Positions 1 through 62,962 of a DNA stretch of 62,962 bases are shown here, piece after piece. How positions within the stretch are numbered: position 1 is the first letter of the stretch; each line of letters opens with the position of its first letter. Both the position numbers and the translations under genes were made by a program. Source of the DNA: a virus. The stretch spans positions 1 to 62,962 of IMG/VR virus record IMGVR_UViG_3300031851_003821. One strand, 5' to 3'. The notes under the pieces were generated by a model. It ran no database searches. It was not told the origin of the DNA and saw nothing but the letters and a program-made list of their open reading frames with translations.

Positions 1-1
1 G

Positions 2-307
2 CCTATTGTAATGCAACAACCATTTATAATACAAAGTTGTAAGGGCAGTTTAGAGTATCTGCGTAGGTATGGATTTCGTACATTTGGCGACTTTTGGGAC
101 GAATCATACGATGAAGCAGATGATTCAGTACGCACATATGAGATAGGTAAACTGCTACAAGACATTAACACTATGAGTCAAAAAGAAAAGGCCCAACTAC
201 AAACCGCAGTAAATAGTACTGTAGAGCACAATTACAATTGGTTTTACGGAGAAGAGTTTGAAAAGCAGTTATGGAACGAATTAACTACGATGACAAATAA
301 ATGGTAA
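2..307 (+). CDS. Glycosyltransferase-like protein, C-terminal part (5' end outside window)
   Basis: The reading frame is open to the left edge, so the first in-frame ATG at 11 is probably an internal Met and the gene begins outside the window. The visible residues (PIVMQQPFIIQSCKGSLEYL, then RRYGFRTFGDFWDESYDE) align clearly with the C-terminus of the next gene (KPIKHCQPFLIAGAKGSIEQ, then LRIMGYRTFDHVVNHDYD). The two are therefore tandem paralogues. The shared motif pattern (xPIxxxQPFxIxxxKGSxExLRxxGxRTF) resembles the donor-binding end of GT-B type glycosyltransferases, but that functional reading is inference. The stop overlaps the next start in ATGGTAA, which suggests translational coupling. 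The paralogy is certain; the enzymatic role is moderate. Confidence 0.75.
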   Translation, partial: PIVMQQPFIIQSCKGSLEYLRRYGFRTFGDFWDESYDEADDSVRTYEIGKLLQDINTMSQKEKAQLQTAVNSTVEHNYNWFYGEEFEKQLWNELTTMTNKW

Positions 308-1476
308 ATTTTTGTGCAGATAAATTTGTAAATGGAAAGCCCTACCCAAACTGTGCTACATGGGAAGCAGAGCCGTATACACCTGAATGGAAACAATTTA
401 GTGTTAATGCTCCGTTTAGTGAGCCTGTACATTTTTATGAGTATTTAGATAAAGAAGGCATAGACTATCTGGTACATGATAGTGTCCTGGCACCTTGGGA
501 TAGCATTTACCCTATAAGTCTAAGTTTCTTTGATTTTAATGTGGAGTGGGATAAAATTATCCCAATGGAAGTACAAAATAGAGTACGTAGGAACGAGCTA
601 AAAATTTGGTTTTTGTACAGCGAAGGCGACAACCCTTTTCGCATACAAAAAACCCTTAATAAACAGTTAGTTAAAGCTGGTATTCCGCTGGAAAATGTCC
701 ATTTTACCAGTGCAAACACTAAAAGTCGTGATCTTACAGGCTTTGGCTACATGTGTGACGATGAATTATTGTACCGGCTCCGTAATGAGTCTTTAGCATT
801 ACCGTATCACGAGAACATCCGAAGTAAAAACTTTACTGCATTAGTGCGTACACATAAAAGTTGGCGTGCAAATACAATGGCACGTTTGTGGAGTAAAGGA
901 TTACACGAACGTGGGTATTTCAGTTATAATAATAAAATTAGTGTTGAAGAAACACCAGAAGACAACCCAATTGAAATAGATAGTTTTGGTAGTCTAAAAC
1001 ATCATACTGAATTCTTTTTAAAATTATGTCCTTTCCATGCAGATCTACTATCTAGCAACGAACACAATATGTATCATCATACAGTACAAGCTCACCACGA
1101 CGATGCCTACTTTAACTTTGTGCTTGAAACACATCTAGACACGGACCAAAGTGGTGGTGTATTTTTAACAGAAAAAACTTTTAAACCTATAAAACATTGT
1201 CAACCCTTTCTAATTGCCGGAGCGAAAGGTAGCATTGAACAACTTCGCATTATGGGATATAGAACATTTGATCATGTAGTAAATCACGACTATGACAGCA
1301 TTGAAAATAACACACAACGCTGGAATGCAGTTTGCACCGAAGTTGAACGTATTGTTAAATCAAAAAAGATACATGAAATGTTTATAGAATGCAAAGATGA
1401 TTTATTACATAATCAAGAATTATTTTTAAGTAATAAAAAGGCAACATTAGAAAGCATTTTAGAATGGGCAAAGTAA
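301..1476 (+). CDS. Glycosyltransferase-like protein (paralogue of the preceding gene)
   Basis: This is a full-length 391-residue protein whose ATG overlaps the stop of the preceding paralogue. The N-terminal half (residues 1-200) looks like an alpha/beta domain with segments such as ELKIWFLYSEGDNPF and ENVHFTSANTK. The C-terminal part carries GGVFLTEKTFKPIKHCQPF and LIAGAKGSIEQLRIMGYRTF. A conserved Glu/Lys pair (TEKTFKP) before a PF-I-G-x-x-G segment is typical of the nucleotide-sugar binding half of several GT-B families, so transfer of a sugar to an unknown acceptor is likely but not proved. It has no signal peptide or membrane helix and should be cytosolic. The neighbouring amidinotransferase starts inside its last codons, so the three plus-strand genes form one unit. 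Confidence 0.65.
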   Translation: MVNFCADKFVNGKPYPNCATWEAEPYTPEWKQFSVNAPFSEPVHFYEYLDKEGIDYLVHDSVLAPWDSIYPISLSFFDFNVEWDKIIPMEVQNRVRRNELKIWFLYSEGDNPFRIQKTLNKQLVKAGIPLENVHFTSANTKSRDLTGFGYMCDDELLYRLRNESLALPYHENIRSKNFTALVRTHKSWRANTMARLWSKGLHERGYFSYNNKISVEETPEDNPIEIDSFGSLKHHTEFFLKLCPFHADLLSSNEHNMYHHTVQAHHDDAYFNFVLETHLDTDQSGGVFLTEKTFKPIKHCQPFLIAGAKGSIEQLRIMGYRTFDHVVNHDYDSIENNTQRWNAVCTEVERIVKSKKIHEMFIECKDDLLHNQELFLSNKKATLESILEWAK

Positions 1477-2489
1477 GTAGTTACACAAGTTGGCAACCAC
1501 TAGAAGAAGTTATTGTTGGAAGAGCATATACTCCAGATTACTTTGACTTCATAGAAGATGCACAAGTTAGAAATCAACTACAACAGATACTTGCTGAAAC
1601 AAACGAAGACTTAAACAACTTACAAAAAACTTGCGAACAGTATGGCGCAGTCGTAAAACGGCCTTCTTTACCAGATAAAGACCAATTCATGAAATGGCAA
1701 ACAACAGACGGAGGTGCACCATTACCCCCACTTACTCCAAGAGACTGGCAAATCAGTCTGGGCGATAAACTGCTAAGAGTGTTACCAGTTGCGGAACTAA
1801 ATGACATATGCGATGGATATGAAAACCAAGTGATAAATCCTCATGGAGAATACTTTGATCCTGCCTGTATACTAAATGGTGCTAGTGCAAGTTGCATCGT
1901 GCGTGTAGGCACTGATATATTTTTTGATAATAGCGACCACCTGCAACCTAATCAAAGTCGTTGGATACAAGAAAATTGTTTAGACAGCAGATATAGATTT
2001 CATGAAGCAATTACAGATGGACATGGCGATGCAGTGTTTGCAATCCTAAAGCCAGGCGTACTGCTTAGTAGCAAATGGGATGATCAATTGGATTTAGCAG
2101 GTGATTTTCCTGGATGGGACATTTGTAAAATATGGGATAGTAGCATTTGGGCCGCCATGGAAGTTGGAAAGTTTAAAGAACAAAACTTTAATGGTGCGTG
2201 GTATGTACAAGGACAAACTCCTACACAAGAGTTTACACAATTTGTTGACACTTATTTAAAGAAATGGGTTGGCTTTGTAAGTGATACTGTTTTTGATGTC
2301 AATTGTCTTGTACTAGATGAAGAGAATGTTATTTTCAGTGCCTATAACAAACAAGTATTCGACTACTGCAAAAAACACAAGATAAATCCAATTATAGCAG
2401 AACTTAGACACAGTTACTTCTGGGATGGTGGTGTAAGTTGTTGTACACAAGATATACGTCGTAAAGGTGGTTTGGAAACTTATCTCTAA
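1464..2489 (+). CDS. Amidinotransferase (glycine/inosamine amidinotransferase family)
   Basis: The 341-residue product matches the arginine:X amidinotransferase fold (AGAT, StrB). The N-terminal SYTSWQPLEEVIVGR is the family opening. H187 and D189 lie in ITDGHGDAVFAILKPGVLLS, which corresponds to the family's H-x-D...PG segment. C326 lies in DGGVSCCTQDIRR and corresponds to the catalytic Cys of the GGxHC motif; the preceding His is Ser here. The family moves an amidino group from arginine to an amine through a Cys-amidino intermediate. The acceptor could be glycine, an amino-cyclitol or another amine and cannot be told. The start overlaps the previous gene by 13 bases. The stop overlaps the stop of the convergent DUF59 gene by 4 bases, leaving no room for a terminator. 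Confidence 0.88.
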   Translation: MGKVSSYTSWQPLEEVIVGRAYTPDYFDFIEDAQVRNQLQQILAETNEDLNNLQKTCEQYGAVVKRPSLPDKDQFMKWQTTDGGAPLPPLTPRDWQISLGDKLLRVLPVAELNDICDGYENQVINPHGEYFDPACILNGASASCIVRVGTDIFFDNSDHLQPNQSRWIQENCLDSRYRFHEAITDGHGDAVFAILKPGVLLSSKWDDQLDLAGDFPGWDICKIWDSSIWAAMEVGKFKEQNFNGAWYVQGQTPTQEFTQFVDTYLKKWVGFVSDTVFDVNCLVLDEENVIFSAYNKQVFDYCKKHKINPIIAELRHSYFWDGGVSCCTQDIRRKGGLETYL

Positions 2490-2803
2490 TACCAACCCAT
2501 AATTAATTTGGTTTCTTCTGGAACCATTTCCATTGTAAACTGCGGTTCGAATACCAACTGTCTATCTATAGCACGCACACCTTCAGTATTAATCATTGCT
2601 TGTTCAATGTCATTACAGATTTGATCAGCAAACGGACATGCCATTGATGTTAGTGTGTGCTCCACCCGACACCTATCGCCATCTATTTCAATTTTGTAAA
2701 TTAACCCTAAGTCGTATACACTAACACTGGGCATTTCTGGGTCATAGACTTTTTGTAATGATTCAATCACACGTTGTCTAAGATCATTTTCTTCTAACTG
2801 CAT
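2486..2803 (-). CDS. DUF59/MIP18-type Fe-S assembly protein (SufT/PaaD-like)
   Basis: The 105-residue single-domain protein starts with a helix-rich RQRVIESLQKVYDPEMPSVS, followed by VYDLGLIYKIEI. This is the DUF59 signature (DPE..v.vyDLGLiy.i). LTSMACPFADQICNDIEQA then supplies the family's conserved Cys in the MACP segment. DUF59 proteins act in Fe-S cluster maturation or transfer in bacteria. A plausible partner is the set of radical-SAM proteins encoded in the same transcription unit, each of which needs at least one [4Fe-4S] cluster; that partnership is inference. It is the most downstream gene of the minus block. Its ATG overlaps the end of the carbamoyltransferase gene by 10 bases. The family assignment is strong. 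Confidence 0.88.
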   Translation of the reverse strand: MQLEENDLRQRVIESLQKVYDPEMPSVSVYDLGLIYKIEIDGDRCRVEHTLTSMACPFADQICNDIEQAMINTEGVRAIDRQLVFEPQFTMEMVPEETKLIMGWY

Positions 2804-4299
2804 ACTGTTACGCCGTATTCTTTTTCAAAGCGATTAGCATCAGACCTGTCATCAACCATTGGCTCGCCTCTTATGTTAAGGCTAGTATTTAACAACATGG
2901 GACAACCTGTCTTTCTATACCATGCACTCAATAACCGCCTTATGCCACTATCATTATCTGGAACTGTTTGTACTCTGCTTGTTCCATCCACATGTATAAT
3001 AGCCGGAAACTCTTCTGGCTTGGTGCAACGAGCAACCACCTGCATGTAACGACTTGTGGGTTGATAAAGAGGCATTGCAAAATAGTCATGTACATGCTCT
3101 TCAAGTATTACAGGAGCAAAAGGTCTAAACTTTTGTCTACGTTTAATTTCATTTACTCGATCTTTAATGTCTGCTCCGCGTGGATCAGCAAGTAAACTTC
3201 TATTGCCCAGTGCTCTTGGACCAAATTCTGCACGTCCATTTGCAACTCCAACAATTTGATTTGTTTCTAATTCTTTCAACAGTTCGTCTACTGGATATTC
3301 TCCTGAGATATTTGAGCCCAGATAAGGTGTTGTAAAGTTTATGTCTCTACCATATGCATAAGCGGCCGCACCTAAACTGCTTCCTGCATCGCCTGGGTTT
3401 GGCATTATCCATATTTTGTTAAACAGTTCTCCCAATCGTCGATTGATAACACAGTTAAGAGCAACACCGCCCATGTAAACTAGATTTTTACTAGTGCCAA
3501 GAGCCTTTGCTCTACGCATCACACCCATAACCATTTCTTCGCATAACCGTTGTCCTGCGGCGGCAATATCCTCTACTGTAACATCAGCTGCAAACTCAAC
3601 GTCATCAATGCCAAGGTGTAGATTATCTTTGAACAGTGGAATATCTGTAAATCGCACAGTTGCACGTTTTAATGTATTGTATGCCTTGTCAGCATCGCCG
3701 TAAGCAGCCATACCCATTGTGATGTATTCTTCATCCATTGGCTTTAATCCGCAACGTTTGGTTACTGCACTGTAGAACATACCAATACTGTGTGGATATG
3801 ATTGCTTGTATAACAGTTTGTAATTTGCTTTAGCGTGTTCGCCTGCTAGGCATGCACCGTTGTAGTATGCATGGTATATGCTGATTGTATCTGATTCACC
3901 AATAGCATCTATTACCACAACTGTTGCATCATCAAATGGTGATGTTTGAAAGCCTGCGGCCGCATGAGATAGATGATGTCCAACACTGCTGATTTCTGCA
4001 GATGTTTCATTCATTATATAAGGAATAGTACGTAGTAGTTCAGTTTGTGTACGCCAAGCACCGCCCCAACTTTCTCCGCTTTTGATTTTACGCAGTTGTC
4101 GTAGATGTGGCTTTTCATAGTATACTATCTTATCAAAAGGTCCGTATTCTTTTGCCTTCTGTTGTAGACTTACTGGAATAGTGCTATCGTTTTTGATCTT
4201 GCTGTAACGTTCTGCATGTCCTGCAAACAATACTCGGTGATTGTGCAGTACAGTTAAAGCCGCGTCGTGAAATCCTGCACTAACTCCTAGTATTCTCAT
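2794..4299 (-). CDS. Carbamoyltransferase, NodU/TobZ/CmcH family
   Basis: The 501-residue protein has both family domains. The N-terminal Kae1-like domain opens with MRILGVSAGFHDAALTVLHN and carries the metal-binding HHLSHAAAGF motif (about residue 107), then VVVIDAIGE. A YrdC-like C-terminal domain carries GRAEFGPRALGNRSLLADPR (about 355-375) and ends in the LNTSLNIRGEPMVDD segment. The family activates carbamoyl phosphate with ATP to carbamoyl-adenylate and carbamoylates hydroxyls of sugars, antibiotics or Nod factors. It is somewhat shorter than the usual members of about 550-600 residues, but both domain cores are present. It is coupled to the upstream gene through TAATG. Acceptor unknown: it could be a glycan made by the nearby glycosyltransferases, or a modified nucleobase. 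Confidence 0.92.
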   Translation of the reverse strand: MRILGVSAGFHDAALTVLHNHRVLFAGHAERYSKIKNDSTIPVSLQQKAKEYGPFDKIVYYEKPHLRQLRKIKSGESWGGAWRTQTELLRTIPYIMNETSAEISSVGHHLSHAAAGFQTSPFDDATVVVIDAIGESDTISIYHAYYNGACLAGEHAKANYKLLYKQSYPHSIGMFYSAVTKRCGLKPMDEEYITMGMAAYGDADKAYNTLKRATVRFTDIPLFKDNLHLGIDDVEFAADVTVEDIAAAGQRLCEEMVMGVMRRAKALGTSKNLVYMGGVALNCVINRRLGELFNKIWIMPNPGDAGSSLGAAAYAYGRDINFTTPYLGSNISGEYPVDELLKELETNQIVGVANGRAEFGPRALGNRSLLADPRGADIKDRVNEIKRRQKFRPFAPVILEEHVHDYFAMPLYQPTSRYMQVVARCTKPEEFPAIIHVDGTSRVQTVPDNDSGIRRLLSAWYRKTGCPMLLNTSLNIRGEPMVDDRSDANRFEKEYGVTVCS

Positions 4300-4829
4300 T
4301 ATAACCTGTCTTCGTATTCAGATACCGGAGGTATTTCACCGGTAGTCATTTCAGTATCTTGTGTGGAAAATGTTATTGTAGCAACATAGTCGCATTTGTT
4401 GTTGCATATTGGATCTACTATTGGTGTGAATACCATGCCTTCTTCATAGGTCCAGTTGCCTGTTTGCCATCCAGTTTTGTTCTCACTAGTACCTGAGGTC
4501 TGACTGGTAGCAGTAACATCAAAATACATTTTTATATTTTGATCATCTGCAGGTAAGTCACCTCTGTTTACTGTATAGCCATTGTTGCCATCCGCAGTAA
4601 TCTCAGCAGTCATCCATACAGGATCTGTGCCTTGAAAAAAGTCTAGCCAATCTTTTAAGGTTTTTTTCCAATCTTTGTCAACAGTGTTGGTAATTGTGCC
4701 ACCATTGGGATCAACAGTATGAATGTGATGTTTGGTACGCACTGCACTACTGCGATCCTCTATCCAATTAATTGTGTAGGGAGTATTGTTTACAATTGTT
4801 AATACATTAGACCAATGATTTTTACTCAT
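4299..4829 (-). CDS. Hypothetical protein, beta-rich, 176 residues
   Basis: Not recognised. The sequence alternates short hydrophobic strands with Thr/Asn/Asp-rich turns (NVLTIVNNTPYTINWIED near the N-terminus, DYVATITFSTQDTEM near the C-terminus). This suggests a beta-sandwich such as a carbohydrate-binding or virion-associated domain. It has no signal peptide, no membrane segment and two Cys close together in DPICNNKCDYV. It is packed tightly between metK (its ATG follows the metK stop directly) and the carbamoyltransferase gene (TAATG overlap), so it belongs to the same operon. A lectin-like or structural role is a guess from composition only. Confidence 0.6.
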   Translation of the reverse strand: MSKNHWSNVLTIVNNTPYTINWIEDRSSAVRTKHHIHTVDPNGGTITNTVDKDWKKTLKDWLDFFQGTDPVWMTAEITADGNNGYTVNRGDLPADDQNIKMYFDVTATSQTSGTSENKTGWQTGNWTYEEGMVFTPIVDPICNNKCDYVATITFSTQDTEMTTGEIPPVSEYEDRL

Positions 4830-5933
4830 TTACCAACCTATCTTCTCCCAAGGAACATCTTTGTTGCCAAAGTGTCCGTATGTGCAATTTGCACTGTAGT
4901 TGTAAAAGTTGAAAAGATCAAATCTATCAATTATACCTTTAGGTGTGAGATCAATGTTTTCACGTATAAACTTTTGTATACTGCGATTGTGTCCATTTGA
5001 ATCTATGTAGACACTGGTAGGTTCTTTTACACCAATGGCATATGATATCTGTATTTGACACCAGTCTGCCATGTCGTCTGCTACAACGTTCTTTGCTAAC
5101 CAACGTGCCATATATGCTGCCGTTCTATCTACTTTTGTAGGATCTTTTCCTGAGAAAGCACCACCACCATGAGGAGCAAAGCCGCCATAGGTATCAACGA
5201 TAATTTTGCGTCCTGTAAGGCCAGTGTCACCATCAGGACCACCAATGACAAAATTGCCAGTTGGATTAAGATGGAATACAGTCTTGTCATCTATTAAATC
5301 TCCTAGTACTTCTTCGCATGCCGATCTTGTAGCCATACGTGCGGGTTCATAAAAGCTCTCATCTTTGTGTTGTTGACTTACCACAACTTGATCAATACGT
5401 TTTACCTTACCGCCGTCATACTCTACACTAACTTGACTCTTAGCATCAGGTCCAAGATATTTGTATCCATCTACACGTTTTTCTTTTATATTTTTTAATA
5501 TTTCATGAGAATAGTAAATTGGGGCGGGCAGATACGCATCATTCCCATTGCATGCGTAACCAAACATAATACCTTGATCACCTGCACCAAAATCGTCTGT
5601 GCCCAGTGCAATGTCGGCACTTTGTGAGTGCAATTGATTGTTGATTGTTTTATTATCAACTGTCAGTTTATCCCAATGAAATCCCGCTTGCTCGTAGCCA
5701 ATCTCTTTTACTTTGTCTCTTATAATTTGTTCAACTTGTTCATCAGAGATATTAAAGTTTTTAACTTCACCTGCTAGTACAACATAGTTTGTTGTGACCA
5801 TTGTTTCAACTGCTACTCTGGTTGTTTCATCACCGGCTTTGAGTCCAGCGTCAACCAATGCATCTGATATTTGGTCTGCTATTTTGTCAGGATGCCCTTC
5901 GCTCACTGACTCTGATGTAAAAATATAACTCAT
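4830..5933 (-). CDS. metK: S-adenosylmethionine synthetase
   Basis: The 367-residue protein is MetK, which makes SAM from methionine and ATP. All the signature stretches are present: FTSESVSEGHPDKIADQISD at the N-terminus with the ATP-binding GHPDK, GAGDQGIMFGYAC in the middle (family signature), and GGGAFSGKDPTKVDRTAAY towards the C-terminus (the P-loop-like signature). The length is close to the cellular enzyme of about 384 residues, and the active-site segments look intact. The ATG overlaps the stop of the 34-residue gene upstream (ATGA). A phage metK is unusual. Its location among five radical-SAM genes and an MTA/SAH nucleosidase gene suggests it supplies SAM to them, which is inference. 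Confidence 0.97.
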   Translation of the reverse strand: MSYIFTSESVSEGHPDKIADQISDALVDAGLKAGDETTRVAVETMVTTNYVVLAGEVKNFNISDEQVEQIIRDKVKEIGYEQAGFHWDKLTVDNKTINNQLHSQSADIALGTDDFGAGDQGIMFGYACNGNDAYLPAPIYYSHEILKNIKEKRVDGYKYLGPDAKSQVSVEYDGGKVKRIDQVVVSQQHKDESFYEPARMATRSACEEVLGDLIDDKTVFHLNPTGNFVIGGPDGDTGLTGRKIIVDTYGGFAPHGGGAFSGKDPTKVDRTAAYMARWLAKNVVADDMADWCQIQISYAIGVKEPTSVYIDSNGHNRSIQKFIRENIDLTPKGIIDRFDLFNFYNYSANCTYGHFGNKDVPWEKIGW

Positions 5934-6034
5934 TTGTATATAAAAGGATCCCTTTTCCGTAGTTCTTTAAGTTTCTTACGATATCGTATTTCTAGTTTTA
6001 TCTTATTAAAAAGATTCTTAATCCATGTTATCAT
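5930..6034 (-). CDS. Small basic protein, 34 residues
   Basis: A short gene fills the gap between metK and the next gene. It encodes 34 residues beginning MITWIKNLFNKIKLEIRYRK and ending LKELRKRDPFIYK. Three facts support it. There is a Shine-Dalgarno-like AAAGGTG six bases before the ATG. Its TGA overlaps the metK ATG in ATGA, the coupling used elsewhere in this block. The protein is a coherent amphipathic, Lys/Arg-rich helix ending in RDPFIYK. I recall similar short proteins with a C-terminal KRDPFIYK in other T4-like phages, but could not check this. It also overlaps the end of the upstream gene by 17 bases. Function unknown. Confidence 0.7.
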   Translation of the reverse strand: MITWIKNLFNKIKLEIRYRKKLKELRKRDPFIYK

Positions 6035-6704
6035 TATACACACCTTTTGTCTGTTTGTCAAGTAGTTCTGGATCAAATAATGGAACTGCACAAAAAGTTA
6101 AAGTACCTTTGTTTATCTTTGATACAGAACGCTTATAAGCAATTACAGTTTCTAAGTTATAGTAATTATACTCAGGATCAATAGGGGTTGTCCATTTTAA
6201 ACTGCTGCCAATTTGTGTTCCATGTTGAACATCATAGTTTGGTTCAACAGTACCTGCAAATTCATTGAAGTCAGTGTTCCAGTCTAGTAAGTATGGCAGT
6301 ATTAGCAGGCGCCATCCTTTTGACATTTTTGCACGCCAAGGATAGTTAAGAATTTTAAATCTATATTCATATAGACTGTAATCATCATCTGCCCAAGGTT
6401 TATCTCCTTTATTACCAAATATTGTGCCGTCAACCATTGGGGCTGATACTCTGCCCCTTGCAAAATATGTGTCGTATCCATCTAAGTCTTCTGGTAATGG
6501 AATAGTATAACCAATACTTGCAAGTCCTCTAAAACCTAAACAATTTCTTATTGTTTGTTGTTCAGCAAATGTAACTTCATCTCTTTTTCCTTTAAGTTTT
6601 TTAAACCATTCAGGCATGTGGTTACGCATAGGTGTAGGTGCTGGACATTTAAGGTACTGTATTTCTGGATCATCACAGTATTCCCACTCAAGAAAATTAT
6701 TCAT
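6018..6704 (-). CDS. Conserved phage-type hypothetical protein, 228 residues
   Basis: Not recognised with certainty. The protein is rich in Trp, Tyr and Pro. Near the N-terminus it has the segment KCPAPTPMRNHMPEWFKKLK, a kind of opening I associate with uncharacterised marine phage proteins. The middle has GWRLLILPYLLDWNTDFNEF and the C-terminal part has alternating strands. No signal peptide or membrane helix is seen. Its ATG overlaps the stop of the next upstream gene (ATGA), so it is translated from the same message as its neighbours. A role connected with the radical-SAM or glycan genes can only be guessed from position. Confidence 0.6.
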   Translation of the reverse strand: MNNFLEWEYCDDPEIQYLKCPAPTPMRNHMPEWFKKLKGKRDEVTFAEQQTIRNCLGFRGLASIGYTIPLPEDLDGYDTYFARGRVSAPMVDGTIFGNKGDKPWADDDYSLYEYRFKILNYPWRAKMSKGWRLLILPYLLDWNTDFNEFAGTVEPNYDVQHGTQIGSSLKWTTPIDPEYNYYNLETVIAYKRSVSKINKGTLTFCAVPLFDPELLDKQTKGVYNDNMD

Positions 6705-7753
6705 ATCAAAGGTACCTGCAGTTGTTTACTATCTGCCCAAGTGTAATCATATTCAGCATATGAATCACTGGTTTTAATACTATATACATCAAGATGATTA
6801 GTTAATATACTTAAAACTCCTTGAAAATCTTTACAAGCAAAACTTTTCTCCAGATCAACCTGTCCAATTTTTGGGTGTCCTATTGTTAAACTTGGATCGT
6901 CAGGATCAAAATTATTAGCAACTAGCCATTTCCTAAACTCGTTTAGTTTAGTTTGCATAAAAGGCCTATCACGGGTATCTTGTCCCCATTCTATGTCAAA
7001 GTCACCAGCAGCCTCTGTTTGTGGTTTTAATGTTGTAGTTGTTAATTCATCAATACGACTGTCTGCACCTTCATCCTGGAACACTTCATAATGGTGTTTA
7101 CCAACTGCTTTGTTAACTCCAACATACACACCGCCGTGGTCTCTTGCTATAGAATCAATTCCAAACAGGTTGTAGTCTTCGTCGTCTAGTATAAACCGCG
7201 GTGCATGTAACCAACACATTACGTTACTCGGACGTACCCATTCTGGAGCACTGGTTACTTTACCTAAGCTCATGATTAAACATTCTGCCTCGTGACATAG
7301 TAAGTTCAATTGTCTTATGTGCCATCGTGTTTCTGCATCTGCATTTGTGTAATGTTTGCTCATTGCACCACTTACTCCTTGTGTTTCTTCAAAGTATAAA
7401 TGCAACTGGTTAAGTTTGTCATGATTGAGGCCAATAATTTCGCAATTTCCTAATTTGCTCCAACGCTTAGTTGTCATGTTTGCAACTGTAAAATAGTCTT
7501 TTATTTCGTAGTCAATGCTACTACCGTTTATAGCCGCAATGGTTTGATTTATTTGCGTTACAATCACATCAAGATCACGTTCGCAATTTGGAAAGCCCAT
7601 AAAACAGTAATTCTTTTCGAGATGTAGTTTATTATCTAAAACATCATTGAATGCATTTAACCATTTTTTACTTAGACTGTTATCATAAACATCAAAGTAT
7701 ACGTGTAATAAACCATCTGCTCCACGCAGTTTCATTTCTATTCTATCCAGCAT
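6701..7753 (-). CDS. Hypothetical protein, 350 residues
   Basis: Not recognised. It is a cytosolic-looking mixed alpha/beta protein. The N-terminus (MKLRGADGLLHVYFDVYDNS) and a central region rich in His and Trp (ADAETRWHIRQLNLLCHEAE, VMCWLHAPRFILDDEDYNLF) are notable. The C-terminal part contains FRKWLVANNFDPDDPSLTIG. No motif gives an activity. It lies between a radical-SAM gene (start overlaps that gene's stop by 11 bases) and the 228-residue unknown (ATGA overlap), so it could be a substrate, a scaffold or a partner of the radical-SAM protein. The ATG at 7753 fits the overlap pattern; an internal Met at residue 7 is an alternative start. Confidence 0.6.
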   Translation of the reverse strand: MLDRIEMKLRGADGLLHVYFDVYDNSLSKKWLNAFNDVLDNKLHLEKNYCFMGFPNCERDLDVIVTQINQTIAAINGSSIDYEIKDYFTVANMTTKRWSKLGNCEIIGLNHDKLNQLHLYFEETQGVSGAMSKHYTNADAETRWHIRQLNLLCHEAECLIMSLGKVTSAPEWVRPSNVMCWLHAPRFILDDEDYNLFGIDSIARDHGGVYVGVNKAVGKHHYEVFQDEGADSRIDELTTTTLKPQTEAAGDFDIEWGQDTRDRPFMQTKLNEFRKWLVANNFDPDDPSLTIGHPKIGQVDLEKSFACKDFQGVLSILTNHLDVYSIKTSDSYAEYDYTWADSKQLQVPLI

Positions 7754-9071
7754 CGATTCTATCCCACCATTCTAATGTTTCTTCGCATCCTTGCGGGCCA
7801 GCAAATATATCTCTCATGCATAGTGCATTAGGACGTATATTTTCTAAAGTAAGTATTCTGCGTTTACCTTTACGCATACCTCTCCAGTATTCTTCTTCGC
7901 TATACTGCTCTTGAAGGGTAGGTCTATTTTTAAGTTGCAGTAGTACATCACGCAGTGCGTTTCCAAGTATAAATTTATTTACTATGCTATCAATCTTGCG
8001 GTCAAGTAAATCACGTGGCAGTGCAAGTGGCGACATTATAACATCAGGCGTAAAAGTGAATATTACTTTTGCTAATATATCCACATCCAAATCATCAGCC
8101 AGTGCCTGCATATTACTTACGTCCTGCATACCTGGCAGTGTAAGAGTGTAGTCTAAACGCATCATACGTCTATTATGAGCTAATGGTAAAAGCACTTTAA
8201 AATTATCAACAAATTCTTTATACTTCAATCCTGTACGTATGTATTCGCCGATTGCACCTGTACCATCTAAACTAGCACATATTTGCCAGTCACGTATATT
8301 TTTTAGTATATCATGGCCTAAGTGTATACCTTTGTATTTTATTCTACTCAAGTTTGTATTATACCTTGCATACAACTTTGGACCATCACCAAGTTCCACT
8401 ATACGTTTCATGTACCGCCAGTGCTGTTCGTACATCAGTGGTTCGCCACCTACCCAATATATCTCTTCGACCCTGTGTTCCTCAACTGCATCTGAAAACT
8501 CTTTTTCAATTTGTGTGTCTTGAAATTTGCTTATTTCTTTACGAACCTCTGGACGCATCCAGTTGTTTTTTGGGTTGTCTAAATTAACCATGTTGTGTTT
8601 TTTCTGTTCTGTTTCCCAACTTGAACTTAGCATATCACCGCAGGTACGACACTTAAAGTTACACAAGTTTGAAAATCTATAATCCCAACTGATTGGCTTC
8701 ATGCTGGTCCAACCTGTATCGTCTGTACTGGTCCACAGTTCATCATAACGGTGTTGAAACAAATGCCAAAAGTATGTTCTATATACATCAGTGTTTAACA
8801 GTTTGTCTGTACAGACTTCGCACTCGCTAAGTTTTTCGCCTGCCATCATTCTGCGTCTAACACTACGCATGTGTTCGCTATTCCAATGTTCTTCTAATGT
8901 ATTTGGGTTGTACTTTCCTGTGCCTGATGCAGTATCAATATACTGTTCAAAGCTCTGTGCTGGTTCACGTGATGCACAACACATTCTACGTTCAGTCTGG
9001 GGAGACAGATAGGTATGTGTCCAAGGAGCCATGCACAATGTTTCAGGCTTTTGTTCAGGCCTGTCTACCAT
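7743..9071 (-). CDS. Radical SAM protein with N-terminal twitch/SPASM-like Cys region (copy 1)
   Basis: The 442-residue protein has the radical-SAM cluster motif C137-x3-C141-x2-C144 in SNLCNFKCRTCGDMLSSSW. Next comes the SAM-binding GGEP-type motif in EEIYWVGGEPLMYEQHW. Upstream of the core is a second Cys-rich region: CMAPWTHTYLSP, a CC pair near residue 31, and CEVC near residue 84. This looks like the PW...C...C-x2-C layout of SPASM/twitch auxiliary-cluster domains, but placed N-terminally. Such enzymes reduce SAM to a 5'-deoxyadenosyl radical; the substrate is unknown. The ATG overlaps the stop of the MTA/SAH nucleosidase gene. One of six paralogues in the window, closest in layout to the genes at 9628, 10830 and 48959. 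Confidence 0.92.
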   Translation of the reverse strand: MVDRPEQKPETLCMAPWTHTYLSPQTERRMCCASREPAQSFEQYIDTASGTGKYNPNTLEEHWNSEHMRSVRRRMMAGEKLSECEVCTDKLLNTDVYRTYFWHLFQHRYDELWTSTDDTGWTSMKPISWDYRFSNLCNFKCRTCGDMLSSSWETEQKKHNMVNLDNPKNNWMRPEVRKEISKFQDTQIEKEFSDAVEEHRVEEIYWVGGEPLMYEQHWRYMKRIVELGDGPKLYARYNTNLSRIKYKGIHLGHDILKNIRDWQICASLDGTGAIGEYIRTGLKYKEFVDNFKVLLPLAHNRRMMRLDYTLTLPGMQDVSNMQALADDLDVDILAKVIFTFTPDVIMSPLALPRDLLDRKIDSIVNKFILGNALRDVLLQLKNRPTLQEQYSEEEYWRGMRKGKRRILTLENIRPNALCMRDIFAGPQGCEETLEWWDRIDAG

Positions 9072-9631
9072 ACAAATGCTATCTGTTCTTGTTCAGTGAG
9101 TATTGTTTTTTTAAACAGTTCTGCACCTTTGTGAACATTCTCACGCCATTCATTGCCCTGTGCATCGCCATCTGAATCACTATCTGAAATATACTTGTAA
9201 CAGTCAAACGGAATCATAAACTTTGTTGCAACCTTGGCAAGTGCATATGCTTCCATTTCGCATATCTGATAGTTAATATGTGGTACACTAAAACTATCAC
9301 CTGTGCCACAAACAAATAAACTGTCGTGCTTTGTTTGGCAAACGATCATCTGTTCTTCGTCTCCTGGGCTTACATACAGAGGCAGTCCCAATGGTGTGCA
9401 ATCCATGTCTCTTTCTATCACTGCACTTATACCTACTAGTTCGCCTTTAATTTCTTTACTACCGCCTGCTGAACCATAATTTATTATTTTGCTATATCTA
9501 TCATTATAACACAATTCTGCAGTAAGAGCAATACTAGCGTTTACTTTTCCTACACCTGTAACTAGCTTTTTATATCCACTTGGCAAAGTTCCCGGCAGTT
9601 CTTCTTCTAATGCGATAACAACTAGTATCAT
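9065..9631 (-). CDS. MTA/SAH nucleosidase (5'-methylthioadenosine/S-adenosylhomocysteine nucleosidase)
   Basis: The 188-residue protein belongs to the nucleoside phosphorylase/nucleosidase fold. Key residues can be matched to the family: the acidic run in VVIALEEEL (residues 9-11, like E12 of the E. coli enzyme), a glycine turn NYGSAGGSKE, E125/E127 in CEMEAYALAKVA (like E172/E174), and D150 in KYISDSDSDGDA (like D197). It is shorter than cellular forms of about 230 residues, mostly by shorter loops. The family cleaves MTA and SAH, and known members also cleave 5'-deoxyadenosine, the by-product of radical-SAM catalysis. It sits between two radical-SAM genes, overlapping both, and metK is in the same block. 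A role in clearing radical-SAM by-products is a strong contextual inference. Confidence 0.9.
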   Translation of the reverse strand: MILVVIALEEELPGTLPSGYKKLVTGVGKVNASIALTAELCYNDRYSKIINYGSAGGSKEIKGELVGISAVIERDMDCTPLGLPLYVSPGDEEQMIVCQTKHDSLFVCGTGDSFSVPHINYQICEMEAYALAKVATKFMIPFDCYKYISDSDSDGDAQGNEWRENVHKGAELFKKTILTEQEQIAFVW

Positions 9632-10833
9632 GTGTTTGGTCCTTTGTATTCTATAGCTTCTGCTAATTCAGCATGATGTGTACATAAATCTTGTTTCCTA
9701 CGCCAATCTACATCAGCAACTTTCATGCGTAAAATGTTTCCATCTAAACTTGCACCACCATTTATAAAGTCAATTATGTTGTTGAATTCTTTTCTGTGAT
9801 ATTCTGTTACTTTTGCGTTTTTTAATTTTCCTATTGCAACTTTTTTTGCACGGTCTGGTAATGTTCCAACACTATGATAATACGCTTCGTGCAACATGTT
9901 CCAATATACAAAGTCAAAATTGCGTTGATCAATCCAATTTGCAAGTCCTTCTAAATACATTACATTAAAAACGTTTACTGTGGAGCAAACCTGTAACTGT
10001 ATGTTTGTATTACGATCACGCATCGCCTCAAACCGATCCATGTTAGTGTTCACTTCTTCCCATATAGCATTAGCACGTTGATATTCAAAACGTTCACCAA
10101 CATCATCAATACTAAATGCTATCTCAATTAACTTAAAATGTTTCCATATCTCTTCTGCATGTTCTGGAAACTGTGTTCCATTAGTATTATAGTGTATTTC
10201 AACATTATGTGCAATACCTTTATCAACCATTCTTTGTAGTAAATCAAAATGTTCTTGTATCATGAAAGGTTCGCCACCGGTAAACTCTAAGTACCGGACT
10301 TGCTCCATTAGTTTGTCAATCTCTGTCCAAAACTTTTGATTGCGTCTTGGCCATGCTCCATCTTTAAGCATTTGGTAATGAAAGCTGTCTTTGCCCTCAA
10401 ACTTAACTTCTTCAGCCGCAAACGTACTTGAACTCCAACTACCGCATATACGGCATTTTAGGTTACAAATGTTGCCCAGTTTAAAATCTATAAACACCAG
10501 TGGCTTTGCATCAGCAGTCCATTCAGTATCGGTAACAATATGTTCTAATCTGTTAAGAGTGTGCATACGTTTTGATGTACGCCCTGAACGTTCTTCATTC
10601 CAGCACTTACGGCATGTTTGTGGCTTCTTGCCATCTAAAAATTCTTGACGTAGTTTTTGCATGTATTTGCTAGTATGAACTTCGTTAAGATCTGTTGTTA
10701 ATAGGCTATACTTGTTTCCATCTGTATCTGTAATCTCATCCTCTGCTAAACAACAAGGCCTGGTAGTGCCAATAGGTGACGTTTCTAAACTTACCCAAGG
10801 CAAGACACAAAATGTTTCATGTGGTAATTTCAC
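9628..10833 (-). CDS. Radical SAM protein with N-terminal twitch/SPASM-like Cys region (copy 2)
   Basis: The 401-residue protein carries C123-x3-C127-x2-C130 in LGNICNLKCRICGSWSSS and the SAM-binding segment YLEFTGGEPFMIQEHF. N-terminal to this is the auxiliary-type region: FCVLPWVSLETSPIGTTRPC, a CC pair at 27-28, then CRKC near residue 74. It shares SS after the third core Cys with the other copies. The start is GTG, overlapping the stop of the upstream radical-SAM gene in GTGA. Its own stop overlaps the ATG of the MTA/SAH nucleosidase. The substrate is unknown. Among the copies it is most like those at 7743, 10830 and 48959. Confidence 0.92.
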   Translation of the reverse strand: MKLPHETFCVLPWVSLETSPIGTTRPCCLAEDEITDTDGNKYSLLTTDLNEVHTSKYMQKLRQEFLDGKKPQTCRKCWNEERSGRTSKRMHTLNRLEHIVTDTEWTADAKPLVFIDFKLGNICNLKCRICGSWSSSTFAAEEVKFEGKDSFHYQMLKDGAWPRRNQKFWTEIDKLMEQVRYLEFTGGEPFMIQEHFDLLQRMVDKGIAHNVEIHYNTNGTQFPEHAEEIWKHFKLIEIAFSIDDVGERFEYQRANAIWEEVNTNMDRFEAMRDRNTNIQLQVCSTVNVFNVMYLEGLANWIDQRNFDFVYWNMLHEAYYHSVGTLPDRAKKVAIGKLKNAKVTEYHRKEFNNIIDFINGGASLDGNILRMKVADVDWRRKQDLCTHHAELAEAIEYKGPNT

Positions 10834-12113
10834 TTTAATGCTCCAAGTTCTGGTATTACATCTAGTATATTCTCATTTCGTATACCATCAAGTTGATTGG
10901 TCTTTTGCCAAAACTTTTCTAGTAAATGTGTATTGTCTGTTTTGAGATATTGTATTGCACTTTCAAACCCTACAGTTGCTCTGTTTAATTGGTCAAGTGG
11001 TCGTAACCATTCAAGATGTTTTTCATACTTTGAGATAATCTGATCTTTATACTCTTGTGGTGCAATATCTATTCTGTAATAATCTGGATCTTGAAGTATG
11101 TTTATATTAAGATCTTGTGCTCTTATCAAACCTTTACCAGCCCATTCTCTATGAAAGTGAGGAATGTGCAGTGCATTCATTATGCTTAACGTCGGGCTGA
11201 TATAAAAGTCAACCTGTGGACATATCTCCATCATCTGTCGTCTGTTCTCTTCAACAACACTCCATTTGGTACCTTTGCGTATGTATTCAGCACGTGTACC
11301 CATTGCATCTAAACTTGCACCAACTGCAACACTGTCAAACTTTTTCCAGTAGTCAAATACGAGTCTATCTTTTAATTGTACATGTGTAAAATTTGTATTG
11401 TAAATCAGTCTGACATCAAATCTGCCTCTGCGTTCCAGTTCTTCTAAGATAACATAGTGTTCATCCATCATGCAAGGTTCGCCGCCAGCAAAGTATATCT
11501 GCTCAACATGATCTAAATGTTCCATTAGTTGGTCCATCATGTCAGTTTTGAAACGTCCAGCATAGTTTAACACATTGTTGTTCTTTGCCCATTCAGGACC
11601 TGCTAGTGCAGTTTGGTCTTTATACCAACTGCTGGAAAATATATGTCCACAACTTCTGCAACTTAGGTTACAAAGATTTGAAAAACGTATGTCCCAATAG
11701 GTCATTTCAAAATCTTTGTATTCACCGTCTGGTGTTGTGTCTTTTGTTCTGTGTATGTGATGTCCGTGATGCTTGTTAGCACTTTGTCTACCTGAGAAGA
11801 AGCCTGACTTCTCCTGTTCGTAACAACGTCCGCATGCACTGTTCTCTGTTTCTGTTAGCATGTCTTTACGTAGTTGCTTTTGTTCTGCACTATTCCATAT
11901 TTCAGTCATGGTGTTTGTTTTACAGTTGCCTACCTGTCCTACGCCCATTTCAGCATGACAACAAGGATATGCTTCGCCTGTTGGATATGCGTGTAGATGT
12001 ATCCAAGGATACATACAAAATGTTTTGCTTTCACTAAGCAAAAACTGTTCGCGTTGCTCTAGGTCGCTTAACTTTATCTTAATAGGATCACTGCTATTAT
12101 AATTATAACTCAC
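10830..12113 (-). CDS. Radical SAM protein with N-terminal twitch/SPASM-like Cys region (copy 3)
   Basis: The 427-residue protein has C148-x3-C152-x2-C155 in FSNLCNLSCRSCGHIFSSSW and the SAM-binding IYFAGGEPCMMDEHY. The N-terminal auxiliary-type region reads FCMYPWIHLHAYPTGEAYPC, then a CC pair at 51-52, then VGNCKTNTMTEIWNSAEQKQ and CGRC near residue 94. This is the clearest match in the window to the SPASM/twitch wording (pG..ypC...GN...eiWns...C..C). The start is GTG at 12113 because no ATG lies near the overlap with the upstream gene (11 bases). Substrate unknown. Confidence 0.92.
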   Translation of the reverse strand: MSYNYNSSDPIKIKLSDLEQREQFLLSESKTFCMYPWIHLHAYPTGEAYPCCHAEMGVGQVGNCKTNTMTEIWNSAEQKQLRKDMLTETENSACGRCYEQEKSGFFSGRQSANKHHGHHIHRTKDTTPDGEYKDFEMTYWDIRFSNLCNLSCRSCGHIFSSSWYKDQTALAGPEWAKNNNVLNYAGRFKTDMMDQLMEHLDHVEQIYFAGGEPCMMDEHYVILEELERRGRFDVRLIYNTNFTHVQLKDRLVFDYWKKFDSVAVGASLDAMGTRAEYIRKGTKWSVVEENRRQMMEICPQVDFYISPTLSIMNALHIPHFHREWAGKGLIRAQDLNINILQDPDYYRIDIAPQEYKDQIISKYEKHLEWLRPLDQLNRATVGFESAIQYLKTDNTHLLEKFWQKTNQLDGIRNENILDVIPELGALK

Positions 12114-13455
12114 TGAACCACTCTTTCATGCTTGGAAATGCTTTGTTAAAATTTTTGTTGCGACGTATATCATATTGATTATAAAACTGTTTAAAATCAT
12201 TGTGCAACTTTGGAGTTTCAAATGCTTCACTGTGAGGTGTTTTTACAACATCTAAATAGTCGAGCAATCTCTGTGTTTGATTTAATTCGTGTTCATGAAG
12301 AAATTTATTATCTGCATTTTCATCATACCATTCTTGTAATCTATTCTTATGCAATGTGCGTAAATGATCAGGTAAAGCAAGTGCAGATTGAAAACTAGGA
12401 AAACGTAATATATTCAATGTAAAACTTGGATAGTCTCTACCGTACATTTCTTTAAACTTTAATAGGTAACCTAAAAATTCTGGTAATGTTTCTAAGCACA
12501 GTGCATTCACTGTACACATATTATGTAAACCACGTAACTTGCCACTGCCTGCTAACAAATGCATGTTTCTTGCCCATGTACTCCATTCTAAGCCATCACG
12601 TATATACTCAGCTTGATGTACTAAACTTTCGTTTGATGTATAGATATCAAGTGGAGCACTATCAGCTCTATCAAGTAATTTATAAATTTGCGAATCGTCG
12701 CATTGTAAGTTACTATTAATTGCGATGCGAGTCTTGCTTGCACCTTTGTTCTCTTTAAACCAGTCTAACAGTTTCCACAAGTGTCCACTCATCATCGGTT
12801 CGCCACCAGTAATACGTAGCTCGTCTAGGGTATAGTGCAAATCACTTTCCCACCATTTGAAGAATGCTTCAATGTAGGGGTTAGTTTCATTAAACTTATA
12901 CAATTGACTACTATCATGTGGATGTGTAAAATGATTACGCCCATCGCTGATTAAATTTTCATATGAACCATTCTTCTTAATGTCTTTTACCCATGTGGTT
13001 GAGAAAGCAGGATTGCAATAGCTACACGCAAGTTGACAAGTTCTATCAAATGCAATTTCTAGTGTCTTAAGATTAACGTCAATTTGATGATCACGTTCAT
13101 ATGCGGCCTGCAGTGCATTATCCTCATAGATTACACTTTTATAGACTCTATCACTGATATTATCTCTGCCTATGTCTTCTACTTTCCAACAGTATTCGCA
13201 ACCCTTAGGACGCTCACCACACTGCATTTGTCTACGTTCTTCTTTTTTCTCAGGTGTGTTGTGTAGTGCCTTTGGATTAGCAATCACATCTTCCACACTT
13301 ACTTTATGTGGCAGTGGATGATGGCAACTTGTAGTCATACCAGACCCTAGCCAGATGGTTGCATTGTACCATTTGGCGCCACACATACTTGAACTTAGTG
13401 GATCAAGCACTCGTTGTTTATAATTTAGGTCAGTTTCATTTGCTTGTTTGGGCAT
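12103..13455 (-). CDS. Radical SAM protein, second subgroup (copy 4)
   Basis: The 450-residue protein has C140-x3-C144-x2-C147 in FDRTCQLACSYCNPAFST and the SAM-binding LRITGGEPMMSGHLWKLLDW. The N-terminal Cys region differs from copies 1-3: MCGAKWYNATIWLGSGMTTS, a CHHP segment, ALHNT, then CEYCWKVED. This is shared with the neighbouring copy 5 (CLAKW, CYHPP, ALHNT, CSYCWAMED). The two form a tandem-duplicated subgroup, also sharing a C-terminal NKNF/NTNF...FP.M..W ending. Seventeen bases separate it from copy 5, with a TATAATTATA palindrome just upstream of the ATG and no clear ribosome binding site. Substrate unknown. Confidence 0.9.
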   Translation of the reverse strand: MPKQANETDLNYKQRVLDPLSSSMCGAKWYNATIWLGSGMTTSCHHPLPHKVSVEDVIANPKALHNTPEKKEERRQMQCGERPKGCEYCWKVEDIGRDNISDRVYKSVIYEDNALQAAYERDHQIDVNLKTLEIAFDRTCQLACSYCNPAFSTTWVKDIKKNGSYENLISDGRNHFTHPHDSSQLYKFNETNPYIEAFFKWWESDLHYTLDELRITGGEPMMSGHLWKLLDWFKENKGASKTRIAINSNLQCDDSQIYKLLDRADSAPLDIYTSNESLVHQAEYIRDGLEWSTWARNMHLLAGSGKLRGLHNMCTVNALCLETLPEFLGYLLKFKEMYGRDYPSFTLNILRFPSFQSALALPDHLRTLHKNRLQEWYDENADNKFLHEHELNQTQRLLDYLDVVKTPHSEAFETPKLHNDFKQFYNQYDIRRNKNFNKAFPSMKEWFSEL

Positions 13456-13473
13456 ATGTATAATTATACAGAT

Positions 13474-14904
13474 TTAGATGTTAGCAAGATATTTGCACTC
13501 TTCCCACCATGTAGACATTTCAGGAAAAGTTTTTAAAAAATTTGTATTACGGCGTCTATCATGTTCGTTAAAGAATCTGTAGAAGTCTGCTTTGTTCTGT
13601 TTTATATATTCTGGATCTAGATTTTGTCCGCTACGCATCCATGCAATGTCTCTATCAAGTCTAGCAACTTCGTAATCTTTGAATCCTTTAAAACGGTTCT
13701 CTTCTGTTTCTAAATTATCTTGCATCCATTTTTTACTTATTTCAAGTTCGTGGACATAGCTTTCAGGAAGTATCTGTAAACTTTGCCATGTGGGTGTACG
13801 GAGCACAGGCGTATCAAACCATATACGTTGGTAAGTGTTACTGTATATTTGACGCAACCCCAGTATTGAAGTAAAAAGTTTTTGTAAACTTGTGATGCTT
13901 AAATTATTCATTGTAATAATAAACGTTAAACTGCTACGTTCTGGTACATCTATTAGAAACTGATTTACTCTGTCCCAAAGCAAGTTAAAGTCCAATCCAT
14001 GACGCATGTATTCTGCTGGTTCAAACATGCCATCGAGGCTTACATACTGCATAAAGTGTTCAACTGTTCCTTGCTTTTCACAAAGCATTGTTACATAAGC
14101 CTTGTACTTTTGCCAAAGTTTCTCTTCAACACTGAAGTTGGATGTAGTACTAAGATGTAACTTTGGTGATGGGTTCATTAGAACATGATCGAATACTCTG
14201 TATGTGTTTTTATCCATCATTGGTTCACCACCAGTCATTCTAAAATGTTCAAGCTCAGGATATAATGTTGGCCACCATTTCCAAAATGCTTCAACATAAG
14301 GATTGTGTTCTCTTGCGGGTATGGGCCTGCGTTCTCCTACAAAGTGACTAGGATCATTGTGTGGTGTTGAAGTTGGCCATGCACCTTCACGTTGTGTTTC
14401 TTTCATCCAACTACTACTATACTGAGGTGAACAATAACTACAACTTAGATTACAAGCACTGTTAAAGTCAACCTCAACATAACTAGGAACTATATCCTGA
14501 TCCCACGGTGCATTCTTAATAGTTTCAAAGTCTTTCATTGCCCACGGCTCGCCTGAACGATAGTGTCTATCACTGAGTTTGTTGTTGTCTTCCATAGCCC
14601 AACAATAACTACACTCTGGCGGTCTAGTGCCTTCAAGCATAAGTTTACGTTGTTGCTTCTTGTGTTCTGTGTTGTGCAATGCACTTGGATTAGTTTTTAT
14701 TGCTTCAGCATCTGCTCTGTGCAGTGGAGGATGATAACAACTGTTGTTCATACCAGTTGTTAAATGCAAACTCAGTTGTTTCCATTTTGCCAAACAGAAA
14801 CTAGGCGACACAGTATCTAGTTTCTGTTGTGCCCGTTCAGCATCACTTAGAAACTTACTTTTAAAGTCTTTGCTAACTTCATCACCTTTATTTTGAGTTA
14901 CCAA
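13474..14904 (-). CDS. Radical SAM protein, second subgroup (copy 5)
   Basis: The protein has the motif C-x3-C-x2-C in FNSACNLSCSYCSPQYSSSW and the SAM-binding FRMTGGEPMMDKNTYRVFDH. Its N-terminal Cys region (CLAKW, CYHPP, ALHNT, CSYCWAMED) matches copy 4. No ATG precedes these motifs. I choose the TTG at 14904, which overlaps the stop of the upstream gene in TTGGTAA and has GGAG nine bases before it. A TTG at 14961 would add 19 residues inside the upstream gene. From 14904 the product has 476 residues and the core Cys are 151, 155 and 158. Substrate unknown; tandem duplicate of copy 4. Confidence 0.88.
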   Translation of the reverse strand: MVTQNKGDEVSKDFKSKFLSDAERAQQKLDTVSPSFCLAKWKQLSLHLTTGMNNSCYHPPLHRADAEAIKTNPSALHNTEHKKQQRKLMLEGTRPPECSYCWAMEDNNKLSDRHYRSGEPWAMKDFETIKNAPWDQDIVPSYVEVDFNSACNLSCSYCSPQYSSSWMKETQREGAWPTSTPHNDPSHFVGERRPIPAREHNPYVEAFWKWWPTLYPELEHFRMTGGEPMMDKNTYRVFDHVLMNPSPKLHLSTTSNFSVEEKLWQKYKAYVTMLCEKQGTVEHFMQYVSLDGMFEPAEYMRHGLDFNLLWDRVNQFLIDVPERSSLTFIITMNNLSITSLQKLFTSILGLRQIYSNTYQRIWFDTPVLRTPTWQSLQILPESYVHELEISKKWMQDNLETEENRFKGFKDYEVARLDRDIAWMRSGQNLDPEYIKQNKADFYRFFNEHDRRRNTNFLKTFPEMSTWWEECKYLANI

Positions 14905-15818
14905 CCTTCTTGACTCCGGATCACATCTATTTCTCTTGTCATAATTGATTGATTGTGCCAATTACTACGATAGTGATGTTTGAAAAATTTGCTTTGCTCA
15001 GGATTGTAGGTATTCATTGGTAGACCTAGTTGACGTTCTAAGTCTTGTTCTTTATCAGTGACTAATTCATTGGATGAACGGTCTTTGACTTCGTTCCATA
15101 TGTCTTCTAATAGATTAAAATCTTGAACTTTTTTGTAGTCCCAATCGCTTAACATTGTTTTCCAAGTTCCTAGTCTTGCGCCTGCAATTGCCCATAGTCC
15201 ATGTTCTGTGTCTGCACCAATGTTGTGCCATATGGTTAGATGGTCTAGGTTTCTATTGTGTACACTTTCTCTAAATTCACTTACACTTGGTTTTGAACCT
15301 CTGTCAAGACACATTTTTACGCCTTCTCTAAAGCCTGCACGGAACGCATGTTTTGCACTTTCTCCAGGATAGGTAGTTGAATAACAGTTGTACATTGGCC
15401 AATATAGATCATCAAAGCAAAACTCTACGTCAGTGTCATCTGCGCCTTCAGAGGCTTCGTGTGTACGCATGTTTTGTACAAATGTTTTTGTCCATGAGCT
15501 TATTCCGCCGTTGCCGTACATTAGTCCATTTATATCGTTCCTTGCACGCCATCTGTAAACTGCTTGTTCATACTGTTCTGTTTTATATTCTATAGTTTCG
15601 TTAAAAAAACTTTCTTGCGGCAAGTTATCACCGTCAATCAAGATAAAACGTTCAGTATCGCTGGCATCAGCAGCCGCTTTGTGTGCAGCATCAGAACCTT
15701 TGACTCCGTCTACACGTTTTGCCCACGGAACCATATTGCGTATCTTTATCCAAAACTCTTCTTTTTTAGGTTCATCATAGCTCAGGTATATGCAATCTAA
15801 ATCAGCAACATCAATCAT
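14898..15818 (-). CDS. Glycosyltransferase-like protein (GT-A type, DGD motif)
   Basis: The ATG at 15818 overlaps the stop of the upstream gene (ATGATTGA) and has AGGAG eleven bases before it, so I prefer it to an upstream TTG at 15866. The product has 306 residues. The N-terminus MIDVADLDCIYLSYDEPKKE leads to DTERFILIDGDNLPQESFF. That D-G-D-N segment after a hydrophobic strand has the form of the metal-binding DxD motif of GT-A glycosyltransferases. A hypervariable, aromatic-rich C-terminal half follows. No signal peptide. It lies between radical-SAM copy 5 and an exported protein gene, near two more DxD-type proteins. Sugar donor and acceptor unknown; a nucleotidyltransferase-like role is possible. 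Confidence 0.65.
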   Translation of the reverse strand: MIDVADLDCIYLSYDEPKKEEFWIKIRNMVPWAKRVDGVKGSDAAHKAAADASDTERFILIDGDNLPQESFFNETIEYKTEQYEQAVYRWRARNDINGLMYGNGGISSWTKTFVQNMRTHEASEGADDTDVEFCFDDLYWPMYNCYSTTYPGESAKHAFRAGFREGVKMCLDRGSKPSVSEFRESVHNRNLDHLTIWHNIGADTEHGLWAIAGARLGTWKTMLSDWDYKKVQDFNLLEDIWNEVKDRSSNELVTDKEQDLERQLGLPMNTYNPEQSKFFKHHYRSNWHNQSIMTREIDVIRSQEGW

Positions 15819-16191
15819 TCTTTCTATACTCTCCTGAGAATGGTGTAAAATCAGTACCGCCAGCAATTACGCAGGCAACGTTAAAGCCATTAACTTTTTG
15901 ATAACTGAAAATGGTAAATGTCCTTGTTTTTGGATTCACATACATAAGCAAATCAACAGTGACCATATCAGGTTTCATAAGTGGTTTAATTGCAAATACT
16001 CCACTTGCAAACTCTTGTTCGCCATGCTTGTTTACTATATCTGAAAGATAGTCAATGCCTTGCTCACTGCATGGTACCTGCATGTTTAACAATAGCTGTG
16101 TTCTGTCTGGCTTTGGCTTTGGTTTTGGTATTTCTTGAGCGTTGGTGTTAAATGCGGTAAGCAGTAACACCAGTATAATTAGGTGTTTCAT
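15811..16191 (-). CDS. Exported hypothetical protein with signal peptide, 126 residues
   Basis: The N-terminus MKHLIILVLLLTAFNTNAQE is a classical Sec signal peptide: Lys-His, a run of about ten hydrophobic residues, then NTNA before the mature chain. The mature protein starts with a Pro/Lys stretch (EIPKPKPKPDRTQ) and contains two Cys (VPCSEQ and NVACVIAGG) that could form a disulfide in the periplasm. It resembles small host-like exported proteins of marine bacteria and cyanophages, but I do not recognise a family. It is the only clearly exported product in the metabolic block. Its stop overlaps the start of a glycosyltransferase-like gene. Confidence 0.7.
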   Translation of the reverse strand: MKHLIILVLLLTAFNTNAQEIPKPKPKPDRTQLLLNMQVPCSEQGIDYLSDIVNKHGEQEFASGVFAIKPLMKPDMVTVDLLMYVNPKTRTFTIFSYQKVNGFNVACVIAGGTDFTPFSGEYRKND

Positions 16192-16208
16192 TGTTTTTCC
16201 AATCTATT

Positions 16209-16556
16209 TTAATCAGCATAATAGGTTTTGACTTTCCATTTTACTGAACTATTAGTATCAACAATCATTACATTGTCAACTGCACAAGCAACTCCTTCAT
16301 TTCCAGGTACTAACTTTCGCCACCGAACTGCATCTATAATGCTTGTCAACTTACCATTTAGTACAATGCTATCGTAACGACTTTCAGCATACTGTTGTTT
16401 GGTAATCTCAATATAATCACCGTCTAGATCCTCAGTTGAATACTGTAAGGCCTTACCTGTTTGTTTATTATAGTATAATTTATATTTTTTGTCAACCTGT
16501 TTTACTGGTTTTCCATGTTCTTCAAATATTTTGAAGAAGTCTACTGACTCAGTCAT
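16209..16556 (-). CDS. Hypothetical protein, 115 residues
   Basis: Not recognised. It is a small soluble protein with alternating strands and turns (KYKLYYNKQTGKALQYSTED, GDYIEITKQQYAE, NVMIVDTNSSVKWKVKTYYA). This pattern resembles small virion or assembly-associated phage proteins in which an N-terminal helical segment is followed by strands. The ATG overlaps the end of the upstream glycosyltransferase-like gene by 8 bases, so it is co-translated. Seventeen bases separate it from the exported protein gene. No activity can be assigned. Confidence 0.6.
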   Translation of the reverse strand: MTESVDFFKIFEEHGKPVKQVDKKYKLYYNKQTGKALQYSTEDLDGDYIEITKQQYAESRYDSIVLNGKLTSIIDAVRWRKLVPGNEGVACAVDNVMIVDTNSSVKWKVKTYYAD

Positions 16557-17313
16557 AACAATTCCCTAGTTCTGTTGCAAGATATTTTTGATGATAATGT
16601 ACAAACCCATATTGATTATGCCCATTTATACGCATTACACCATTGGCGATTTCCCAGATCAGTTCCTTGTTCCAATCTTCTGCAGTAGTTCCAAGTATTG
16701 CTGGTTTCATATGAACAATCTGTGGGCCATAACCAGGTGTACAATAATTATCTTCGCATAAAGCATAAATTAAATCAGTGTTAGCTACTTCATCGTGTCC
16801 ACCTTGTATTATATCTTTTGCACTATCCCAGTTTTCAAACGTTTTTTGTACTTCTGTAAAAAATTGTTTTGCTTCAACACTCATACGCCAATACGTAATA
16901 GCATTATAAACATCTGTCAATTTATTTTTATCAAATATTTTTCTATACTTTCTTACTTTACTTGGAATATTATGAAAGTTTCTACAACCAGTTGATATCC
17001 AAACTGGCTTTGTTCTATACAAGTTCCACCAATGATCCACCGGACCGCTTACAATCATATCTGCTTCTAACTTTACAGTTTCGTGAAAAGGACTAGCGTG
17101 AAAAACTTGCCAATCAGTTGTCCATCCACCTGTATTACCATAAGGAAACTGTTTAACATAATCAAATAATGCATTAGTGTATTCAACATCAGTGAGTAAA
17201 CATATTTTTACATCTGGGTGCCAATAACGCAGACTTTTTGCTAGTGTTTCAGCACATACAATATAATCTTTACTACCAACTATTAAGTACCCTCTATCTG
17301 CTTCATACGGCAT
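16549..17313 (-). CDS. Glycosyltransferase-like protein, GT-A type
   Basis: The start at 17313 (MPYEADRGYLIVGSKDYIVC) has GGAG seven bases upstream and overlaps the previous stop by 11 bases; a longer start inside the previous gene is less likely. The 254-residue product has a first Rossmann-like strand (GYLIVGSKDYIVCAETLAKS), a second (DVKICLLTD) and FHETVKLEADMIVSGPVDHW. The last has the position of the DxD-type metal site of GT8-like and related glycosyltransferases. The next gene upstream has the same layout with DTDY. The C-terminal GFVHYHQKYLATEL is typical of proteins that close the donor site with a His. Substrates unknown. Confidence 0.65.
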   Translation of the reverse strand: MPYEADRGYLIVGSKDYIVCAETLAKSLRYWHPDVKICLLTDVEYTNALFDYVKQFPYGNTGGWTTDWQVFHASPFHETVKLEADMIVSGPVDHWWNLYRTKPVWISTGCRNFHNIPSKVRKYRKIFDKNKLTDVYNAITYWRMSVEAKQFFTEVQKTFENWDSAKDIIQGGHDEVANTDLIYALCEDNYCTPGYGPQIVHMKPAILGTTAEDWNKELIWEIANGVMRINGHNQYGFVHYHQKYLATELGNCYD

Positions 17314-18049
17314 AGAGCTTCTCCAGATATTCTTTGCCCATAATATGCAGGTCGTTGTGTTCAATACATAAACGTCTGGTGGTGTGTTCTAACCACCATT
17401 TTCCGTCATATGTGACTTTGATTTTTGGGTCAACATTAAATAATGGCCAAGGTATATCACATTGTTCAGTGCCTGTACCATTACATATGAGTAATGCAAT
17501 ACTCAAAGCAAAATCATTACGGAACTGTCTTGGGTCAAATTCAAATATACTTGCATAATGGTAGTAATTCTGCTCAACCATTTTCCAACAGTCAAATACA
17601 TCATTGCTGAATGTGCTTTTGTCAAAAACAACAACAGTAGCCCACCACATGTGGGTATCTCTAATACCAAATTTTTCAATATGTTTATTCTTAAACACAG
17701 GTTGAACAGTTTTATGTGCAAAAAAAGACTGGGTAGAGTTAATGCAAGTTAATAAATTACTGCCATTCAACATATAGTCGGTATCTAGTATTATAGTTCT
17801 TTGATATGGTGTATAATCAAATGCATGACTACGTCTGCCATTGTACCATATTCGTGATTGGTGACGATTTTTATTAGTTGGTTTCTCAACAATTACTTGT
17901 TGGTCGTATAAATCTGTATCTAGTTTTATATCAGTCACAAGGCTAACTGGAATATTGAGATACCTTTTAATTCTTTTTGCACATTCATTTGCGAGTAATG
18001 TATATTTTACTTCGCTATCAAATGCAAATAGTAAAGCACCAGTGGTCAT
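17303..18049 (-). CDS. Glycosyltransferase-like protein, GT-A type with DTD motif
   Basis: The 248-residue protein begins with a first strand (MTTGALLFAFDSEVKYTLLA) and IPVSLVTDIK. It then has YTPYQRTIILDTDYMLNGSN: a hydrophobic strand ending in D-T-D, the metal/nucleotide-sugar motif of GT-A enzymes such as GT8. The region around IRDTHMWWATVVVFDKST matches the acceptor side of these folds. The C-terminal HNDLHIMGKEYLEKLY has the family's His near the end. It overlaps the adjacent glycosyltransferase-like gene and is coupled to the 100-residue gene upstream by ATGA. Transfer of a sugar is likely; the acceptor is unknown. Confidence 0.72.
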   Translation of the reverse strand: MTTGALLFAFDSEVKYTLLANECAKRIKRYLNIPVSLVTDIKLDTDLYDQQVIVEKPTNKNRHQSRIWYNGRRSHAFDYTPYQRTIILDTDYMLNGSNLLTCINSTQSFFAHKTVQPVFKNKHIEKFGIRDTHMWWATVVVFDKSTFSNDVFDCWKMVEQNYYHYASIFEFDPRQFRNDFALSIALLICNGTGTEQCDIPWPLFNVDPKIKVTYDGKWWLEHTTRRLCIEHNDLHIMGKEYLEKLYAV

Positions 18050-18348
18050 CTGTTTTGGGACACTGCGTCGTATTCATCTAGCCAAGCGTTCATTTGTTCT
18101 TGCCATAGTTCCATTGCATAATTATACAAAAGTCCTGTATCTACTTTCACAGGCGTATCATAGATATCTTGTAGTACTGCTTCGCCGGCACATAGTTTAC
18201 ATATGTTTAAAAGCTCTGGTCCAGCACGCCACATGCCGCCATTGTGTGCAAATATCATTTTTGCTTGATAGGTTTCTTTTAGCACAAGCCTTGCCTGTTT
18301 ATGGTCAAATCTTGTACGGATTCTTTGTCTCAAGGATTCTGTGTTCAT
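18046..18348 (-). CDS. Hypothetical protein, 100 residues, first gene of the metabolic block
   Basis: A start at 18348 (MNTESLRQRIRTRFDHKQAR) is preferred because an in-frame ATG at 18366 lies at the edge of the terminator stem. The protein is helical and basic at the N-terminus (LRQRIRTRFDHKQARLVLKE), with a central Cys pair in LLNICKLCAGEAVLQDIYDT and a helical acidic end. I have a recollection of similar proteins in T4-like cyanophages but cannot name a function. The gene lies directly downstream of the bidirectional terminator at 18366-18399. It may therefore need read-through or its own weak promoter; none is obvious. TGA overlaps the next ATG. Confidence 0.65.
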   Translation of the reverse strand: MNTESLRQRIRTRFDHKQARLVLKETYQAKMIFAHNGGMWRAGPELLNICKLCAGEAVLQDIYDTPVKVDTGLLYNYAMELWQEQMNAWLDEYDAVSQNR

Positions 18349-18365
18349 ATTTTTACTTAGCCACA

Positions 18366-18399
18366 AAAAAACCCTAGTTAATAAAAACTAGAGTTTTTT
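18366..18399. terminator. Bidirectional rho-independent terminator
   Basis: An A-run (18366-18371) leads into CCCTAGTT and a short AT loop, followed by AACTAGAG and a T-run (18394-18399). Six base pairs (18374-18379 with 18386-18391), one mismatch, then seven more pairs (the A/T arms) make a stem that ends in a U-run in either direction. It lies just after the stop of the structural gene at 18420 and just before the metabolic block on the minus strand, so it should separate late structural from metabolic transcription. Confidence 0.8.
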
Positions 18400-18419
18400 A
18401 GGTTTTCTATATTAAAATA

Positions 18420-19373
18420 TTATGACTGTGCCCAACTTGGTGTGTTTTGTGTAATAGTGCCCCAAGTGTCTGAAATATTTGACGTACTTGGTGGACGTAC
18501 AGTTGTAATTTGTGATAGTGTTCCATCAACGTTATCCGGTGATGCTGGATCTGGCGGAGTATAGTCATCTGATAAGTCTGTGTAAATTGTTAATACTGCA
18601 CCTGACACACTGTATGAAACTTCAATTTCGTTTGCACCATATGTACCTGATGGTATTTGTTTAAAGTTTAAACTTGGTGTTCCGTCTAGTGCATAGTAAC
18701 CTTCAGTTGTTGTAAGCGTAGTTGGTGTACCTGATCCACCTATTTTTGTTAGTCCTGTGTATGCAACACTATTAATGGTTTTACTTGCGGCTGCACCTGT
18801 AAGTACTAATGTACCTGAAGCAGTTAACAAGTTGGTCCATGTAGTGTTCTGTGTACTTGTAGTACCACCTGATCTACTCCATGACAATCTAATTTGTCCA
18901 CCTGCGTTAAAAAAATATCGTGCAGCATTGGCACTTGCAAAAGTAATTGTTTTTGATAGTGTTGAACTAGTATTCCAACCTGATGTTGAACTTGATGTTA
19001 CAGATGCGTCACTTCCTTCTGCGGCAGCATTGTTTCTGGCATTAAATACTGCGGTAATATTCGCACTGAGTGCCGCATATGCACTGATTGTGTCGCCAGC
19101 ACTTGGAGCACTTATTGCCGTAATAGATGTTCCTTGATGTGATGCTAATGAAGCATTTCTAGCAACTAGGTTTGCCCAACTTGTAGCTGATACTGTTGCT
19201 CCAGCCGCTACTGCGGGCAACGTACTTGATTGTCCGTAGCCTTTATCGCCTGTACCACTGCCCCAAATTGTGTTAATATTTGCAACTGAGTCATCGCCAG
19301 AGCCTGCGGCGTTACCTGTAGCGAAAATGTTGTAGTCGTCGTCTACAATGGTGTTGCCTGCTGAATATGTCAT
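18420..19373 (-). CDS. Virion structural protein, fibre-like, 317 residues
   Basis: Composition is typical of phage tail fibre or decoration proteins: very rich in Ser, Thr, Ala and Gly, few charged residues, many short strands (TSSSTSGWNTSSTLSKTITF, TLVLTGAAASKTINSVAYTG). The N-terminus (MTYSAGNTIVDDDYNIFATG) resembles that of T4-like marine phage structural proteins. No catalytic motif. It is the last gene of the late structural block on this strand and ends just before the bidirectional terminator. A ribosome binding site (AAAGGA) precedes the ATG. A long leader of about 120 bases separates it from the late-promoter-like TAAATA at 19498. Confidence 0.7.
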   Translation of the reverse strand: MTYSAGNTIVDDDYNIFATGNAAGSGDDSVANINTIWGSGTGDKGYGQSSTLPAVAAGATVSATSWANLVARNASLASHQGTSITAISAPSAGDTISAYAALSANITAVFNARNNAAAEGSDASVTSSSTSGWNTSSTLSKTITFASANAARYFFNAGGQIRLSWSRSGGTTSTQNTTWTNLLTASGTLVLTGAAASKTINSVAYTGLTKIGGSGTPTTLTTTEGYYALDGTPSLNFKQIPSGTYGANEIEVSYSVSGAVLTIYTDLSDDYTPPDPASPDNVDGTLSQITTVRPPSTSNISDTWGTITQNTPSWAQS

Positions 19374-19497
19374 CCTAATTTTATCCTTTGTATTAGTATT
19401 TCTACGCTATAGTTTACGGCGTTCTCTTACGAGTCAGTTTTTATACCTTAGTTACCCACGTCGTGTGCTTTTACCATAGCTGGTTATCTTATAATCA

Positions 19498-19503
19498 TAT
19501 TTA
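19498..19503 (-). promoter_or_regulatory. Candidate T4-type late promoter (TAAATA) with long leader
   Basis: On the minus strand this reads AAAATAAATATGAT. It lies just past the stop of the gene at 19510, about 125 bases upstream of the gene starting at 19373. The 136-base intergenic region is otherwise gene-free and would form an unusually long 5' leader for this genome. Confidence 0.4.
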
Positions 19504-19509
19504 TTTTAC

Positions 19510-20862
19510 TTAGACGATCTTCACAATCGCTTCTATACTACCAATTCCTTCGTCTGTTTTGCTCTGTAGAGCACGGCCAATTACGTTAAAACTTGTAATC
19601 TCATCCAAGTTTGCTGATCTTGCAGTTCCGTTTCCGGCACTTACAAGTCTGTCACCTTTAGTAACAAATCCCATTACGTTAACAGGCACTCTTCCACTCA
19701 TCGCAATTGGTGGATGTGTAGCATTTGATCCTGCATTGCCGTTCATCAAGTATGCTGGTTGTGTTGAAACAACACCAAATACTTTAGCACTTAATTCTTC
19801 TACGCAAAGTGTAACTTCGTTTACACCGCCTAGTTCGACAATTGTTCCTGGAGAATATTCTGCATCTGCATGAAAACGCTCAGCCATATCAGCGTATTGT
19901 GCTGATGTTGCTTTAGCATGTACTGTGTTAAAAGCAGTTGTTGATGTTCCGATATTTCCAACACCGTCTGCTTGTAAATTTGTTATATCTCTAACACCTA
20001 CAGTTGAAGTTGCTCCGTCAATTTGAATTACTGTTGTAGTTACACCACCATCATTTACTGTGAATAGTGTATCGCCATCTGATGTTTGATTCGAAACATA
20101 AACATCTGATCCTGAAACAAACAATCTTCCATCACTATCAGCACCAACATACAATCCTGTATCAGCAAGTACGCTTATACTTGTGTTGTTACTTGTGGCA
20201 GCATCTGATCTCATAAACGAAGTTGAGTTTAGTGTATCTAGTGTGTCAGCATTAGTTGCAGTTCCGTTAAACACTGCGTTTGATACTGTTGTACTCATGT
20301 TCAAACCTGGACCAATCGTAGCAAATCCTGATATAGCTGATGCCGGAGTAAAAGTTGCATCTTTTGAGAATATACTTACAATTGTATTGTTAACAAACAT
20401 TTGTACCACAACGTGATCTGTTGCACCGTTATCTGTGATAGTTGTTACAATAGCGCCTGATGTTCCTTCACCTGATGTAAAAGCAGGACCGATTGTAATA
20501 AAACTAGATCCATTATAAACTTTAAGTTGATCGTTTGTTGTATCAAACCATAAATCACCAGCAATATTAGAAGTTGGTTGACTAGTTGATGCAGTCGCTG
20601 CAGAAATAACTTTAAAAGTTGTTCCGTTGTACACTTTCATCACGTTGTTTGTTTTATCGTACCAAAGTTGACCTGTTAATGGTGCACCCGGTGCAGATGT
20701 GTTTGCGGCATTTTCAAGCAAACGAATGAAGTTCTCATCTAAGAACTCACCGTAACCAGCGTAGTTTTTTCCTACTAGCGTTTGGCTCGAATCGTTATTG
20801 ATAGTACCATCCGCAACTACTGCAAAAATTGTACCATCTGTTAGGTTAATGGTATATGACAT
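19510..20862 (-). CDS. Tail-fibre-like structural protein with repeated LWYD...YNG modules
   Basis: The 450-residue protein has an N-terminal region with two imperfect copies of a module: GQLWYDKTNNVMKVYNGTTF and GDLWFDTTNDQLKVYNGSSF. This module is common in T4-like marine phage fibre proteins. A middle beta-rich region contains TLDTLNSTSFMRSD, a classical fibre collar motif. The C-terminal part (YADMAERFHADAEYSPGTIV onwards, with KVFGVVSTQPAYLMNG) resembles the C-terminal autoprocessing/chaperone-type domain seen in phage fibres (Peptidase_G2-like: Y-A-E/D...G.vv...iGVvS..pa). Autocleavage is only a possibility. A late promoter lies 25 bases upstream and GGAG nine bases before ATG. Confidence 0.78.
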   Translation of the reverse strand: MSYTINLTDGTIFAVVADGTINNDSSQTLVGKNYAGYGEFLDENFIRLLENAANTSAPGAPLTGQLWYDKTNNVMKVYNGTTFKVISAATASTSQPTSNIAGDLWFDTTNDQLKVYNGSSFITIGPAFTSGEGTSGAIVTTITDNGATDHVVVQMFVNNTIVSIFSKDATFTPASAISGFATIGPGLNMSTTVSNAVFNGTATNADTLDTLNSTSFMRSDAATSNNTSISVLADTGLYVGADSDGRLFVSGSDVYVSNQTSDGDTLFTVNDGGVTTTVIQIDGATSTVGVRDITNLQADGVGNIGTSTTAFNTVHAKATSAQYADMAERFHADAEYSPGTIVELGGVNEVTLCVEELSAKVFGVVSTQPAYLMNGNAGSNATHPPIAMSGRVPVNVMGFVTKGDRLVSAGNGTARSANLDEITSFNVIGRALQSKTDEGIGSIEAIVKIV

Positions 20863-20887
20863 TTTGTTTTACTCCGTTTTCTAAGTG

Positions 20888-20893
20888 TATTTA
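20888..20893 (-). promoter_or_regulatory. T4-type late promoter (TAAATA)
   Basis: On the minus strand ACATAAATACAC lies in the short gap ahead of the fibre-like gene at 20862, with 25 bases between the motif and the ATG and a GGAG ribosome site in the leader. This fits the T4 late consensus TATAAATA, which is read by a gp55-type sigma factor (encoded at 47045). Confidence 0.65.
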
Positions 20894-21550
20894 TGTTGCA
20901 CTAAGATTAGTTAATGTTTGTATACGAACTGTATAATCAATTTGTATCTGTCTGTTCAATGATTTTTGAACAGGATGAAAGATAACATGTGTTATCAATC
21001 TAAGGTCTGTTGCACTTCCGTTCCAAGTTTTTAATCCTAGTTCATCAAATACATAATCACCGTTAAAATCTGTTGAATTATCAAATGCTTGTTGCCCTGA
21101 TGGCTCACCATAATCTAATAAACAACTTACAAGTATATCAGTATAAACTTTACCTGTTGAATGAGTAACCGTTAAATTATTTCTGCTTGTATCAGTATTT
21201 GCTGAGCTATTGTCGTCTACTACTTTTGAGTAGGTTGGATTGTACAAATTAGCATTCTGTCCGGTTGTGTTTGGTGGCAAGTATGTAATTACACCTGTAG
21301 GGTCTACACTGCTACCGCCGTTACCAAATGCCATTTCATAAATTTGCCCGATCGTTTTATTGGCCAAGCTGTTTGCCAATGCTTCACTGATATTTTCATA
21401 ATGAATAGCGTTTCTTTTATCAACAATCACTTCTTCCGTGTTTGGATCAAAGATTTTTATGTGCCCACTTATAGCAAGTTGTCCAGCTTCATTTGGACGT
21501 TTTTCTTCTTCTTGATCCACTATGGCCTCATTGTTTGTTTTTTGTTCCAT
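20891..21550 (-). CDS. Structural protein, 219 residues (tail-associated hypothetical)
   Basis: Not assigned to a named family. After an acidic N-terminus (MEQKTNNEAIVDQEEEKRPN) the protein is beta-rich (GHIKIFDPNTEEVIVDKRNA, LRLITHVIFHPVQKSLNRQI) with a Gly/Asn/Thr-rich middle. This composition is typical of tail or baseplate-peripheral proteins. It lies between the giant tail protein and a fibre-like protein and is in the same direction. TAAATA lies only four bases before its ATG. A weak AAGG is the only ribosome-site candidate. T4-like marine phages carry proteins with this opening next to their fibre genes (from memory). Confidence 0.65.
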   Translation of the reverse strand: MEQKTNNEAIVDQEEEKRPNEAGQLAISGHIKIFDPNTEEVIVDKRNAIHYENISEALANSLANKTIGQIYEMAFGNGGSSVDPTGVITYLPPNTTGQNANLYNPTYSKVVDDNSSANTDTSRNNLTVTHSTGKVYTDILVSCLLDYGEPSGQQAFDNSTDFNGDYVFDELGLKTWNGSATDLRLITHVIFHPVQKSLNRQIQIDYTVRIQTLTNLSAT

Positions 21551-21554
21551 ACTG

Positions 21555-21560
21555 TATTTA
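21555..21560 (-). promoter_or_regulatory. Candidate late promoter (TAAATA) four bases before an ATG
   Basis: The minus strand reads GGTAAATACAGTATGG, so a T4-type late -10 element lies almost on the ATG at 21550. If used, transcription would start at or near the A of the ATG, giving a leaderless or nearly leaderless message. The same TAAATACAGTATGG string recurs at 38996. Confidence 0.45.
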
Positions 21561-21581
21561 CCTTATTACTTAACCTGGGTT

Positions 21582-24500
21582 TTAACTCTTTAAGAATTTT
21601 ACTGCTGGGGTAGTTTGATCTTGCAATGCAATGCCGTTACTTGCAGTATTTGTGCCTTGAGCGTACATAACATTTGCAGTAACCTGGCTAAACCAAACTT
21701 CCACATTAGCCTCTGGTGCAGTTGTTAGAGTTATTTCAGTAAACGTACTATCTGTTGCAGTAACAGTGTAATCTGTGTCTGGTACAAGCACTGTACCAGC
21801 AACTGTAACTGTGACTGATTCAGCAAGTTCAGTACTGTCTAATCCAGTTGGTACTATTATACTTGTTGTAAATCTAGTAGTTGTACCATCACCAACATTT
21901 GTTTTATCAGTTGTTGTTTTTTGCTGATATGTACTTGGCAACTGCTCGCCTGGACCAACGTCACTTGCCTGCGTAGAAATCACATGTGACATTGCACTTG
22001 TTCCAGCAACACCCCTACGTAATCCACTAATTGAATTACTACCGGTATCTCTTGTTCTATATGTAATTCTTTCTGCACCCACCATTACTTGGCCAAACAG
22101 GTTAGCAGATAGATTTGGTTCACTGAGCTTTGTTACATCTGTAAAGTAGATTGTATCTGCATCAGCAGTTATATCTTGTAATAATTCTGTTGTATTATTT
22201 GAATTCAGCCTTAGTAATTTTTGATTTCCTAACATGTCTTGAAATATTCTGAAGTTTAAACTATTAGGAACTATTGTGTTAGTAAACATTGTAACTACTA
22301 AAACATCAGACCCATTTATTGTATTTCTATCTAAAGTTAATGTTGTAATGTTGTTTGTAGAATTACTTAAATTATATTCTGTTTGTTGTATGTACACTCC
22401 GTTAAGTGTTACAATCAGTCTTTCCGGACTTGTTATAAGTCTACCAAGATTAAAGTCATTTGTATCAATAGTTGTTCCAATTGTTTTGTCGAACTCCGAA
22501 CTATCGTATGGTACTTCATCATATGCGTCTCCAGTTGTAACACCACTGGTTGTTGGACCAACAAATACTTTTGTTAATATATTCTGCTGAGCAGTATCGT
22601 TGTAGGTAAACACTCCAAAAACTGCATTGGCAGCTGCACCAACACGAAGTTCAATTTGATCTCCCATAACAATATAATCTGCTTCAGTAGTTGTGAAAAT
22701 CTTAATATCACTATTAGCAGGAGGCATACTACCTACAGTAAATTCAATGTATCTATCGCTTGATCCATCCCATGCACTTAGGTTATAATCAACTGCGAGG
22801 TTTTGTTTTACATTATCAACATATACTAGCATATCGTTATCAGAGACCAATGCTTGATTGCTTATACCTGTTGTGCTAATATAATATGGACCTGCACTTG
22901 ATCCATCACCTGTGTATTCGATACCCTCTGGCGGACGTAATCTTAGTCCTTCGCGATTAACAACTAGGTTAGCAATGTTTGTACCTTGTAAACTATTTGT
23001 TAGAGAATCGAGTAGACTTGATCCATCATATGTCATATATTGTACTAGAGGGGTACTCCAACTATACTGTGTTGGTGTTGTTGTTCCTAAAGCAACTATT
23101 GTTATCCATGCAGTACTCGGAATTGTTGAACCAAATGTTATTTTAGTAAAAAAACTGCCACTCGCCGCATAAGTGTAATCTGTGGTAACAACACCATTAT
23201 TGAAAATAACCATTTGATTAATTTCACTAAATGTAACAGGAATGGTTTGTGTGTTAGATGCAATTTCTGTACCAGCAAAACTTTCTTTATAAAGTTGCGA
23301 ACCTCCACCTAATCCAAAAACCTTGACACCAATTGTATTTCCAACTGCACTAGGCATTGTTGCTCCAAGAGTTACAATTTTGCTGATCCAATTAATTGTA
23401 TACGCAGTGTTTACTATGGCTTGTCCTGTAGTAAAATCAACAATTTCAATACCAACTGGATGTAGCATTGTGTTTGTAAAATCTATTACGGTTCCAGCAC
23501 CAAGGAACTCAATTGTTGTAGTAGCAATATTAAATCCGTGTCCGTCACTGCTCCAATCACTTCCAGGGCGTGTATATACTTTTAGATCAAGTGTGTCAAA
23601 TTCACTGCCTGGAATTAACTCTTCTGGAGCATGCGAACTATATAGGTCGATGAATTCTCCGCCTTCGACGTTGATGTCTGTTGACCTTGTGCCTAAGTAG
23701 GTGTCGGAAAATACACTTTCATATATTACATCTAATATTCCTGGATCATAAGTTGGCAATCCTTCTGGACCAAAATCAATATTATCAAATGGATTGATAT
23801 CAAAGTTGCCAACATCATATCCAGTATTTTGATTGAAATCTGGACCTTGAACTTGTACGCCAGGATAGTCTATTCCGCTCATTACTTGAGCAAGTTCTCT
23901 TCCTGGCTCGTTTGGTTCAGGAGTGTATAGGCCAATAGTTCTGTCTGCACCATCAAGAGTACTTTGATCAACTTTTGTATAACTTTCCGGGTCAAATGTC
24001 GCACCACTTGTTAAATTTGTGTCAACACTGTATACTTCAGGTAGCGTTGCTGAAACTACACCAACAGTTGGCACCGGAAATCGAATTAATTGTCCTGCGA
24101 GATAAAACGTATTCTCAGTCCAATCCACTACCTTACTAGTATATGTAATTCTGTCGTATGCTATAGTTGTTGTAAAATCACGCACCTGTTGCGGTTCTAG
24201 AACTGCTATTGCAGTTGCGCCAGTGCCATTGCCACCTGTAATACTAATTGTTGGAGTGCTAATATATCCACTTCCTTGTGTGATTAAGTTTACTCTTACT
24301 AGCACACCAGCAGTATTGACCGTTGCAGTCATTGTTGCTTGTGTTGTTGCATCGCCGGTGATAGTAACCTGCGGTGGCACTGTGTACCCTGAACCGCCAT
24401 TGGTAACTGTTACACTTTTAATTTGTAATTTATAATTGTTAAACCACTGACTCCAAGGAAACGTTTGCCACACAACACTTGTGCTTGGCAATGCACTTAG

Positions 24501-27500
24501 CGATTTAGGATTTTCACTATCGTCAAGTATTGGAGAAACAAATTGCCCACGTAGACTATCATAGTAGGCTGGAAGATCAAAGTCTGTAATACTACCGTTA
24601 TAGGTATCCTCGCCTTCATAGCGTAGATTAAATTCTCTTACCTGTACATGGTATGGTTTAACTTCTTGTATGTATTGACTTACAAAATCCTGATTGTCTC
24701 TTCTAAAAATTGGATATTCTATTAGGTCACGTATTTTATGATTTACATCAATAAGACTTGTTTTGAACAACCAATCTGGAGCAGCTTGTTCAGTCATAAT
24801 AAATTCAAACGTTAGTATAAGCAATTCATTTCTAAATTTTTGTAGATCAGTAGTAAAAATTTCTTCGTTCAGAGCCTTAAGTATTTGACGGGTTTCAATA
24901 TTTGGTGCTTGATCAAAACGTTGTGCATCAAATACTTCAACATCAAATCCAAAATTTCCATCTGCATAATTGTAGACTGTGCTATCAATTGCTATTGTAC
25001 CATCTTGAAGAAATACTCTTGTCCATTCTGTAGTAGATGTACTATACTGATAAACTTCTTGCTTGCCAAAACTGTTTGCTTCCACAGTTGCCCATTCACC
25101 ATTTTTTACATTTGGTAAGGCTAATAAATCACTATAAACTTTTACATCATATGAACTTTCATTTACACTACTATAAGTGGTAAAATCAGCATTTGTTCCG
25201 TTCCAATCAATATAACTCCAGTAGAGTTTTGTATCATAGTTTTGTACTCTTGATAACATCAGTGTTTGATCTGCTTGGACTGTATAGATTGTCCATAATC
25301 CTTCTTGTGTACTATCACTAGCAACAAGATATTTGTAACCTACTGCCACCTGTCGCAAATCTTGATAGGTAAGCTCGGCATAGGTTAATACACGCTTGTT
25401 CCATTCCCCACTTGCAGAAGTTGGCTCAGGCTCTTGGCTGTTCAATAACTTTAAACTTTTGCTATCAGATATAGGATATAGTTTCATTATTGCATTTGCA
25501 CGTTTTATATAATTTTCAAGTGCTAGAAATCTGTTTGTGAAGAAGCTCTGTCTAGGTCGAAAACTTACTCCATACTTGTCTGCTATACTCAATGTTGCAT
25601 CTGGTACTAGATTTCCAAGAGTATCCTCTCCGCAAAAACTATCTAAAAATTTTCTGTAGAGTCCATCGCCCAAGAAGCTCTTATTATCGCCTACAGTAAT
25701 TAAATCATATTCACTGTGAACATTGTCATTGTTCGCAATCTTATCAAATTCTATGTGTAAGATTGTATCACTAGCTGAAAACAGATTTCTACAATTATAC
25801 AAACTTACTGTGCTTTGACTTATGGCAGCACTATATGCAACTCCACTTGAACGAGGACTTTCAATGTATTGTGCAATTCCACTTGCACTCAAAGTCTTAT
25901 CAGAACTTACCGCAGTTAATCCTTTAACCCAATAGTAGTAATAGGTAACAAATGTTCCTGCACTATCAAGCTCACTGGTGATTACATAACTTGTAGTACT
26001 GAATACAGTACCGTTGCCTGTGTAGTTTGCTGGTTCAACTGTGTTCTTAGTCCATTGATAAACATCAACCGACGAACCTGGAAACAGTTGCCCCCAACGT
26101 CTGGCTTTGTACTCTATTGTGTCTTGATGATAATCAATAAATCTTACTGTGCTTAAATCCCACCATATTTTGCCAAGATAGCTTGATGTCCATTGTGTAC
26201 CATAATTATTCACGTCTCCAGTGTTGTATGCCGCTGGATCAATTCCACCTGTGTAGTCAATGTTTGCTTGTGCAGCTCCTAGTATTTTTCCTTGTAATGG
26301 ATCTATAAAGTCAAGATAGGTTGTCACTTCGTTGTTGATTTTATTATATGTAAATACACTGTTTAACAGTGTAGCATCAACTATTGGTTGCTGGTTGTAT
26401 CTTATCTTCCATGCTGATTCTTTGTTTGGATTTACAAGTTGTGTGACTCGTCCAAAATCACCTGAACTATCATTTAAATCATCGTTAGGAGCACCAACTA
26501 ATAGTACACCATCATAATAGTCAACTGCACTACCAAACTTATCAAAGCTCATTATACTTGTATCAAAAATCTGTTGTCCAAACGCAAACTTTCCTGGATT
26601 TGTTGCACTTGCATTTGCACTTGGCAGGAAGTTATACGTGTACGCTACACCAGACTGATCCAATGGATCAGTAAGAGAAGTACTCTTACTATCAAAGTAA
26701 GTTGTATTGCTATCAAAAGTTGTTGGCAAATTAGCAGTGGAATCAGGTGCACCTACGACCAACGTGGTAGCAGAGTTATCAATTTTAATACTTGTTCCAA
26801 AGTGTCCATAATCGTTTGGAATAGGTGCAACAATAGTTTGTGAATATACAATTGGTTTTAACCCAAGATCTGCAAACGCAGACCCGGCTCCAGGTGCTAC
26901 TTGTAGTTTTATAAATTCTTCACCTGCTTGTATGTCTACCAGTGTTAGTTGTAATGCTCCGCCTACGTTGGTTGCGGTAATGTTTGGTATATCAGCAGTT
27001 GTAATATCTGTAACTAGACTATCAACAGTTGTTCCTGTTAATGTCACATAATAATTGTTAATCCTAATACTATCAGTAGCAGTCAAGACAGGATTTGTTA
27101 CAGTGCCTGTAATTGTGCCAAATAATCTTGATTGGTTAATCCATCTGTCAACACTTCCGCCCTCTGGAACTATTAAACTATCATTTGGTTCTGCAATATA
27201 TATGCTACAATTTGTTGAACAAACATCAACTACACTTCCAAATTTATAATTTCCGCCAACTGTTGTAGCATTTACTGTTTGTGCCAATCTAAAAGTATTT
27301 GTTTCAATCTCTACTATATCACCAACATTAAGTGTATATGGATTAGTAGAAGTTCCAATTGTAATTGTAGTTCCACTGTTTGTAAATTGTGCGTCATTTG
27401 CATTATCACTTGGTACTAAGTAAGTGCCGTTGACAGTTACCGCTGGCGTTCCAACTGGTGTATCTACAGTAGTGAAACTTTGTGTGGTAGTTGATGCAGT

Positions 27501-30500
27501 TGTTACTTGAAAACGTTCAACGCTTCTATCATAGAAATGAACACTACCTGCATCTGTTGAAGTTACAGAACCAACTGTAACCTCTGCATTAGGAGCTCCA
27601 ATTACTAACTGTCTACCATCAGTTGTAGTGCTGATACTTTGTCCTGCTAAGTCACCTGCACTAGCACCTGATACTGCGATGCTAGATACAAAGTCCCAAT
27701 GGTCTTTTGAATCAATCAGCAGTGTACCGCTGTTGATAGCTACTAATAAAGTGACCGTGGAACCTGCAAAGGTGTAATCAAATGTAGGACGTAAAAGAGC
27801 ACCATTATAAAACACTGAAAAACTATAAATGTCGTTCACGGTAAAAAGTTTAGCTGTACTAAATGTTGTTGTTGGTACACTCGGTAGGTATGTAATGCCT
27901 TGACGTCTTGTTATAACAATAGTATCATTTTCATTTGGTGCACTCGCAAATCTTACCACTTGATTTGTACCTGAAGTTTGTACAGTAAAATCACCACCAT
28001 CAGTTTGTGAAATGTTGTTTCTAGTCACTGCAATCTGGGTTTGTGCAGTTGCATTTACTGCACTAACAACAATAGTGCCTGTGATAATAAAGTCTTTTGT
28101 TGTAGCATCGCCAACAAATTTAAGTGTTTGACTTTGCACACCAACTTTGTTATAGGCGTAAATTTTATTATCTTCAGGAGCACTAATGTACAACCAACGC
28201 TCGTCGTCACTGACTGCAACATCTTGTCCAAACTTATCAGCATCAACAGTTCCTGTATTAAAAAGTTGTGTTTGTCGAAATTGGCCATTGCTACTATCAC
28301 GATTTATTGCTACTGCATAACCTTTATTACTATCACTAGCTGGTGCACCGCTGACAATCCATTCAGTGTTTCCTACGCTTAAACTTGTACCAAACCCAGA
28401 AAACCCAGTTGCAGTTGGTTTCATTATTGAAACTTGTTTGTAGGTGTTAGTATCAGATTTACCAAAACAGTATACAGCACCTGCTCCACTTACATGACCT
28501 GGAGCACCAACTGCTAAGCCTTGTCCAAGCAATCCTTGTTCAACTGTTGTGCCAAAAAGATCATCTTCTAAAGGTTGATCAGCATCAAGTTCTGTTGCAG
28601 TTCCAAAAGGATTTACTTTTTCTAGAACGGCCCAGTTCCCATCACCATAATCATCAACCCATACTTGGTTACCTGAAGCTATATTATTTGCAAAACTTAA
28701 ACTTGCAACATCACTGGCTTGAGCTAGACGCACACTTTCAAGCGTAAAACATCTTCCGTCACCGGTAAGTGTTACTGTCTCTCCTGGAAGACTCAATGCA
28801 ATGGTCAAGGTTTTCAGGCTAGGTACTGTGCTTACTATATAAGAACCGTCTACTAGTGTATTAAAAAATTTAATTATTATTCTAGCATTAGCCAACAATC
28901 CATGATTGGTATCAAAAGTCACTGTTAAAGTGTCGTTTAGATTATCAGTTACTGAAATTATTGTTGCATTTACTAAATTGGTACGATAAATGTTCCAATC
29001 GTAGCTGTTTGCTTTTGCAACCCAGATATTTGTACCTAAAGAAATATCATCAAGATTAGCAAGGACATTTGTTAGGTCATTATAATTAAAAACCTTAATA
29101 TTTACATCGTCGTAATTTACATATCCTGCACTTGGTAATGCTACATCTTCTGGAATCTGCCCAACTGTTGGCAATATGTTTTTGCTTGTAATTTTATAAC
29201 TTTGTTTCCATATGTTATCAACTAAAACAGTTTGATTAGCAGTTGATACTTCTTGTGTATCAATTACTGCAATTGTGCTTGGATTAGATAAAAGTTTGCT
29301 TTCATCTGTTCTTAATTCAAAATAACTTCTATTTGCATTGGCACCATAGATACCACGTTGTATCGCCCAGTTTTCTCTGATTTCATATTCGGCTTCTTCT
29401 TTGCCAAGATAGGCACTCTTGAATTGCTCTGCGGCACCTAATGTGCCTTTTGTGCCTAGAAACTGTGAATACAATCCTGCTTGTGAAATGTCATCTAAGT
29501 TTAGATTCTGCATGTACTGTCTTGGACGGAAACCAATTAGTCCTAATCCTAGTAGTGTTGCATCGCTTTCTAAATTAGCAGTATGTATATCATAGTTCTC
29601 ACGTAGTGCATTTGCTTTAGTAGCAAGGTTTGGTAACAAGCCAGTTTGTATTTGTGAATAGTCGCTTTTAATCCAATCTGCAAATACAAATGTTCCGCTT
29701 GGAGCTAGTAGTGTGGTAGCACTCCAATATGCATTTTTATAAAGAACTATCTGTCCTTTTGTATAAGATTGATTTGGCACCCATTCTCTAATGTTATCTT
29801 GGTTAAGTATAAAACCCTGAGCGTCTAAGGTACCATTCCAGTCAAAGACAGTATTGCCATTCACTAAAAGTCTATTTTGCCTTGCTCCTGTGATTGGCTG
29901 ATATATTAAATCGTTGAATATACTTACATTGTCAAATACAATTATATGTTCATATGCAGTAAATCTTGCTAAAAGCAAACTGAAAGTATTATTATTCAAT
30001 CCAATTAGTTTTAATTCGTTGCCCAGTCTTTCAACTGCATAATCTTTAGTTGTCATCGGAAGAAAGTTTTGATTTAGAATAATATCATTGATATTTTCAT
30101 TTGTTAAACTTTCAACAACTGTATTTGGTTGTTCTAATTTTAGGATATTAGCGGCTGGATTTAAGTTTATAATACTTCCTTCAGTCCAACTCTGGTTTAC
30201 CCAGTATAGAAACTCTTGCGACATCTGTGTCCAATTTATGATATATTCATTTTCTACAGTGTCAAAAGTTAAGCCTTTCTTAGTCAGTAATGCCCCATAG
30301 CTCACTAAAAAGTCAACTACAGCACTTGCATTTGTAAACACATAACCGTATGGTACTTGTCTCACATTCTCGGTAAAACTTTCGGCTATACGAGTTGTTT
30401 GTCCAGCAACTGTTATTGTGCTAAATGTACCAGCATTGGCGCTTTGTAGTATTTCAAAATAAGGCTTTGCAGTTGAGTACCCTGCTACTGCATAACCACC

Positions 30501-33500
30501 GCTGACTCTTTGAACTGTCACTGCCGAATATTGTATTTCTGCTATACTAGGATTTTTATAGAGAAATAGTTCATAACTTTCATCAGGTAATAAAAGACTG
30601 CTGTTTAGACTGTTAGGCGAAGATTTTTCTGAAAATATTTTTAAATAGTTTTGGTCGCTGAATGCCGCCATTCTGTAACATAATCTGACATCCATGTTGG
30701 ACAAAGTATCACTTAACAATGTTGTACTATCTAAACCTGTTACTCTATTATAATCAATTATAAAATTTATGTAACTTTTCTTAATTGTATTGTTGCCATA
30801 AATTTCTATAGTATCAGGATCAATACGGAATCTATTGTTATACAAATATTGACTAAAATCATTATTGTACTTGTATAAATCTCTATCAGCGAATAAACTA
30901 AAATATTGTGCAGGTTTTGTTAACGCTAATAATCTTTGTATAGCAAATGGATATGCACTACTTCTGCGCCACGCAGTTTCGGTTGGTCCCATATCGCCTG
31001 CTACCCAGGATTTAACAAAACTATTTCTGTCATAAGATCCAACTATTGAATCCATCGGCGGTAGTAAATTGCCTTGAGAGTCTGTTGGTAGTGCGTCGAG
31101 TAGTTGTGGTCTTACGTATTCTTTTCTTGTTACATTGCCTGTTGGGTATGCTACAATACCGTTGGCCATATCGCTCCATAATACTGTATTGCCTGATGTA
31201 TATGGTGCTGGACCATAAATTGTTTGCCACCAGGAAGGTTCTTCGGTCAACCCAACCATTTCCCATGGGCGAGTGTGCGGCGAATCAGTATCGTAGAGGT
31301 CAAAGTATATGCCTCTCCAAAATCCAAGCAAGGGTTTTTCAGATAATTTGTTTTCACTTTGACTGTAGTTCCATGTAAATTCGTTATCAGCAATATAGGT
31401 TTGATCTTTATATGGAACTCTATTTTCGCCAACCCACGTTAGAAAACTTGTATTGAGTATTGTCGTTACTTCGCCTAATGTATAATCTGTAGTTCGAAAC
31501 TGCCCAGGTATAACATCAACGGCTTGTAATGGTAATGCATATCGATCATCTGCACTTACCTTGATGTTGTTATAAATTCGTTTTTCAAATTCTAAGAGAA
31601 CATCGTTTCGATAATCACCTTGTTCGAAAGCAACAGTTAAACTTCCGTCGTGACCTTGAATCACGTTGGTTGGCGTCACATAGGTGTTATCTAAAAATTC
31701 GTATGGACGATATATTCCATACAGTCCCATCATACTAGGTGTAGCAGGTACATAACTTCCATAGGTAGTTGCGTACTCATTGATTGTGATAATATCACCA
31801 TCAGCTAGTGTTATTCGATTTGTGTTAATTGTAATACGTGGACCATCTGTAGCAACAGTGTACTCATATCCGTCACCGGTGAGTATTGTTTGTACTCCAG
31901 TGCTTATAGGTGTATAATAAACAAGTATACCTTTATAGTTTGCAGTTGTTAAATCGTAACTGAACAGTGTATCAAAAACTTCAGTTGTTATTGGCGAAAC
32001 TGTATAACTGGTCGTTTGGAATGTTGTTCCGTAAGGGATTGCATCTGTCCAATAGAAAGGACTAATGTCATTTTTTCCTGCATTAATAGCAAGAAGTGTT
32101 TCATCAAGTATTTGTGCAGTAGTTTTATTTTCCCAGTCGTTACTGCCAACATAATCAAGAATTTTCTGTTTTGTTTTTGAATATTCAATAGCGTTGAACT
32201 CTATTGCACGAAAAAATTCGTAGTCTCTACCATTGATAAAATTTGTCATCATGGTAAATGGTGAACTGTGTTGCAGTACCAAATCACCATAAGGCACAAC
32301 GTTTCCAAGATCTCTTACATTATTATTTCCGTGTATCTTTCCACGAAAGTTTTCTAAATTCTCACAAATGCTTTCGTAATGTGTACGCAAAGTACCAAGT
32401 GTAAAACTTGGACTGTTTGCATTCATTGCGTTAGATTCAAGATTACTCGGGATAGTATAAAAAGCAACACTACTTGCGAAATCACTTAATACTTGTACTT
32501 CAACAGTAGCACCAGTCACTGGTTGTGTTGCAGGTTGGCCAACAATGTTTTCATTAAAAGTTACAACAGTCACATTATCGCTATTTGTTGCATATGTATA
32601 GCTAGTAGGAAGTATAAACTTTCCTTCTACATACACCTTTACAGGAATTTTTGATGCATCATTGATTACTTCTATATCCAAAACCAAAGCAGTACCTTGA
32701 TAGGTAAAACTAAAACTTTGTCTTTGTACACTAGTCTCAAAAGATGTTTGCCATCCAAGAAGTTTATCAAATGTGTCTATACTATTATACTGCCTAACTG
32801 TGCCTGTGTCAATCTTTTTATTTTCACTAACAGTTCCATTGACATACACAAAGGAATCAGTGTACAGGTTATTATCAAATACAATGTCACCAACATTATT
32901 AATTGTAAGATATTTTAATGGTTGATCAATTACAGTATCAGTTGTACCAGTACCAATTGCATAACTAAAAAGTTTTGAACCTTGGAAAGTAGTACTTGGA
33001 TATACTGTCGTGTCGCTAAAACTATAGCCACTACTATCAAATATATCAAACAGTGGTGGTTGATTCACACTATTTTTTTGCTGTGCAGATTGCCAGGTGG
33101 TTCCATTAAACCAGTAGACTTTTCCTTGTTGCGTATTTCCTGAAGTAACTACCACTGTGGTATTAGTATCTATGTCAGGTGTTGTTAGACTTGCTGGTTG
33201 CAAATCAATAACCTGTGTCGTGCTATCGCCAAAGTTAATAAAACTTACAGTATAGATTTTATTACGTACTTCACTATCTAAATCGTTAGCAAAAATTACT
33301 CTTGACCCAGAAATAAAATTATACCCATCAACACTGTAACCAATAGTACCATTAATATTTGAAAATGCATCAGTTTCAGTAAAATCAATTATATCAATTG
33401 GTGCAGTAGCAATGGTTCCATAGTTAAAAAGTTTTAAATTTTTACGGAATTCAAGTATTGGACGTTTTGCTCTGTTATCATTGTTGATTACCAATGGAAT

Positions 33501-35150
33501 TTGATTATAATTTGCAGTTTGTTCCAATACACCAATATGGAACCATCTGTTTCCCCTTGTCCAAGCATTCTGATCAATACTTGCACGATTAATTGTCATA
33601 TAATCCTGTGCAGTTGGCGCATTATTAGTAGCGTCAAAGTTTCCTTCATCAAAAGGTTTACTATCATAAGGCACAGTAGTGGACACGGTAAAAGTTTCTG
33701 GCGTAATAAAGTCTATTACTGGTAATAATTCAATTGCAGTTCCAACGCCCTCAATATAGTATTCATTGTTTTCATAACTAGAAGGAACAACAGTGCCTAT
33801 AAATTGTACTTTTAAGCCGTTTGTGAATACAACACCATTTGGTGAAGTATATGATGCTTTACCAATTACATCTTCAATGTTTAAATCTGCTGAATTTGCC
33901 TGTTCAACGAGACGTATGATGCCAAAGTTAGTTTCATCGTTTCCGTCTTGGTAATATAGAATATCAAGGTTTGCGGTTATCAATGGTTGGAGTTTAAATT
34001 TTCCAGATGCATCCTTATACCATGTTTTTCCAGCATTGTCTGTACCGTATTCAATCAAAGTTTTGTTTAAATTAGCTATACTCTGTACTTTTGTAAGTTC
34101 CATAAAAGGACGAAGAGGATCTGCATAGTTAAAGTTTATTATCCATTGTACTAACTGATTCTCATCTCCAGTTATAGGATCAGTATCACTAAAGACACTA
34201 TCATCAAATCCTTGACTGTCAAAAGGTTCTTCGTTAGCCCAACCTGTAGATTGTCCTCCAACAAAAATTAATGTGCGATTTTGTAAATCAGTGATACCGT
34301 CAATTCCATCAGGATTATCCTCAAGAAATACATCAACGTACTGGTTATTAATTTGATTAAAGTTAAGTGTATTCTCAACTAAATCAGTAGATCCAATATC
34401 TGCTAGTGTAAAGAAAAAGTTTTGATCAGTTTTACTTGGCACTGTAAATTGAACAGTACCTACATCGTCGCCATTATTAGTTACGCCAAGAACATCTCGG
34501 GAACTCTGATTTGGTTGTTGTGGTAGCGTACCCGATGTGCCAGGCACACTTTGTATAAAATATGGATGCCCGCTTGCGTTTACATTAAATGTATACCCTC
34601 CTTGCCTTACAAGAGTAAGAGTTGGTAATGCACCTGCTTCTCCTGAAAACGTGTATCCATTTTGCGTATAAGCAACATCAAAAATATCTGTTAAGGGAAC
34701 TGCATTAGAAAACACATCAACGCTGTTAGGTCCTTCAGGCACCCAATAATATTGGCTGAAATTTATATATTTGTCGTAATCTACAAAAGGATCAAAACTA
34801 TAATGTTCGCTATCAAATAACCTGTTATCTTTTATTGTGTTTGCACCTTGTAGGTTCAAACTATCAATAATTCCAGGATAGGTTATTGCATCTACGACTT
34901 TACCTGTATCAGGAGATACTTGAACTACACCAGGTTCTAATTGATAATTAGCACGAGTAGCAGTTGGTTCTAAGATATAATTGTCAGTGGCTGTTACGCC
35001 AGGACCAATCTTTCGACCAATATATCCTTCTGTTGGTTTCAATTTAGGATTTTGTGTAAGTTGGTCTAATGTACTACGTAACAACTGCTTGTTTGCAGGT
35101 GTTTGAAAAACTTCAGGTAAAAAATCTTCTGAGCGTATACGCTTCGCCAT
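21582..35150 (-). CDS. Giant tail/baseplate-associated structural protein, 4522 residues
   Basis: This single 13.6 kb frame codes for a giant virion protein lying directly downstream of gp6 (one base between stop and ATG). The N-terminus (MAKRIRSEDFLPEVFQTPAN, then QLLRSTLDQL) looks like a baseplate attachment region. Most of the chain is beta-rich with Asn/Thr/Ser/Asp. About residues 2200-2900 hold repeated FG-GAP-like blades (AVGAPG, VSGAPASD, YISAPEDNKIYAY, VIGAPNAE, VVGAPDS, LVGAPNDD), suggesting a beta-propeller as in integrin alpha chains. Near 3590-3650 are GGSGYTVPPQVTITG and GSGYISTPTISITGG repeats. The C-terminus has YFTDVTKLSEPNLSANLFGQ and SISGLRRGVAGTSA, found in other phage tail proteins. 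It likely forms a long tail appendage for host binding. Confidence 0.85.
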   Translation of the reverse strand: MAKRIRSEDFLPEVFQTPANKQLLRSTLDQLTQNPKLKPTEGYIGRKIGPGVTATDNYILEPTATRANYQLEPGVVQVSPDTGKVVDAITYPGIIDSLNLQGANTIKDNRLFDSEHYSFDPFVDYDKYINFSQYYWVPEGPNSVDVFSNAVPLTDIFDVAYTQNGYTFSGEAGALPTLTLVRQGGYTFNVNASGHPYFIQSVPGTSGTLPQQPNQSSRDVLGVTNNGDDVGTVQFTVPSKTDQNFFFTLADIGSTDLVENTLNFNQINNQYVDVFLEDNPDGIDGITDLQNRTLIFVGGQSTGWANEEPFDSQGFDDSVFSDTDPITGDENQLVQWIINFNYADPLRPFMELTKVQSIANLNKTLIEYGTDNAGKTWYKDASGKFKLQPLITANLDILYYQDGNDETNFGIIRLVEQANSADLNIEDVIGKASYTSPNGVVFTNGLKVQFIGTVVPSSYENNEYYIEGVGTAIELLPVIDFITPETFTVSTTVPYDSKPFDEGNFDATNNAPTAQDYMTINRASIDQNAWTRGNRWFHIGVLEQTANYNQIPLVINNDNRAKRPILEFRKNLKLFNYGTIATAPIDIIDFTETDAFSNINGTIGYSVDGYNFISGSRVIFANDLDSEVRNKIYTVSFINFGDSTTQVIDLQPASLTTPDIDTNTTVVVTSGNTQQGKVYWFNGTTWQSAQQKNSVNQPPLFDIFDSSGYSFSDTTVYPSTTFQGSKLFSYAIGTGTTDTVIDQPLKYLTINNVGDIVFDNNLYTDSFVYVNGTVSENKKIDTGTVRQYNSIDTFDKLLGWQTSFETSVQRQSFSFTYQGTALVLDIEVINDASKIPVKVYVEGKFILPTSYTYATNSDNVTVVTFNENIVGQPATQPVTGATVEVQVLSDFASSVAFYTIPSNLESNAMNANSPSFTLGTLRTHYESICENLENFRGKIHGNNNVRDLGNVVPYGDLVLQHSSPFTMMTNFINGRDYEFFRAIEFNAIEYSKTKQKILDYVGSNDWENKTTAQILDETLLAINAGKNDISPFYWTDAIPYGTTFQTTSYTVSPITTEVFDTLFSYDLTTANYKGILVYYTPISTGVQTILTGDGYEYTVATDGPRITINTNRITLADGDIITINEYATTYGSYVPATPSMMGLYGIYRPYEFLDNTYVTPTNVIQGHDGSLTVAFEQGDYRNDVLLEFEKRIYNNIKVSADDRYALPLQAVDVIPGQFRTTDYTLGEVTTILNTSFLTWVGENRVPYKDQTYIADNEFTWNYSQSENKLSEKPLLGFWRGIYFDLYDTDSPHTRPWEMVGLTEEPSWWQTIYGPAPYTSGNTVLWSDMANGIVAYPTGNVTRKEYVRPQLLDALPTDSQGNLLPPMDSIVGSYDRNSFVKSWVAGDMGPTETAWRRSSAYPFAIQRLLALTKPAQYFSLFADRDLYKYNNDFSQYLYNNRFRIDPDTIEIYGNNTIKKSYINFIIDYNRVTGLDSTTLLSDTLSNMDVRLCYRMAAFSDQNYLKIFSEKSSPNSLNSSLLLPDESYELFLYKNPSIAEIQYSAVTVQRVSGGYAVAGYSTAKPYFEILQSANAGTFSTITVAGQTTRIAESFTENVRQVPYGYVFTNASAVVDFLVSYGALLTKKGLTFDTVENEYIINWTQMSQEFLYWVNQSWTEGSIINLNPAANILKLEQPNTVVESLTNENINDIILNQNFLPMTTKDYAVERLGNELKLIGLNNNTFSLLLARFTAYEHIIVFDNVSIFNDLIYQPITGARQNRLLVNGNTVFDWNGTLDAQGFILNQDNIREWVPNQSYTKGQIVLYKNAYWSATTLLAPSGTFVFADWIKSDYSQIQTGLLPNLATKANALRENYDIHTANLESDATLLGLGLIGFRPRQYMQNLNLDDISQAGLYSQFLGTKGTLGAAEQFKSAYLGKEEAEYEIRENWAIQRGIYGANANRSYFELRTDESKLLSNPSTIAVIDTQEVSTANQTVLVDNIWKQSYKITSKNILPTVGQIPEDVALPSAGYVNYDDVNIKVFNYNDLTNVLANLDDISLGTNIWVAKANSYDWNIYRTNLVNATIISVTDNLNDTLTVTFDTNHGLLANARIIIKFFNTLVDGSYIVSTVPSLKTLTIALSLPGETVTLTGDGRCFTLESVRLAQASDVASLSFANNIASGNQVWVDDYGDGNWAVLEKVNPFGTATELDADQPLEDDLFGTTVEQGLLGQGLAVGAPGHVSGAGAVYCFGKSDTNTYKQVSIMKPTATGFSGFGTSLSVGNTEWIVSGAPASDSNKGYAVAINRDSSNGQFRQTQLFNTGTVDADKFGQDVAVSDDERWLYISAPEDNKIYAYNKVGVQSQTLKFVGDATTKDFIITGTIVVSAVNATAQTQIAVTRNNISQTDGGDFTVQTSGTNQVVRFASAPNENDTIVITRRQGITYLPSVPTTTFSTAKLFTVNDIYSFSVFYNGALLRPTFDYTFAGSTVTLLVAINSGTLLIDSKDHWDFVSSIAVSGASAGDLAGQSISTTTDGRQLVIGAPNAEVTVGSVTSTDAGSVHFYDRSVERFQVTTASTTTQSFTTVDTPVGTPAVTVNGTYLVPSDNANDAQFTNSGTTITIGTSTNPYTLNVGDIVEIETNTFRLAQTVNATTVGGNYKFGSVVDVCSTNCSIYIAEPNDSLIVPEGGSVDRWINQSRLFGTITGTVTNPVLTATDSIRINNYYVTLTGTTVDSLVTDITTADIPNITATNVGGALQLTLVDIQAGEEFIKLQVAPGAGSAFADLGLKPIVYSQTIVAPIPNDYGHFGTSIKIDNSATTLVVGAPDSTANLPTTFDSNTTYFDSKSTSLTDPLDQSGVAYTYNFLPSANASATNPGKFAFGQQIFDTSIMSFDKFGSAVDYYDGVLLVGAPNDDLNDSSGDFGRVTQLVNPNKESAWKIRYNQQPIVDATLLNSVFTYNKINNEVTTYLDFIDPLQGKILGAAQANIDYTGGIDPAAYNTGDVNNYGTQWTSSYLGKIWWDLSTVRFIDYHQDTIEYKARRWGQLFPGSSVDVYQWTKNTVEPANYTGNGTVFSTTSYVITSELDSAGTFVTYYYYWVKGLTAVSSDKTLSASGIAQYIESPRSSGVAYSAAISQSTVSLYNCRNLFSASDTILHIEFDKIANNDNVHSEYDLITVGDNKSFLGDGLYRKFLDSFCGEDTLGNLVPDATLSIADKYGVSFRPRQSFFTNRFLALENYIKRANAIMKLYPISDSKSLKLLNSQEPEPTSASGEWNKRVLTYAELTYQDLRQVAVGYKYLVASDSTQEGLWTIYTVQADQTLMLSRVQNYDTKLYWSYIDWNGTNADFTTYSSVNESSYDVKVYSDLLALPNVKNGEWATVEANSFGKQEVYQYSTSTTEWTRVFLQDGTIAIDSTVYNYADGNFGFDVEVFDAQRFDQAPNIETRQILKALNEEIFTTDLQKFRNELLILTFEFIMTEQAAPDWLFKTSLIDVNHKIRDLIEYPIFRRDNQDFVSQYIQEVKPYHVQVREFNLRYEGEDTYNGSITDFDLPAYYDSLRGQFVSPILDDSENPKSLSALPSTSVVWQTFPWSQWFNNYKLQIKSVTVTNGGSGYTVPPQVTITGDATTQATMTATVNTAGVLVRVNLITQGSGYISTPTISITGGNGTGATAIAVLEPQQVRDFTTTIAYDRITYTSKVVDWTENTFYLAGQLIRFPVPTVGVVSATLPEVYSVDTNLTSGATFDPESYTKVDQSTLDGADRTIGLYTPEPNEPGRELAQVMSGIDYPGVQVQGPDFNQNTGYDVGNFDINPFDNIDFGPEGLPTYDPGILDVIYESVFSDTYLGTRSTDINVEGGEFIDLYSSHAPEELIPGSEFDTLDLKVYTRPGSDWSSDGHGFNIATTTIEFLGAGTVIDFTNTMLHPVGIEIVDFTTGQAIVNTAYTINWISKIVTLGATMPSAVGNTIGVKVFGLGGGSQLYKESFAGTEIASNTQTIPVTFSEINQMVIFNNGVVTTDYTYAASGSFFTKITFGSTIPSTAWITIVALGTTTPTQYSWSTPLVQYMTYDGSSLLDSLTNSLQGTNIANLVVNREGLRLRPPEGIEYTGDGSSAGPYYISTTGISNQALVSDNDMLVYVDNVKQNLAVDYNLSAWDGSSDRYIEFTVGSMPPANSDIKIFTTTEADYIVMGDQIELRVGAAANAVFGVFTYNDTAQQNILTKVFVGPTTSGVTTGDAYDEVPYDSSEFDKTIGTTIDTNDFNLGRLITSPERLIVTLNGVYIQQTEYNLSNSTNNITTLTLDRNTINGSDVLVVTMFTNTIVPNSLNFRIFQDMLGNQKLLRLNSNNTTELLQDITADADTIYFTDVTKLSEPNLSANLFGQVMVGAERITYRTRDTGSNSISGLRRGVAGTSAMSHVISTQASDVGPGEQLPSTYQQKTTTDKTNVGDGTTTRFTTSIIVPTGLDSTELAESVTVTVAGTVLVPDTDYTVTATDSTFTEITLTTAPEANVEVWFSQVTANVMYAQGTNTASNGIALQDQTTPAVKFLKS
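26460..28560 (-). repeat. FG-GAP-like blade repeats within the giant tail protein
   Basis: Within this part of the giant gene the protein repeats the pattern (V/I/S)GAP-x-(D/N/G)..., followed 10-20 residues later by a strand that names a sequence-like field (GAVYCFGK, KGYAVAIN, NKIYAYNK, GSVHFYDR). Six or more copies are visible, spaced by roughly 60-150 residues. This is the signature of FG-GAP beta-propellers with Ca-binding loops. Boundaries are approximate. Confidence 0.65.
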
Positions 35151-35151
35151 A

Positions 35152-38100
35152 CTAGATCACTCCGCTATTTGATGCGGTACGTAGTTGACTACTTGTTAAT
35201 GCATCTATAACTTCTATATCATTAACTGTGGCCGCATTTACAAAAATTTCATTTGATTGTGAACGTATTTCGTACAGATCACCAAACGATTTAAGAGGAT
35301 CAGTTGGTACAAGTACCACTGTGCTTATAATGCTTCCTAGCTGATCATGTAAATATGCACTAAGTTCAGAGAAAAAGAAAGTATCTCCAAAATCCCAATT
35401 TTCAATTGTAAAGTAGGAATTCATTGCAGACACGACCTGGCTTTTTATCTCGCTTATACTTGCCGTGCTCTGAGGATTCTTCACACATTTTATTGTTGCT
35501 CTTAACTCTTCAGATGCTTTTGTACCAAATAATGGTTTGAATGTCACACTATTAAGAATAATATTATCACTTATCATTTTGTACTTGTTAAGTGTACTAT
35601 ATGCAGTAGTAAGTTCGTCAATTGTAGGTTGTGCAGGCTGGACTACAGTTCCGGTACTATCTCTTGCATAGTTTTGATAAGCAATATAGTAGGATTGGGT
35701 TACAAGAAAAATATCAATAATATTTGTTGTTCCTGGATCTATACGTCTGCTTAACGGTGCGTTATGTCGATACTGAAAATATAGTCCTTGTCTGCCAACA
35801 TATGTTTGGTATCCTACAACTTCAGTAATAGTTCGTACTCCATCATATGCAACTGTTAATTGATAAAATTTCTTATCAGTGTATGCATAAAATACTTGTT
35901 TGTCTGGATATTCACTTTTTACTAATTCAATTGAGTCTTTAGTAGCAAGTGAACCAATTACTACTCCAGCCGCAAGTGGCAAATATCTTTCCAAGTTGTC
36001 AAAGTCAATTGTTTGTTGTAAGTATATTCTTTTTGTATTTGGGTTTACTGTTGGAGCAACCAATGTTTGAAAATAATCTGGATTGTCAGGTATGCCATCA
36101 TTGTCAGAATCTTTATAACTTATTCTTACTTTGAAGTCGTCAATAAAACCATCAGTTTCAACAGGTTGATCAATGATATCTAACACTTCATCGCTGTTAA
36201 GCGTAGAACTTGTATCTGGTTTATTATTAGTTTTAAGTACATTTATAAAATCGTTTATCACTGTGCCTGTTTTTGGATCATATACTTTCTGTGTGCCGTC
36301 ATAAAAGAAACGTGTCTCAAGCACACTAGCCCAAAACCGTTGTAAACTACGAGAACTAACTGTGTATGTTACACCATCAGTTTCAAATGCAACCAACCAT
36401 GAATTATCTAAGCCTGTTCCTGTGGTATTCTGTGCATATGCAAGACTAAATGTAGTGGCAGAATTTAAATTAGTTGACGTAATCACATACCACGATCCTG
36501 TTAAATTATCATATCCAATTCCAAAGTTTCTGTATAGCTCAATGTTTTCACGAATTGTTGTTTCAATTGAAGTTGGCAAATTAGTAACGAAGTTTGGAAT
36601 AACCTCAGTTGGAATTGCATTTGTAGGAATAAAATTGTTTAGTGTAACTGGTCCAGTACCGTCAGCGTTGTTTCCAGTTCCAAAGTTTGTACCGTCAAGT
36701 TCTAATGCAGTTACAGTTGCCCATAGTACTGTTTTATCTCCAGGCAACGTTGGTGATCCAACTGCTAGTCTATTTGTGGCAGTAAAATATTGTCCTGCAG
36801 GCGGTGTAAATTTAACTAGTCCACCATTTGCAATATATTGTTTATTATCACTTGCTTGAGGCCCAACCGGTGCTGGCGCATTACTAGCTACAAATCTAAA
36901 AAATCCAGTTGTTTCATTGTTACTGGTTGTGCTCTGACTCCAATTCAAATTCAGTATTGCTAGGTCCGGACGAGTAAAGTTTTCATAATAAAACTCTTGC
37001 ATACCTCTACTTGCAAGGACGGGCTCAACTTGATTTACAATCACGTCTGTAATATCATTTTGATCAATATAGGTAAATGTAAAACTTGGCACTGCGGTAT
37101 TTTCATAAATCATACCATCTGATGCAAAAACATTTGTACTTGAATATTTTCCAGTAATATCTACAAGATCCAAGTATCTACTAGTACCAATTGAGCTGCG
37201 ATTCAGAGCCTTGGACTTGATTATAGTTGAATAAAGTGTATATGGAAAATTGTTGTAGTCTTCACCGTTGACCATTCTGTCTTGTGTGTAATATCTTGCA
37301 GGAGCACGTTGCTTTATGTCATTGATATTTTCTCTATTGGTGGCATTGCTTATTGGTGTAGTTAATGCACATGTAAGACTAAGTGTTTCGTTTCGTCCTG
37401 ATCTACTTACATAACCGATACTAATGGTTACGTTTTGCATTTCGTCTGGGTTGATTATATATGCTAACCCGTTTGATGAACGAACATATGTTCTAAAATT
37501 ACCAACTGGAATAGAACTGAAAACTCCATCTCCAAAGTTTAAGTTAATTTGATCATTGGTTCGTGAACTAATACTATAATACCTACGTTGTTCTGGCGTT
37601 AATTCTTCTACTGCACCAGTATAGATGTTATCAACTTTTGACCATTCGTTTTGTATATTGCCGTCGGCATCTAGTTGATATAACCATGTATCTGTATTAT
37701 TGACTCCTTCAATATTAACATTTACTACTCTGTTAGAAATTCTCTCGCCTAAATTAAAATCTAAGTCTTGCAAACTTCCTTGCTTGAACAAGAAAAAGTA
37801 TCCAGTATTTGCACTAGCATACCCTTGATAGTCGTTACGATAAAGAATATTTAAAGGACCATTTGGTTGTGGTGACGGTTCGTATATAAAATCTTCGTTT
37901 TGAGAGGTTCCACTTACGGCTTCAAACGCCATGCTAGTACCATTTACTGTATTAGTAAACGGTATTACTGGTAAAAACCCTTGTATTAAATTAATTGTGT
38001 ATTCATCTGTTTTTACACCAAGAAGTGTTTGTGTATTGCCCGGTACTCCAAACCGTTGACTATTTGTAAGTGTACTGTTGACGATAACTGTAAATTGTTC

Positions 38101-38559
38101 TAACCAGTTTGCGTTTGTTGTATCATTCCAGTTAACTGTAATATTTGAAAGGTTTGCACCAGTAAAATCTACCACACCTTCAGTTGTACTAATACTTTGT
38201 ACTTTTAAAAATCCTTCTGCGGCGGTATTTCGTTTTGGTGTGTAACTTACTAGTTCCGCTAATCTGTTGACACTATCTCGTCTTTCAGCAGTGTCTATAA
38301 AATTTTCTCTAGTGTTTAAATCATTTCTGAAACTACCTGCTTGGCCCATAAATGCCATAACATCAAGCAGTGCTATGAATTCACTTGACTCTATATAGTC
38401 GTTGAAACTTTCTGGGTAGTACAAACGAATATAATCAATAAAAGTTTTACGCAGTGTTTCAAAATCGTAACTTTGAAAGTCTGCTTCACGATAGGTTTGA
38501 TAGATTCTTTTCCAATCTTCAACACCAAATATACTAGTTTGTCGTGTAGTTTTAGCCAT
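35152..38559 (-). CDS. 6: Baseplate wedge subunit gp6-like
   Basis: The 1135-residue protein opens with MAKTTRQTSIFGVEDWKRIY, then FETLRKTFIDYIRLYYPESF, NDYIESSEFIALLDVMAFMG and NTRENFIDTAERRDSVNRLA. These are hallmark stretches of T4 gp6, which joins wedges into the baseplate ring. The C-terminal half contains baseplate_J-like beta-rich sequence and ends in a segment (STASISEIKSQVVSAMNSYF and DTFFFSELSAYLHDQLGSII) that matches the C-terminal dimer region of gp6 homologues. It is larger than T4 gp6 (660 residues), as are marine T4-like versions. It follows gp25 and precedes the giant gene; a late promoter and AAGGA site lie upstream. Confidence 0.92.
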   Translation of the reverse strand: MAKTTRQTSIFGVEDWKRIYQTYREADFQSYDFETLRKTFIDYIRLYYPESFNDYIESSEFIALLDVMAFMGQAGSFRNDLNTRENFIDTAERRDSVNRLAELVSYTPKRNTAAEGFLKVQSISTTEGVVDFTGANLSNITVNWNDTTNANWLEQFTVIVNSTLTNSQRFGVPGNTQTLLGVKTDEYTINLIQGFLPVIPFTNTVNGTSMAFEAVSGTSQNEDFIYEPSPQPNGPLNILYRNDYQGYASANTGYFFLFKQGSLQDLDFNLGERISNRVVNVNIEGVNNTDTWLYQLDADGNIQNEWSKVDNIYTGAVEELTPEQRRYYSISSRTNDQINLNFGDGVFSSIPVGNFRTYVRSSNGLAYIINPDEMQNVTISIGYVSRSGRNETLSLTCALTTPISNATNRENINDIKQRAPARYYTQDRMVNGEDYNNFPYTLYSTIIKSKALNRSSIGTSRYLDLVDITGKYSSTNVFASDGMIYENTAVPSFTFTYIDQNDITDVIVNQVEPVLASRGMQEFYYENFTRPDLAILNLNWSQSTTSNNETTGFFRFVASNAPAPVGPQASDNKQYIANGGLVKFTPPAGQYFTATNRLAVGSPTLPGDKTVLWATVTALELDGTNFGTGNNADGTGPVTLNNFIPTNAIPTEVIPNFVTNLPTSIETTIRENIELYRNFGIGYDNLTGSWYVITSTNLNSATTFSLAYAQNTTGTGLDNSWLVAFETDGVTYTVSSRSLQRFWASVLETRFFYDGTQKVYDPKTGTVINDFINVLKTNNKPDTSSTLNSDEVLDIIDQPVETDGFIDDFKVRISYKDSDNDGIPDNPDYFQTLVAPTVNPNTKRIYLQQTIDFDNLERYLPLAAGVVIGSLATKDSIELVKSEYPDKQVFYAYTDKKFYQLTVAYDGVRTITEVVGYQTYVGRQGLYFQYRHNAPLSRRIDPGTTNIIDIFLVTQSYYIAYQNYARDSTGTVVQPAQPTIDELTTAYSTLNKYKMISDNIILNSVTFKPLFGTKASEELRATIKCVKNPQSTASISEIKSQVVSAMNSYFTIENWDFGDTFFFSELSAYLHDQLGSIISTVVLVPTDPLKSFGDLYEIRSQSNEIFVNAATVNDIEVIDALTSSQLRTASNSGVI

Positions 38560-38577
38560 AGTATTTTCCTTACCATG

Positions 38578-38583
38578 TATTTA
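38578..38583 (-). promoter_or_regulatory. T4-type late promoter (TAAATA) upstream of gp6
   Basis: The minus strand reads TTCATAAATACATGG with 18 bases to the gp6 ATG and an AAGGA ribosome site in between. The position and sequence fit the late promoter class used by gp55. Confidence 0.65.
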
Positions 38584-38610
38584 TGAAAAGAATTAACTGG
38601 GTAGTTTATA

Positions 38611-38991
38611 CTAAACGTCTGAAAACGCTGCTCTTTGTTTTTGTTGATCAAAAAAGACCCGTAGTAGTTCAGAATCTTGTCCTTGAACAGTTTGTAATTC
38701 GAGCTCAAGAAGTATGCCATTTTCTTGTGGAAATACATTAAGTTCGACTATTTCAACTCTTGGATCTTGTGCAATAATTCTTTGAATTTCTTCTGTGATT
38801 GCTCGAGTTGTTGTAGCACTTTGTGGTTCGTATATAAGACTCCACATGCTTGTGCCTACATTAGGACGGCCTGGCATTTCACCTTGACGTATGTTTAACG
38901 CATTAAGAGTGTCACGTTTAATTAGATCAAAATCAGTTACTGTGTAACTTTTATATTTGTCTATGGTACTGTATCCGATAAATGTTGCCAT
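38611..38991 (-). CDS. 25: Baseplate wedge subunit gp25-like
   Basis: The 126-residue protein matches the gp25/GPW family (T4 gp25, TssE): an N-terminal part with VTDFDLIKRDTLNALNIRQG, EMPGRPNVGTSMWSLIYEPQ, then ITEEIQRIIAQDPRVEIVEL ending in a strand region. gp25 forms the inner wedge core and nucleates sheath assembly. Length is typical (T4: 132). The ATG is preceded by TAAATA with only four bases between and no obvious ribosome site. The TAA of the upstream gene is the first three bases of that motif. Confidence 0.95.
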   Translation of the reverse strand: MATFIGYSTIDKYKSYTVTDFDLIKRDTLNALNIRQGEMPGRPNVGTSMWSLIYEPQSATTTRAITEEIQRIIAQDPRVEIVELNVFPQENGILLELELQTVQGQDSELLRVFFDQQKQRAAFSDV

Positions 38992-38995
38992 ACTG

Positions 38996-39001
38996 TATTT
39001 A
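38996..39001 (-). promoter_or_regulatory. Candidate late promoter (TAAATA) four bases before gp25
   Basis: The minus strand reads ACATAAATACAGTATGGC. The TAA stop of the gp5-like gene is the first half of the motif. Transcription from it would begin about at the gp25 ATG, so the message would be leaderless. No Shine-Dalgarno sequence is visible at normal distance. Confidence 0.5.
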
Positions 39002-41230
39002 TGTACTTATTCCAGTGACTTTTTGGCTGGCTATTCCAGACTGAACTGCACTATCAATTGAGTTTCTGATTGTAGTGTTTACCACACCGCCAGTGCCAGT
39101 TGAAAATCCTTGTACGGCATTGCTAAGTTTATCAGAGGCTAAATCAATTGCATATTGTCCACCTCTTACTACTGAATTCATATCTGCACTTGTAATCTTT
39201 GTGCTAAAAGATCCTGCTAGAGTCTGACCAATATCCTCTGCGCCTTGTGTCCACTTTTTCACTGCATCCACACCAAATTTACTAGCACCACTTACCAATC
39301 CAGCCAACGAAGACTCATTCTCTAAACCAGTTACTATTCCTGCATTTTGTAATTTGCTAAGTCCTTTGTTAAAAAGATCTGTTTTTGTTATATCTTGTAT
39401 AGACTCATTGTTTAAAAAATCACTTACGCCGTTAATACCTTGTGCTCCACTCCACACACTTGAACTGCTTAGAACAGTATTCAAATCAGCAGTTGAATCC
39501 TTAAGAAAAAATTCACTGGTACCTGGCTTTAAAAATCCAGCATCTTCAAGTTCAGGCGCACTAAAACCAAATTTTCCAACGCCTAATGTATTAGATATTT
39601 CATTTGTTCCTTGTGTAACTAATTTACTTGATTGTGCTACCATACCTGTCACTTTTTCAGGTGGTATCTTGCCAACTGAAGTGGTTGAATTTGATTGTGC
39701 TTCGTAGTCACCTGAGTTAATTTTCTTAATGTCTGTAGTCTCTGCCTTTGTTACTGCTTCTTGTGTTTTTTCATCAAGTGGTACATCAGTCGAACTAGTA
39801 GTTAAATTAGTTGTTGTATTAACTCCAGTGCCGCGTTCTGCAAACGGTTCATGTGTTGGTGCCCGTGTTACAATAGTTTCGATACTTGCTGGTTCTGGAA
39901 CCCACCCTACGTTGTTTTCAAATTTTGTATCTGCTAAACGTTTCTTTGGAATTGTTTGAGCTTTTGGCACGTCACTAGCTGACCCACTGTTTAGTTTAAT
40001 ACAACCTGCTTCGAGTGTAAGGTTACTGCCAGCACCCCAACTGCCAGTCGTACTTTTAAGCATTAGAGATCCGTCACTTTTGAGTCCAATCATGCTTTTA
40101 CTATATGCCAATAAACTGTTTGTGCCTATCAGTGAAAGGCTTGCACTTTCAAGGGTCATTGCCGCTTTGGAATTCATGTTAATAGTGCCGTTTTCAGCAT
40201 TCATGTTTATACTTCTATCAGCATGCATATTAATCTCTCCAGCACTCCTTATGTTCAGACTGTTTGAAGCGTAAACATCTATTGTACCTTCTTTACCAAG
40301 TTCTACCCAACTTTGTCCATTAGCATGCATTATGTGTATTGTTGATTCTGCAACAGTATCGTTCATCATAATTTGATGTCCAGAACTGGTTCTGATTCTC
40401 ACTAGGTTGTCTTCGCCGGCTTGGTTACCGTCATCCATGACAACACTGTGCCCACCTTTACGCCCAATTACTGTCGTTTCGTTTGCTTGTAAAGTACTAC
40501 TAGCAAGTTTTGCCTGTAACTGTGCATCTGTAAGTCCGCCGGAGTATATAGGACGACCTGGTGTGCTGATGCCGAAGCAAGAGCTAGGTGATTCTCTTTG
40601 ACTATTAGAACTTATTGGTCCTAAGAGAGGATCTGCTATTACCCCTTGCGAAAGTAGTTGTCCTGCAAGGACACTATGTACTGGTTTCGCTTCTTCAAAA
40701 AATCGAGGATTATCTGTTATAGCAGGATTAGCATTGTTAATTTCTACAACTGGTAACTTAGGTTTGCCTGTATAGTAGGGTGACCCTGAATCATCTACAT
40801 ATTTTTTACTACTACCAATAGCAGGAATCATGTGATTTATTCCTGGTTCAATTGGCATACCTATATAGTAACCTTGACTAGGGTCACCATTTGCAAAGAA
40901 ACAGATTACCTTAGTACCAACATCAGGTGGAGTACCCCAAAATCCATAACTTTGATTGTTACCAGTAAAGGTGCCAGGTCCAGTTTGGTTTGGTGCACTC
41001 TGTTGTGTGTAGCCGTAAAATGGAGTGATATAACTTACAGTGCGCCAAAGACTACTAACATTTTTGTCTGGACCTGCTAAATCTTCTATGAATACCTCAA
41101 GACGTCCAGCCCGTATTGGATCAATGTTATTCATTACTTCACCAATAAACGGTCCAGTTTCAGCTGGCATACCGCCTTTGTCTAATTTATAATTTCTTGG
41201 TTGTCCTGTGGTTCTTTGAATATTTTGCAT
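38999..41230 (-). CDS. 5: Baseplate central spike gp5-like, without a visible lysozyme domain
   Basis: The 743-residue protein has an N-terminal OB-fold domain of gp5/VgrG type (FIGEVMNNIDPIRAGRLEVF, GFWGTPPDVGTKVICFFANG, DPSQGYYIGMPIEP). There is then a linker, and from about residue 270 a regular strand repeat (RIRTSSGHQIMMND, GTIDVYASNSLNIRSAGEIN, MHADRSINMNAENGTINMNS) typical of the trimeric beta-helix spike. T4 gp5 has a lysozyme domain between these; I see no E...D/T lysozyme signature here. The C-terminal 200 residues are Ser/Thr-rich and probably flexible. It has a strong AGGAG site six bases from the ATG. It should sit at the tail tip and pierce the outer membrane. Confidence 0.87.
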   Translation of the reverse strand: MQNIQRTTGQPRNYKLDKGGMPAETGPFIGEVMNNIDPIRAGRLEVFIEDLAGPDKNVSSLWRTVSYITPFYGYTQQSAPNQTGPGTFTGNNQSYGFWGTPPDVGTKVICFFANGDPSQGYYIGMPIEPGINHMIPAIGSSKKYVDDSGSPYYTGKPKLPVVEINNANPAITDNPRFFEEAKPVHSVLAGQLLSQGVIADPLLGPISSNSQRESPSSCFGISTPGRPIYSGGLTDAQLQAKLASSTLQANETTVIGRKGGHSVVMDDGNQAGEDNLVRIRTSSGHQIMMNDTVAESTIHIMHANGQSWVELGKEGTIDVYASNSLNIRSAGEINMHADRSINMNAENGTINMNSKAAMTLESASLSLIGTNSLLAYSKSMIGLKSDGSLMLKSTTGSWGAGSNLTLEAGCIKLNSGSASDVPKAQTIPKKRLADTKFENNVGWVPEPASIETIVTRAPTHEPFAERGTGVNTTTNLTTSSTDVPLDEKTQEAVTKAETTDIKKINSGDYEAQSNSTTSVGKIPPEKVTGMVAQSSKLVTQGTNEISNTLGVGKFGFSAPELEDAGFLKPGTSEFFLKDSTADLNTVLSSSSVWSGAQGINGVSDFLNNESIQDITKTDLFNKGLSKLQNAGIVTGLENESSLAGLVSGASKFGVDAVKKWTQGAEDIGQTLAGSFSTKITSADMNSVVRGGQYAIDLASDKLSNAVQGFSTGTGGVVNTTIRNSIDSAVQSGIASQKVTGIST

Positions 41231-41240
41231 CTATTCTCCT

Positions 41241-44200
41241 CTATCGAAAAGCTGATGAGTTTGTGCCGCCGCCTTGTCCACCAACTACTTTGGCTCCATT
41301 TGCTACTGCACGTCGAGACTTTTCGGCTCTTAATCTATTCCTTTTGGCTAACAATGATTCACTAAATTTCAAATCCTTGCCTGCATCATCGCTTACTGTA
41401 TTGCTACCTGGTTTTGGTACTACAGTAGGCAAATGGTTTGCTTTGTTAATTATAGGGTCTACATAGTTAGTACTATTGTTCTGCAAGGTTGCAATTCTTT
41501 TGTTCCGCATAATCGAATCATCGTAATTTTGCGGTGGCACAATTGCACTCTTTTTCGTATTACTTGTATTTGGTTTTGCGCCACTGCTCAACGGAACTCC
41601 TCCAGTAATCACATCTGGTCCTGGTCGCCTGTTGATTCCTTTATTATCTGGTGTTCCCCGCTTGTCTAAGAACTGTCCACTTCCTCTGCTTCCTACAGGA
41701 ACATTGCTTTTTCTTACTGCTGATGGAGTTGTTTTTTTAATTGGTGGACTTGCGTGTCCAAATGCTTCTAAGCCAGGGTCTGAAATTTGATTCTTTTTCT
41801 CAGCAAGCTGCTTTGGTGAATTAACAGCGGCATCAAAGGTACGCACAGTACCTTCTAGCTTTTGTGTAAACTTTCCTTCTTTAAAGTAACTTGTTACTTC
41901 TAAACATGTGAACACAATAGCTTCTTGTGCTAGGTTCTTTTCACCGGTTATTCTACTAATCTCGAGGTTATTTTCAAACACTGGAGTAAGTCCTGTGGCT
42001 AGATCGTAATCAGTGACTCTGTTAAATCTTACTTCATAAAGTGTTTCACCAGAATTAGCATTGATACTTCCATCTGGTTCAAATGCTCCAAGATTTGATG
42101 CATTATAAAAGAGTTCACTTTGTAGTATCCAGTCTGGATCACCAACAATTTCAATTAAACTTTTGGACACATCTGCAGGATCGTACAACCGCGACGCAAG
42201 TTGTGCTGCTGGTCGTGTGCTTTGACCAGCTCCTCCTTGTGTACTAGTACCTACACCGCTTTGAAAAAACTTTTTCTCAACATATCTAGCATCTCCAGTG
42301 GTATCATTGTTCAATCCGTCATTACCAATCGAAGTAATATAATTTGAATTATTTTCAATTTCAAAATTGATAACTTCAGTATTTTGTCCTGTAAACCAAT
42401 ATTCGTATAATTTGTGGGCGCCACGATACATTGCCTCTGGAAAGTATGGTGACCTTGGTGTGTTTATTTGGTATCTGCTTATTCTGTAGGTGATACGGTA
42501 AGCTATGTCTTGACGTTTCTCGTCAAACTGTATAGGCTCTGAACGTTGTGTTATGCGATACCATTGCACAGTTTTCACTGGTGGATTTTGAATCTTTGCG
42601 CCAGTGATTTCGTCAAAAGCCACTGTTTGCTGAGCAGTAATATATGTGCTATTTTTCATTACTTGATCAATCAGTTGAACAATTTGTGTACCTGCACTGA
42701 TACTAAAACTTTTTGTTTCAACATCTAGTGCTTGTTTGTCCTGATTAAGTTTCTCGTTTGGATTGGTGGATTTCTGTAGAGGCGCACGTGCTTTATTTAC
42801 TGTGCCTTGTTTTTTCATCTTGGCATCACTAAGACCTGCTACTTCTTCAACTTCAATAATATATTCATCAGGTATACTATATGCACCAGCATCAACGAGT
42901 TGTTTCTGGTGCTGATTTAGAGCCTGGGCTAAACCAGCAGTTACAGTTCTTCCTGCAAGTCCTTGTACCTTCTTACCTGCAGGCGGTGGTGTTCCGTTTG
43001 AAGCTGCAGTAGCTTCTTGCAACTGTGTATCACCGTTTAATAAAGTTTTAATATCTGGAGCATTCAGTTGAAAGTTAAAGGGTATACTGCCTCTCGCAGT
43101 TGAATAACCAATCTGTGTTTGTGGTACAACACCAGACACACTGTAAGTTACTGCTTTATCTGTAAGTTTATAAGTGATATCATTGAACTGAAACGGAATA
43201 AACTTCTCAACTAAAGCACGCGGATCGCTTGTGGTTTCTCCGTCATTAGCAGAGGCATTGCTAACAAGATTGCCAAATTCATCATATCCATAAAAACGTA
43301 TAACCATTAGAAAGTTTTGTGCGTTAACTTGCGTTTCTTGTCCAGAATGAGCTTTTACTGCGGCAGTTAATCTTGGTAATAAAGTTATGCCTTGAGGCTC
43401 TATGATTTCAAATTTTAAGTCAACTACATTGTGCGGTCCGCCAGTGCCTTGTGAACCAATAACACTATCAAGTTCTAAGTTTTCAATGTAAAAATCAAGA
43501 TCAAAAAATTCATTGCGTTCACCAAATGGAGCTCCGCCGCTTTGCATAATTAGTTGATTGGTTGGCAAGACCTTTTGATCAGATGCTATGAGACTTTTAT
43601 ATTCGTCAATATTCATTAAATAGATTGACAAACTATAGGTTTGACTTGCTAGACCGCCTAATCGATTAGGCGTAGCAATAATCGGTTTACTAAACTCGTC
43701 AGCAACAGAAACACGTCCTTCAACATCTTGGCTTGCAGTTCCTTTACTATTTGAAGCTGATATGCCGCTTTGATCGTCGTCTGCAGAAACTATAGTTGAT
43801 GCATTCGCTGCACTATTGATAGACTGATTTTTCCTAACAGGCACAGCTCCGCCGACTGTAGACTGTACACCACTGCCTTTATTATTTCCGACAGATTCAG
43901 AACTACGTAATGTTGTTGTTATAGCATTAGTTGGCTTATCACGACTAACAACTACAGGAACTACTTCGCCGTTTTCAAAAATTTCATTGCCTTGTACCGG
44001 AGATTGTGTTCGTGAAAATTCATTTGCAGATATTTGAGCAATTGCTACTTCTGAACCAGTGGAGATTTTGCCAACGTTTTCTGCGACACTTTGACTATTT
44101 AGACTAGCATAGGCTTGTGTTTGTATAGTTTTTAAATTCCCTGCCATTACAGTAGTTTCTGTAATATTCGACGTAAGTTTAACTTTTGTACTTACATACC

Positions 44201-44420
44201 CAGGTTTGTTTTTAAAACCTTCGTTCTGCCCATTTAAATTTTGTAAAATACTTCGTGTGGAAGTTACTCTGTTGTTTAAACTATCCCAGGTGTTGTTTAT
44301 CTGATTCCAGTTAGCACCATTTGCTACTGAACTTCCAAGGTCACGAACTAATGGTTTAAGTTTGTTTATTTCAAGTTGTTGACTTAGTCTTGCTGTATTA
44401 AGTAGCTCTGGTGAAGACAT
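41241..44420 (-). CDS. Baseplate hub-type structural protein, 1059 residues
   Basis: The protein lies between gp53 and gp5 in the baseplate block. Its N-terminus is helical (SSPELLNTARLSQQLEINKL). About residues 250-800 contain mixed strands such as YSLSIYLMNIDEYKSLIAS, FNDITYKLTDKAVTYSVSGV and RITQRSEPIQFDEKRQDIAY, in line with a hub protein of T4-like marine phages. The C-terminal 200 residues are Pro/Lys/Asn-rich and disordered-looking. They carry DPGLEAFG and VPVGSRGSGQFLDKRG, both nearly repeated in the gene at 44718. Exact T4 counterpart (gp27 or gp29-type hub) is not clear. It precedes the gp5-like gene, which fits a gp27 role of holding the spike. Confidence 0.72.
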   Translation of the reverse strand: MSSPELLNTARLSQQLEINKLKPLVRDLGSSVANGANWNQINNTWDSLNNRVTSTRSILQNLNGQNEGFKNKPGYVSTKVKLTSNITETTVMAGNLKTIQTQAYASLNSQSVAENVGKISTGSEVAIAQISANEFSRTQSPVQGNEIFENGEVVPVVVSRDKPTNAITTTLRSSESVGNNKGSGVQSTVGGAVPVRKNQSINSAANASTIVSADDDQSGISASNSKGTASQDVEGRVSVADEFSKPIIATPNRLGGLASQTYSLSIYLMNIDEYKSLIASDQKVLPTNQLIMQSGGAPFGERNEFFDLDFYIENLELDSVIGSQGTGGPHNVVDLKFEIIEPQGITLLPRLTAAVKAHSGQETQVNAQNFLMVIRFYGYDEFGNLVSNASANDGETTSDPRALVEKFIPFQFNDITYKLTDKAVTYSVSGVVPQTQIGYSTARGSIPFNFQLNAPDIKTLLNGDTQLQEATAASNGTPPPAGKKVQGLAGRTVTAGLAQALNQHQKQLVDAGAYSIPDEYIIEVEEVAGLSDAKMKKQGTVNKARAPLQKSTNPNEKLNQDKQALDVETKSFSISAGTQIVQLIDQVMKNSTYITAQQTVAFDEITGAKIQNPPVKTVQWYRITQRSEPIQFDEKRQDIAYRITYRISRYQINTPRSPYFPEAMYRGAHKLYEYWFTGQNTEVINFEIENNSNYITSIGNDGLNNDTTGDARYVEKKFFQSGVGTSTQGGAGQSTRPAAQLASRLYDPADVSKSLIEIVGDPDWILQSELFYNASNLGAFEPDGSINANSGETLYEVRFNRVTDYDLATGLTPVFENNLEISRITGEKNLAQEAIVFTCLEVTSYFKEGKFTQKLEGTVRTFDAAVNSPKQLAEKKNQISDPGLEAFGHASPPIKKTTPSAVRKSNVPVGSRGSGQFLDKRGTPDNKGINRRPGPDVITGGVPLSSGAKPNTSNTKKSAIVPPQNYDDSIMRNKRIATLQNNSTNYVDPIINKANHLPTVVPKPGSNTVSDDAGKDLKFSESLLAKRNRLRAEKSRRAVANGAKVVGGQGGGTNSSAFR
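41655..41785 (-). repeat. DPGLEAFG and VPVGSRGSG motifs shared with the gene at 44718
   Basis: In the disordered C-terminal tail of the hub-type protein are SDPGLEAFGHASPP and VPVGSRGSGQFLDKRG. The protein encoded at 44718 has EDPGLDAFGPGPTPP and VPVGSRGSGEFLDDRG, in the opposite order. The match suggests a shared docking motif or an exchanged segment. Confidence 0.75.
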
Positions 44421-44421
44421 A

Positions 44422-44718
44422 TTAGATACCTAAGACTGTTTTCAATGTTGGTAGCTGCGGCAGATAGATTGTTGTTCCTGTTTGAAAATCAAACAGAGGA
44501 TCCTGAAGTTGATTTGGATTACGTTGTGCAAACACCCACCAAAGATTTGGATCTTCATATAGGTCAAATGCCAATAGGTCTGGACGTAAGTGATAAGTTT
44601 CATTAATCGTCATTGACAGATCATCAATTAGTTTAGGAATTGGCCTGTCAACCATAACACCAAGATACTGCGAATTTATAACCGGCGTATCAAATAGAAA
44701 ACTTGACGGAGTATACAT
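44422..44718 (-). CDS. 53: Baseplate wedge gp53-like protein
   Basis: The 98-residue protein contains DLSMTINETYHLRPDLLAFD followed by LYEDPNLWWVFAQRNPNQLQ and ends DFQTGTTIYLPQLPTL. This is the gp53/LysM-like pattern (lrpDLLAy.lYgd..lWWvfa..Np..i.DP...f..G..i.iP). gp53 connects wedges in T4. It is about half the length of T4 gp53 (196) and contains only this core. The ATG at 44718 overlaps the previous stop in TAATG; an in-frame GTG two codons earlier lies inside the previous gene and is less likely. Confidence 0.88.
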   Translation of the reverse strand: MYTPSSFLFDTPVINSQYLGVMVDRPIPKLIDDLSMTINETYHLRPDLLAFDLYEDPNLWWVFAQRNPNQLQDPLFDFQTGTTIYLPQLPTLKTVLGI

Positions 44719-46934
44719 TACCACATTCCTTTCTTAATTAAGCTACCATTAGCGTAGTCTTTAAGACTAAACTGTTGACTAGCTTGTTGTCTGCTGATTA
44801 CTGGTAACATATTAATAGTCATTGCCATCTTCGTCGGCACATAGGTTGCACCTTTTGATCCTAACTTACCAGGTGTAATCTTTGTTGGTTTTGCTCCAGG
44901 AGCTAGAGTTGGCCCTGGTCCGCCACTTACCGCATTTGTTACTGCGGTTTGCAATCTATTTAATGCACTAAAGTTTCCATTGGATACTGTTGATGCTAAG
45001 GGTTTTGTAAATTGCAATTGGTCGTCTCTGTTGATATGTCTACTTCTTGCACGTATATAGTTTACATCATTGGGTAGGTTGTAGTTAAATTCTGTTACAA
45101 CACAAGGCGCCTCGTTAAATTGATATTCACCTAATCCAGTAAGATATAACAATGGTGGAGGCGACCCTCTTTCTGCATCTTGCCCATAAAACATTTTACT
45201 TGCACTTTTTAAAAAATGTATAACTGCTAGTAGATATTCTGCTTCAATTGTGTCTTGAGCGGTGAATTCTGCTTGTAGTTGCACAGTCTGTACACTTGAA
45301 TTTTTATAAAAATAATGTTGATAGTTACTGTGTGTTGGCGAATAATTTTGGTATTCAGCTCTGTATTGTACATCAATAGTTGGCGTATATGGAAATATTA
45401 TTCCGTCAGTCACTGCCAGAGGTGCTAGTATACCCGGCTCAGGTGCTTTGTATAGATACGTAGCCTGCGGAGCTAATCGGAGCTTAACACGCCAATCACC
45501 ATCTGCATTTTTAACACCTGATGCTTCACGCATCTCACTAACAGTTTGTTGTTGTTGTGCCTTTTGTTTCAGTGCTTGTGCTTGTATAGCCGCTTGTTGT
45601 GCTTCGGTTATTGCCGCTTGTTCTACTCCGTCAATGCCATCACCTTCTGCGCCGTCGCCAATGTCGGCAACTGGATCGTCTCCAACTAGACTTTCACCAT
45701 CATTGTCTATACGATCTTCTGGTGCTAGTATTGGATCGCCAAATTCATCAAACTGAGCTGCTTCAGGATCTCCAAAGTCATCAACTCCAAAAGGGTTAAC
45801 ATCTGCAGGTGCTGTAAGTGGATCTCCAAATTCATCAAATTGTGCCGCTTCTGGATCACCAAAATCATCTACGCCAAATGTGTTTACTTGATTTGGAGTT
45901 GCAAAGTCACTAAAGTCCTGTTCATCTGCAATACCAAAGTCATTGTCACTATATTCATCAAAACTATCAACTTGTGGTTGTGGTTCTACTACATCACCAA
46001 AGGCATCAAACTGTTGGTACTCTTGTACGTTAGCAGGAGGAGGTGGTGTTGGCCCTGGGCCAAATGCATCTAAGCCAGGATCTTCTGTACCAAAGTTGTT
46101 GTTACTGTATGCACTGAAATCGTCTACCTGTGCTGGTGCTGGTATATCACCAAAATCATCTACTGGTGTGACCGGAGGAGAATATTCACTAAAATTATCT
46201 ACTTGTGTGATATTTCGACTAGGTCCACTAAAGTCATCTACTTGTGTAACTGGATATCCACTAAAATCGTCAACTGGTGCATCAAAACTTTCAACTGGTC
46301 TTGCTGGCGGTGCTGCCGGAAATGGATCTGGTTGCTCTGCTGGTGCTCTGCCTCTATCATCTAAAAATTCGCCACTGCCTCTACTTCCTACAGGTACGGT
46401 AGCTTGTTCAACACCAGGACGTCTTGTACTAGGTGGAATTGGTGTAACTTCTGTGTAACTGTCACCATAAGCATCAGTAAAATCTACATCATCATCTTGT
46501 GGTTGAACAACTGGTGTTGGTATTGGAGTTGCCTGTCGATAATCCTCACCATATGCGTCTGTAAAATCAACATCTGAATCTTGTGCTTGCACTGGTCTTG
46601 CTGGTGGCGGTGCTGGAAAAGGATTTGGTGCTGGTGCTGGATCACTTCCTCCATTTCCGAATGCTTGACTTGCTATAGTACCACCACCTTGAAATGCAGT
46701 TCCTGAACCAGGAGTGTTACGTGGTGTATCAGTTGATTGTGTGTTTTCTGATGCTCTACTAGTTACTGTACCAAAAGCGGCATTCTTGGCTGGAGTTGCA
46801 GTGGTGTTAATCACATAGTTTGGTACATCTTCAGCAGGTATACCTGCTAGTGCGGCCAACTTATTAAGATCAGCACCAGGAAACTGTCTCTGATATGCTG
46901 ACATCAAGGCGGCATCTTTAATGTTATAACCCAT
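44718..46934 (-). CDS. Baseplate/tail structural protein with long acidic repeat region, 738 residues
   Basis: The ATG at 46934 (MGYNIKDAALMSAYQRQFPG) has AGGAG five bases before it and a late promoter 17 bases upstream; a longer start at 47018 would run through both. The protein has three parts. A helical N-terminus (to about residue 60). A low-complexity acidic middle (about 110-420) built of DDFGD/DDFSxY/FDEFGDP-type repeats and DVDFTDAYG repeats with Pro linkers. A folded C-terminal part (from about 480) with PYTPTIDVQYRAEYQNYSPT and AEYLLAVIHFLKSASKMFYG, a domain found in baseplate or tube-initiator proteins of marine T4-like phages. Its location beside gp53 supports a baseplate role; the exact T4 counterpart is not certain. 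Confidence 0.75.
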   Translation of the reverse strand: MGYNIKDAALMSAYQRQFPGADLNKLAALAGIPAEDVPNYVINTTATPAKNAAFGTVTSRASENTQSTDTPRNTPGSGTAFQGGGTIASQAFGNGGSDPAPAPNPFPAPPPARPVQAQDSDVDFTDAYGEDYRQATPIPTPVVQPQDDDVDFTDAYGDSYTEVTPIPPSTRRPGVEQATVPVGSRGSGEFLDDRGRAPAEQPDPFPAAPPARPVESFDAPVDDFSGYPVTQVDDFSGPSRNITQVDNFSEYSPPVTPVDDFGDIPAPAQVDDFSAYSNNNFGTEDPGLDAFGPGPTPPPPANVQEYQQFDAFGDVVEPQPQVDSFDEYSDNDFGIADEQDFSDFATPNQVNTFGVDDFGDPEAAQFDEFGDPLTAPADVNPFGVDDFGDPEAAQFDEFGDPILAPEDRIDNDGESLVGDDPVADIGDGAEGDGIDGVEQAAITEAQQAAIQAQALKQKAQQQQTVSEMREASGVKNADGDWRVKLRLAPQATYLYKAPEPGILAPLAVTDGIIFPYTPTIDVQYRAEYQNYSPTHSNYQHYFYKNSSVQTVQLQAEFTAQDTIEAEYLLAVIHFLKSASKMFYGQDAERGSPPPLLYLTGLGEYQFNEAPCVVTEFNYNLPNDVNYIRARSRHINRDDQLQFTKPLASTVSNGNFSALNRLQTAVTNAVSGGPGPTLAPGAKPTKITPGKLGSKGATYVPTKMAMTINMLPVISRQQASQQFSLKDYANGSLIKKGMW
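45680..46600 (-). repeat. Acidic (V/F)DDFGD / DEFGDP / DFTDAYG coding repeats
   Basis: The region encodes at least a dozen short Asp/Phe repeats: DVDFTDAYG twice, VDDFSG/VDDFSAY/VDDFGD several times, and a near-exact duplication of NPFGVDDFGDPEAAQFDEFG (encoded around 45735-45790 and 45820-45880). Pro/Ala/Gln linkers separate them. The run is disordered-looking and strongly acidic. Confidence 0.85.
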
Positions 46935-46951
46935 CTTTTCTCCTATAGTCT

Positions 46952-46957
46952 TATTTA
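46952..46957 (-). promoter_or_regulatory. T4-type late promoter (TAAATA) of the baseplate block
   Basis: The minus strand reads AGCATAAATAAGACTATAGG, followed by AGGAG and the ATG at 46934. It stands at the head of the long minus-strand structural block and diverges from the sigma-70-type promoter at 46986. Confidence 0.7.
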
Positions 46958-46985
46958 TGCTTACCAAAAACTGCGTAGTTAATGA

Positions 46986-47014
46986 TTGACTTTTGATAAG
47001 TAATGTTGTATAAT
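46986..47014 (+). promoter_or_regulatory. Sigma-70-type promoter of the gp55 gene
   Basis: TTGACT at 46986-46991 and TATAAT at 47009-47014 are separated by exactly 17 bases. That is one mismatch from the bacterial consensus in the -35 and none in the -10. AAAGGAG lies shortly before the ATG at 47045. This looks like an early promoter read by the host RNA polymerase. Confidence 0.88.
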
Positions 47015-47044
47015 ACATAATGTATTAAGGCAAAGGAGAATCGT

Positions 47045-47935
47045 ATGCCACCGGTGAAAGCACCTAGAAAAGTAAACTATCTAAACAACAGAGATATACT
47101 CAAGGAAATACACAAAAGCAAGAGTACTTACTGTTCTTATTTAGAAAGAGAATATGCACAGTTTGATATTATTTTGCCAAGCGTAGATAAAATTAACCAG
47201 CGTAGTGTTGCAGAAGCAAGACGAAACAAAGCAGATAGAATCAAAAGAGAAACTGGCGAGATAGTTGATCCTGTTAAACTAAACAATCAAGAACTGGTAT
47301 TCCGTATTATTTGTTGGGATCATATTCCAATGGTACCAAAGAAACTTACCAAAGCACAAGAAAAGAAAAAGTCCAAACTAGAAGAACTGCTAGAGATGGA
47401 TGATGTTGACGTTGAAGATGATGGATTGCAAGAACTGATGAGTGATGTTGAACAGGATCTCAACTATGTAAAACTTAACTTTCCTCCATTCTGGCACTAT
47501 ATGATTGATGAAGATAAAGTTCCTTATGTTGTTGGTAAATCGCATTGGATTGGTGGCATGGAAAACGGATACTTTTCCAAAGAACATGGCAAGATGACTG
47601 ACAAACTTGCACACATGTTTATTAAACTGTGTGAACGTTATGCTACACGTAGTAACTGGCGTGGTTATACATACAACGAAGAGATGCGTGGACAAGCATT
47701 GCTACAACTGAGCCAAATTGGACTACAGTTTGACGAAAGCAAGAGTCAAAATCCATTTGCATACTACACTGCTGCTATCACTAATAGTTTTACAAGAGTA
47801 TTGAACATTGAGAAAAAGAATCAAAACATACGTGATGATATACTTGAACAAAACGGATTGAATCCAAGTTGGACAAGACAGTTTAATAACTCACCAGAAG
47901 CAAAAGTATTACAACCAGACGTCGCTAAAAAATAG
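47045..47935 (+). CDS. 55: Late transcription sigma factor gp55-like
   Basis: The 296-residue protein has an N-terminal HKSKSTYCSYLEREYAQFDI and a central acidic insertion (LEELLEMDDVDVEDDGLQEL). The C-terminal sigma region reads KMTDKLAHMFIKLCERYATR, SNWRGYTYNEEMRGQALLQL and NPFAYYTAAITNSFTRVLNI. The last two match the YTYkdEM and NPFAYFTqiiwnaFirri segments of T4 gp55, a divergent sigma-70 family factor that directs host RNA polymerase to TATAAATA late promoters. It is longer than T4 gp55 (185). It is placed behind a sigma-70-type promoter, so it can be made before the late genes. The TAAATA motifs listed elsewhere are its expected targets. Confidence 0.93.
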   Translation: MPPVKAPRKVNYLNNRDILKEIHKSKSTYCSYLEREYAQFDIILPSVDKINQRSVAEARRNKADRIKRETGEIVDPVKLNNQELVFRIICWDHIPMVPKKLTKAQEKKKSKLEELLEMDDVDVEDDGLQELMSDVEQDLNYVKLNFPPFWHYMIDEDKVPYVVGKSHWIGGMENGYFSKEHGKMTDKLAHMFIKLCERYATRSNWRGYTYNEEMRGQALLQLSQIGLQFDESKSQNPFAYYTAAITNSFTRVLNIEKKNQNIRDDILEQNGLNPSWTRQFNNSPEAKVLQPDVAKK

Positions 47936-47945
47936 GAATACACAC

Positions 47946-48959
47946 ATGGGTTTGTTTAAGAAAGCTCTAGTGTTCACAGACATCCACTTTGGCATGAAAA
48001 GCAATAGCATCATGCACAATCAAGACTGTGAAAACTTTGTAGAGTGGGCAGTACAACAGGGCAAGATACACAACTGTGAAACTGCTATATTCATGGGTGA
48101 CTGGCATCATCATAGAGCAAGTTTAAGTTTGCAAACTATGAGTCACAGTTTACGTGCATTAGAAAACCTTTCACGTAGTTTTGATATTACATATTTTATA
48201 ACTGGCAATCATGACTTGTACTACAGAGACAAACGTGACATATACAGTTTTGAATGGGCAAAGCATATACCAAATCTAAAGATATGCAATGACTGGTTTC
48301 AACAAGATGATGTTATACTATGCCCTTGGCTAGTAGGTGACGATCACAAGAAGATTAAAACTGCAAGTGCCCAGTACATGTTTGGCCACTTTGAACTTCC
48401 GCATTTTAAAATGAATGCAATGGTTGAGATGCCTGATCACGGTGAGATCAAAAGCGAACACTTCCAACAGTATGGCACAGTGTTTAGTGGACACTTTCAT
48501 TTGCGTCAACAGAAAAACAACATCAACTACATTGGCAATGCATTTCCGCACAACTTTTCAGATGCAGGCGATGATCAACGTGGTTGTATGATACTTGAAT
48601 GGGGCAAAGAGCCAGAGTACATTGCTTGGCCAGATCAACCGTTGTACAAAGTGTTGGACCTTTCGCAGGTAATTGACTATGCAGACACAATACTTAAACC
48701 AAACATGCATGTTAGAGTAAACTTGGACATAGAAATATCCTACGAAGAGGCAAACTACATCAAAGAACAGTTTGCAACCAAATACAAACTGCGTGAGATG
48801 GCACTTATACCTAACAAACGCAGTGCATTAGAAGAAGAAATGCAACCAGGCGATATCAAATTTGAAAGTGTTGATCAAATTGTTACAGAACAAATCATAA
48901 ACATTGATTCCGAATTCTATGACAACAAACTGTTGTTGGAAATTTACCGGAGTTTATAA
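47946..48959 (+). CDS. 47: Recombination nuclease subunit gp47-like (SbcD/Mre11 family)
   Basis: The 337-residue metallophosphoesterase has the ordered motifs FTDIHFGMKS (D-x-H), FMGDWHHHR (GD..H), FITGNHDLYY (GNHD), MFGHFELPH and VFSGHFHLRQ (GHxH). These are the Mn-binding residues of Mre11/SbcD/gp47 nucleases. With gp46 it forms the complex that resects DNA ends in T4 recombination-dependent replication and host DNA breakdown. Ten bases separate it from gp55. Its stop overlaps the ATG of the radical-SAM gene in TAATG, so that gene is inserted between gp47 and gp46, which usually adjoin. Confidence 0.95.
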   Translation: MGLFKKALVFTDIHFGMKSNSIMHNQDCENFVEWAVQQGKIHNCETAIFMGDWHHHRASLSLQTMSHSLRALENLSRSFDITYFITGNHDLYYRDKRDIYSFEWAKHIPNLKICNDWFQQDDVILCPWLVGDDHKKIKTASAQYMFGHFELPHFKMNAMVEMPDHGEIKSEHFQQYGTVFSGHFHLRQQKNNINYIGNAFPHNFSDAGDDQRGCMILEWGKEPEYIAWPDQPLYKVLDLSQVIDYADTILKPNMHVRVNLDIEISYEEANYIKEQFATKYKLREMALIPNKRSALEEEMQPGDIKFESVDQIVTEQIINIDSEFYDNKLLLEIYRSL

Positions 48960-50509
48960 TGGATCTGTTATCTCATGTTGACAAGAACATAAACGTAGTT
49001 GGTACCGTTGAATTTGATTCTGATCCACAACAACTTAAACAACAATTGCTTGCACTACGAAAAGACATGTTTGAACCTAACGAACGAATTATAATTATAC
49101 AACGTTCTGTTGATAATTATCCTTTTATTGATGCATATGGATCAAAACTAATTGAATTACAAAAAATAGTTAACCAAGTTGATATTGGAAATTGTTTTAT
49201 TCTGATACTCACACACAATCCTAATATACAAACCGAAATAGCAGAAGTGAACACAGTATACAGTTCTGATACAACATTATTTGAAAGTTGTGTTTATCCT
49301 GGAAAATATATTGTCACAGTGCCTCAGTACAAAAATACTGCGTGTAAAAAACTATGGAATCACCTATACATTGGAACTGACAGTAATGTCCTTCCATGTT
49401 GTGTAGCAGACCATAGATATCCTTTAGGAAATATCAACAATCAATCTATTGATAGCATACTTGATTCAGATCATGCTCAAAAAATACGACAATGGATGAT
49501 GGAAGGCTATCGTACAAAATCTTGTAGTTCTTGCTATAAGAATGAAGACAACAATATAAAAAGTTTAAGAACTGTGTTTACACCTACTTCGGCTAGACGC
49601 AACCAAATAACATATTTAGATGTTAGACTCAATAATATTTGCAACTTCAAGTGTAGGATGTGTAGTGAATACTTTAGTAGTAGTATTCAACAAGAAACTG
49701 TTGACATATTTGGCAAAAATGCAGTACTAGGTTATGAAAAAATAAGTCTTGATTCGGATAATCGTCAAACTAGACAAAGCAACTTGATAAAATTGCTACC
49801 GTATGTCACTGCTGATCTTGAAAAAATATATTTTGCTGGTGGAGAACCATTGATTACAGAAGAACACTATGGTATACTTGATCGATTGATTGAGGTCAAT
49901 AACTTTGATATAAAAATGTCATACAATACTAATTTAAGTAGACTTAACTATAAAACAAATAATATATTTGACTACTGGAAACAGTTTTCTAATATATCTG
50001 TTGGCGCAAGTATTGATGCAAGCGATCAAGTAGCAGAATACATGCGTCACGGAACAGTATGGCAAGATATAATCAATAACATCAATGCTATTAAGATTAA
50101 TACTCCACATGTTAATCTGTTTATTTCTTCGACAGTAAGTTGGCCTACACTTGAAAATCTAATTGAATTACAAACAGATTGGATACGCACTGGATTGTTT
50201 ACACGTGATCAGTTGACAATGCATGCTCTGGTTGAACCTGGTTATCTAAGTCTAACAACCTTACCAGATTCCTACAAACAATCTATGACCATAAAAATTA
50301 ACAAGCATATTGACCACATAGGACAATGTGAACTTGCACAAAGCTGGGAAGAACTGCGAAATTTTATGAATGCAACTAACACAAAGTACGAGTTGGCTGA
50401 GTTTACAAAACGTACTCTAACACTCGATAAACATAGAAAAGAATCCTTTGCCAGTGTCTTTCCGCAGTTTACGGATTTATTTTTGGTTGCAAATAGCTCA
50501 CAAACGTAG
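48959..50509 (+). CDS. Radical SAM protein with N-terminal twitch/SPASM-like region (copy 6), between gp47 and gp46
   Basis: The 516-residue protein has C228-x3-C232-x2-C235 in NNICNFKCRMCSEYFSSSIQ and the SAM-binding IYFAGGEPLITEEHYGIL. The auxiliary-type region precedes it: CKKLWNHLYIGTDSNVLPCC, LGNINNQSIDSILDSDHAQK and CSSC near residue 189. Unlike the other copies it has an extra N-terminal domain of about 110 residues, with strands such as ERIIIIQRS and CFILILTHNPN that suggest a small alpha/beta fold. The GVWQ-like active core is otherwise close to copy 3 (SVGASIDA / AVGASLDA). Coupled to gp47 by TAATG. Substrate unknown. Confidence 0.92.
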   Translation: MDLLSHVDKNINVVGTVEFDSDPQQLKQQLLALRKDMFEPNERIIIIQRSVDNYPFIDAYGSKLIELQKIVNQVDIGNCFILILTHNPNIQTEIAEVNTVYSSDTTLFESCVYPGKYIVTVPQYKNTACKKLWNHLYIGTDSNVLPCCVADHRYPLGNINNQSIDSILDSDHAQKIRQWMMEGYRTKSCSSCYKNEDNNIKSLRTVFTPTSARRNQITYLDVRLNNICNFKCRMCSEYFSSSIQQETVDIFGKNAVLGYEKISLDSDNRQTRQSNLIKLLPYVTADLEKIYFAGGEPLITEEHYGILDRLIEVNNFDIKMSYNTNLSRLNYKTNNIFDYWKQFSNISVGASIDASDQVAEYMRHGTVWQDIINNINAIKINTPHVNLFISSTVSWPTLENLIELQTDWIRTGLFTRDQLTMHALVEPGYLSLTTLPDSYKQSMTIKINKHIDHIGQCELAQSWEELRNFMNATNTKYELAEFTKRTLTLDKHRKESFASVFPQFTDLFLVANSSQT

Positions 50510-50515
50510 TATAAT
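50487..50515 (+). promoter_or_regulatory. Candidate sigma-70-type promoter upstream of gp46
   Basis: TTGCAA (50487-50492), 17 bases, TATAAT (50510-50515), then five bases to the gp46 ATG. The -10 is perfect; the -35 matches 4 of 6. Transcription would begin at about the ATG. No ribosome binding site is seen ahead of gp46. Confidence 0.4.
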
Positions 50516-50520
50516 AACAC

Positions 50521-52278
50521 ATGATTCAAATTAAAGACCTTACGGTTAAAAACTTCATGAGTGTAGGTAATGCTACACAAGCAATTAACTTTGATCGACA
50601 AGACCTCACGCTGGTACTTGGTGAGAACATTGACTTAGGTGGTGATGGTTCGCGTAACGGAACTGGTAAGACCACAATCATTAATGCACTAAGTTATGCA
50701 CTCTATGGCGAAGCACTTACAAACATACGTCGTGACAACCTCATAAACAAAACTAATTCAAAAGGCATGATGGTTAGTTTAGATTTTTGTGTTGGTGAAC
50801 AATGCTATCGTATTGAACGTGGACGCAAGCCTAATGTGCTAAAGTTTTATATCAATGACAGTGAACAAGAAGCAGATGATTATGCACAAGGTGATAGTAG
50901 AGAAACACAAGGTGCTATACTAAAACTGTTGAGCATGAGTCATACTATGTTCAAACACTTGGTAGCATTGAACACATATACCGAACCGTTTTTGAGTCTT
51001 AAACAAAACGATCAAAGAGAGATAATCGAGCAACTGCTGGGTATCACACAACTCAGTGAACGTGCTGACAAGATCAAAGAACTTAGCAAACGCACACGTG
51101 ATGATATTAAGCAAGAAGAAATGACAATCAAAGCGTTGCAAACTGCTAACGACAAAATTGGCGAACAAATACAAGCATTAAAACGTCGACAAACACTGTG
51201 GATGAACAAGAAAGCAGAAGACGTAAAAAAGTTTGAAACTGCTATTGAAGATCTTGCACATGTTGATATTGATGCGGAATTAGCCTCTCAGGATGACCTC
51301 CTAACGTGGACTGAACTTAACAATACACAAACACAATTACAAAAAGACATTGCCGCACTAACTGCACAGGTTGGTAGAGCAGAAAAAGACGTTACTAGAA
51401 CTAAAAAAGCAGTAGACAGTTTAGAATCAGGCACTTGTGGCAGTTGCGGACAGAGTGTTGATCATATGGAAACACATCAACAACATGTGGCTAAAGCACA
51501 GGAGGAATACAATGGGGCAAGTGATTTCCTTAGCGAAATACAGGAAGGAATCTCTGCACTCAAGGCAGATAAAACGGAAGTTCCAGCGAGACCAAGAGTT
51601 TTTTATGATAGCGTGTCTGATGCACACAATCATAGATCAACTTTATCCTCACTTGAAACACAGCTACAAAGCAAGCGTGCAGAAGCCGATCCTTACGTTG
51701 ATCAAATAGTAGAAATGCAGACAACTGCCGCTACTGAAATAAGTTATGACAAACTAAATGACCTAACAAGACTATACGATCATCAAGACTTCTTGTTAAA
51801 ACTGTTAACAAACAAAGATAGTTTTGTGCGTAAACGTATTATCGATCAAAATCTAAGTTATTTGAATTCAAGACTCACACACTATTTAGATAGGATTGGG
51901 TTACCGCACACAGTGATATTTCAAAACGATTTGACTGTTGAAATACAGGAACTTGGCAGAGACCTAGACTTTGACAATCTAAGTAGAGGCGAGAGAAACA
52001 GGCTTATTATCAGTATGAGCTGGGCTTTCCGTGATGTATGGGAAAGTCTGTATGGTGCTATTAACTTACTGTTTATTGATGAGATGATTGATTCGGGTAT
52101 GGACACATCAGGAGTTGAAGCCGCACTTGCACTACTTAAGAAGATGGCAAGAGAACGTAGCAAAAGCATTTGGCTTGTATCACACAAAGACGAACTTGCA
52201 GGCCGAGTAAATAACTTGCTTAAAGTTGTAAAAGAAAATGGCTTCACTAGTTATAGTACGGATATAGACATAGCATGA
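50521..52278 (+). CDS. 46: Recombination nuclease ATPase subunit gp46-like (SbcC/Rad50 family)
   Basis: The 585-residue SMC-like ATPase has a Walker A region in LVLGENIDLGGDGSRNGTGK. Long coiled coils (about 180-300 and 320-390) flank a zinc-hook CGSCG near residue 306. The C-terminal half has the ABC signature (NLSRGERNRLIISMSWAFRD) and Walker B (INLLFIDEMIDSGMD), with an H-loop in WLVSHKDEL. With gp47 it forms the Mre11-Rad50-type complex. Length is close to T4 gp46 (560). The start is ATG at 50521. The stop overlaps the ATG of the next gene (ATGA). Confidence 0.96.
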   Translation: MIQIKDLTVKNFMSVGNATQAINFDRQDLTLVLGENIDLGGDGSRNGTGKTTIINALSYALYGEALTNIRRDNLINKTNSKGMMVSLDFCVGEQCYRIERGRKPNVLKFYINDSEQEADDYAQGDSRETQGAILKLLSMSHTMFKHLVALNTYTEPFLSLKQNDQREIIEQLLGITQLSERADKIKELSKRTRDDIKQEEMTIKALQTANDKIGEQIQALKRRQTLWMNKKAEDVKKFETAIEDLAHVDIDAELASQDDLLTWTELNNTQTQLQKDIAALTAQVGRAEKDVTRTKKAVDSLESGTCGSCGQSVDHMETHQQHVAKAQEEYNGASDFLSEIQEGISALKADKTEVPARPRVFYDSVSDAHNHRSTLSSLETQLQSKRAEADPYVDQIVEMQTTAATEISYDKLNDLTRLYDHQDFLLKLLTNKDSFVRKRIIDQNLSYLNSRLTHYLDRIGLPHTVIFQNDLTVEIQELGRDLDFDNLSRGERNRLIISMSWAFRDVWESLYGAINLLFIDEMIDSGMDTSGVEAALALLKKMARERSKSIWLVSHKDELAGRVNNLLKVVKENGFTSYSTDIDIA

Positions 52279-53252
52279 ATGTAGGCAAACAATTTGCATT
52301 CCTATATGGAGCAAACGAATCGCACGATCTTATTGAGATAAGAGATATTGCATATAATCTATATCAAGGATCACGTAGTGTACGTAATCAAACAGTAATT
52401 AAATTTTTAAACACACTTCACGATTCAAATCACAATGACAAATGGAATATGCAAAAAATTTTTGTAAACGAATTTGCATCTTGGATTGGTACAGATATGT
52501 CTGCGTATGACGTAGATTACAGTGCAGGAACTACACAAAGTTTTGATAGCTTTTACCTACGACATAGGAACAAAAAGTTTCGTTGTTACACTGGTGAATA
52601 TTTTTATCACTTGAAAACTTGGACAAGCAATGATATATTATGGAGTTTTGTAACTGATATTGACCAACTTCAATCTGGCGACGCACTAGTACTAAGTTTT
52701 CCTTTTTGTGATACAGGAAATTTTTATGATATTGATAAAATTTTGAACATATGCGAAAGTTTAGACATACCAGTTTTGATAGACATGGCATACTATCCTC
52801 TAACTGATGCACCGACTTTTAGGTTCTTTCACACATGCATCGATACTATCGCATTCAGCCTTAGCAAGATTTTTCCAATAGCCAACTATCGCATTGGCGT
52901 AAGATACACTAAGAAAGATATATACGACGGTCAGAAACTGCATGATGATATTAATTACAATAATTTTGCAAGTTGTTACTTAGGGTATGAGCTTATAAAA
53001 AAGTACAATGTAAATTATATTGCTTCAACGTACAGGCAAAAACAATCACAGGTAAGTAAAGTTTTTGATATCATACCTAGTGATAGTGTAATTTTTGCTT
53101 TAGGCAACAAAGACTGGAATACGTACAGTAGAAGAACACTATTAGATGCTTACAAACTACAGTTTGCACCAGAAAATTTTGAAAACAGAATTTGTCTAAA
53201 CACAGTTTATGAAAATTGGAGACTGTTCAATGAACTTGAAGTTACACTTTAA
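52275..53252 (+). CDS. PLP-dependent aminotransferase-like protein (fold type I), paralogue 1
   Basis: The 325-residue protein has the ordered landmarks of fold-type-I PLP enzymes. SAGTTQSF (83-90) is in the place of the phosphate-binding loop. D170 lies in IPVLIDMAYYPL, like the Asp that holds the pyridine nitrogen. K198 lies in IAFSLSKIFPIANYRIGVRY, like the Schiff-base Lys in S-x-SK-x-F...R-x-G. It is shorter than usual aminotransferases (about 380-400). The second paralogue at 53687 keeps all three. The family commonly transfers amino groups to sugars or keto acids, but some members are degenerate; the substrate is unknown. It overlaps gp46 by ATGA. Confidence 0.7.
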   Translation: MNVGKQFAFLYGANESHDLIEIRDIAYNLYQGSRSVRNQTVIKFLNTLHDSNHNDKWNMQKIFVNEFASWIGTDMSAYDVDYSAGTTQSFDSFYLRHRNKKFRCYTGEYFYHLKTWTSNDILWSFVTDIDQLQSGDALVLSFPFCDTGNFYDIDKILNICESLDIPVLIDMAYYPLTDAPTFRFFHTCIDTIAFSLSKIFPIANYRIGVRYTKKDIYDGQKLHDDINYNNFASCYLGYELIKKYNVNYIASTYRQKQSQVSKVFDIIPSDSVIFALGNKDWNTYSRRTLLDAYKLQFAPENFENRICLNTVYENWRLFNELEVTL

Positions 53253-53694
53253 AAACATCAGGCACAATCCTTGTTGTAAGATTCTAGTAAACAACCTAGA
53301 ACTTTATAGCGGACAAGTAAAACCTTATTATGACTTTGATATTGATGTTAATAATACAGTAAGTCTAGAAATAGTACACTTTAATAAAAAGCCAGAAGAT
53401 ACCATAATAGATAATGATGGCAAGATTATAGATGATCGTAGTTTTGAACTAGAAAAAATCTATGCTGAGCAACATGACTTTAAGGAACTAATTTGGAAAA
53501 GTAATTTTACTGACACCGCAGGTAAGATATACAATAGCTGTTTATTTTTTGGACCAAATGGAAGTTTTACAATTAAATTTACAATACCAGTCCTAAGATG
53601 GATATTACAAAATTCAGAGCATATAGAAGACTGGGAAGAAGATTATCCTTATTACGAAAAAGCATTTACTATACTAGAAAGCATCAATGACTAA
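53230..53694 (+). CDS. Hypothetical protein, 154 residues, between the two PLP-enzyme-like genes
   Basis: Not recognised. The ATG at 53230 is chosen because GGAG lies eight bases before it. An ATG at 53209 lies deeper in the upstream gene without such a site. The product is beta-rich (MNLKLHFKNIRHNPCCKILV, YYDFDIDVNNTVSLEIVHFN) and ends in an acidic helix (LQNSEHIEDWEEDYPYYEKA), suggesting a small beta-sandwich. It overlaps both PLP-enzyme-like genes, so it may act with them, for example as a carrier or accessory protein. That is a guess from position. Confidence 0.6.
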   Translation: MNLKLHFKNIRHNPCCKILVNNLELYSGQVKPYYDFDIDVNNTVSLEIVHFNKKPEDTIIDNDGKIIDDRSFELEKIYAEQHDFKELIWKSNFTDTAGKIYNSCLFFGPNGSFTIKFTIPVLRWILQNSEHIEDWEEDYPYYEKAFTILESIND

Positions 53695-54727
53695 CATAGA
53701 ACTTATAAAAGAAATAAGTTGGGTATTAAGCCTTGCTAGTGCAAAAAATAAACTAGACGTGCCAGGCGAGTATGTTTGGGCATACCCTAAGAATGAAAAC
53801 TTCAGTGAATTGCAAGCACGCAGCCGAAGTATTTTTAGCAGTGGAAATGCAATCAAAGATCCTACGGTAATTGAATATGTTCAAACATGCGATATCAATA
53901 AGTATCTACTTGATCCGTGGATAGTAAATGCGTTTGAAGGAAATTTTGTTTCTTGGTTAACTGCGAATACTAAACATAACTTACAGAATATTGAGCTCTA
54001 CAAATACGTAGCCTTCAGTGCCGGTACTCAAGAAAGTTTTGCAAACTTTTATCTTAAAAATCGCAATAAGAGATTTAGAGTATTACGCGGTGAATACTGG
54101 TGGCATATGGATGTTTGGTCTGCACTTGGAATCAACTGGGCATATATTGAAGATGATGATATTAAAACAAATGATATAACTATTTGTAGTATTCCTTTTG
54201 CTCTTACTGGTAAAAAACACAAACATCTTGATAATATACTTGAACAGTCTCTTAAACACAATTGTGACGTTATGCTTGATTTTATCTATCTGCCAAATTG
54301 TAATCGCCCAATAGAAATAGACTTAGCACACGATGCAATCAGCGAAATAACTTTCAGTTTCAGTAAAACATTTCCAGTGCAGTGTGCAAAAATTGCAGTT
54401 CGCCTAACAAAACACAAACCGAATGACCCAATGCAAATAAGCAATGACGAAAATATTTGTAACAGACTAAGTGCAGGTTTAGCATATGATATTATACAAA
54501 AATTTCCTGTAGATTACATGCCAAGAAAATATCACAACAAACAAAAATTTTGGTGTAAGAAATTAGGTTTGGATACTTCACCGGTTGTACACTTTGCCAC
54601 AGGCGAAGATTATATAAAAGGACAACCAGCATGGTTTAGTAAATTTAATAACCAACAAGGAAGATATAATCTTGGAATGCTTTTTGAAAATGACAAGTTA
54701 TTAAAAAGTCTTGGATACCTATCATGA
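53687..54727 (+). CDS. PLP-dependent aminotransferase-like protein (fold type I), paralogue 2
   Basis: The 346-residue protein is a diverged copy of the gene at 52275. The matching segments are SAGTQESFANFYLKNRNKRF (against SAGTTQSFDSFYLRHRNKKF), D198 in VMLDFIYLPN and K227 in ITFSFSKTFPVQCAKIAVRL. These keep the Asp and Lys expected for PLP binding. An added N-terminal section (to residue 30) and RGEYWWHMDVWSALG differ. Fold-type-I PLP enzymes usually work as dimers; the two paralogues could form a heterodimer. The 3' end overlaps the GIY-YIG gene by ATGA. Confidence 0.7.
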   Translation: MTNIELIKEISWVLSLASAKNKLDVPGEYVWAYPKNENFSELQARSRSIFSSGNAIKDPTVIEYVQTCDINKYLLDPWIVNAFEGNFVSWLTANTKHNLQNIELYKYVAFSAGTQESFANFYLKNRNKRFRVLRGEYWWHMDVWSALGINWAYIEDDDIKTNDITICSIPFALTGKKHKHLDNILEQSLKHNCDVMLDFIYLPNCNRPIEIDLAHDAISEITFSFSKTFPVQCAKIAVRLTKHKPNDPMQISNDENICNRLSAGLAYDIIQKFPVDYMPRKYHNKQKFWCKKLGLDTSPVVHFATGEDYIKGQPAWFSKFNNQQGRYNLGMLFENDKLLKSLGYLS

Positions 54728-55131
54728 CCTGGACATATAAAAACAAAACAATTACAGATATCCCCGAGGGCATTATTGGGTTTGTATACTTGATTACTAA
54801 CATTACAAACAACAGAAAGTACATTGGTAAGAAACTTACTCAGTTTAAACGCAGTAAAAAGCCACTAAAAGGCAGAACAAACAAACGTAGGTATACAGTC
54901 GAAAGCGATTGGAAAGACTATTACGGAAGCAGTGATGAACTGACTGCGGATGTGGAACTATTAGGAAAAGACAAGTTTAAACGTGAAATAATGTTTTGGT
55001 GTAGCAGTAAAAGTGAACTCAGTTACATTGAAGCAAGAGAACAATTCACACACAAAGTACTAGAATCAAAACAATGGTATAACGGGCACATACGGGTCCG
55101 TGTACACCAAAAAGGCATATTGAAAGACTAA
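54724..55131 (+). CDS. GIY-YIG nuclease-like protein (SegE-type)
   Basis: The 135-residue protein starts IPEGIIGFVYLITNITNNRK followed by YIGKKLTQFK. The Y-L-I...YIGKK spacing matches the GIY-YIG core. SDWKDYYGSSDELT continues in the style of the SegE-like GIY-YIG proteins of T4-like phages, and EAREQFTHKVL carries the expected Glu. Such proteins are free-standing homing or DNA-processing endonucleases. It lies last in the plus-strand operon and directly before the gene-free stem-loop region, so homing into or beside that region is possible. Confidence 0.85.
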   Translation: MTWTYKNKTITDIPEGIIGFVYLITNITNNRKYIGKKLTQFKRSKKPLKGRTNKRRYTVESDWKDYYGSSDELTADVELLGKDKFKREIMFWCSSKSELSYIEAREQFTHKVLESKQWYNGHIRVRVHQKGILKD

Positions 55132-55235
55132 ATTAACTACCCATATATTAACGTCATAAACACAATGACACAGGCACTACTAGAGCAATGCTCAGAGCAA
55201 CTTTTTAAATTTCCCAAGCTAATATGACATCGTTT
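55132..55235. other. Gene-free stretch ahead of the stem-loop region
   Basis: No convincing gene. It contains one mini reading frame on the plus strand at 55165-55227 (20 residues, MTQALLEQCSEQLFKFPKLI) without a ribosome binding site. Its stop lies nine bases before the first strong hairpin. It could be a leader or the 5' part of the RNA described next, or nothing. Confidence 0.3.
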
Positions 55236-55635
55236 GATCGAGGTTCCTCGATCCACCTTGAAGTCTGCCAACGCAAGTTGTAGCCGACAGAACTGGTGCG
55301 TCAAAGGATAAGGCTAACTTAAGGCTAGAATGACATGGGCTCTGTGAAACAGATACAACCCATACGTTTGTATACTTTGTTTGAAGGGGTATACCAAACG
55401 CTCCGTTGTGAGACAAGGCTAGAGTAAGGGGTACAGCACAACCGCCCCTGATACAGTAATGTAAATCTCTTTATTCAAATGACTGGATAACTCAGATGAT
55501 GACATCTTTTCAGTTCACTTGCCCGTAGTAGGGCAAGTATGACTAAACTATCTAGATGATAACTGATTACTTCGTTACACTCGTAATAAAATATTGCTGA
55601 AGCAAAGCGAAGCAATAGATGTCTTTAGACATCTA
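55236..55635 (+). ncRNA. Candidate large structured non-coding RNA
   Basis: About 400 bases hold ten or more strong stems and no gene on either strand. Visible pairings: GATCGAGG/CCTCGATC (55236-55253); AAGTT-gt-AGCC (55275-55285) with GGCTAACTT (55312-55320); ATGGG/CCCAT (55335-55339/55359-55363) around TCTGT-GAA-ACAGA; CGTTTGTATAC (55365-55375) with GTATACCAAACG (55389-55400), 11 pairs and one bulge; AGGGG/CCCCT (55427-55431/55445-55449); AGATG/CATCT (55494-55507); ACTTGCCC/GGGCAAGT (55517-55538) inside CAGTT/AACTG; ATTAC/GTAAT (55566-55587); ATTGCT/AGCAAT (55593-55616); TAGATGTC/GACATCTA (55616-55635). AAGGCTA occurs three times (55310, 55321, 55415). Strand is not certain because the stems read on both. 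Exact ends and function unknown. Confidence 0.62.
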
Positions 55636-55637
55636 AT

Positions 55638-55643
55638 TAAATA
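55638..55643 (+). promoter_or_regulatory. Candidate late promoter (TAAATA) five bases before the sulfotransferase-like gene
   Basis: The plus strand reads AATTAAATAAACATATGGG, directly after the 8-bp hairpin at 55616-55635. Transcription from it would start at about the ATG at 55649. Confidence 0.4.
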
Positions 55644-55648
55644 AACAT

Positions 55649-56257
55649 ATGGGATTGATAAAGTTTAAACACAATAATAGAACTATTGCAATAGTGCGTA
55701 ATCATAAATGTAGTACTACGACTATGTTGAGTTATGTAGCACAAGCATTATGGAATGCTGATCCTAAAGAAGAACAGTTCTATCAAAACTTTCAAAACGA
55801 AGCACCTGGTGTTTACAACAAGGCTAGATCATTTGAGCAGTTCGAGTCAGAGCTACTAGCCGCAGACATACGCATAGCATTGTGGCGTGATCCTGTTGAT
55901 AAGTTTGTGAGTGGTTTCTATCATACCATGACCAATCCGGCAAATAAAAATTTATGGATTAAGTCTCCTAGTCTAACCAACTTTCTCAAAGACATCGAAG
56001 TGTATAGGCAAAATCCAAACGTAGCAGATCACTGCGAAACAAACACTGCACGTCTTGGTCCTGACAGATCCATCTACACACACATCTACAACTACAAACA
56101 CGTGCATAAGATAGCAGGAATACTCGGTGTGCCTTCATTGGACACACATCATCGCCGTGACAGTACTATGCGAGCAGGGCCTACTGAACTGCAACGACTG
56201 CGTATACGTCAGGTTATGTTAGAAGATTATGCTAATGGCTGGTGCGAGTCTGGATAG
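55649..56257 (+). CDS. Sulfotransferase-like protein
   Basis: The 202-residue protein has the two anchor motifs of PAPS-dependent sulfotransferases. The N-terminal strand-loop-helix IAIVRNHKCSTTTMLSYVAQ stands in the place of the 5'-phosphosulfate loop (variant of PKxGTTxL). IRIALWRDPVDKFVSGFYHT is the 3'-phosphate-binding RDPxxRxxS motif, with K for R. It is short, like single-domain bacterial carbohydrate sulfotransferases (Sulfotransfer_2-like). It could sulfate a glycan made by the nearby glycosyltransferases. The start has no Shine-Dalgarno and lies five bases after a TAAATA. Its 3' end overlaps the convergent gene by 31 bases. Confidence 0.8.
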   Translation: MGLIKFKHNNRTIAIVRNHKCSTTTMLSYVAQALWNADPKEEQFYQNFQNEAPGVYNKARSFEQFESELLAADIRIALWRDPVDKFVSGFYHTMTNPANKNLWIKSPSLTNFLKDIEVYRQNPNVADHCETNTARLGPDRSIYTHIYNYKHVHKIAGILGVPSLDTHHRRDSTMRAGPTELQRLRIRQVMLEDYANGWCESG

Positions 56258-56562
56258 TCTCTGTATAGAAAGTGTTGAATAGTTTCAACATCAACCCACT
56301 GATTGAAGCCTACGTGTTCTGTTTCAATATCATCTACGTTTGCTACAACATGACTCATAGCGTCATCTAGTGCTTGCATTGATTCAAACTCCATGTCAAT
56401 TCTAAACTCTGGCAAGTCCATTGAACGGAATCCTAGTTTCATTCTTGTGATTCTATACGCATGCATCTGTGGTAATTTATCTAGGAAAAGCTTCATGTTA
56501 GCCACAAATGTTCGTGCATCTATACCTTCTTTTACATCGGCGTAAACTGTATAAACGTTCAT
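56227..56562 (-). CDS. DUF6614-like small protein (dimeric alpha/beta barrel type)
   Basis: The 111-residue protein has MNVYTVYADVKEGIDARTFV, then MHAYRITRMKLGFRSMDLPE, FRIDMEFESMQALDDAMSHV and a C-terminal FLYRDYPD. This order of strand-helix-strand with KLGF...EF.i.i.f..m..ld.a and a closing YRDYPD is what I recall for the DUF6614 family common in cyanobacteria and their phages. A ferredoxin-like dimeric barrel is likely; function unknown. The ATG overlaps the upstream stop (TAATG) and has a strong AGGAGG. It is encoded convergently to the sulfotransferase-like gene. Confidence 0.72.
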   Translation of the reverse strand: MNVYTVYADVKEGIDARTFVANMKLFLDKLPQMHAYRITRMKLGFRSMDLPEFRIDMEFESMQALDDAMSHVVANVDDIETEHVGFNQWVDVETIQHFLYRDYPDSHQPLA

Positions 56563-56993
56563 TAAAATCTTCCTCCTAGTATTTCAAATCCGTCGATCTT
56601 TGTTTTGTAATCGTCTGCTTGTCCAAGATACAGATAATCAAAACCGCGTTTTTTATATATTGCACACTCGTTTTTCAAACTGCGTATGCCTAACCGCATT
56701 CCTGGGTTTGCATAGTCCCAAGCAAATTGAACTGCTTCAACGTTCTTGTTATTATAACATCTAAGTAGACTGAATGCAACCATTTTATTTTCTTTATCAT
56801 AGTAAGCATATACATCATTCTTGTCGTCGTAGTATTCTTCAGCAAAAATTGGCATTACACTTTTAAATTTTTTATGTTTGCAGTATGCATCGTAGATTGC
56901 TTCTAGTGGTTTTTGGAACGGTGATTTCAGTTTTTTGCAGTTGTCCATCAGCGAATAGTCAGTTTCGCTTAGATTAATTCTTGCGTATATCAT
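56562..56993 (-). CDS. GNAT-like acyltransferase-type protein, 143 residues
   Basis: The fold can be guessed from ENKMVAFSLLRCYNNKNVEA and AVQFAWDYANPGMRLGIRSL, then KNECAIYKKRGFDYLYLGQA. This is a strand-turn-strand followed by a helix and a strand, like the acetyl-CoA-binding core of GNAT proteins or the related arginyl/leucyl-tRNA-protein transferases (the latter's C-terminus has a similar helix-then-YLYLG). No catalytic residue can be named. It is conserved in style with marine T4-like phage proteins. ATGA couples it to the gene upstream. Confidence 0.58.
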   Translation of the reverse strand: MIYARINLSETDYSLMDNCKKLKSPFQKPLEAIYDAYCKHKKFKSVMPIFAEEYYDDKNDVYAYYDKENKMVAFSLLRCYNNKNVEAVQFAWDYANPGMRLGIRSLKNECAIYKKRGFDYLYLGQADDYKTKIDGFEILGGRF

Positions 56994-57499
56994 TTTCTTG
57001 GGTCTTTTCTGTGAGCAAATACTTCTTGTAGGTATTCTTCATCCCATCCATCATAGTATCCTCTGTGTGCTAACATTTTTGCATGGTCCTGAAGTTTTGT
57101 TTTATCTTGTATGAGTACAAGTGCATATTTACCCATGTTAAAGCACACACCATTTTGTTCTTCAACTGTGTCTGGGTGATCGCCTAGTGCTAGTAAGTTA
57201 CGTTTGGTAAATCCTTTTGAAGTGTTTATAACATCAACAACAAAATTAAAATATGCATCATCATATTGCTTGGGAGGATAAGCATATATGACCACATCAT
57301 TTTTGCCTAAATATTTTTTCTTAGCAAACAGAAACAAATCACGTTCAAGATCGTCACCAAGTCTAACATCATATTTGTTGCGTAGTCTTGCCTGTCGAGC
57401 AAAAGGACAAGGCGGAAAGTTGCCTAGTGCAGGGTGCGGAACCTCAACAAAGTTAACCAACCACTGTTCAATGTCTGCTTTTACTTGATCTATTACCAA
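56990..57499 (-). CDS. Conserved hypothetical phage protein, 169 residues, TTG start
   Basis: The function is unknown. The protein has VNFVEVPHPALGNFPPCPFA then RQARLRNKYDVRLGDDLERD, with a conserved-looking PPCPxARxARL segment, and later KALVLIQDK-like and WDEEYLQEVFAHR segments. I associate the PHPALGxxPPCPxARxARL wording with marine T4-like phages. The only start that fits is TTG at 57499, which overlaps the stop of the 58-residue gene in TTGGTAA, the same arrangement as at 14904. GGA lies eight bases before it. Confidence 0.65.
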   Translation of the reverse strand: MVIDQVKADIEQWLVNFVEVPHPALGNFPPCPFARQARLRNKYDVRLGDDLERDLFLFAKKKYLGKNDVVIYAYPPKQYDDAYFNFVVDVINTSKGFTKRNLLALGDHPDTVEEQNGVCFNMGKYALVLIQDKTKLQDHAKMLAHRGYYDGWDEEYLQEVFAHRKDPRK

Positions 57500-57669
57500 A
57501 ACGGTTGTCCAGTTTTTTTAGCAGTTTCGAGATTCTCTTTGATAAGATTGTTTACGTAATTGCGTTCAGGCCCGCTCATGTTGACAATCTCGCTATAGGT
57601 CAAACCACCTCGCATGAACCAGACCATTTTGAGCATGTCTTCTTTTAGGCCCTTAACTTCTTTGTCCAT
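57493..57669 (-). CDS. Small conserved protein, 58 residues, downstream of gp26
   Basis: A short gene fills the gap after gp26. Its product reads MDKEVKGLKEDMLKMVWFMR, GGLTYSEIVNMSGPERNYVN and NLIKENLETAKKTGQPFW. The pattern (a helix with WFMRGG, then a YxEa...SpxERxxxxxxixENLExxkktG segment) is what I remember for small T4-like hub-assembly proteins next to gp26 in cyanophages (labelled gp51 or similar), but I could not check. There is no good ribosome binding site at the ATG. The frame stays open upstream for about 20 codons, so a non-ATG start or coupling to gp26 is possible. The last codon and stop overlap the TTG of the next gene. Confidence 0.75.
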   Translation of the reverse strand: MDKEVKGLKEDMLKMVWFMRGGLTYSEIVNMSGPERNYVNNLIKENLETAKKTGQPFW

Positions 57670-57716
57670 GTCTGAGATTATTTTTTCAATTTCTTCAGGT
57701 CCGGACGTTAAGAGCC

Positions 57717-58556
57717 TTATCCGAAAAAATTTGCAACATTCATTGTAAACGGAGTTTCGTATTCATGTTTGCAATCATTACAAGTAATGTTCATTGGTTT
57801 AATTTCACTTGCTTCTTTTATAGTTTCAATTTTCTTACGAATTTTTTCAAACGTTGCAGTATCACAGTTTTGTATATATTCTTCTATGTGGTTTTTGTCA
57901 ACTACAATTTGGTCGCCACTTTTAACCATGCTTATGCTATCAGCAATTGCAGTAAGAGTCAAAAAACTGATGTTTTCAAATGCTTTTTGTAAAAGTTTCA
58001 GTTTCTCATCTTCAGGCATTTCTGTTGCTGGAAGTGTTTCCATCATCTTCTGATCTTCAAACTGTGCAGTATTATTTTCGTTTTGTTCTTTGTATGAAAG
58101 TGGTTTGAAATGAATCTCTACATCGCCTAGTACTACCGGCTTAGAATAATCTGCAAATTTTATACCATCCATTACTTGCCTTAGATCAATAGCAAATTCG
58201 TTTTCTTCTTCACATTGTGGACATTTGCTTAAAAACTCCATGTCATGACCGTAACTTGCAATTCTAATAGCGATCAGTATGGTGTCAAGATCAGCAGTGC
58301 TTATTTTCCATGCATCTTTGAATGCTGGTACACAACTCTTTATTACGTTAGCTACTGCTGCCCCGTTAAACAATGCATCAGCAGTTCTATATGCAATTTC
58401 ATCAAGTGCAGTCATTGGATATACTGGTAATTCTCTATTGTGTGGGAATTCTATCACTGACTCGTCGTAAAAAGCTCCGTCGCTTGGCAATTTTATATAG
58501 ATACTAGGTTGTCTAAAGTGTTTAGCCAAAGGATTTGGAGTGATGTTTTCTGTCAT
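57717..58556 (-). CDS. 26: Baseplate hub protein gp26-like (T4 baseplate domain)
   Basis: The protein has RQPSIYIKLPSDGAFYDESV, ELPVYPMTALDEIAYRTADA and LFNGAAVANVIKSCVPAFKD. These are the signature of the T4_baseplate family (gp26 hub subunit). A zinc-finger-like pair of CxxC motifs follows: CPQC at about residue 130 and CNDC near the C-terminus (ITCNDCKHEYETPFTMNVAN). I place the start at 58556 (279 residues), where AGGA precedes ATG by six bases; an ATG at 58571 would add five residues. A near-consensus TATAAGTA (58588-58595 on this strand) may be its late promoter. It heads a minus-strand group. Confidence 0.9.
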   Translation of the reverse strand: MTENITPNPLAKHFRQPSIYIKLPSDGAFYDESVIEFPHNRELPVYPMTALDEIAYRTADALFNGAAVANVIKSCVPAFKDAWKISTADLDTILIAIRIASYGHDMEFLSKCPQCEEENEFAIDLRQVMDGIKFADYSKPVVLGDVEIHFKPLSYKEQNENNTAQFEDQKMMETLPATEMPEDEKLKLLQKAFENISFLTLTAIADSISMVKSGDQIVVDKNHIEEYIQNCDTATFEKIRKKIETIKEASEIKPMNITCNDCKHEYETPFTMNVANFFG

Positions 58557-58570
58557 GTTTTTTCCTACCA

Positions 58571-58576
58571 TAAATA
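58571..58576 (+). promoter_or_regulatory. T4-type late promoter (TAAATA) of the tape-measure gene
   Basis: The plus strand reads ACCATAAATATAGT, with 46 bases to the ATG at 58623. It lies between divergent gp26 and tape-measure genes. AGGTG lies ten bases before the ATG. Confidence 0.55.
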
Positions 58577-58622
58577 TAGTTGTATATTACTTATACGGCT
58601 CAAAAACAGGTGAAAATTAAGT

Positions 58623-60680
58623 ATGGCCGAAGATCAAGAACAAACCAGACTACTGCAACAGATGCTAGAAGCCTTACAAAGATCTAGCGGCAATACAAAT
58701 GCCAAGGAAGTCAAAGAAGCCAAAAAGAATCTTGCTGATTACAATCTAGCAGTAACTCGTGGTACCAGGGCAGAAGAAGATAAAACAAATGTCATGGGCA
58801 AATCTGCCGCAATGCTTAACAAGGCTACCGTGGGTACATCCAAGTTTGTTGCAGCCACTGCGGCGGCTGCAGGTGCAATACGTGAAAACAGAGAAGACTT
58901 TAACAGTCTTAATCCTGCTATCCAGTTAGTCGGCAACGGTATGCAAATGGCTAGTAAAACAGTCGGAGCACTTGGTGATGCGGCTGGTGATGCACTAAAA
59001 GGAATTCCTCTTCTTGGTGGAGTCATTGGTGGAGCAGTAAGTGCGGCCTCAAAGTTAACTGCAGCCTTAGGGCAAGCGGCTGGTGAGATTGTTAAAACAA
59101 TTGGTCCGATGCTTACTGCAGAACTGCAAAGAGCTTCAGTTGCATACAGAAATGCAGGTAGTGTTGCGGCTCTTGGCGCAGACGGGCTTACTGGCTTAGC
59201 AAATCAGGCAATTGATGCAGGGTTAAGTTTTACAACTTTTAGCAATGTTGTAAAACAAAATGCAGAAACAATGGCATTTGCTACACGTAATAGCGCCGAC
59301 TCAGCAAAAGTTTTAGCAGATACAAGTAAAGCAATGCAACCATTTAGACGTGGTATGCTGGCTTTAGGTATAAGTGTTGAACAACAAAATGAACTGACTG
59401 CTGGCTACATTGGATTACAACAAAGATTAGGCAGAGATGAGTCAAGAAATAGTCGAGCATTAGCACAAGGTTCTCGCAACTACATACAGAATTTAACAGA
59501 ACTATCCAAGCTCACAGGTAAGAGTGTATCAGAACAACAAAAAGAACTTGACGCACAATCAAGACATGTTAGACAGGCAGCCACACAACGTGAAGTAGAG
59601 AGAAGACTTGGTGGAGAGGCTGGTAAAAAAGCCTCTGAAGCTATTTCAGGAGTTGCAACAGTCTTAAAGTCAGCGGCTCCGGTGTTAGCTGGCGGATTCC
59701 AAGATGCACTAGGTGGTAACTTTAAAACTGACGCGGCTAAAAACTTTTATAGAGCAACCGGTGAAGCTGGTAAGGACATTATTAACCAGTTGAAAGCAGG
59801 TACAATAACACGTGAGAAAGCTCTTGCAGGCATACAAGACGCTGCTGCAAACAGATACCAGTCATTGGGCGGTGATAAGTTTGCTATGGCTGCTGGTAAT
59901 ACCGGCACTGCACTGGACGCAGTAATGATGGATTTACAGAGCTTGACTTTTGGCGCAAAGTTTGGTGATCAGATTGGCAAAATAGAAACTGCTACTAAAA
60001 AGAATATGAAAACCACAGACGCAACCACAAACGCAATGATTGATGCACAAGAATCAATGATACGTTCAGCAAAAGCTCTTGATGAACTAGCACTACAGAC
60101 GTCGTTACCATTGGCAGCCACTGCTATTCAAAAATTCACTGACTATTCTGTTACGGCATCTAAAAAAATGTTAGCATATGCAGATGCATTTGCTAAAGGC
60201 GGAGTAGGGGCAGTTACTGAAAAACTAAAAGAAGATACAATAAACAAGTCTGTTGGCGATGCAGGTAGTGCTCTAGATAAACAAGATGCAACTAACTTTA
60301 ATGCTGGCGGAATGTTAATGAAAGCAGACATCACAGTTGCAAAAGGTATCGAAGGGCTAGTAGGATTTTTTAGTGAAGGTGCAAAAGATTTTCTCAAAGA
60401 AATGAGAGTAGAAAACCAAACTAACTATCTAGAAAACCAAGGTATAAAAGTAAAACGTGATGACTATGCCGCATCACTTGCCGGACCAAAGTCTAATATG
60501 CAAAAGTCTGATATCAATCAATCTAGTGTTATAGATGCTACAACTGCTAGAAAACAAATAGACGATGAATACAATAAACTTCAAACTACTCCGATTGCTG
60601 GTAATGATAATAGTAACGTGGTTAGTGAGCAACAAATGACTAACAAGTTGCTAAAACGTTTAGTGCAACAGAATCAATAA
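58623..60680 (+). CDS. Tail tape-measure protein
   Basis: The 685-residue protein is helical almost throughout, with Ala/Gly-rich hydrophobic stretches (TAAAAGAIRENREDFNSLNP, GIPLLGGVIGGAVSAASKLT). The coiled helical segments AELQRASVAYRNAGSVAALG and FSNVVKQNAETMAFATRNSA, with Gln/Lys-rich ends, fit a tape-measure/tail-length protein. The polar, Gln-rich N-terminus (EDQEQTRLLQQMLEALQRSS) matches many T4-like versions. It is placed immediately before portal gp20, and its length is in line with a contractile tail of the T4 type. T4 gp29 plays this role there, but the order here is different and I see no direct sequence match. Confidence 0.72.
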   Translation: MAEDQEQTRLLQQMLEALQRSSGNTNAKEVKEAKKNLADYNLAVTRGTRAEEDKTNVMGKSAAMLNKATVGTSKFVAATAAAAGAIRENREDFNSLNPAIQLVGNGMQMASKTVGALGDAAGDALKGIPLLGGVIGGAVSAASKLTAALGQAAGEIVKTIGPMLTAELQRASVAYRNAGSVAALGADGLTGLANQAIDAGLSFTTFSNVVKQNAETMAFATRNSADSAKVLADTSKAMQPFRRGMLALGISVEQQNELTAGYIGLQQRLGRDESRNSRALAQGSRNYIQNLTELSKLTGKSVSEQQKELDAQSRHVRQAATQREVERRLGGEAGKKASEAISGVATVLKSAAPVLAGGFQDALGGNFKTDAAKNFYRATGEAGKDIINQLKAGTITREKALAGIQDAAANRYQSLGGDKFAMAAGNTGTALDAVMMDLQSLTFGAKFGDQIGKIETATKKNMKTTDATTNAMIDAQESMIRSAKALDELALQTSLPLAATAIQKFTDYSVTASKKMLAYADAFAKGGVGAVTEKLKEDTINKSVGDAGSALDKQDATNFNAGGMLMKADITVAKGIEGLVGFFSEGAKDFLKEMRVENQTNYLENQGIKVKRDDYAASLAGPKSNMQKSDINQSSVIDATTARKQIDDEYNKLQTTPIAGNDNSNVVSEQQMTNKLLKRLVQQNQ

Positions 60681-60705
60681 TTAATACAACCCACACGGCA
60701 GGTGA

Positions 60706-60711
60706 TAAATA
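60706..60711 (+). promoter_or_regulatory. T4-type late promoter (TAAATA) of gp20
   Basis: The plus strand reads GGTGATAAATACTCC, close to the T4 late consensus and its usual downstream bases. Thirty bases separate it from the gp20 ATG. Confidence 0.65.
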
Positions 60712-60741
60712 CTCCATAACAAAGAGTACACTGGAACACAT

Positions 60742-62502
60742 ATGTCTTGGAAAAAATACTTTAAAGCAGTTGACAACTATGGTGGTCAACTAAGTCCAAT
60801 AAGTGGACAAAATAGTAGAGGACCTAGTTACGGTAGCGGCGGGTCAGGCGGACAGTTTGGTTTTAAAAACTACCAAAGTCATTTACCAGAAGTATATTCT
60901 GGACATCCAAATAGAATTGAGCGATATAACCAATATGAAAATATGGACAATGACAGCGAAATTAATGCTTGTCTTGATATAATTGCTGAATTTGCAACTC
61001 AAACTAACGATAGTAATAAAACACCTTTTGAAGTTTCATATACAGATACTCCCACAAACAATGAAATAGAAATTATCCGCACACAACTTCAACAATGGAC
61101 TAAACTTAACAAACTTAGTCAACGAATGTTTCGTATTTTCCGTAATACAATAAAATACGGCGATCAGGTGTTTGTGCGTGATCCAGAAACATTTGAATTA
61201 TACTGGGTTGACATGACCAAAGTAGTGCGTGTAATTGTAAACGAAAACGAAGGCAAACGTCCTGAACAATATGTAATACGTGATATCAATCCAAACTTTC
61301 AAAATTTAAGCATAGCACCGAAGCAAACCACAGACTATGGTACTGGAACTAATTCAGGACAAATTATTGGAACTGGTGGCAGCAATATGGGCGGTTCTAA
61401 TTATACCATACCAAACGCACCTAGTGGACAGAGTAGATTTGAACACACAGTAAACGAAACTGTAATTGATGCAAAAAATGTTGTGCATTTGGCACTTAGC
61501 GAAGGTTTAGATTTCTTCTGGCCCTTTAGTCAAAGCATATTAGAAATGATATTCAAGGTATTCAAGCAGAAGGAATTGCTCGAAGATGCTATACTAATAT
61601 ACAGAGTACAACGTGCTCCAGAGCGTAGAGTGTTCTACATTGATGTTGGAAACATGCCATCACATCTTGCTATGCAGTTTGTTGAGCGTGTTAAAAATGA
61701 AGTACATCAAAGGCGTATACCTAGTGCAAGTGGCGGACAACAACAAACCACAATGGATACAACATACAATCCTCTGTCAATTAACGAAGATTACTTTTTC
61801 CCTCAAACAGCAGAAGGTAGAGGATCAAAAGTTGAAACACTACCAGGCGGAGAGAACTTAGGACAGATTGACGATTTAAAATACTTTAACAACAAGATGT
61901 GTAGAGGACTTCGTGTGCCAAGTTCATACTTGCCTACTGGTCCAGATGATTCTGATCGACCAATGAACGACGGACGTGTTGGTACTGCACTTATACAAGA
62001 ATATAGGTTTAATCAGTATTGTGAAAGATTACAAAAGCAGATTATTGAAAAACTTGATGATGAGTTCAAAATGTTCATGCGTTGGAGAGGCTTTAACATT
62101 GACAGTGGATTGTTTAATATTACATTTGCACCGCCACAAAACTTTGCAAGTTATAGACAAGCAGAACTAGATACAACAAGAATACAAGCCTTTAGTGCAT
62201 TAGAGCAATTGCCTTATATGAGTAAACGTTTTATTATGAAACGTTATCTGGGTTTAACAGATGATGAATTGCAAGAAAATACAGAACAATGGGAACAAGA
62301 AACTGGACAACCAGTTGAAACAGAACCAACTGGCAGTGATTTACGTACAGTCGGTATAAGTCCTGCAGACTTCGAAGGTGATGTAAGTATGGGTGATGCA
62401 GTTGCTGGCGAAGAAGCAATGGATCCGGCACTCGGCGGTGAACAAATTGACGTTAATATTGATGCAGCAGCACCAGCTGCTCCAGAAGCGCCTCCTGTAT
62501 AA
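60742..62502 (+). CDS. 20: Portal vertex protein gp20-like
   Basis: The 586-residue protein has the gp20 hallmarks: RIERYNQYENMDNDSEINAC, LDIIAEFATQTND, RMFRIFRNTIKYGDQVFVRD, then ILIYRVQRAPERRVFYIDVG and NMPSHLAMQFVERVKNEVHQ. PGGENLGQIDDLKYFNNKMC, RGLRVPSSYL and MFMRWRGFNIDSGLFNITFA follow. It forms the dodecameric gate for DNA packaging. The C-terminal 70 residues are acidic and Ala/Pro-rich (QVETEPTGSD-like), common in marine T4-like portals. The TAA stop is embedded in the next gene's TATAAATA. Confidence 0.97.
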   Translation: MSWKKYFKAVDNYGGQLSPISGQNSRGPSYGSGGSGGQFGFKNYQSHLPEVYSGHPNRIERYNQYENMDNDSEINACLDIIAEFATQTNDSNKTPFEVSYTDTPTNNEIEIIRTQLQQWTKLNKLSQRMFRIFRNTIKYGDQVFVRDPETFELYWVDMTKVVRVIVNENEGKRPEQYVIRDINPNFQNLSIAPKQTTDYGTGTNSGQIIGTGGSNMGGSNYTIPNAPSGQSRFEHTVNETVIDAKNVVHLALSEGLDFFWPFSQSILEMIFKVFKQKELLEDAILIYRVQRAPERRVFYIDVGNMPSHLAMQFVERVKNEVHQRRIPSASGGQQQTTMDTTYNPLSINEDYFFPQTAEGRGSKVETLPGGENLGQIDDLKYFNNKMCRGLRVPSSYLPTGPDDSDRPMNDGRVGTALIQEYRFNQYCERLQKQIIEKLDDEFKMFMRWRGFNIDSGLFNITFAPPQNFASYRQAELDTTRIQAFSALEQLPYMSKRFIMKRYLGLTDDELQENTEQWEQETGQPVETEPTGSDLRTVGISPADFEGDVSMGDAVAGEEAMDPALGGEQIDVNIDAAAPAAPEAPPV

Positions 62503-62505
62503 ATA
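62498..62505 (+). promoter_or_regulatory. Perfect T4 late promoter (TATAAATA) at the end of gp20
   Basis: The plus strand reads TGTATAAATACTATTATG: TATAAATA followed by CTATT, as in T4 late promoters. The stop codon of gp20 is part of it, and the ATG of the next gene starts five bases after the motif. Confidence 0.75.
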
Positions 62506-62510
62506 CTATT

Positions 62511-62726
62511 ATGAAACTATTTGAATTTTATGACGCACCTGCTGAAGGTTATCAAGATCAAGAAGCTGACAACAGTGTTCCTGAGCTTGGAGAGCTACGC
62601 AAGACAAAACTTACACTAAAGCAAATATCCAAATTGCGTAAGATGTATGACATGCGTAACTATGAAAAAACTGAAGAACTTAAAAAGATACAAGCACAAT
62701 TTGCACCTCCACCTGCTCCGATGTAG
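62511..62726 (+). CDS. Small head-assembly protein (gp67-like position), 71 residues
   Basis: The 71-residue product has a variable N-terminus (MKLFEFYDAPAEGYQDQEAD) and a basic helical end (LRKTKLTLKQISKLRKMYDM) with a Pro tail. It lies between portal gp20 and the next prohead-core-like gene, which is the place of gp67 in T4. I recall a conserved LRKTxLTLxQIxxLR block in T4-like marine phages, not tied to a named family. The ATG is five bases after a perfect TATAAATA and no ribosome binding site is seen, so the message may be leaderless. Confidence 0.72.
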   Translation: MKLFEFYDAPAEGYQDQEADNSVPELGELRKTKLTLKQISKLRKMYDMRNYEKTEELKKIQAQFAPPPAPM

Positions 62727-62732
62727 GCTATT

Positions 62733-62755
62733 GTAGAAAATTATTCATTTTCTAC
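62733..62755. terminator. Stem-loop between the small head gene and the prohead-core gene
   Basis: GTAGAAAAT (62733-62741), loop TATTC, ATTTTCTAC (62747-62755): nine pairs. It is followed by CACTTTTACCCC, which has only a short T-run. It could be a weak terminator or an RNA-processing hairpin. Confidence 0.45.
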
Positions 62756-62835
62756 CACTTTTACCCCTATAAACTACTAGTTTTTTAATTTTCTTGTAAG
62801 TACTATACTGAGACATACTTAGAAGGAATATTTTT

Positions 62836-62962
62836 ATGAACAAATTTGAGCAATTAATTGAATTCGTTATCAATGATGACGAAAAGAATGCAAAGGCGCT
62901 TTTCCACGATATAGTGGTTGAGAAGTCAAGAGACATATATGAAGAGATTATGTCCGAAGAAG
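62836..62962 (+). CDS. Prohead core protein, N-terminal part (3' end outside window)
   Basis: The frame opens at 62836 with GGA a few bases before the ATG and runs off the right edge. The visible 42 residues (MNKFEQLIEFVINDDEKNAK, ALFHDIVVEKSRDIYEEIMS) form an acidic/helical segment typical of T4-like prohead-core/scaffold proteins (gp68 or similar), in which a helix xxFHDIVVEKSRxIYE recurs. The location just after gp20 and the small head gene matches the T4 order 20-67-68-21. Because the gene is cut, its length and exact family cannot be judged. Confidence 0.75.
   Translation, partial: MNKFEQLIEFVINDDEKNAKALFHDIVVEKSRDIYEEIMSEE

What the first reader, a model, noticed from the sequence alone, without database searches (positions are those of the whole stretch)
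4830..14904. A phage-encoded SAM cycle: metK, MTA/SAH nucleosidase and five radical-SAM genes in one transcription unit
metK (4830), a nucleosidase gene (9065) and five radical-SAM genes are co-directional and overlap or nearly touch. Known members of the nucleosidase family cleave 5'-deoxyadenosine, the inhibitory by-product of radical-SAM enzymes, as well as MTA and SAH. The set therefore has a source of SAM, consumers, and clearance of the waste product. The DUF59 Fe-S protein downstream could supply clusters. Such a self-contained SAM economy in a virus would be remarkable. The gene identities are seen in sequence; the cooperation is inference.
Basis: partly seen in the sequence, partly recalled or inferred. 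Interest (0 to 1): 0.88.

Follow-up and report, generated by a model that had tools for sequence, protein, structure and literature searches.

The report
Virus operon feeding radical-SAM enzymes
A large virus of bacteria carries a row of five radical enzymes together with genes that would make their fuel and remove their inhibitory waste, a pairing that seems to have arisen at least twice in viruses and is partly described already.

Summary
On the minus strand of a T4-like jumbo-phage fragment lie metK (4830-5933), a short nucleosidase (9065-9631), five twitch-domain radical-SAM genes (7743-14904), a carbamoyltransferase and a DUF59 gene; 8 of 11 junctions overlap by 1-11 bp. The radical-SAM row is the old part. 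The helpers mark one subclade: nucleosidase 15/15 subclade loci against 0/43 outside, metK 7/8 against 0/26, DUF59 4/4 against 0/17. A second phage lineage also has the nucleosidase between twitch radical-SAM genes (12 of 31 loci, some near-copies), and at least 5 of those 12 contigs carry metK. This supports 'SAM in, 5'-deoxyadenosine out' as help for radical-SAM enzymes; nothing was assayed. It is no cycle: no LuxS or SAH hydrolase was found. Elsewhere the nucleosidase often lies near adenine phosphoribosyltransferase (30/62 viral, 33/80 bacterial loci), so adenine salvage is a live rival. A Baikal T4-like virus with radical-SAM, metK and nucleosidase genes is in print (PMC7678222), as are five-gene radical-SAM plus amidinotransferase modules in T4-like phages (PMC2853527). 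Verdict: real, new variant of a known kind, moderately interesting.

The parts
13474..14904 (-). rSAM_A, twitch-domain radical SAM protein (open frame from 14961; TTG at 14904)
   Evidence: NF033640 299 bits, cut-off 170; CxxxCxxC; start codon
12103..13455 (-). rSAM_B, twitch-domain radical SAM protein
   Evidence: NF033640 279 bits
10830..12113 (-). rSAM_C, twitch-domain radical SAM protein; CxxxCxxC and five N-terminal cysteines invariant in 12 aligned sequences
   Evidence: NF033640 404 bits; alignment A7; N-terminal region weakly like BtrN, E 0.007
9628..10833 (-). rSAM_D, twitch-domain radical SAM protein
   Evidence: NF033640 338 bits
9065..9631 (-). short nucleosidase (PNP_UDP_1 superfamily, MTA/SAH-nucleosidase-like), overlaps rSAM_D by 4 bp and rSAM_E by 7 bp
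   Evidence: PF01048 over cut-off; E11, E127, D150 invariant in 5 sequences of three divergent groups; PDB hits MTA/SAH nucleosidases, best E 6e-12; dN/dS 0.035-0.097 in the 5 of 6 pairs with a defined dS
7743..9071 (-). rSAM_E, twitch-domain radical SAM protein
   Evidence: NF033640 279 bits
6701..7753 (-). conserved protein of unknown function in the core cassette
   Evidence: seen in 52 of 74 rSAM_C loci; AF2 model pLDDT 88.8; no PDB match at E <= 0.001; 10 uncharacterised phage matches
6018..6704 (-). uncharacterised protein, present in few relatives
   Evidence: phrog_7084 E 3e-10; 12 ORF hits over L001-L098
5930..6034 (-). 34-codon ORF whose stop overlaps the metK start
6033..6061 (-). 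sigma70-consensus promoter-like site (12 of 12) upstream of metK
   Evidence: same place in L003, L005, L008, not in L004, L011, L013, L015, L016
4830..5933 (-). metK, methionine adenosyltransferase
   Evidence: TIGR01034 over cut-off; invariant HPDK, FGAGDQG, GGPDGD.G.TGRK and GAFSGKDPTKVDR motifs in 6 phage copies
4299..4829 (-). uncharacterised protein between metK and the carbamoyltransferase
   Evidence: ORF, no Pfam match
2794..4299 (-). NodU-type carbamoyltransferase
   Evidence: PF02543 and PF16861 over cut-off; phrog_1601
2486..2803 (-). DUF59/MIP18 (SufT/PaaD-like) Fe-S protein
   Evidence: PF01883 over cut-off
1464..2489 (+). amidinotransferase, convergent with the operon, neighbour in many relatives
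   Evidence: profile matches L-arginine:glycine amidinotransferase E 1e-25, SxtG and inosamine-phosphate amidinotransferase
301..1476 (+). protein of a repeated phage family (tglu301), function unknown
14898..15866 (-). glycosyltransferase-like protein with an invariant DGD motif
   Evidence: alignment A2; 2 of 15 members weakly match GT family 2; no PDB family
16549..17364 (-). glycogenin/GT8-like protein
   Evidence: profile A3 matches glycogenin, best E 3e-5; no clear Pfam match
48959..50509 (+). sixth twitch-domain radical SAM gene, between SbcD- and SbcC-like genes

Best explanation
The core is an old phage cassette of five twitch-domain radical-SAM enzymes set among glycosyltransferase-like, carbamoyltransferase and amidinotransferase genes; most likely it builds or decorates a sugar or glycoconjugate (target unknown). 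In one subclade three support genes were added: MetK makes SAM from methionine and ATP; the nucleosidase, overlapping two radical-SAM genes, splits the 5'-deoxyadenosine they release (and any MTA or SAH) into adenine and a 5-deoxypentose, lifting product inhibition; DUF59 helps Fe-S loading. Shown: gene identities, order, conserved active-site residues, purifying selection, recurrence in a second lineage. Inferred: enzyme activities, 5'-deoxyadenosine as the main substrate, gain rather than loss, the cooperation, and the sugar target.
For: Identities over curated cut-offs. nuc overlaps rSAM_D by 4 bp in 18/18 loci, near-copies included. nuc 15/15 inside the subclade against 0/43 outside, metK 7/8 against 0/26, DUF59 4/4 against 0/17. 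Second lineage: nuc flanked on both sides by twitch rSAM genes in 12 of 31 loci, in 8 of the 12 within 50 bp on each side, 11 of 12 with amidinotransferases (L326 is L139 itself, and L327/L328, L336/L337, L339/L347 look like near-copies); 5 of the 12 contigs have metK; the two nuc groups are apart in the tree. L183 has metK, CarbT, a NifU-domain gene and several rSAM genes together. E. coli Pfs cleaves MTA, SAH and 5'-deoxyadenosine and prevents inhibition (PMC10986504); 5'-deoxyadenosine inhibits radical-SAM enzymes (PMC8102628). No DNA methylase of three Pfam families over its cut-off in 8 window-clade records.
Against: No biochemistry. The rSAM row does without metK and nuc at this place in the relatives outside the subclade. 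Viral metK and nuc are mostly not next to rSAM genes in the loci examined: N_Twi within the locus in 21 of the best 80 metK loci, 3 of them window clade; rSAM within 3 kb in 1 of 62 further nuc loci by a crude finder; 0 of 10 records with metK and N_Twi have nuc. L017's 316-kb record has nuc but no metK. In L004 a methyltransferase-domain gene lies between gene 6018 and metK. nuc fails all listed NCBIfam cut-offs; its AF2 model failed (pLDDT 38.6). metK may be transcribed separately. Generic methyltransferase domains occur in 5 of 9 records.
Confidence: 0.53

Rival explanations
1. Adenine salvage: the nucleosidase frees adenine from MTA, SAH or other 5'-modified nucleosides so that a phosphoribosyltransferase can feed phage nucleotide pools; its place in the rSAM row is secondary.
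For: apt-like gene within 3 kb in 30/62 other viral and 33/80 bacterial nuc loci; phosphoribosyltransferase-domain genes in 4 of 9 phage records.
Against: In the 8 window-clade records every such gene found lies more than 40 kb from nuc, and the window has none (records are fragments). Tight overlap with rSAM genes in two lineages. The two readings are compatible.
Confidence: 0.2
2. Methylation support: MetK and nuc serve phage methyltransferases (SAM supply, SAH removal), as the Baikal VP_139 authors proposed for their virus.
For: Generic methyltransferase domain in 5 of 9 records, in L004 directly before metK; published interpretation for VP_139 (PMC7678222 section 9).
Against: No LuxS or SAH hydrolase; no D12 or C5 methylase in 9 records, N4/N6 over cut-off only in G009; nuc sits among rSAM genes.
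Confidence: 0.14
3. Independent auxiliary genes: metK and nuc are common virus genes that merely landed in the cassette.
For: At least 513 metK and 365 nuc relatives in viral contigs; of those examined most lack rSAM neighbours.
Against: Fixed position and overlaps over the subclade, purifying selection, and the second nuc/rSAM arrangement.
Confidence: 0.13

Closest known systems
Lake Baikal T4-like virus VP_139 (Coutinho 2020, PMC7678222; section 9 read)
   Same: A virus affiliated to T4-like phages with radical-SAM proteins, methionine adenosyltransferase and MTA/SAH nucleosidase, called SAM-cycle genes
   Different: Interpreted as PQQ and methylation support; the section's text does not describe one overlapping operon or clearance of 5'-deoxyadenosine (its genome map was not seen)
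Campylobacter phages CP220/CPt10 radical-SAM module (Timms 2010, PMC2853527; passages read)
   Same: Clusters with five radical-SAM genes plus a putative glycine amidinotransferase, proposed as an interchangeable module
   Different: No metK or nucleosidase mentioned in the passages read; no Campylobacter phage among the rSAM_C hits
Marine T4-like EVG TARA_ERS488813_N000010 (Nishimura 2017, PMC5332604; section 14 read)
   Same: 12 radical-SAM genes with paaD (a DUF59-type gene by recall) and an A-type Fe-S carrier; idea of viral Fe-S supply
   Different: No metK or nucleosidase mentioned in that section
E. coli Pfs/MtnN as helper of radical-SAM enzymes (PMC10986504 and PMC8102628, passages read)
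   Same: Nucleosidase clearing 5'-deoxyadenosine, MTA and SAH
   Different: Cellular housekeeping enzyme (solved E. coli chains of 234-242 aa among the hits, E. coli origin recalled); the phage one has 188 aa and a PRK05634-like sequence

Membership tests
Methionine adenosyltransferase (MetK) | Equivalog model over cut-off and conserved active-site motifs | tested here: met
   431 against 309 bits; motifs invariant in 6 phage copies; which residues are catalytic is recalled
Methionine adenosyltransferase (MetK) | Enzyme activity | not testable with these tools
   no assay
MTA/SAH/5'-deoxyadenosine nucleosidase (MTAN) | PNP_UDP_1 superfamily | tested here: met
   PF01048 43.9 against 25.1 bits; PDB MTANs E 6e-12
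MTA/SAH/5'-deoxyadenosine nucleosidase (MTAN) | NCBIfam MTAN equivalog cut-off | tested here: not met
   PRK05634 80 of 129, PRK05584 48 of 169, TIGR01704 31 of 74 bits
MTA/SAH/5'-deoxyadenosine nucleosidase (MTAN) | Catalytic Glu, Glu, Asp (equivalents of E. coli E12, E174, D197; numbering recalled) | tested here: met
   E11, E127, D150 invariant in A8
MTA/SAH/5'-deoxyadenosine nucleosidase (MTAN) | Cleavage of 5'-deoxyadenosine | not testable with these tools
   AF2 model unusable
Twitch-domain radical SAM (NF033640) | Subfamily cut-off and CxxxCxxC | tested here: met
   5 of 5 in the operon and a sixth; motif read
SAM/methyl cycle | Regeneration of methionine from SAH (LuxS or SAH hydrolase) | tested here: not met
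   0 of 9 records for either family, two window-clade records over 300 kb; records may be fragments
DUF59/MIP18 Fe-S assembly | PF01883; SUF_assoc equivalog | tested here: inconclusive
   PF01883 met; TIGR02945 95 of 143 bits, not met
Single transcription unit | One promoter, no internal start | tested here: inconclusive
   overlapping genes but a promoter-like site before metK, kept in 3 of 8 relatives; no transcript data

The most novel reading that the evidence does not exclude
Some large phages run a radical-SAM workshop with its own logistics: dedicated SAM synthesis, 5'-deoxyadenosine disposal and Fe-S loading, assembled independently at least twice around multi-enzyme radical-SAM sugar-tailoring cassettes, making product inhibition by 5'-deoxyadenosine a selective force on viral genome layout.
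Probability: 0.35. Interest if true: 0.75.

Novelty: new variant of a known kind. Interest (0 to 1): 0.52.

Why it matters
If right, it shows viruses investing in removal of an enzyme by-product, and gives a natural test of how strongly 5'-deoxyadenosine limits radical-SAM pathways in vivo: matched phages with and without the nucleosidase, metK and DUF59 around the same five radical-SAM enzymes. It also points to a phage radical-SAM/carbamoyl/amidino cassette, seen in dozens of viral contigs, whose product is unknown.

Tried and rejected
AF2 of the nucleosidase on 10 similar sequences (78-93% identical to the first) failed (pLDDT 38.6), so the pocket was not analysed. The model of gene 6701 was good (88.8) but has no PDB match at E <= 0.001; the VIA-align rows are mostly cyclophilins at Z 7-8 (top row a mitoribosomal protein, 8.2), the range the tool calls common for models without a clear match, so no function is claimed. 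Profile searches for genes 14898 and tglu301 gave nothing solid. L154's nuc/radical-SAM adjacency was dropped as support: near relatives L131, L134, L145 lack it. L183's metK/CarbT/rSAM cluster was found only there and in L358, with the same hits and scores, among 62 CarbT loci. Closed SAM cycle: rejected for lack of LuxS and SAH hydrolase. Promoter and terminator scans: totals equal to shuffles; only the site before metK is kept, and the perfect sites at 16495 and 32812 are not interpreted. PHROGs gave metK a family without a function and nuc none. A Pfam scan of the L004 gene before metK failed on a wrong frame and was not repeated; its domain rests.

Limits: searches return only the best 80 of 365, of at least 513, and of 389. 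The subclade is defined by an rSAM_C score of at least 840 from a model trained on it: 20 of 74 loci; the 54 others include truncated subclade fragments. Loci are partly near-copies. Of 74 loci, 58 show both rSAM_D and rSAM_E, and 34 show both 6701 and CarbT; the DUF59 count uses the 21 loci with at least 2.5 kb beyond a full CarbT. In the tree, 7 window-clade loci (near-copies, and the truncated L018) were left out beforehand, and the program warns of long branches. The rSAM finder is a crude motif plus profile; it missed L154. The apt profile there was built from three ORFs that I recognised by eye. The QueE- and FolE-like genes in L101 are recognised by eye only.
Full report
What was checked. 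metK is over the NCBIfam equivalog cut-off, the nucleosidase is over the Pfam PF01048 cut-off (not over any of the 8 NCBIfam nucleosidase models listed), all five radical-SAM genes are over the NF033640 twitch radical-SAM cut-off, and DUF59 and a NodU-type carbamoyltransferase are over their Pfam cut-offs. A sixth twitch radical-SAM gene lies at 48959-50509. The record is a 62,962-base viral contig with portal, baseplate, late-sigma and SbcCD-like genes of T4 type; its portal is nearest, at 49-50% identity, to jumbo phages Phosso, PA5oct-like and Atu_ph07.

Operon anatomy. From rSAM_A to DUF59, 8 of 11 junctions overlap by 1-11 bp; the others are 0 bp (metK/4299), 18 bp (rSAM_A/rSAM_B) and 84 bp before metK, where a 34-codon ORF ends on the metK start. 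A 12-of-12 sigma70-like site lies 128 bp before metK; it is at the same distance in L003, L005 and L008 and not found in L004, L011, L013, L015 and L016. So the metK-carbamoyltransferase-DUF59 part may also be transcribed by itself.

History. Searching IMG/VR with the nucleosidase gave 18 loci, all in the same cassette. Searching with rSAM_C gave 74 loci down to 35% identity. In many of these, glycosyltransferase-like genes, rSAM A-E, gene 6701 and the carbamoyltransferase keep their order, with the amidinotransferase on the other strand. Where both rSAM_D and rSAM_E are seen (58 of 74 loci), the nucleosidase is present in 15 of 15 loci of the close subclade and 0 of 43 others; where gene 6701 and the carbamoyltransferase are both seen (34 of 74), metK is present in 7 of 8 against 0 of 26; where at least 2.5 kb beyond a full carbamoyltransferase is held (21 of 74), DUF59 is present in 4 of 4 against 0 of 17. 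In 20 records of 89-344 kb, metK occurs in 8, the nucleosidase in 9, twitch radical-SAM genes in 20. Outside the subclade, G009 has both genes elsewhere, metK two kilobases from a carbamoyltransferase and the nucleosidase near an amidinotransferase; G010 has metK only; G016 has the nucleosidase only. The radical-SAM row is thus the older part and exists without these helpers in other phages.

Second lineage. L139, found with a wider profile, has the nucleosidase between twitch radical-SAM genes. Of 31 loci new in the search with its nucleosidase, 12 have it flanked on both sides by twitch radical-SAM genes (8 of the 12 within 50 bp on each side, the others with a gap of up to 2.4 kb on one side), 11 of the 12 with amidinotransferases; 19 do not. 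One of the 12 is L139 itself and three pairs look like near-copies. Five of the 12 contigs also appear among the metK loci (L327/L184, L328/L182, L331/L181, L339/L204, L347/L203); the other seven were not searched whole for metK. In a 144-row tree the window-clade nucleosidases form one group (support 100/96) next to gammaproteobacterial MAG sequences and L104, while L139 lies in another well-supported group (100/99), with warnings about long branches. The arrangement therefore most simply arose twice.

Counter-evidence. In 62 other viral loci an apt-like gene lies within 3 kb of the nucleosidase in 30, a radical-SAM gene in 1, metK in 2; in 80 bacterial loci apt in 33 and neither of the others. 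Among 80 viral metK loci a twitch radical-SAM hit lies within the locus (up to 10 kb each side) in 21, three of them the window clade. Ten records with metK and a twitch radical-SAM hit had no nucleosidase. In L004, a member of the window clade, a methyltransferase-domain gene lies between gene 6018 and metK. Both helpers are thus common viral genes that may have other uses. In the phage-record collection, metK relatives were found in 135, nucleosidase relatives in 7 and rSAM_C relatives in 2 of 50,697 records.

Are the enzymes likely active? metK keeps its signature motifs in six phage copies. The nucleosidase keeps E11, E127 and D150 across three divergent groups, which I equate with the catalytic residues of MTA/SAH nucleosidases (numbering recalled; the regions align with solved ones). 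dN/dS is 0.035-0.097 for the nucleosidase (5 of 6 pairs; the sixth saturated) and 0.079-0.120 for metK (5 pairs). E. coli Pfs acts on MTA, SAH and 5'-deoxyadenosine and prevents their inhibitory build-up (PMC10986504, passages), and 5'-deoxyadenosine inhibits radical-SAM enzymes (PMC8102628, passages). Substrate preference of the phage enzyme is inference.

What the cassette does. Gene 16549 resembles glycogenin (E 3e-5); gene 14898 has an invariant DGD motif and weak GT2 matches in 2 of 15 aligned sequences; the amidinotransferase profile matches AGAT, SxtG and inosamine-phosphate amidinotransferase; the rSAM_C N-terminal region weakly matches BtrN (E 0.007); Vibrio phage K566 interleaves twitch radical-SAM genes with GT8 genes. 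I infer a sugar or glycoconjugate tailoring pathway; the target is unknown.

Not a cycle. LuxS and SAH hydrolase are absent from 9 records, two of the window clade over 300 kb, though records may be incomplete. D12 and C5 DNA methylases are absent from the same 9 records and N4/N6 methylases are over cut-off only in G009; generic methyltransferase domains occur in 5 of 9, so some SAM may go to methylation.

Prior art. Coutinho 2020 (PMC7678222, section 9 read) reports a T4-like Baikal virus with radical-SAM, metK, nucleosidase and methyltransferase genes. Timms 2010 (PMC2853527, passages) reports five-gene radical-SAM plus amidinotransferase modules in Campylobacter phages. Nishimura 2017 (PMC5332604, section 14) reports a T4-like genome with 12 radical-SAM genes and paaD. 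metK as a viral gene is mentioned in PMC6359870 (passage); PMC13037316 (passages) discusses jumbo-phage dcm with metK and mtnN in the host. Nine accepted paper searches listed no paper whose title, abstract start or passages read propose 5'-deoxyadenosine clearance by a phage; only open-licence PMC papers were searched.

Verdict. Real and recurrent; cooperation plausible (0.53) but untested; new variant of a known kind.

Noticed in passing
window 5930-6034 (-): A 34-aa ORF rich in Lys and Arg ends on the metK start codon; its C-terminal half is kept in the window clade. A pattern search before 80 viral metK genes gave 4 hits: 3 are window clade, the fourth (L177) a different sequence.
   Followed up: partly
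window 48959-50509 (+): A sixth twitch radical-SAM gene sits between SbcD-like and SbcC-like genes.
   Followed up: partly
window 21582-35150 (-): A 4522-codon open frame upstream of the cassette, next to a baseplate wedge gene (35152-38559).
   Followed up: no
window 6701-7753 (-): Core cassette protein with a confident model but no PDB match at E <= 0.001; its 10 good structural matches are uncharacterised proteins of uncultured phages and of Agrobacterium phage Atu_ph07.
   Followed up: partly
L101 8824-9921 (record G010): metK begins about 240 bp after a gene that looks by eye like queE, in a stretch that starts with a folE-like gene.
   Followed up: no
L107, L108, L260 and other nuc loci: An apt-like gene lies near the short nucleosidase in many viral and bacterial loci (30/62 and 33/80), suggesting an adenine-salvage pair; L108 has apt, metK and nuc close together.
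   Followed up: partly
L004 14895-16079 (+): A 394-aa methyltransferase-domain protein is encoded between gene 6018 and metK in this member of the window clade.
   Followed up: partly
window 301-1476 and 11-307 (+); relatives L029, L049, L069: Members of a repeated protein family (tglu301/98aa) are scattered between the radical-SAM genes in many relatives.
   Followed up: no
L103 (Vibrio phage K566) 11980-19719: In a named Vibrio phage, four twitch radical-SAM genes are interleaved with two GT8 genes annotated as hypothetical proteins.
   Followed up: partly
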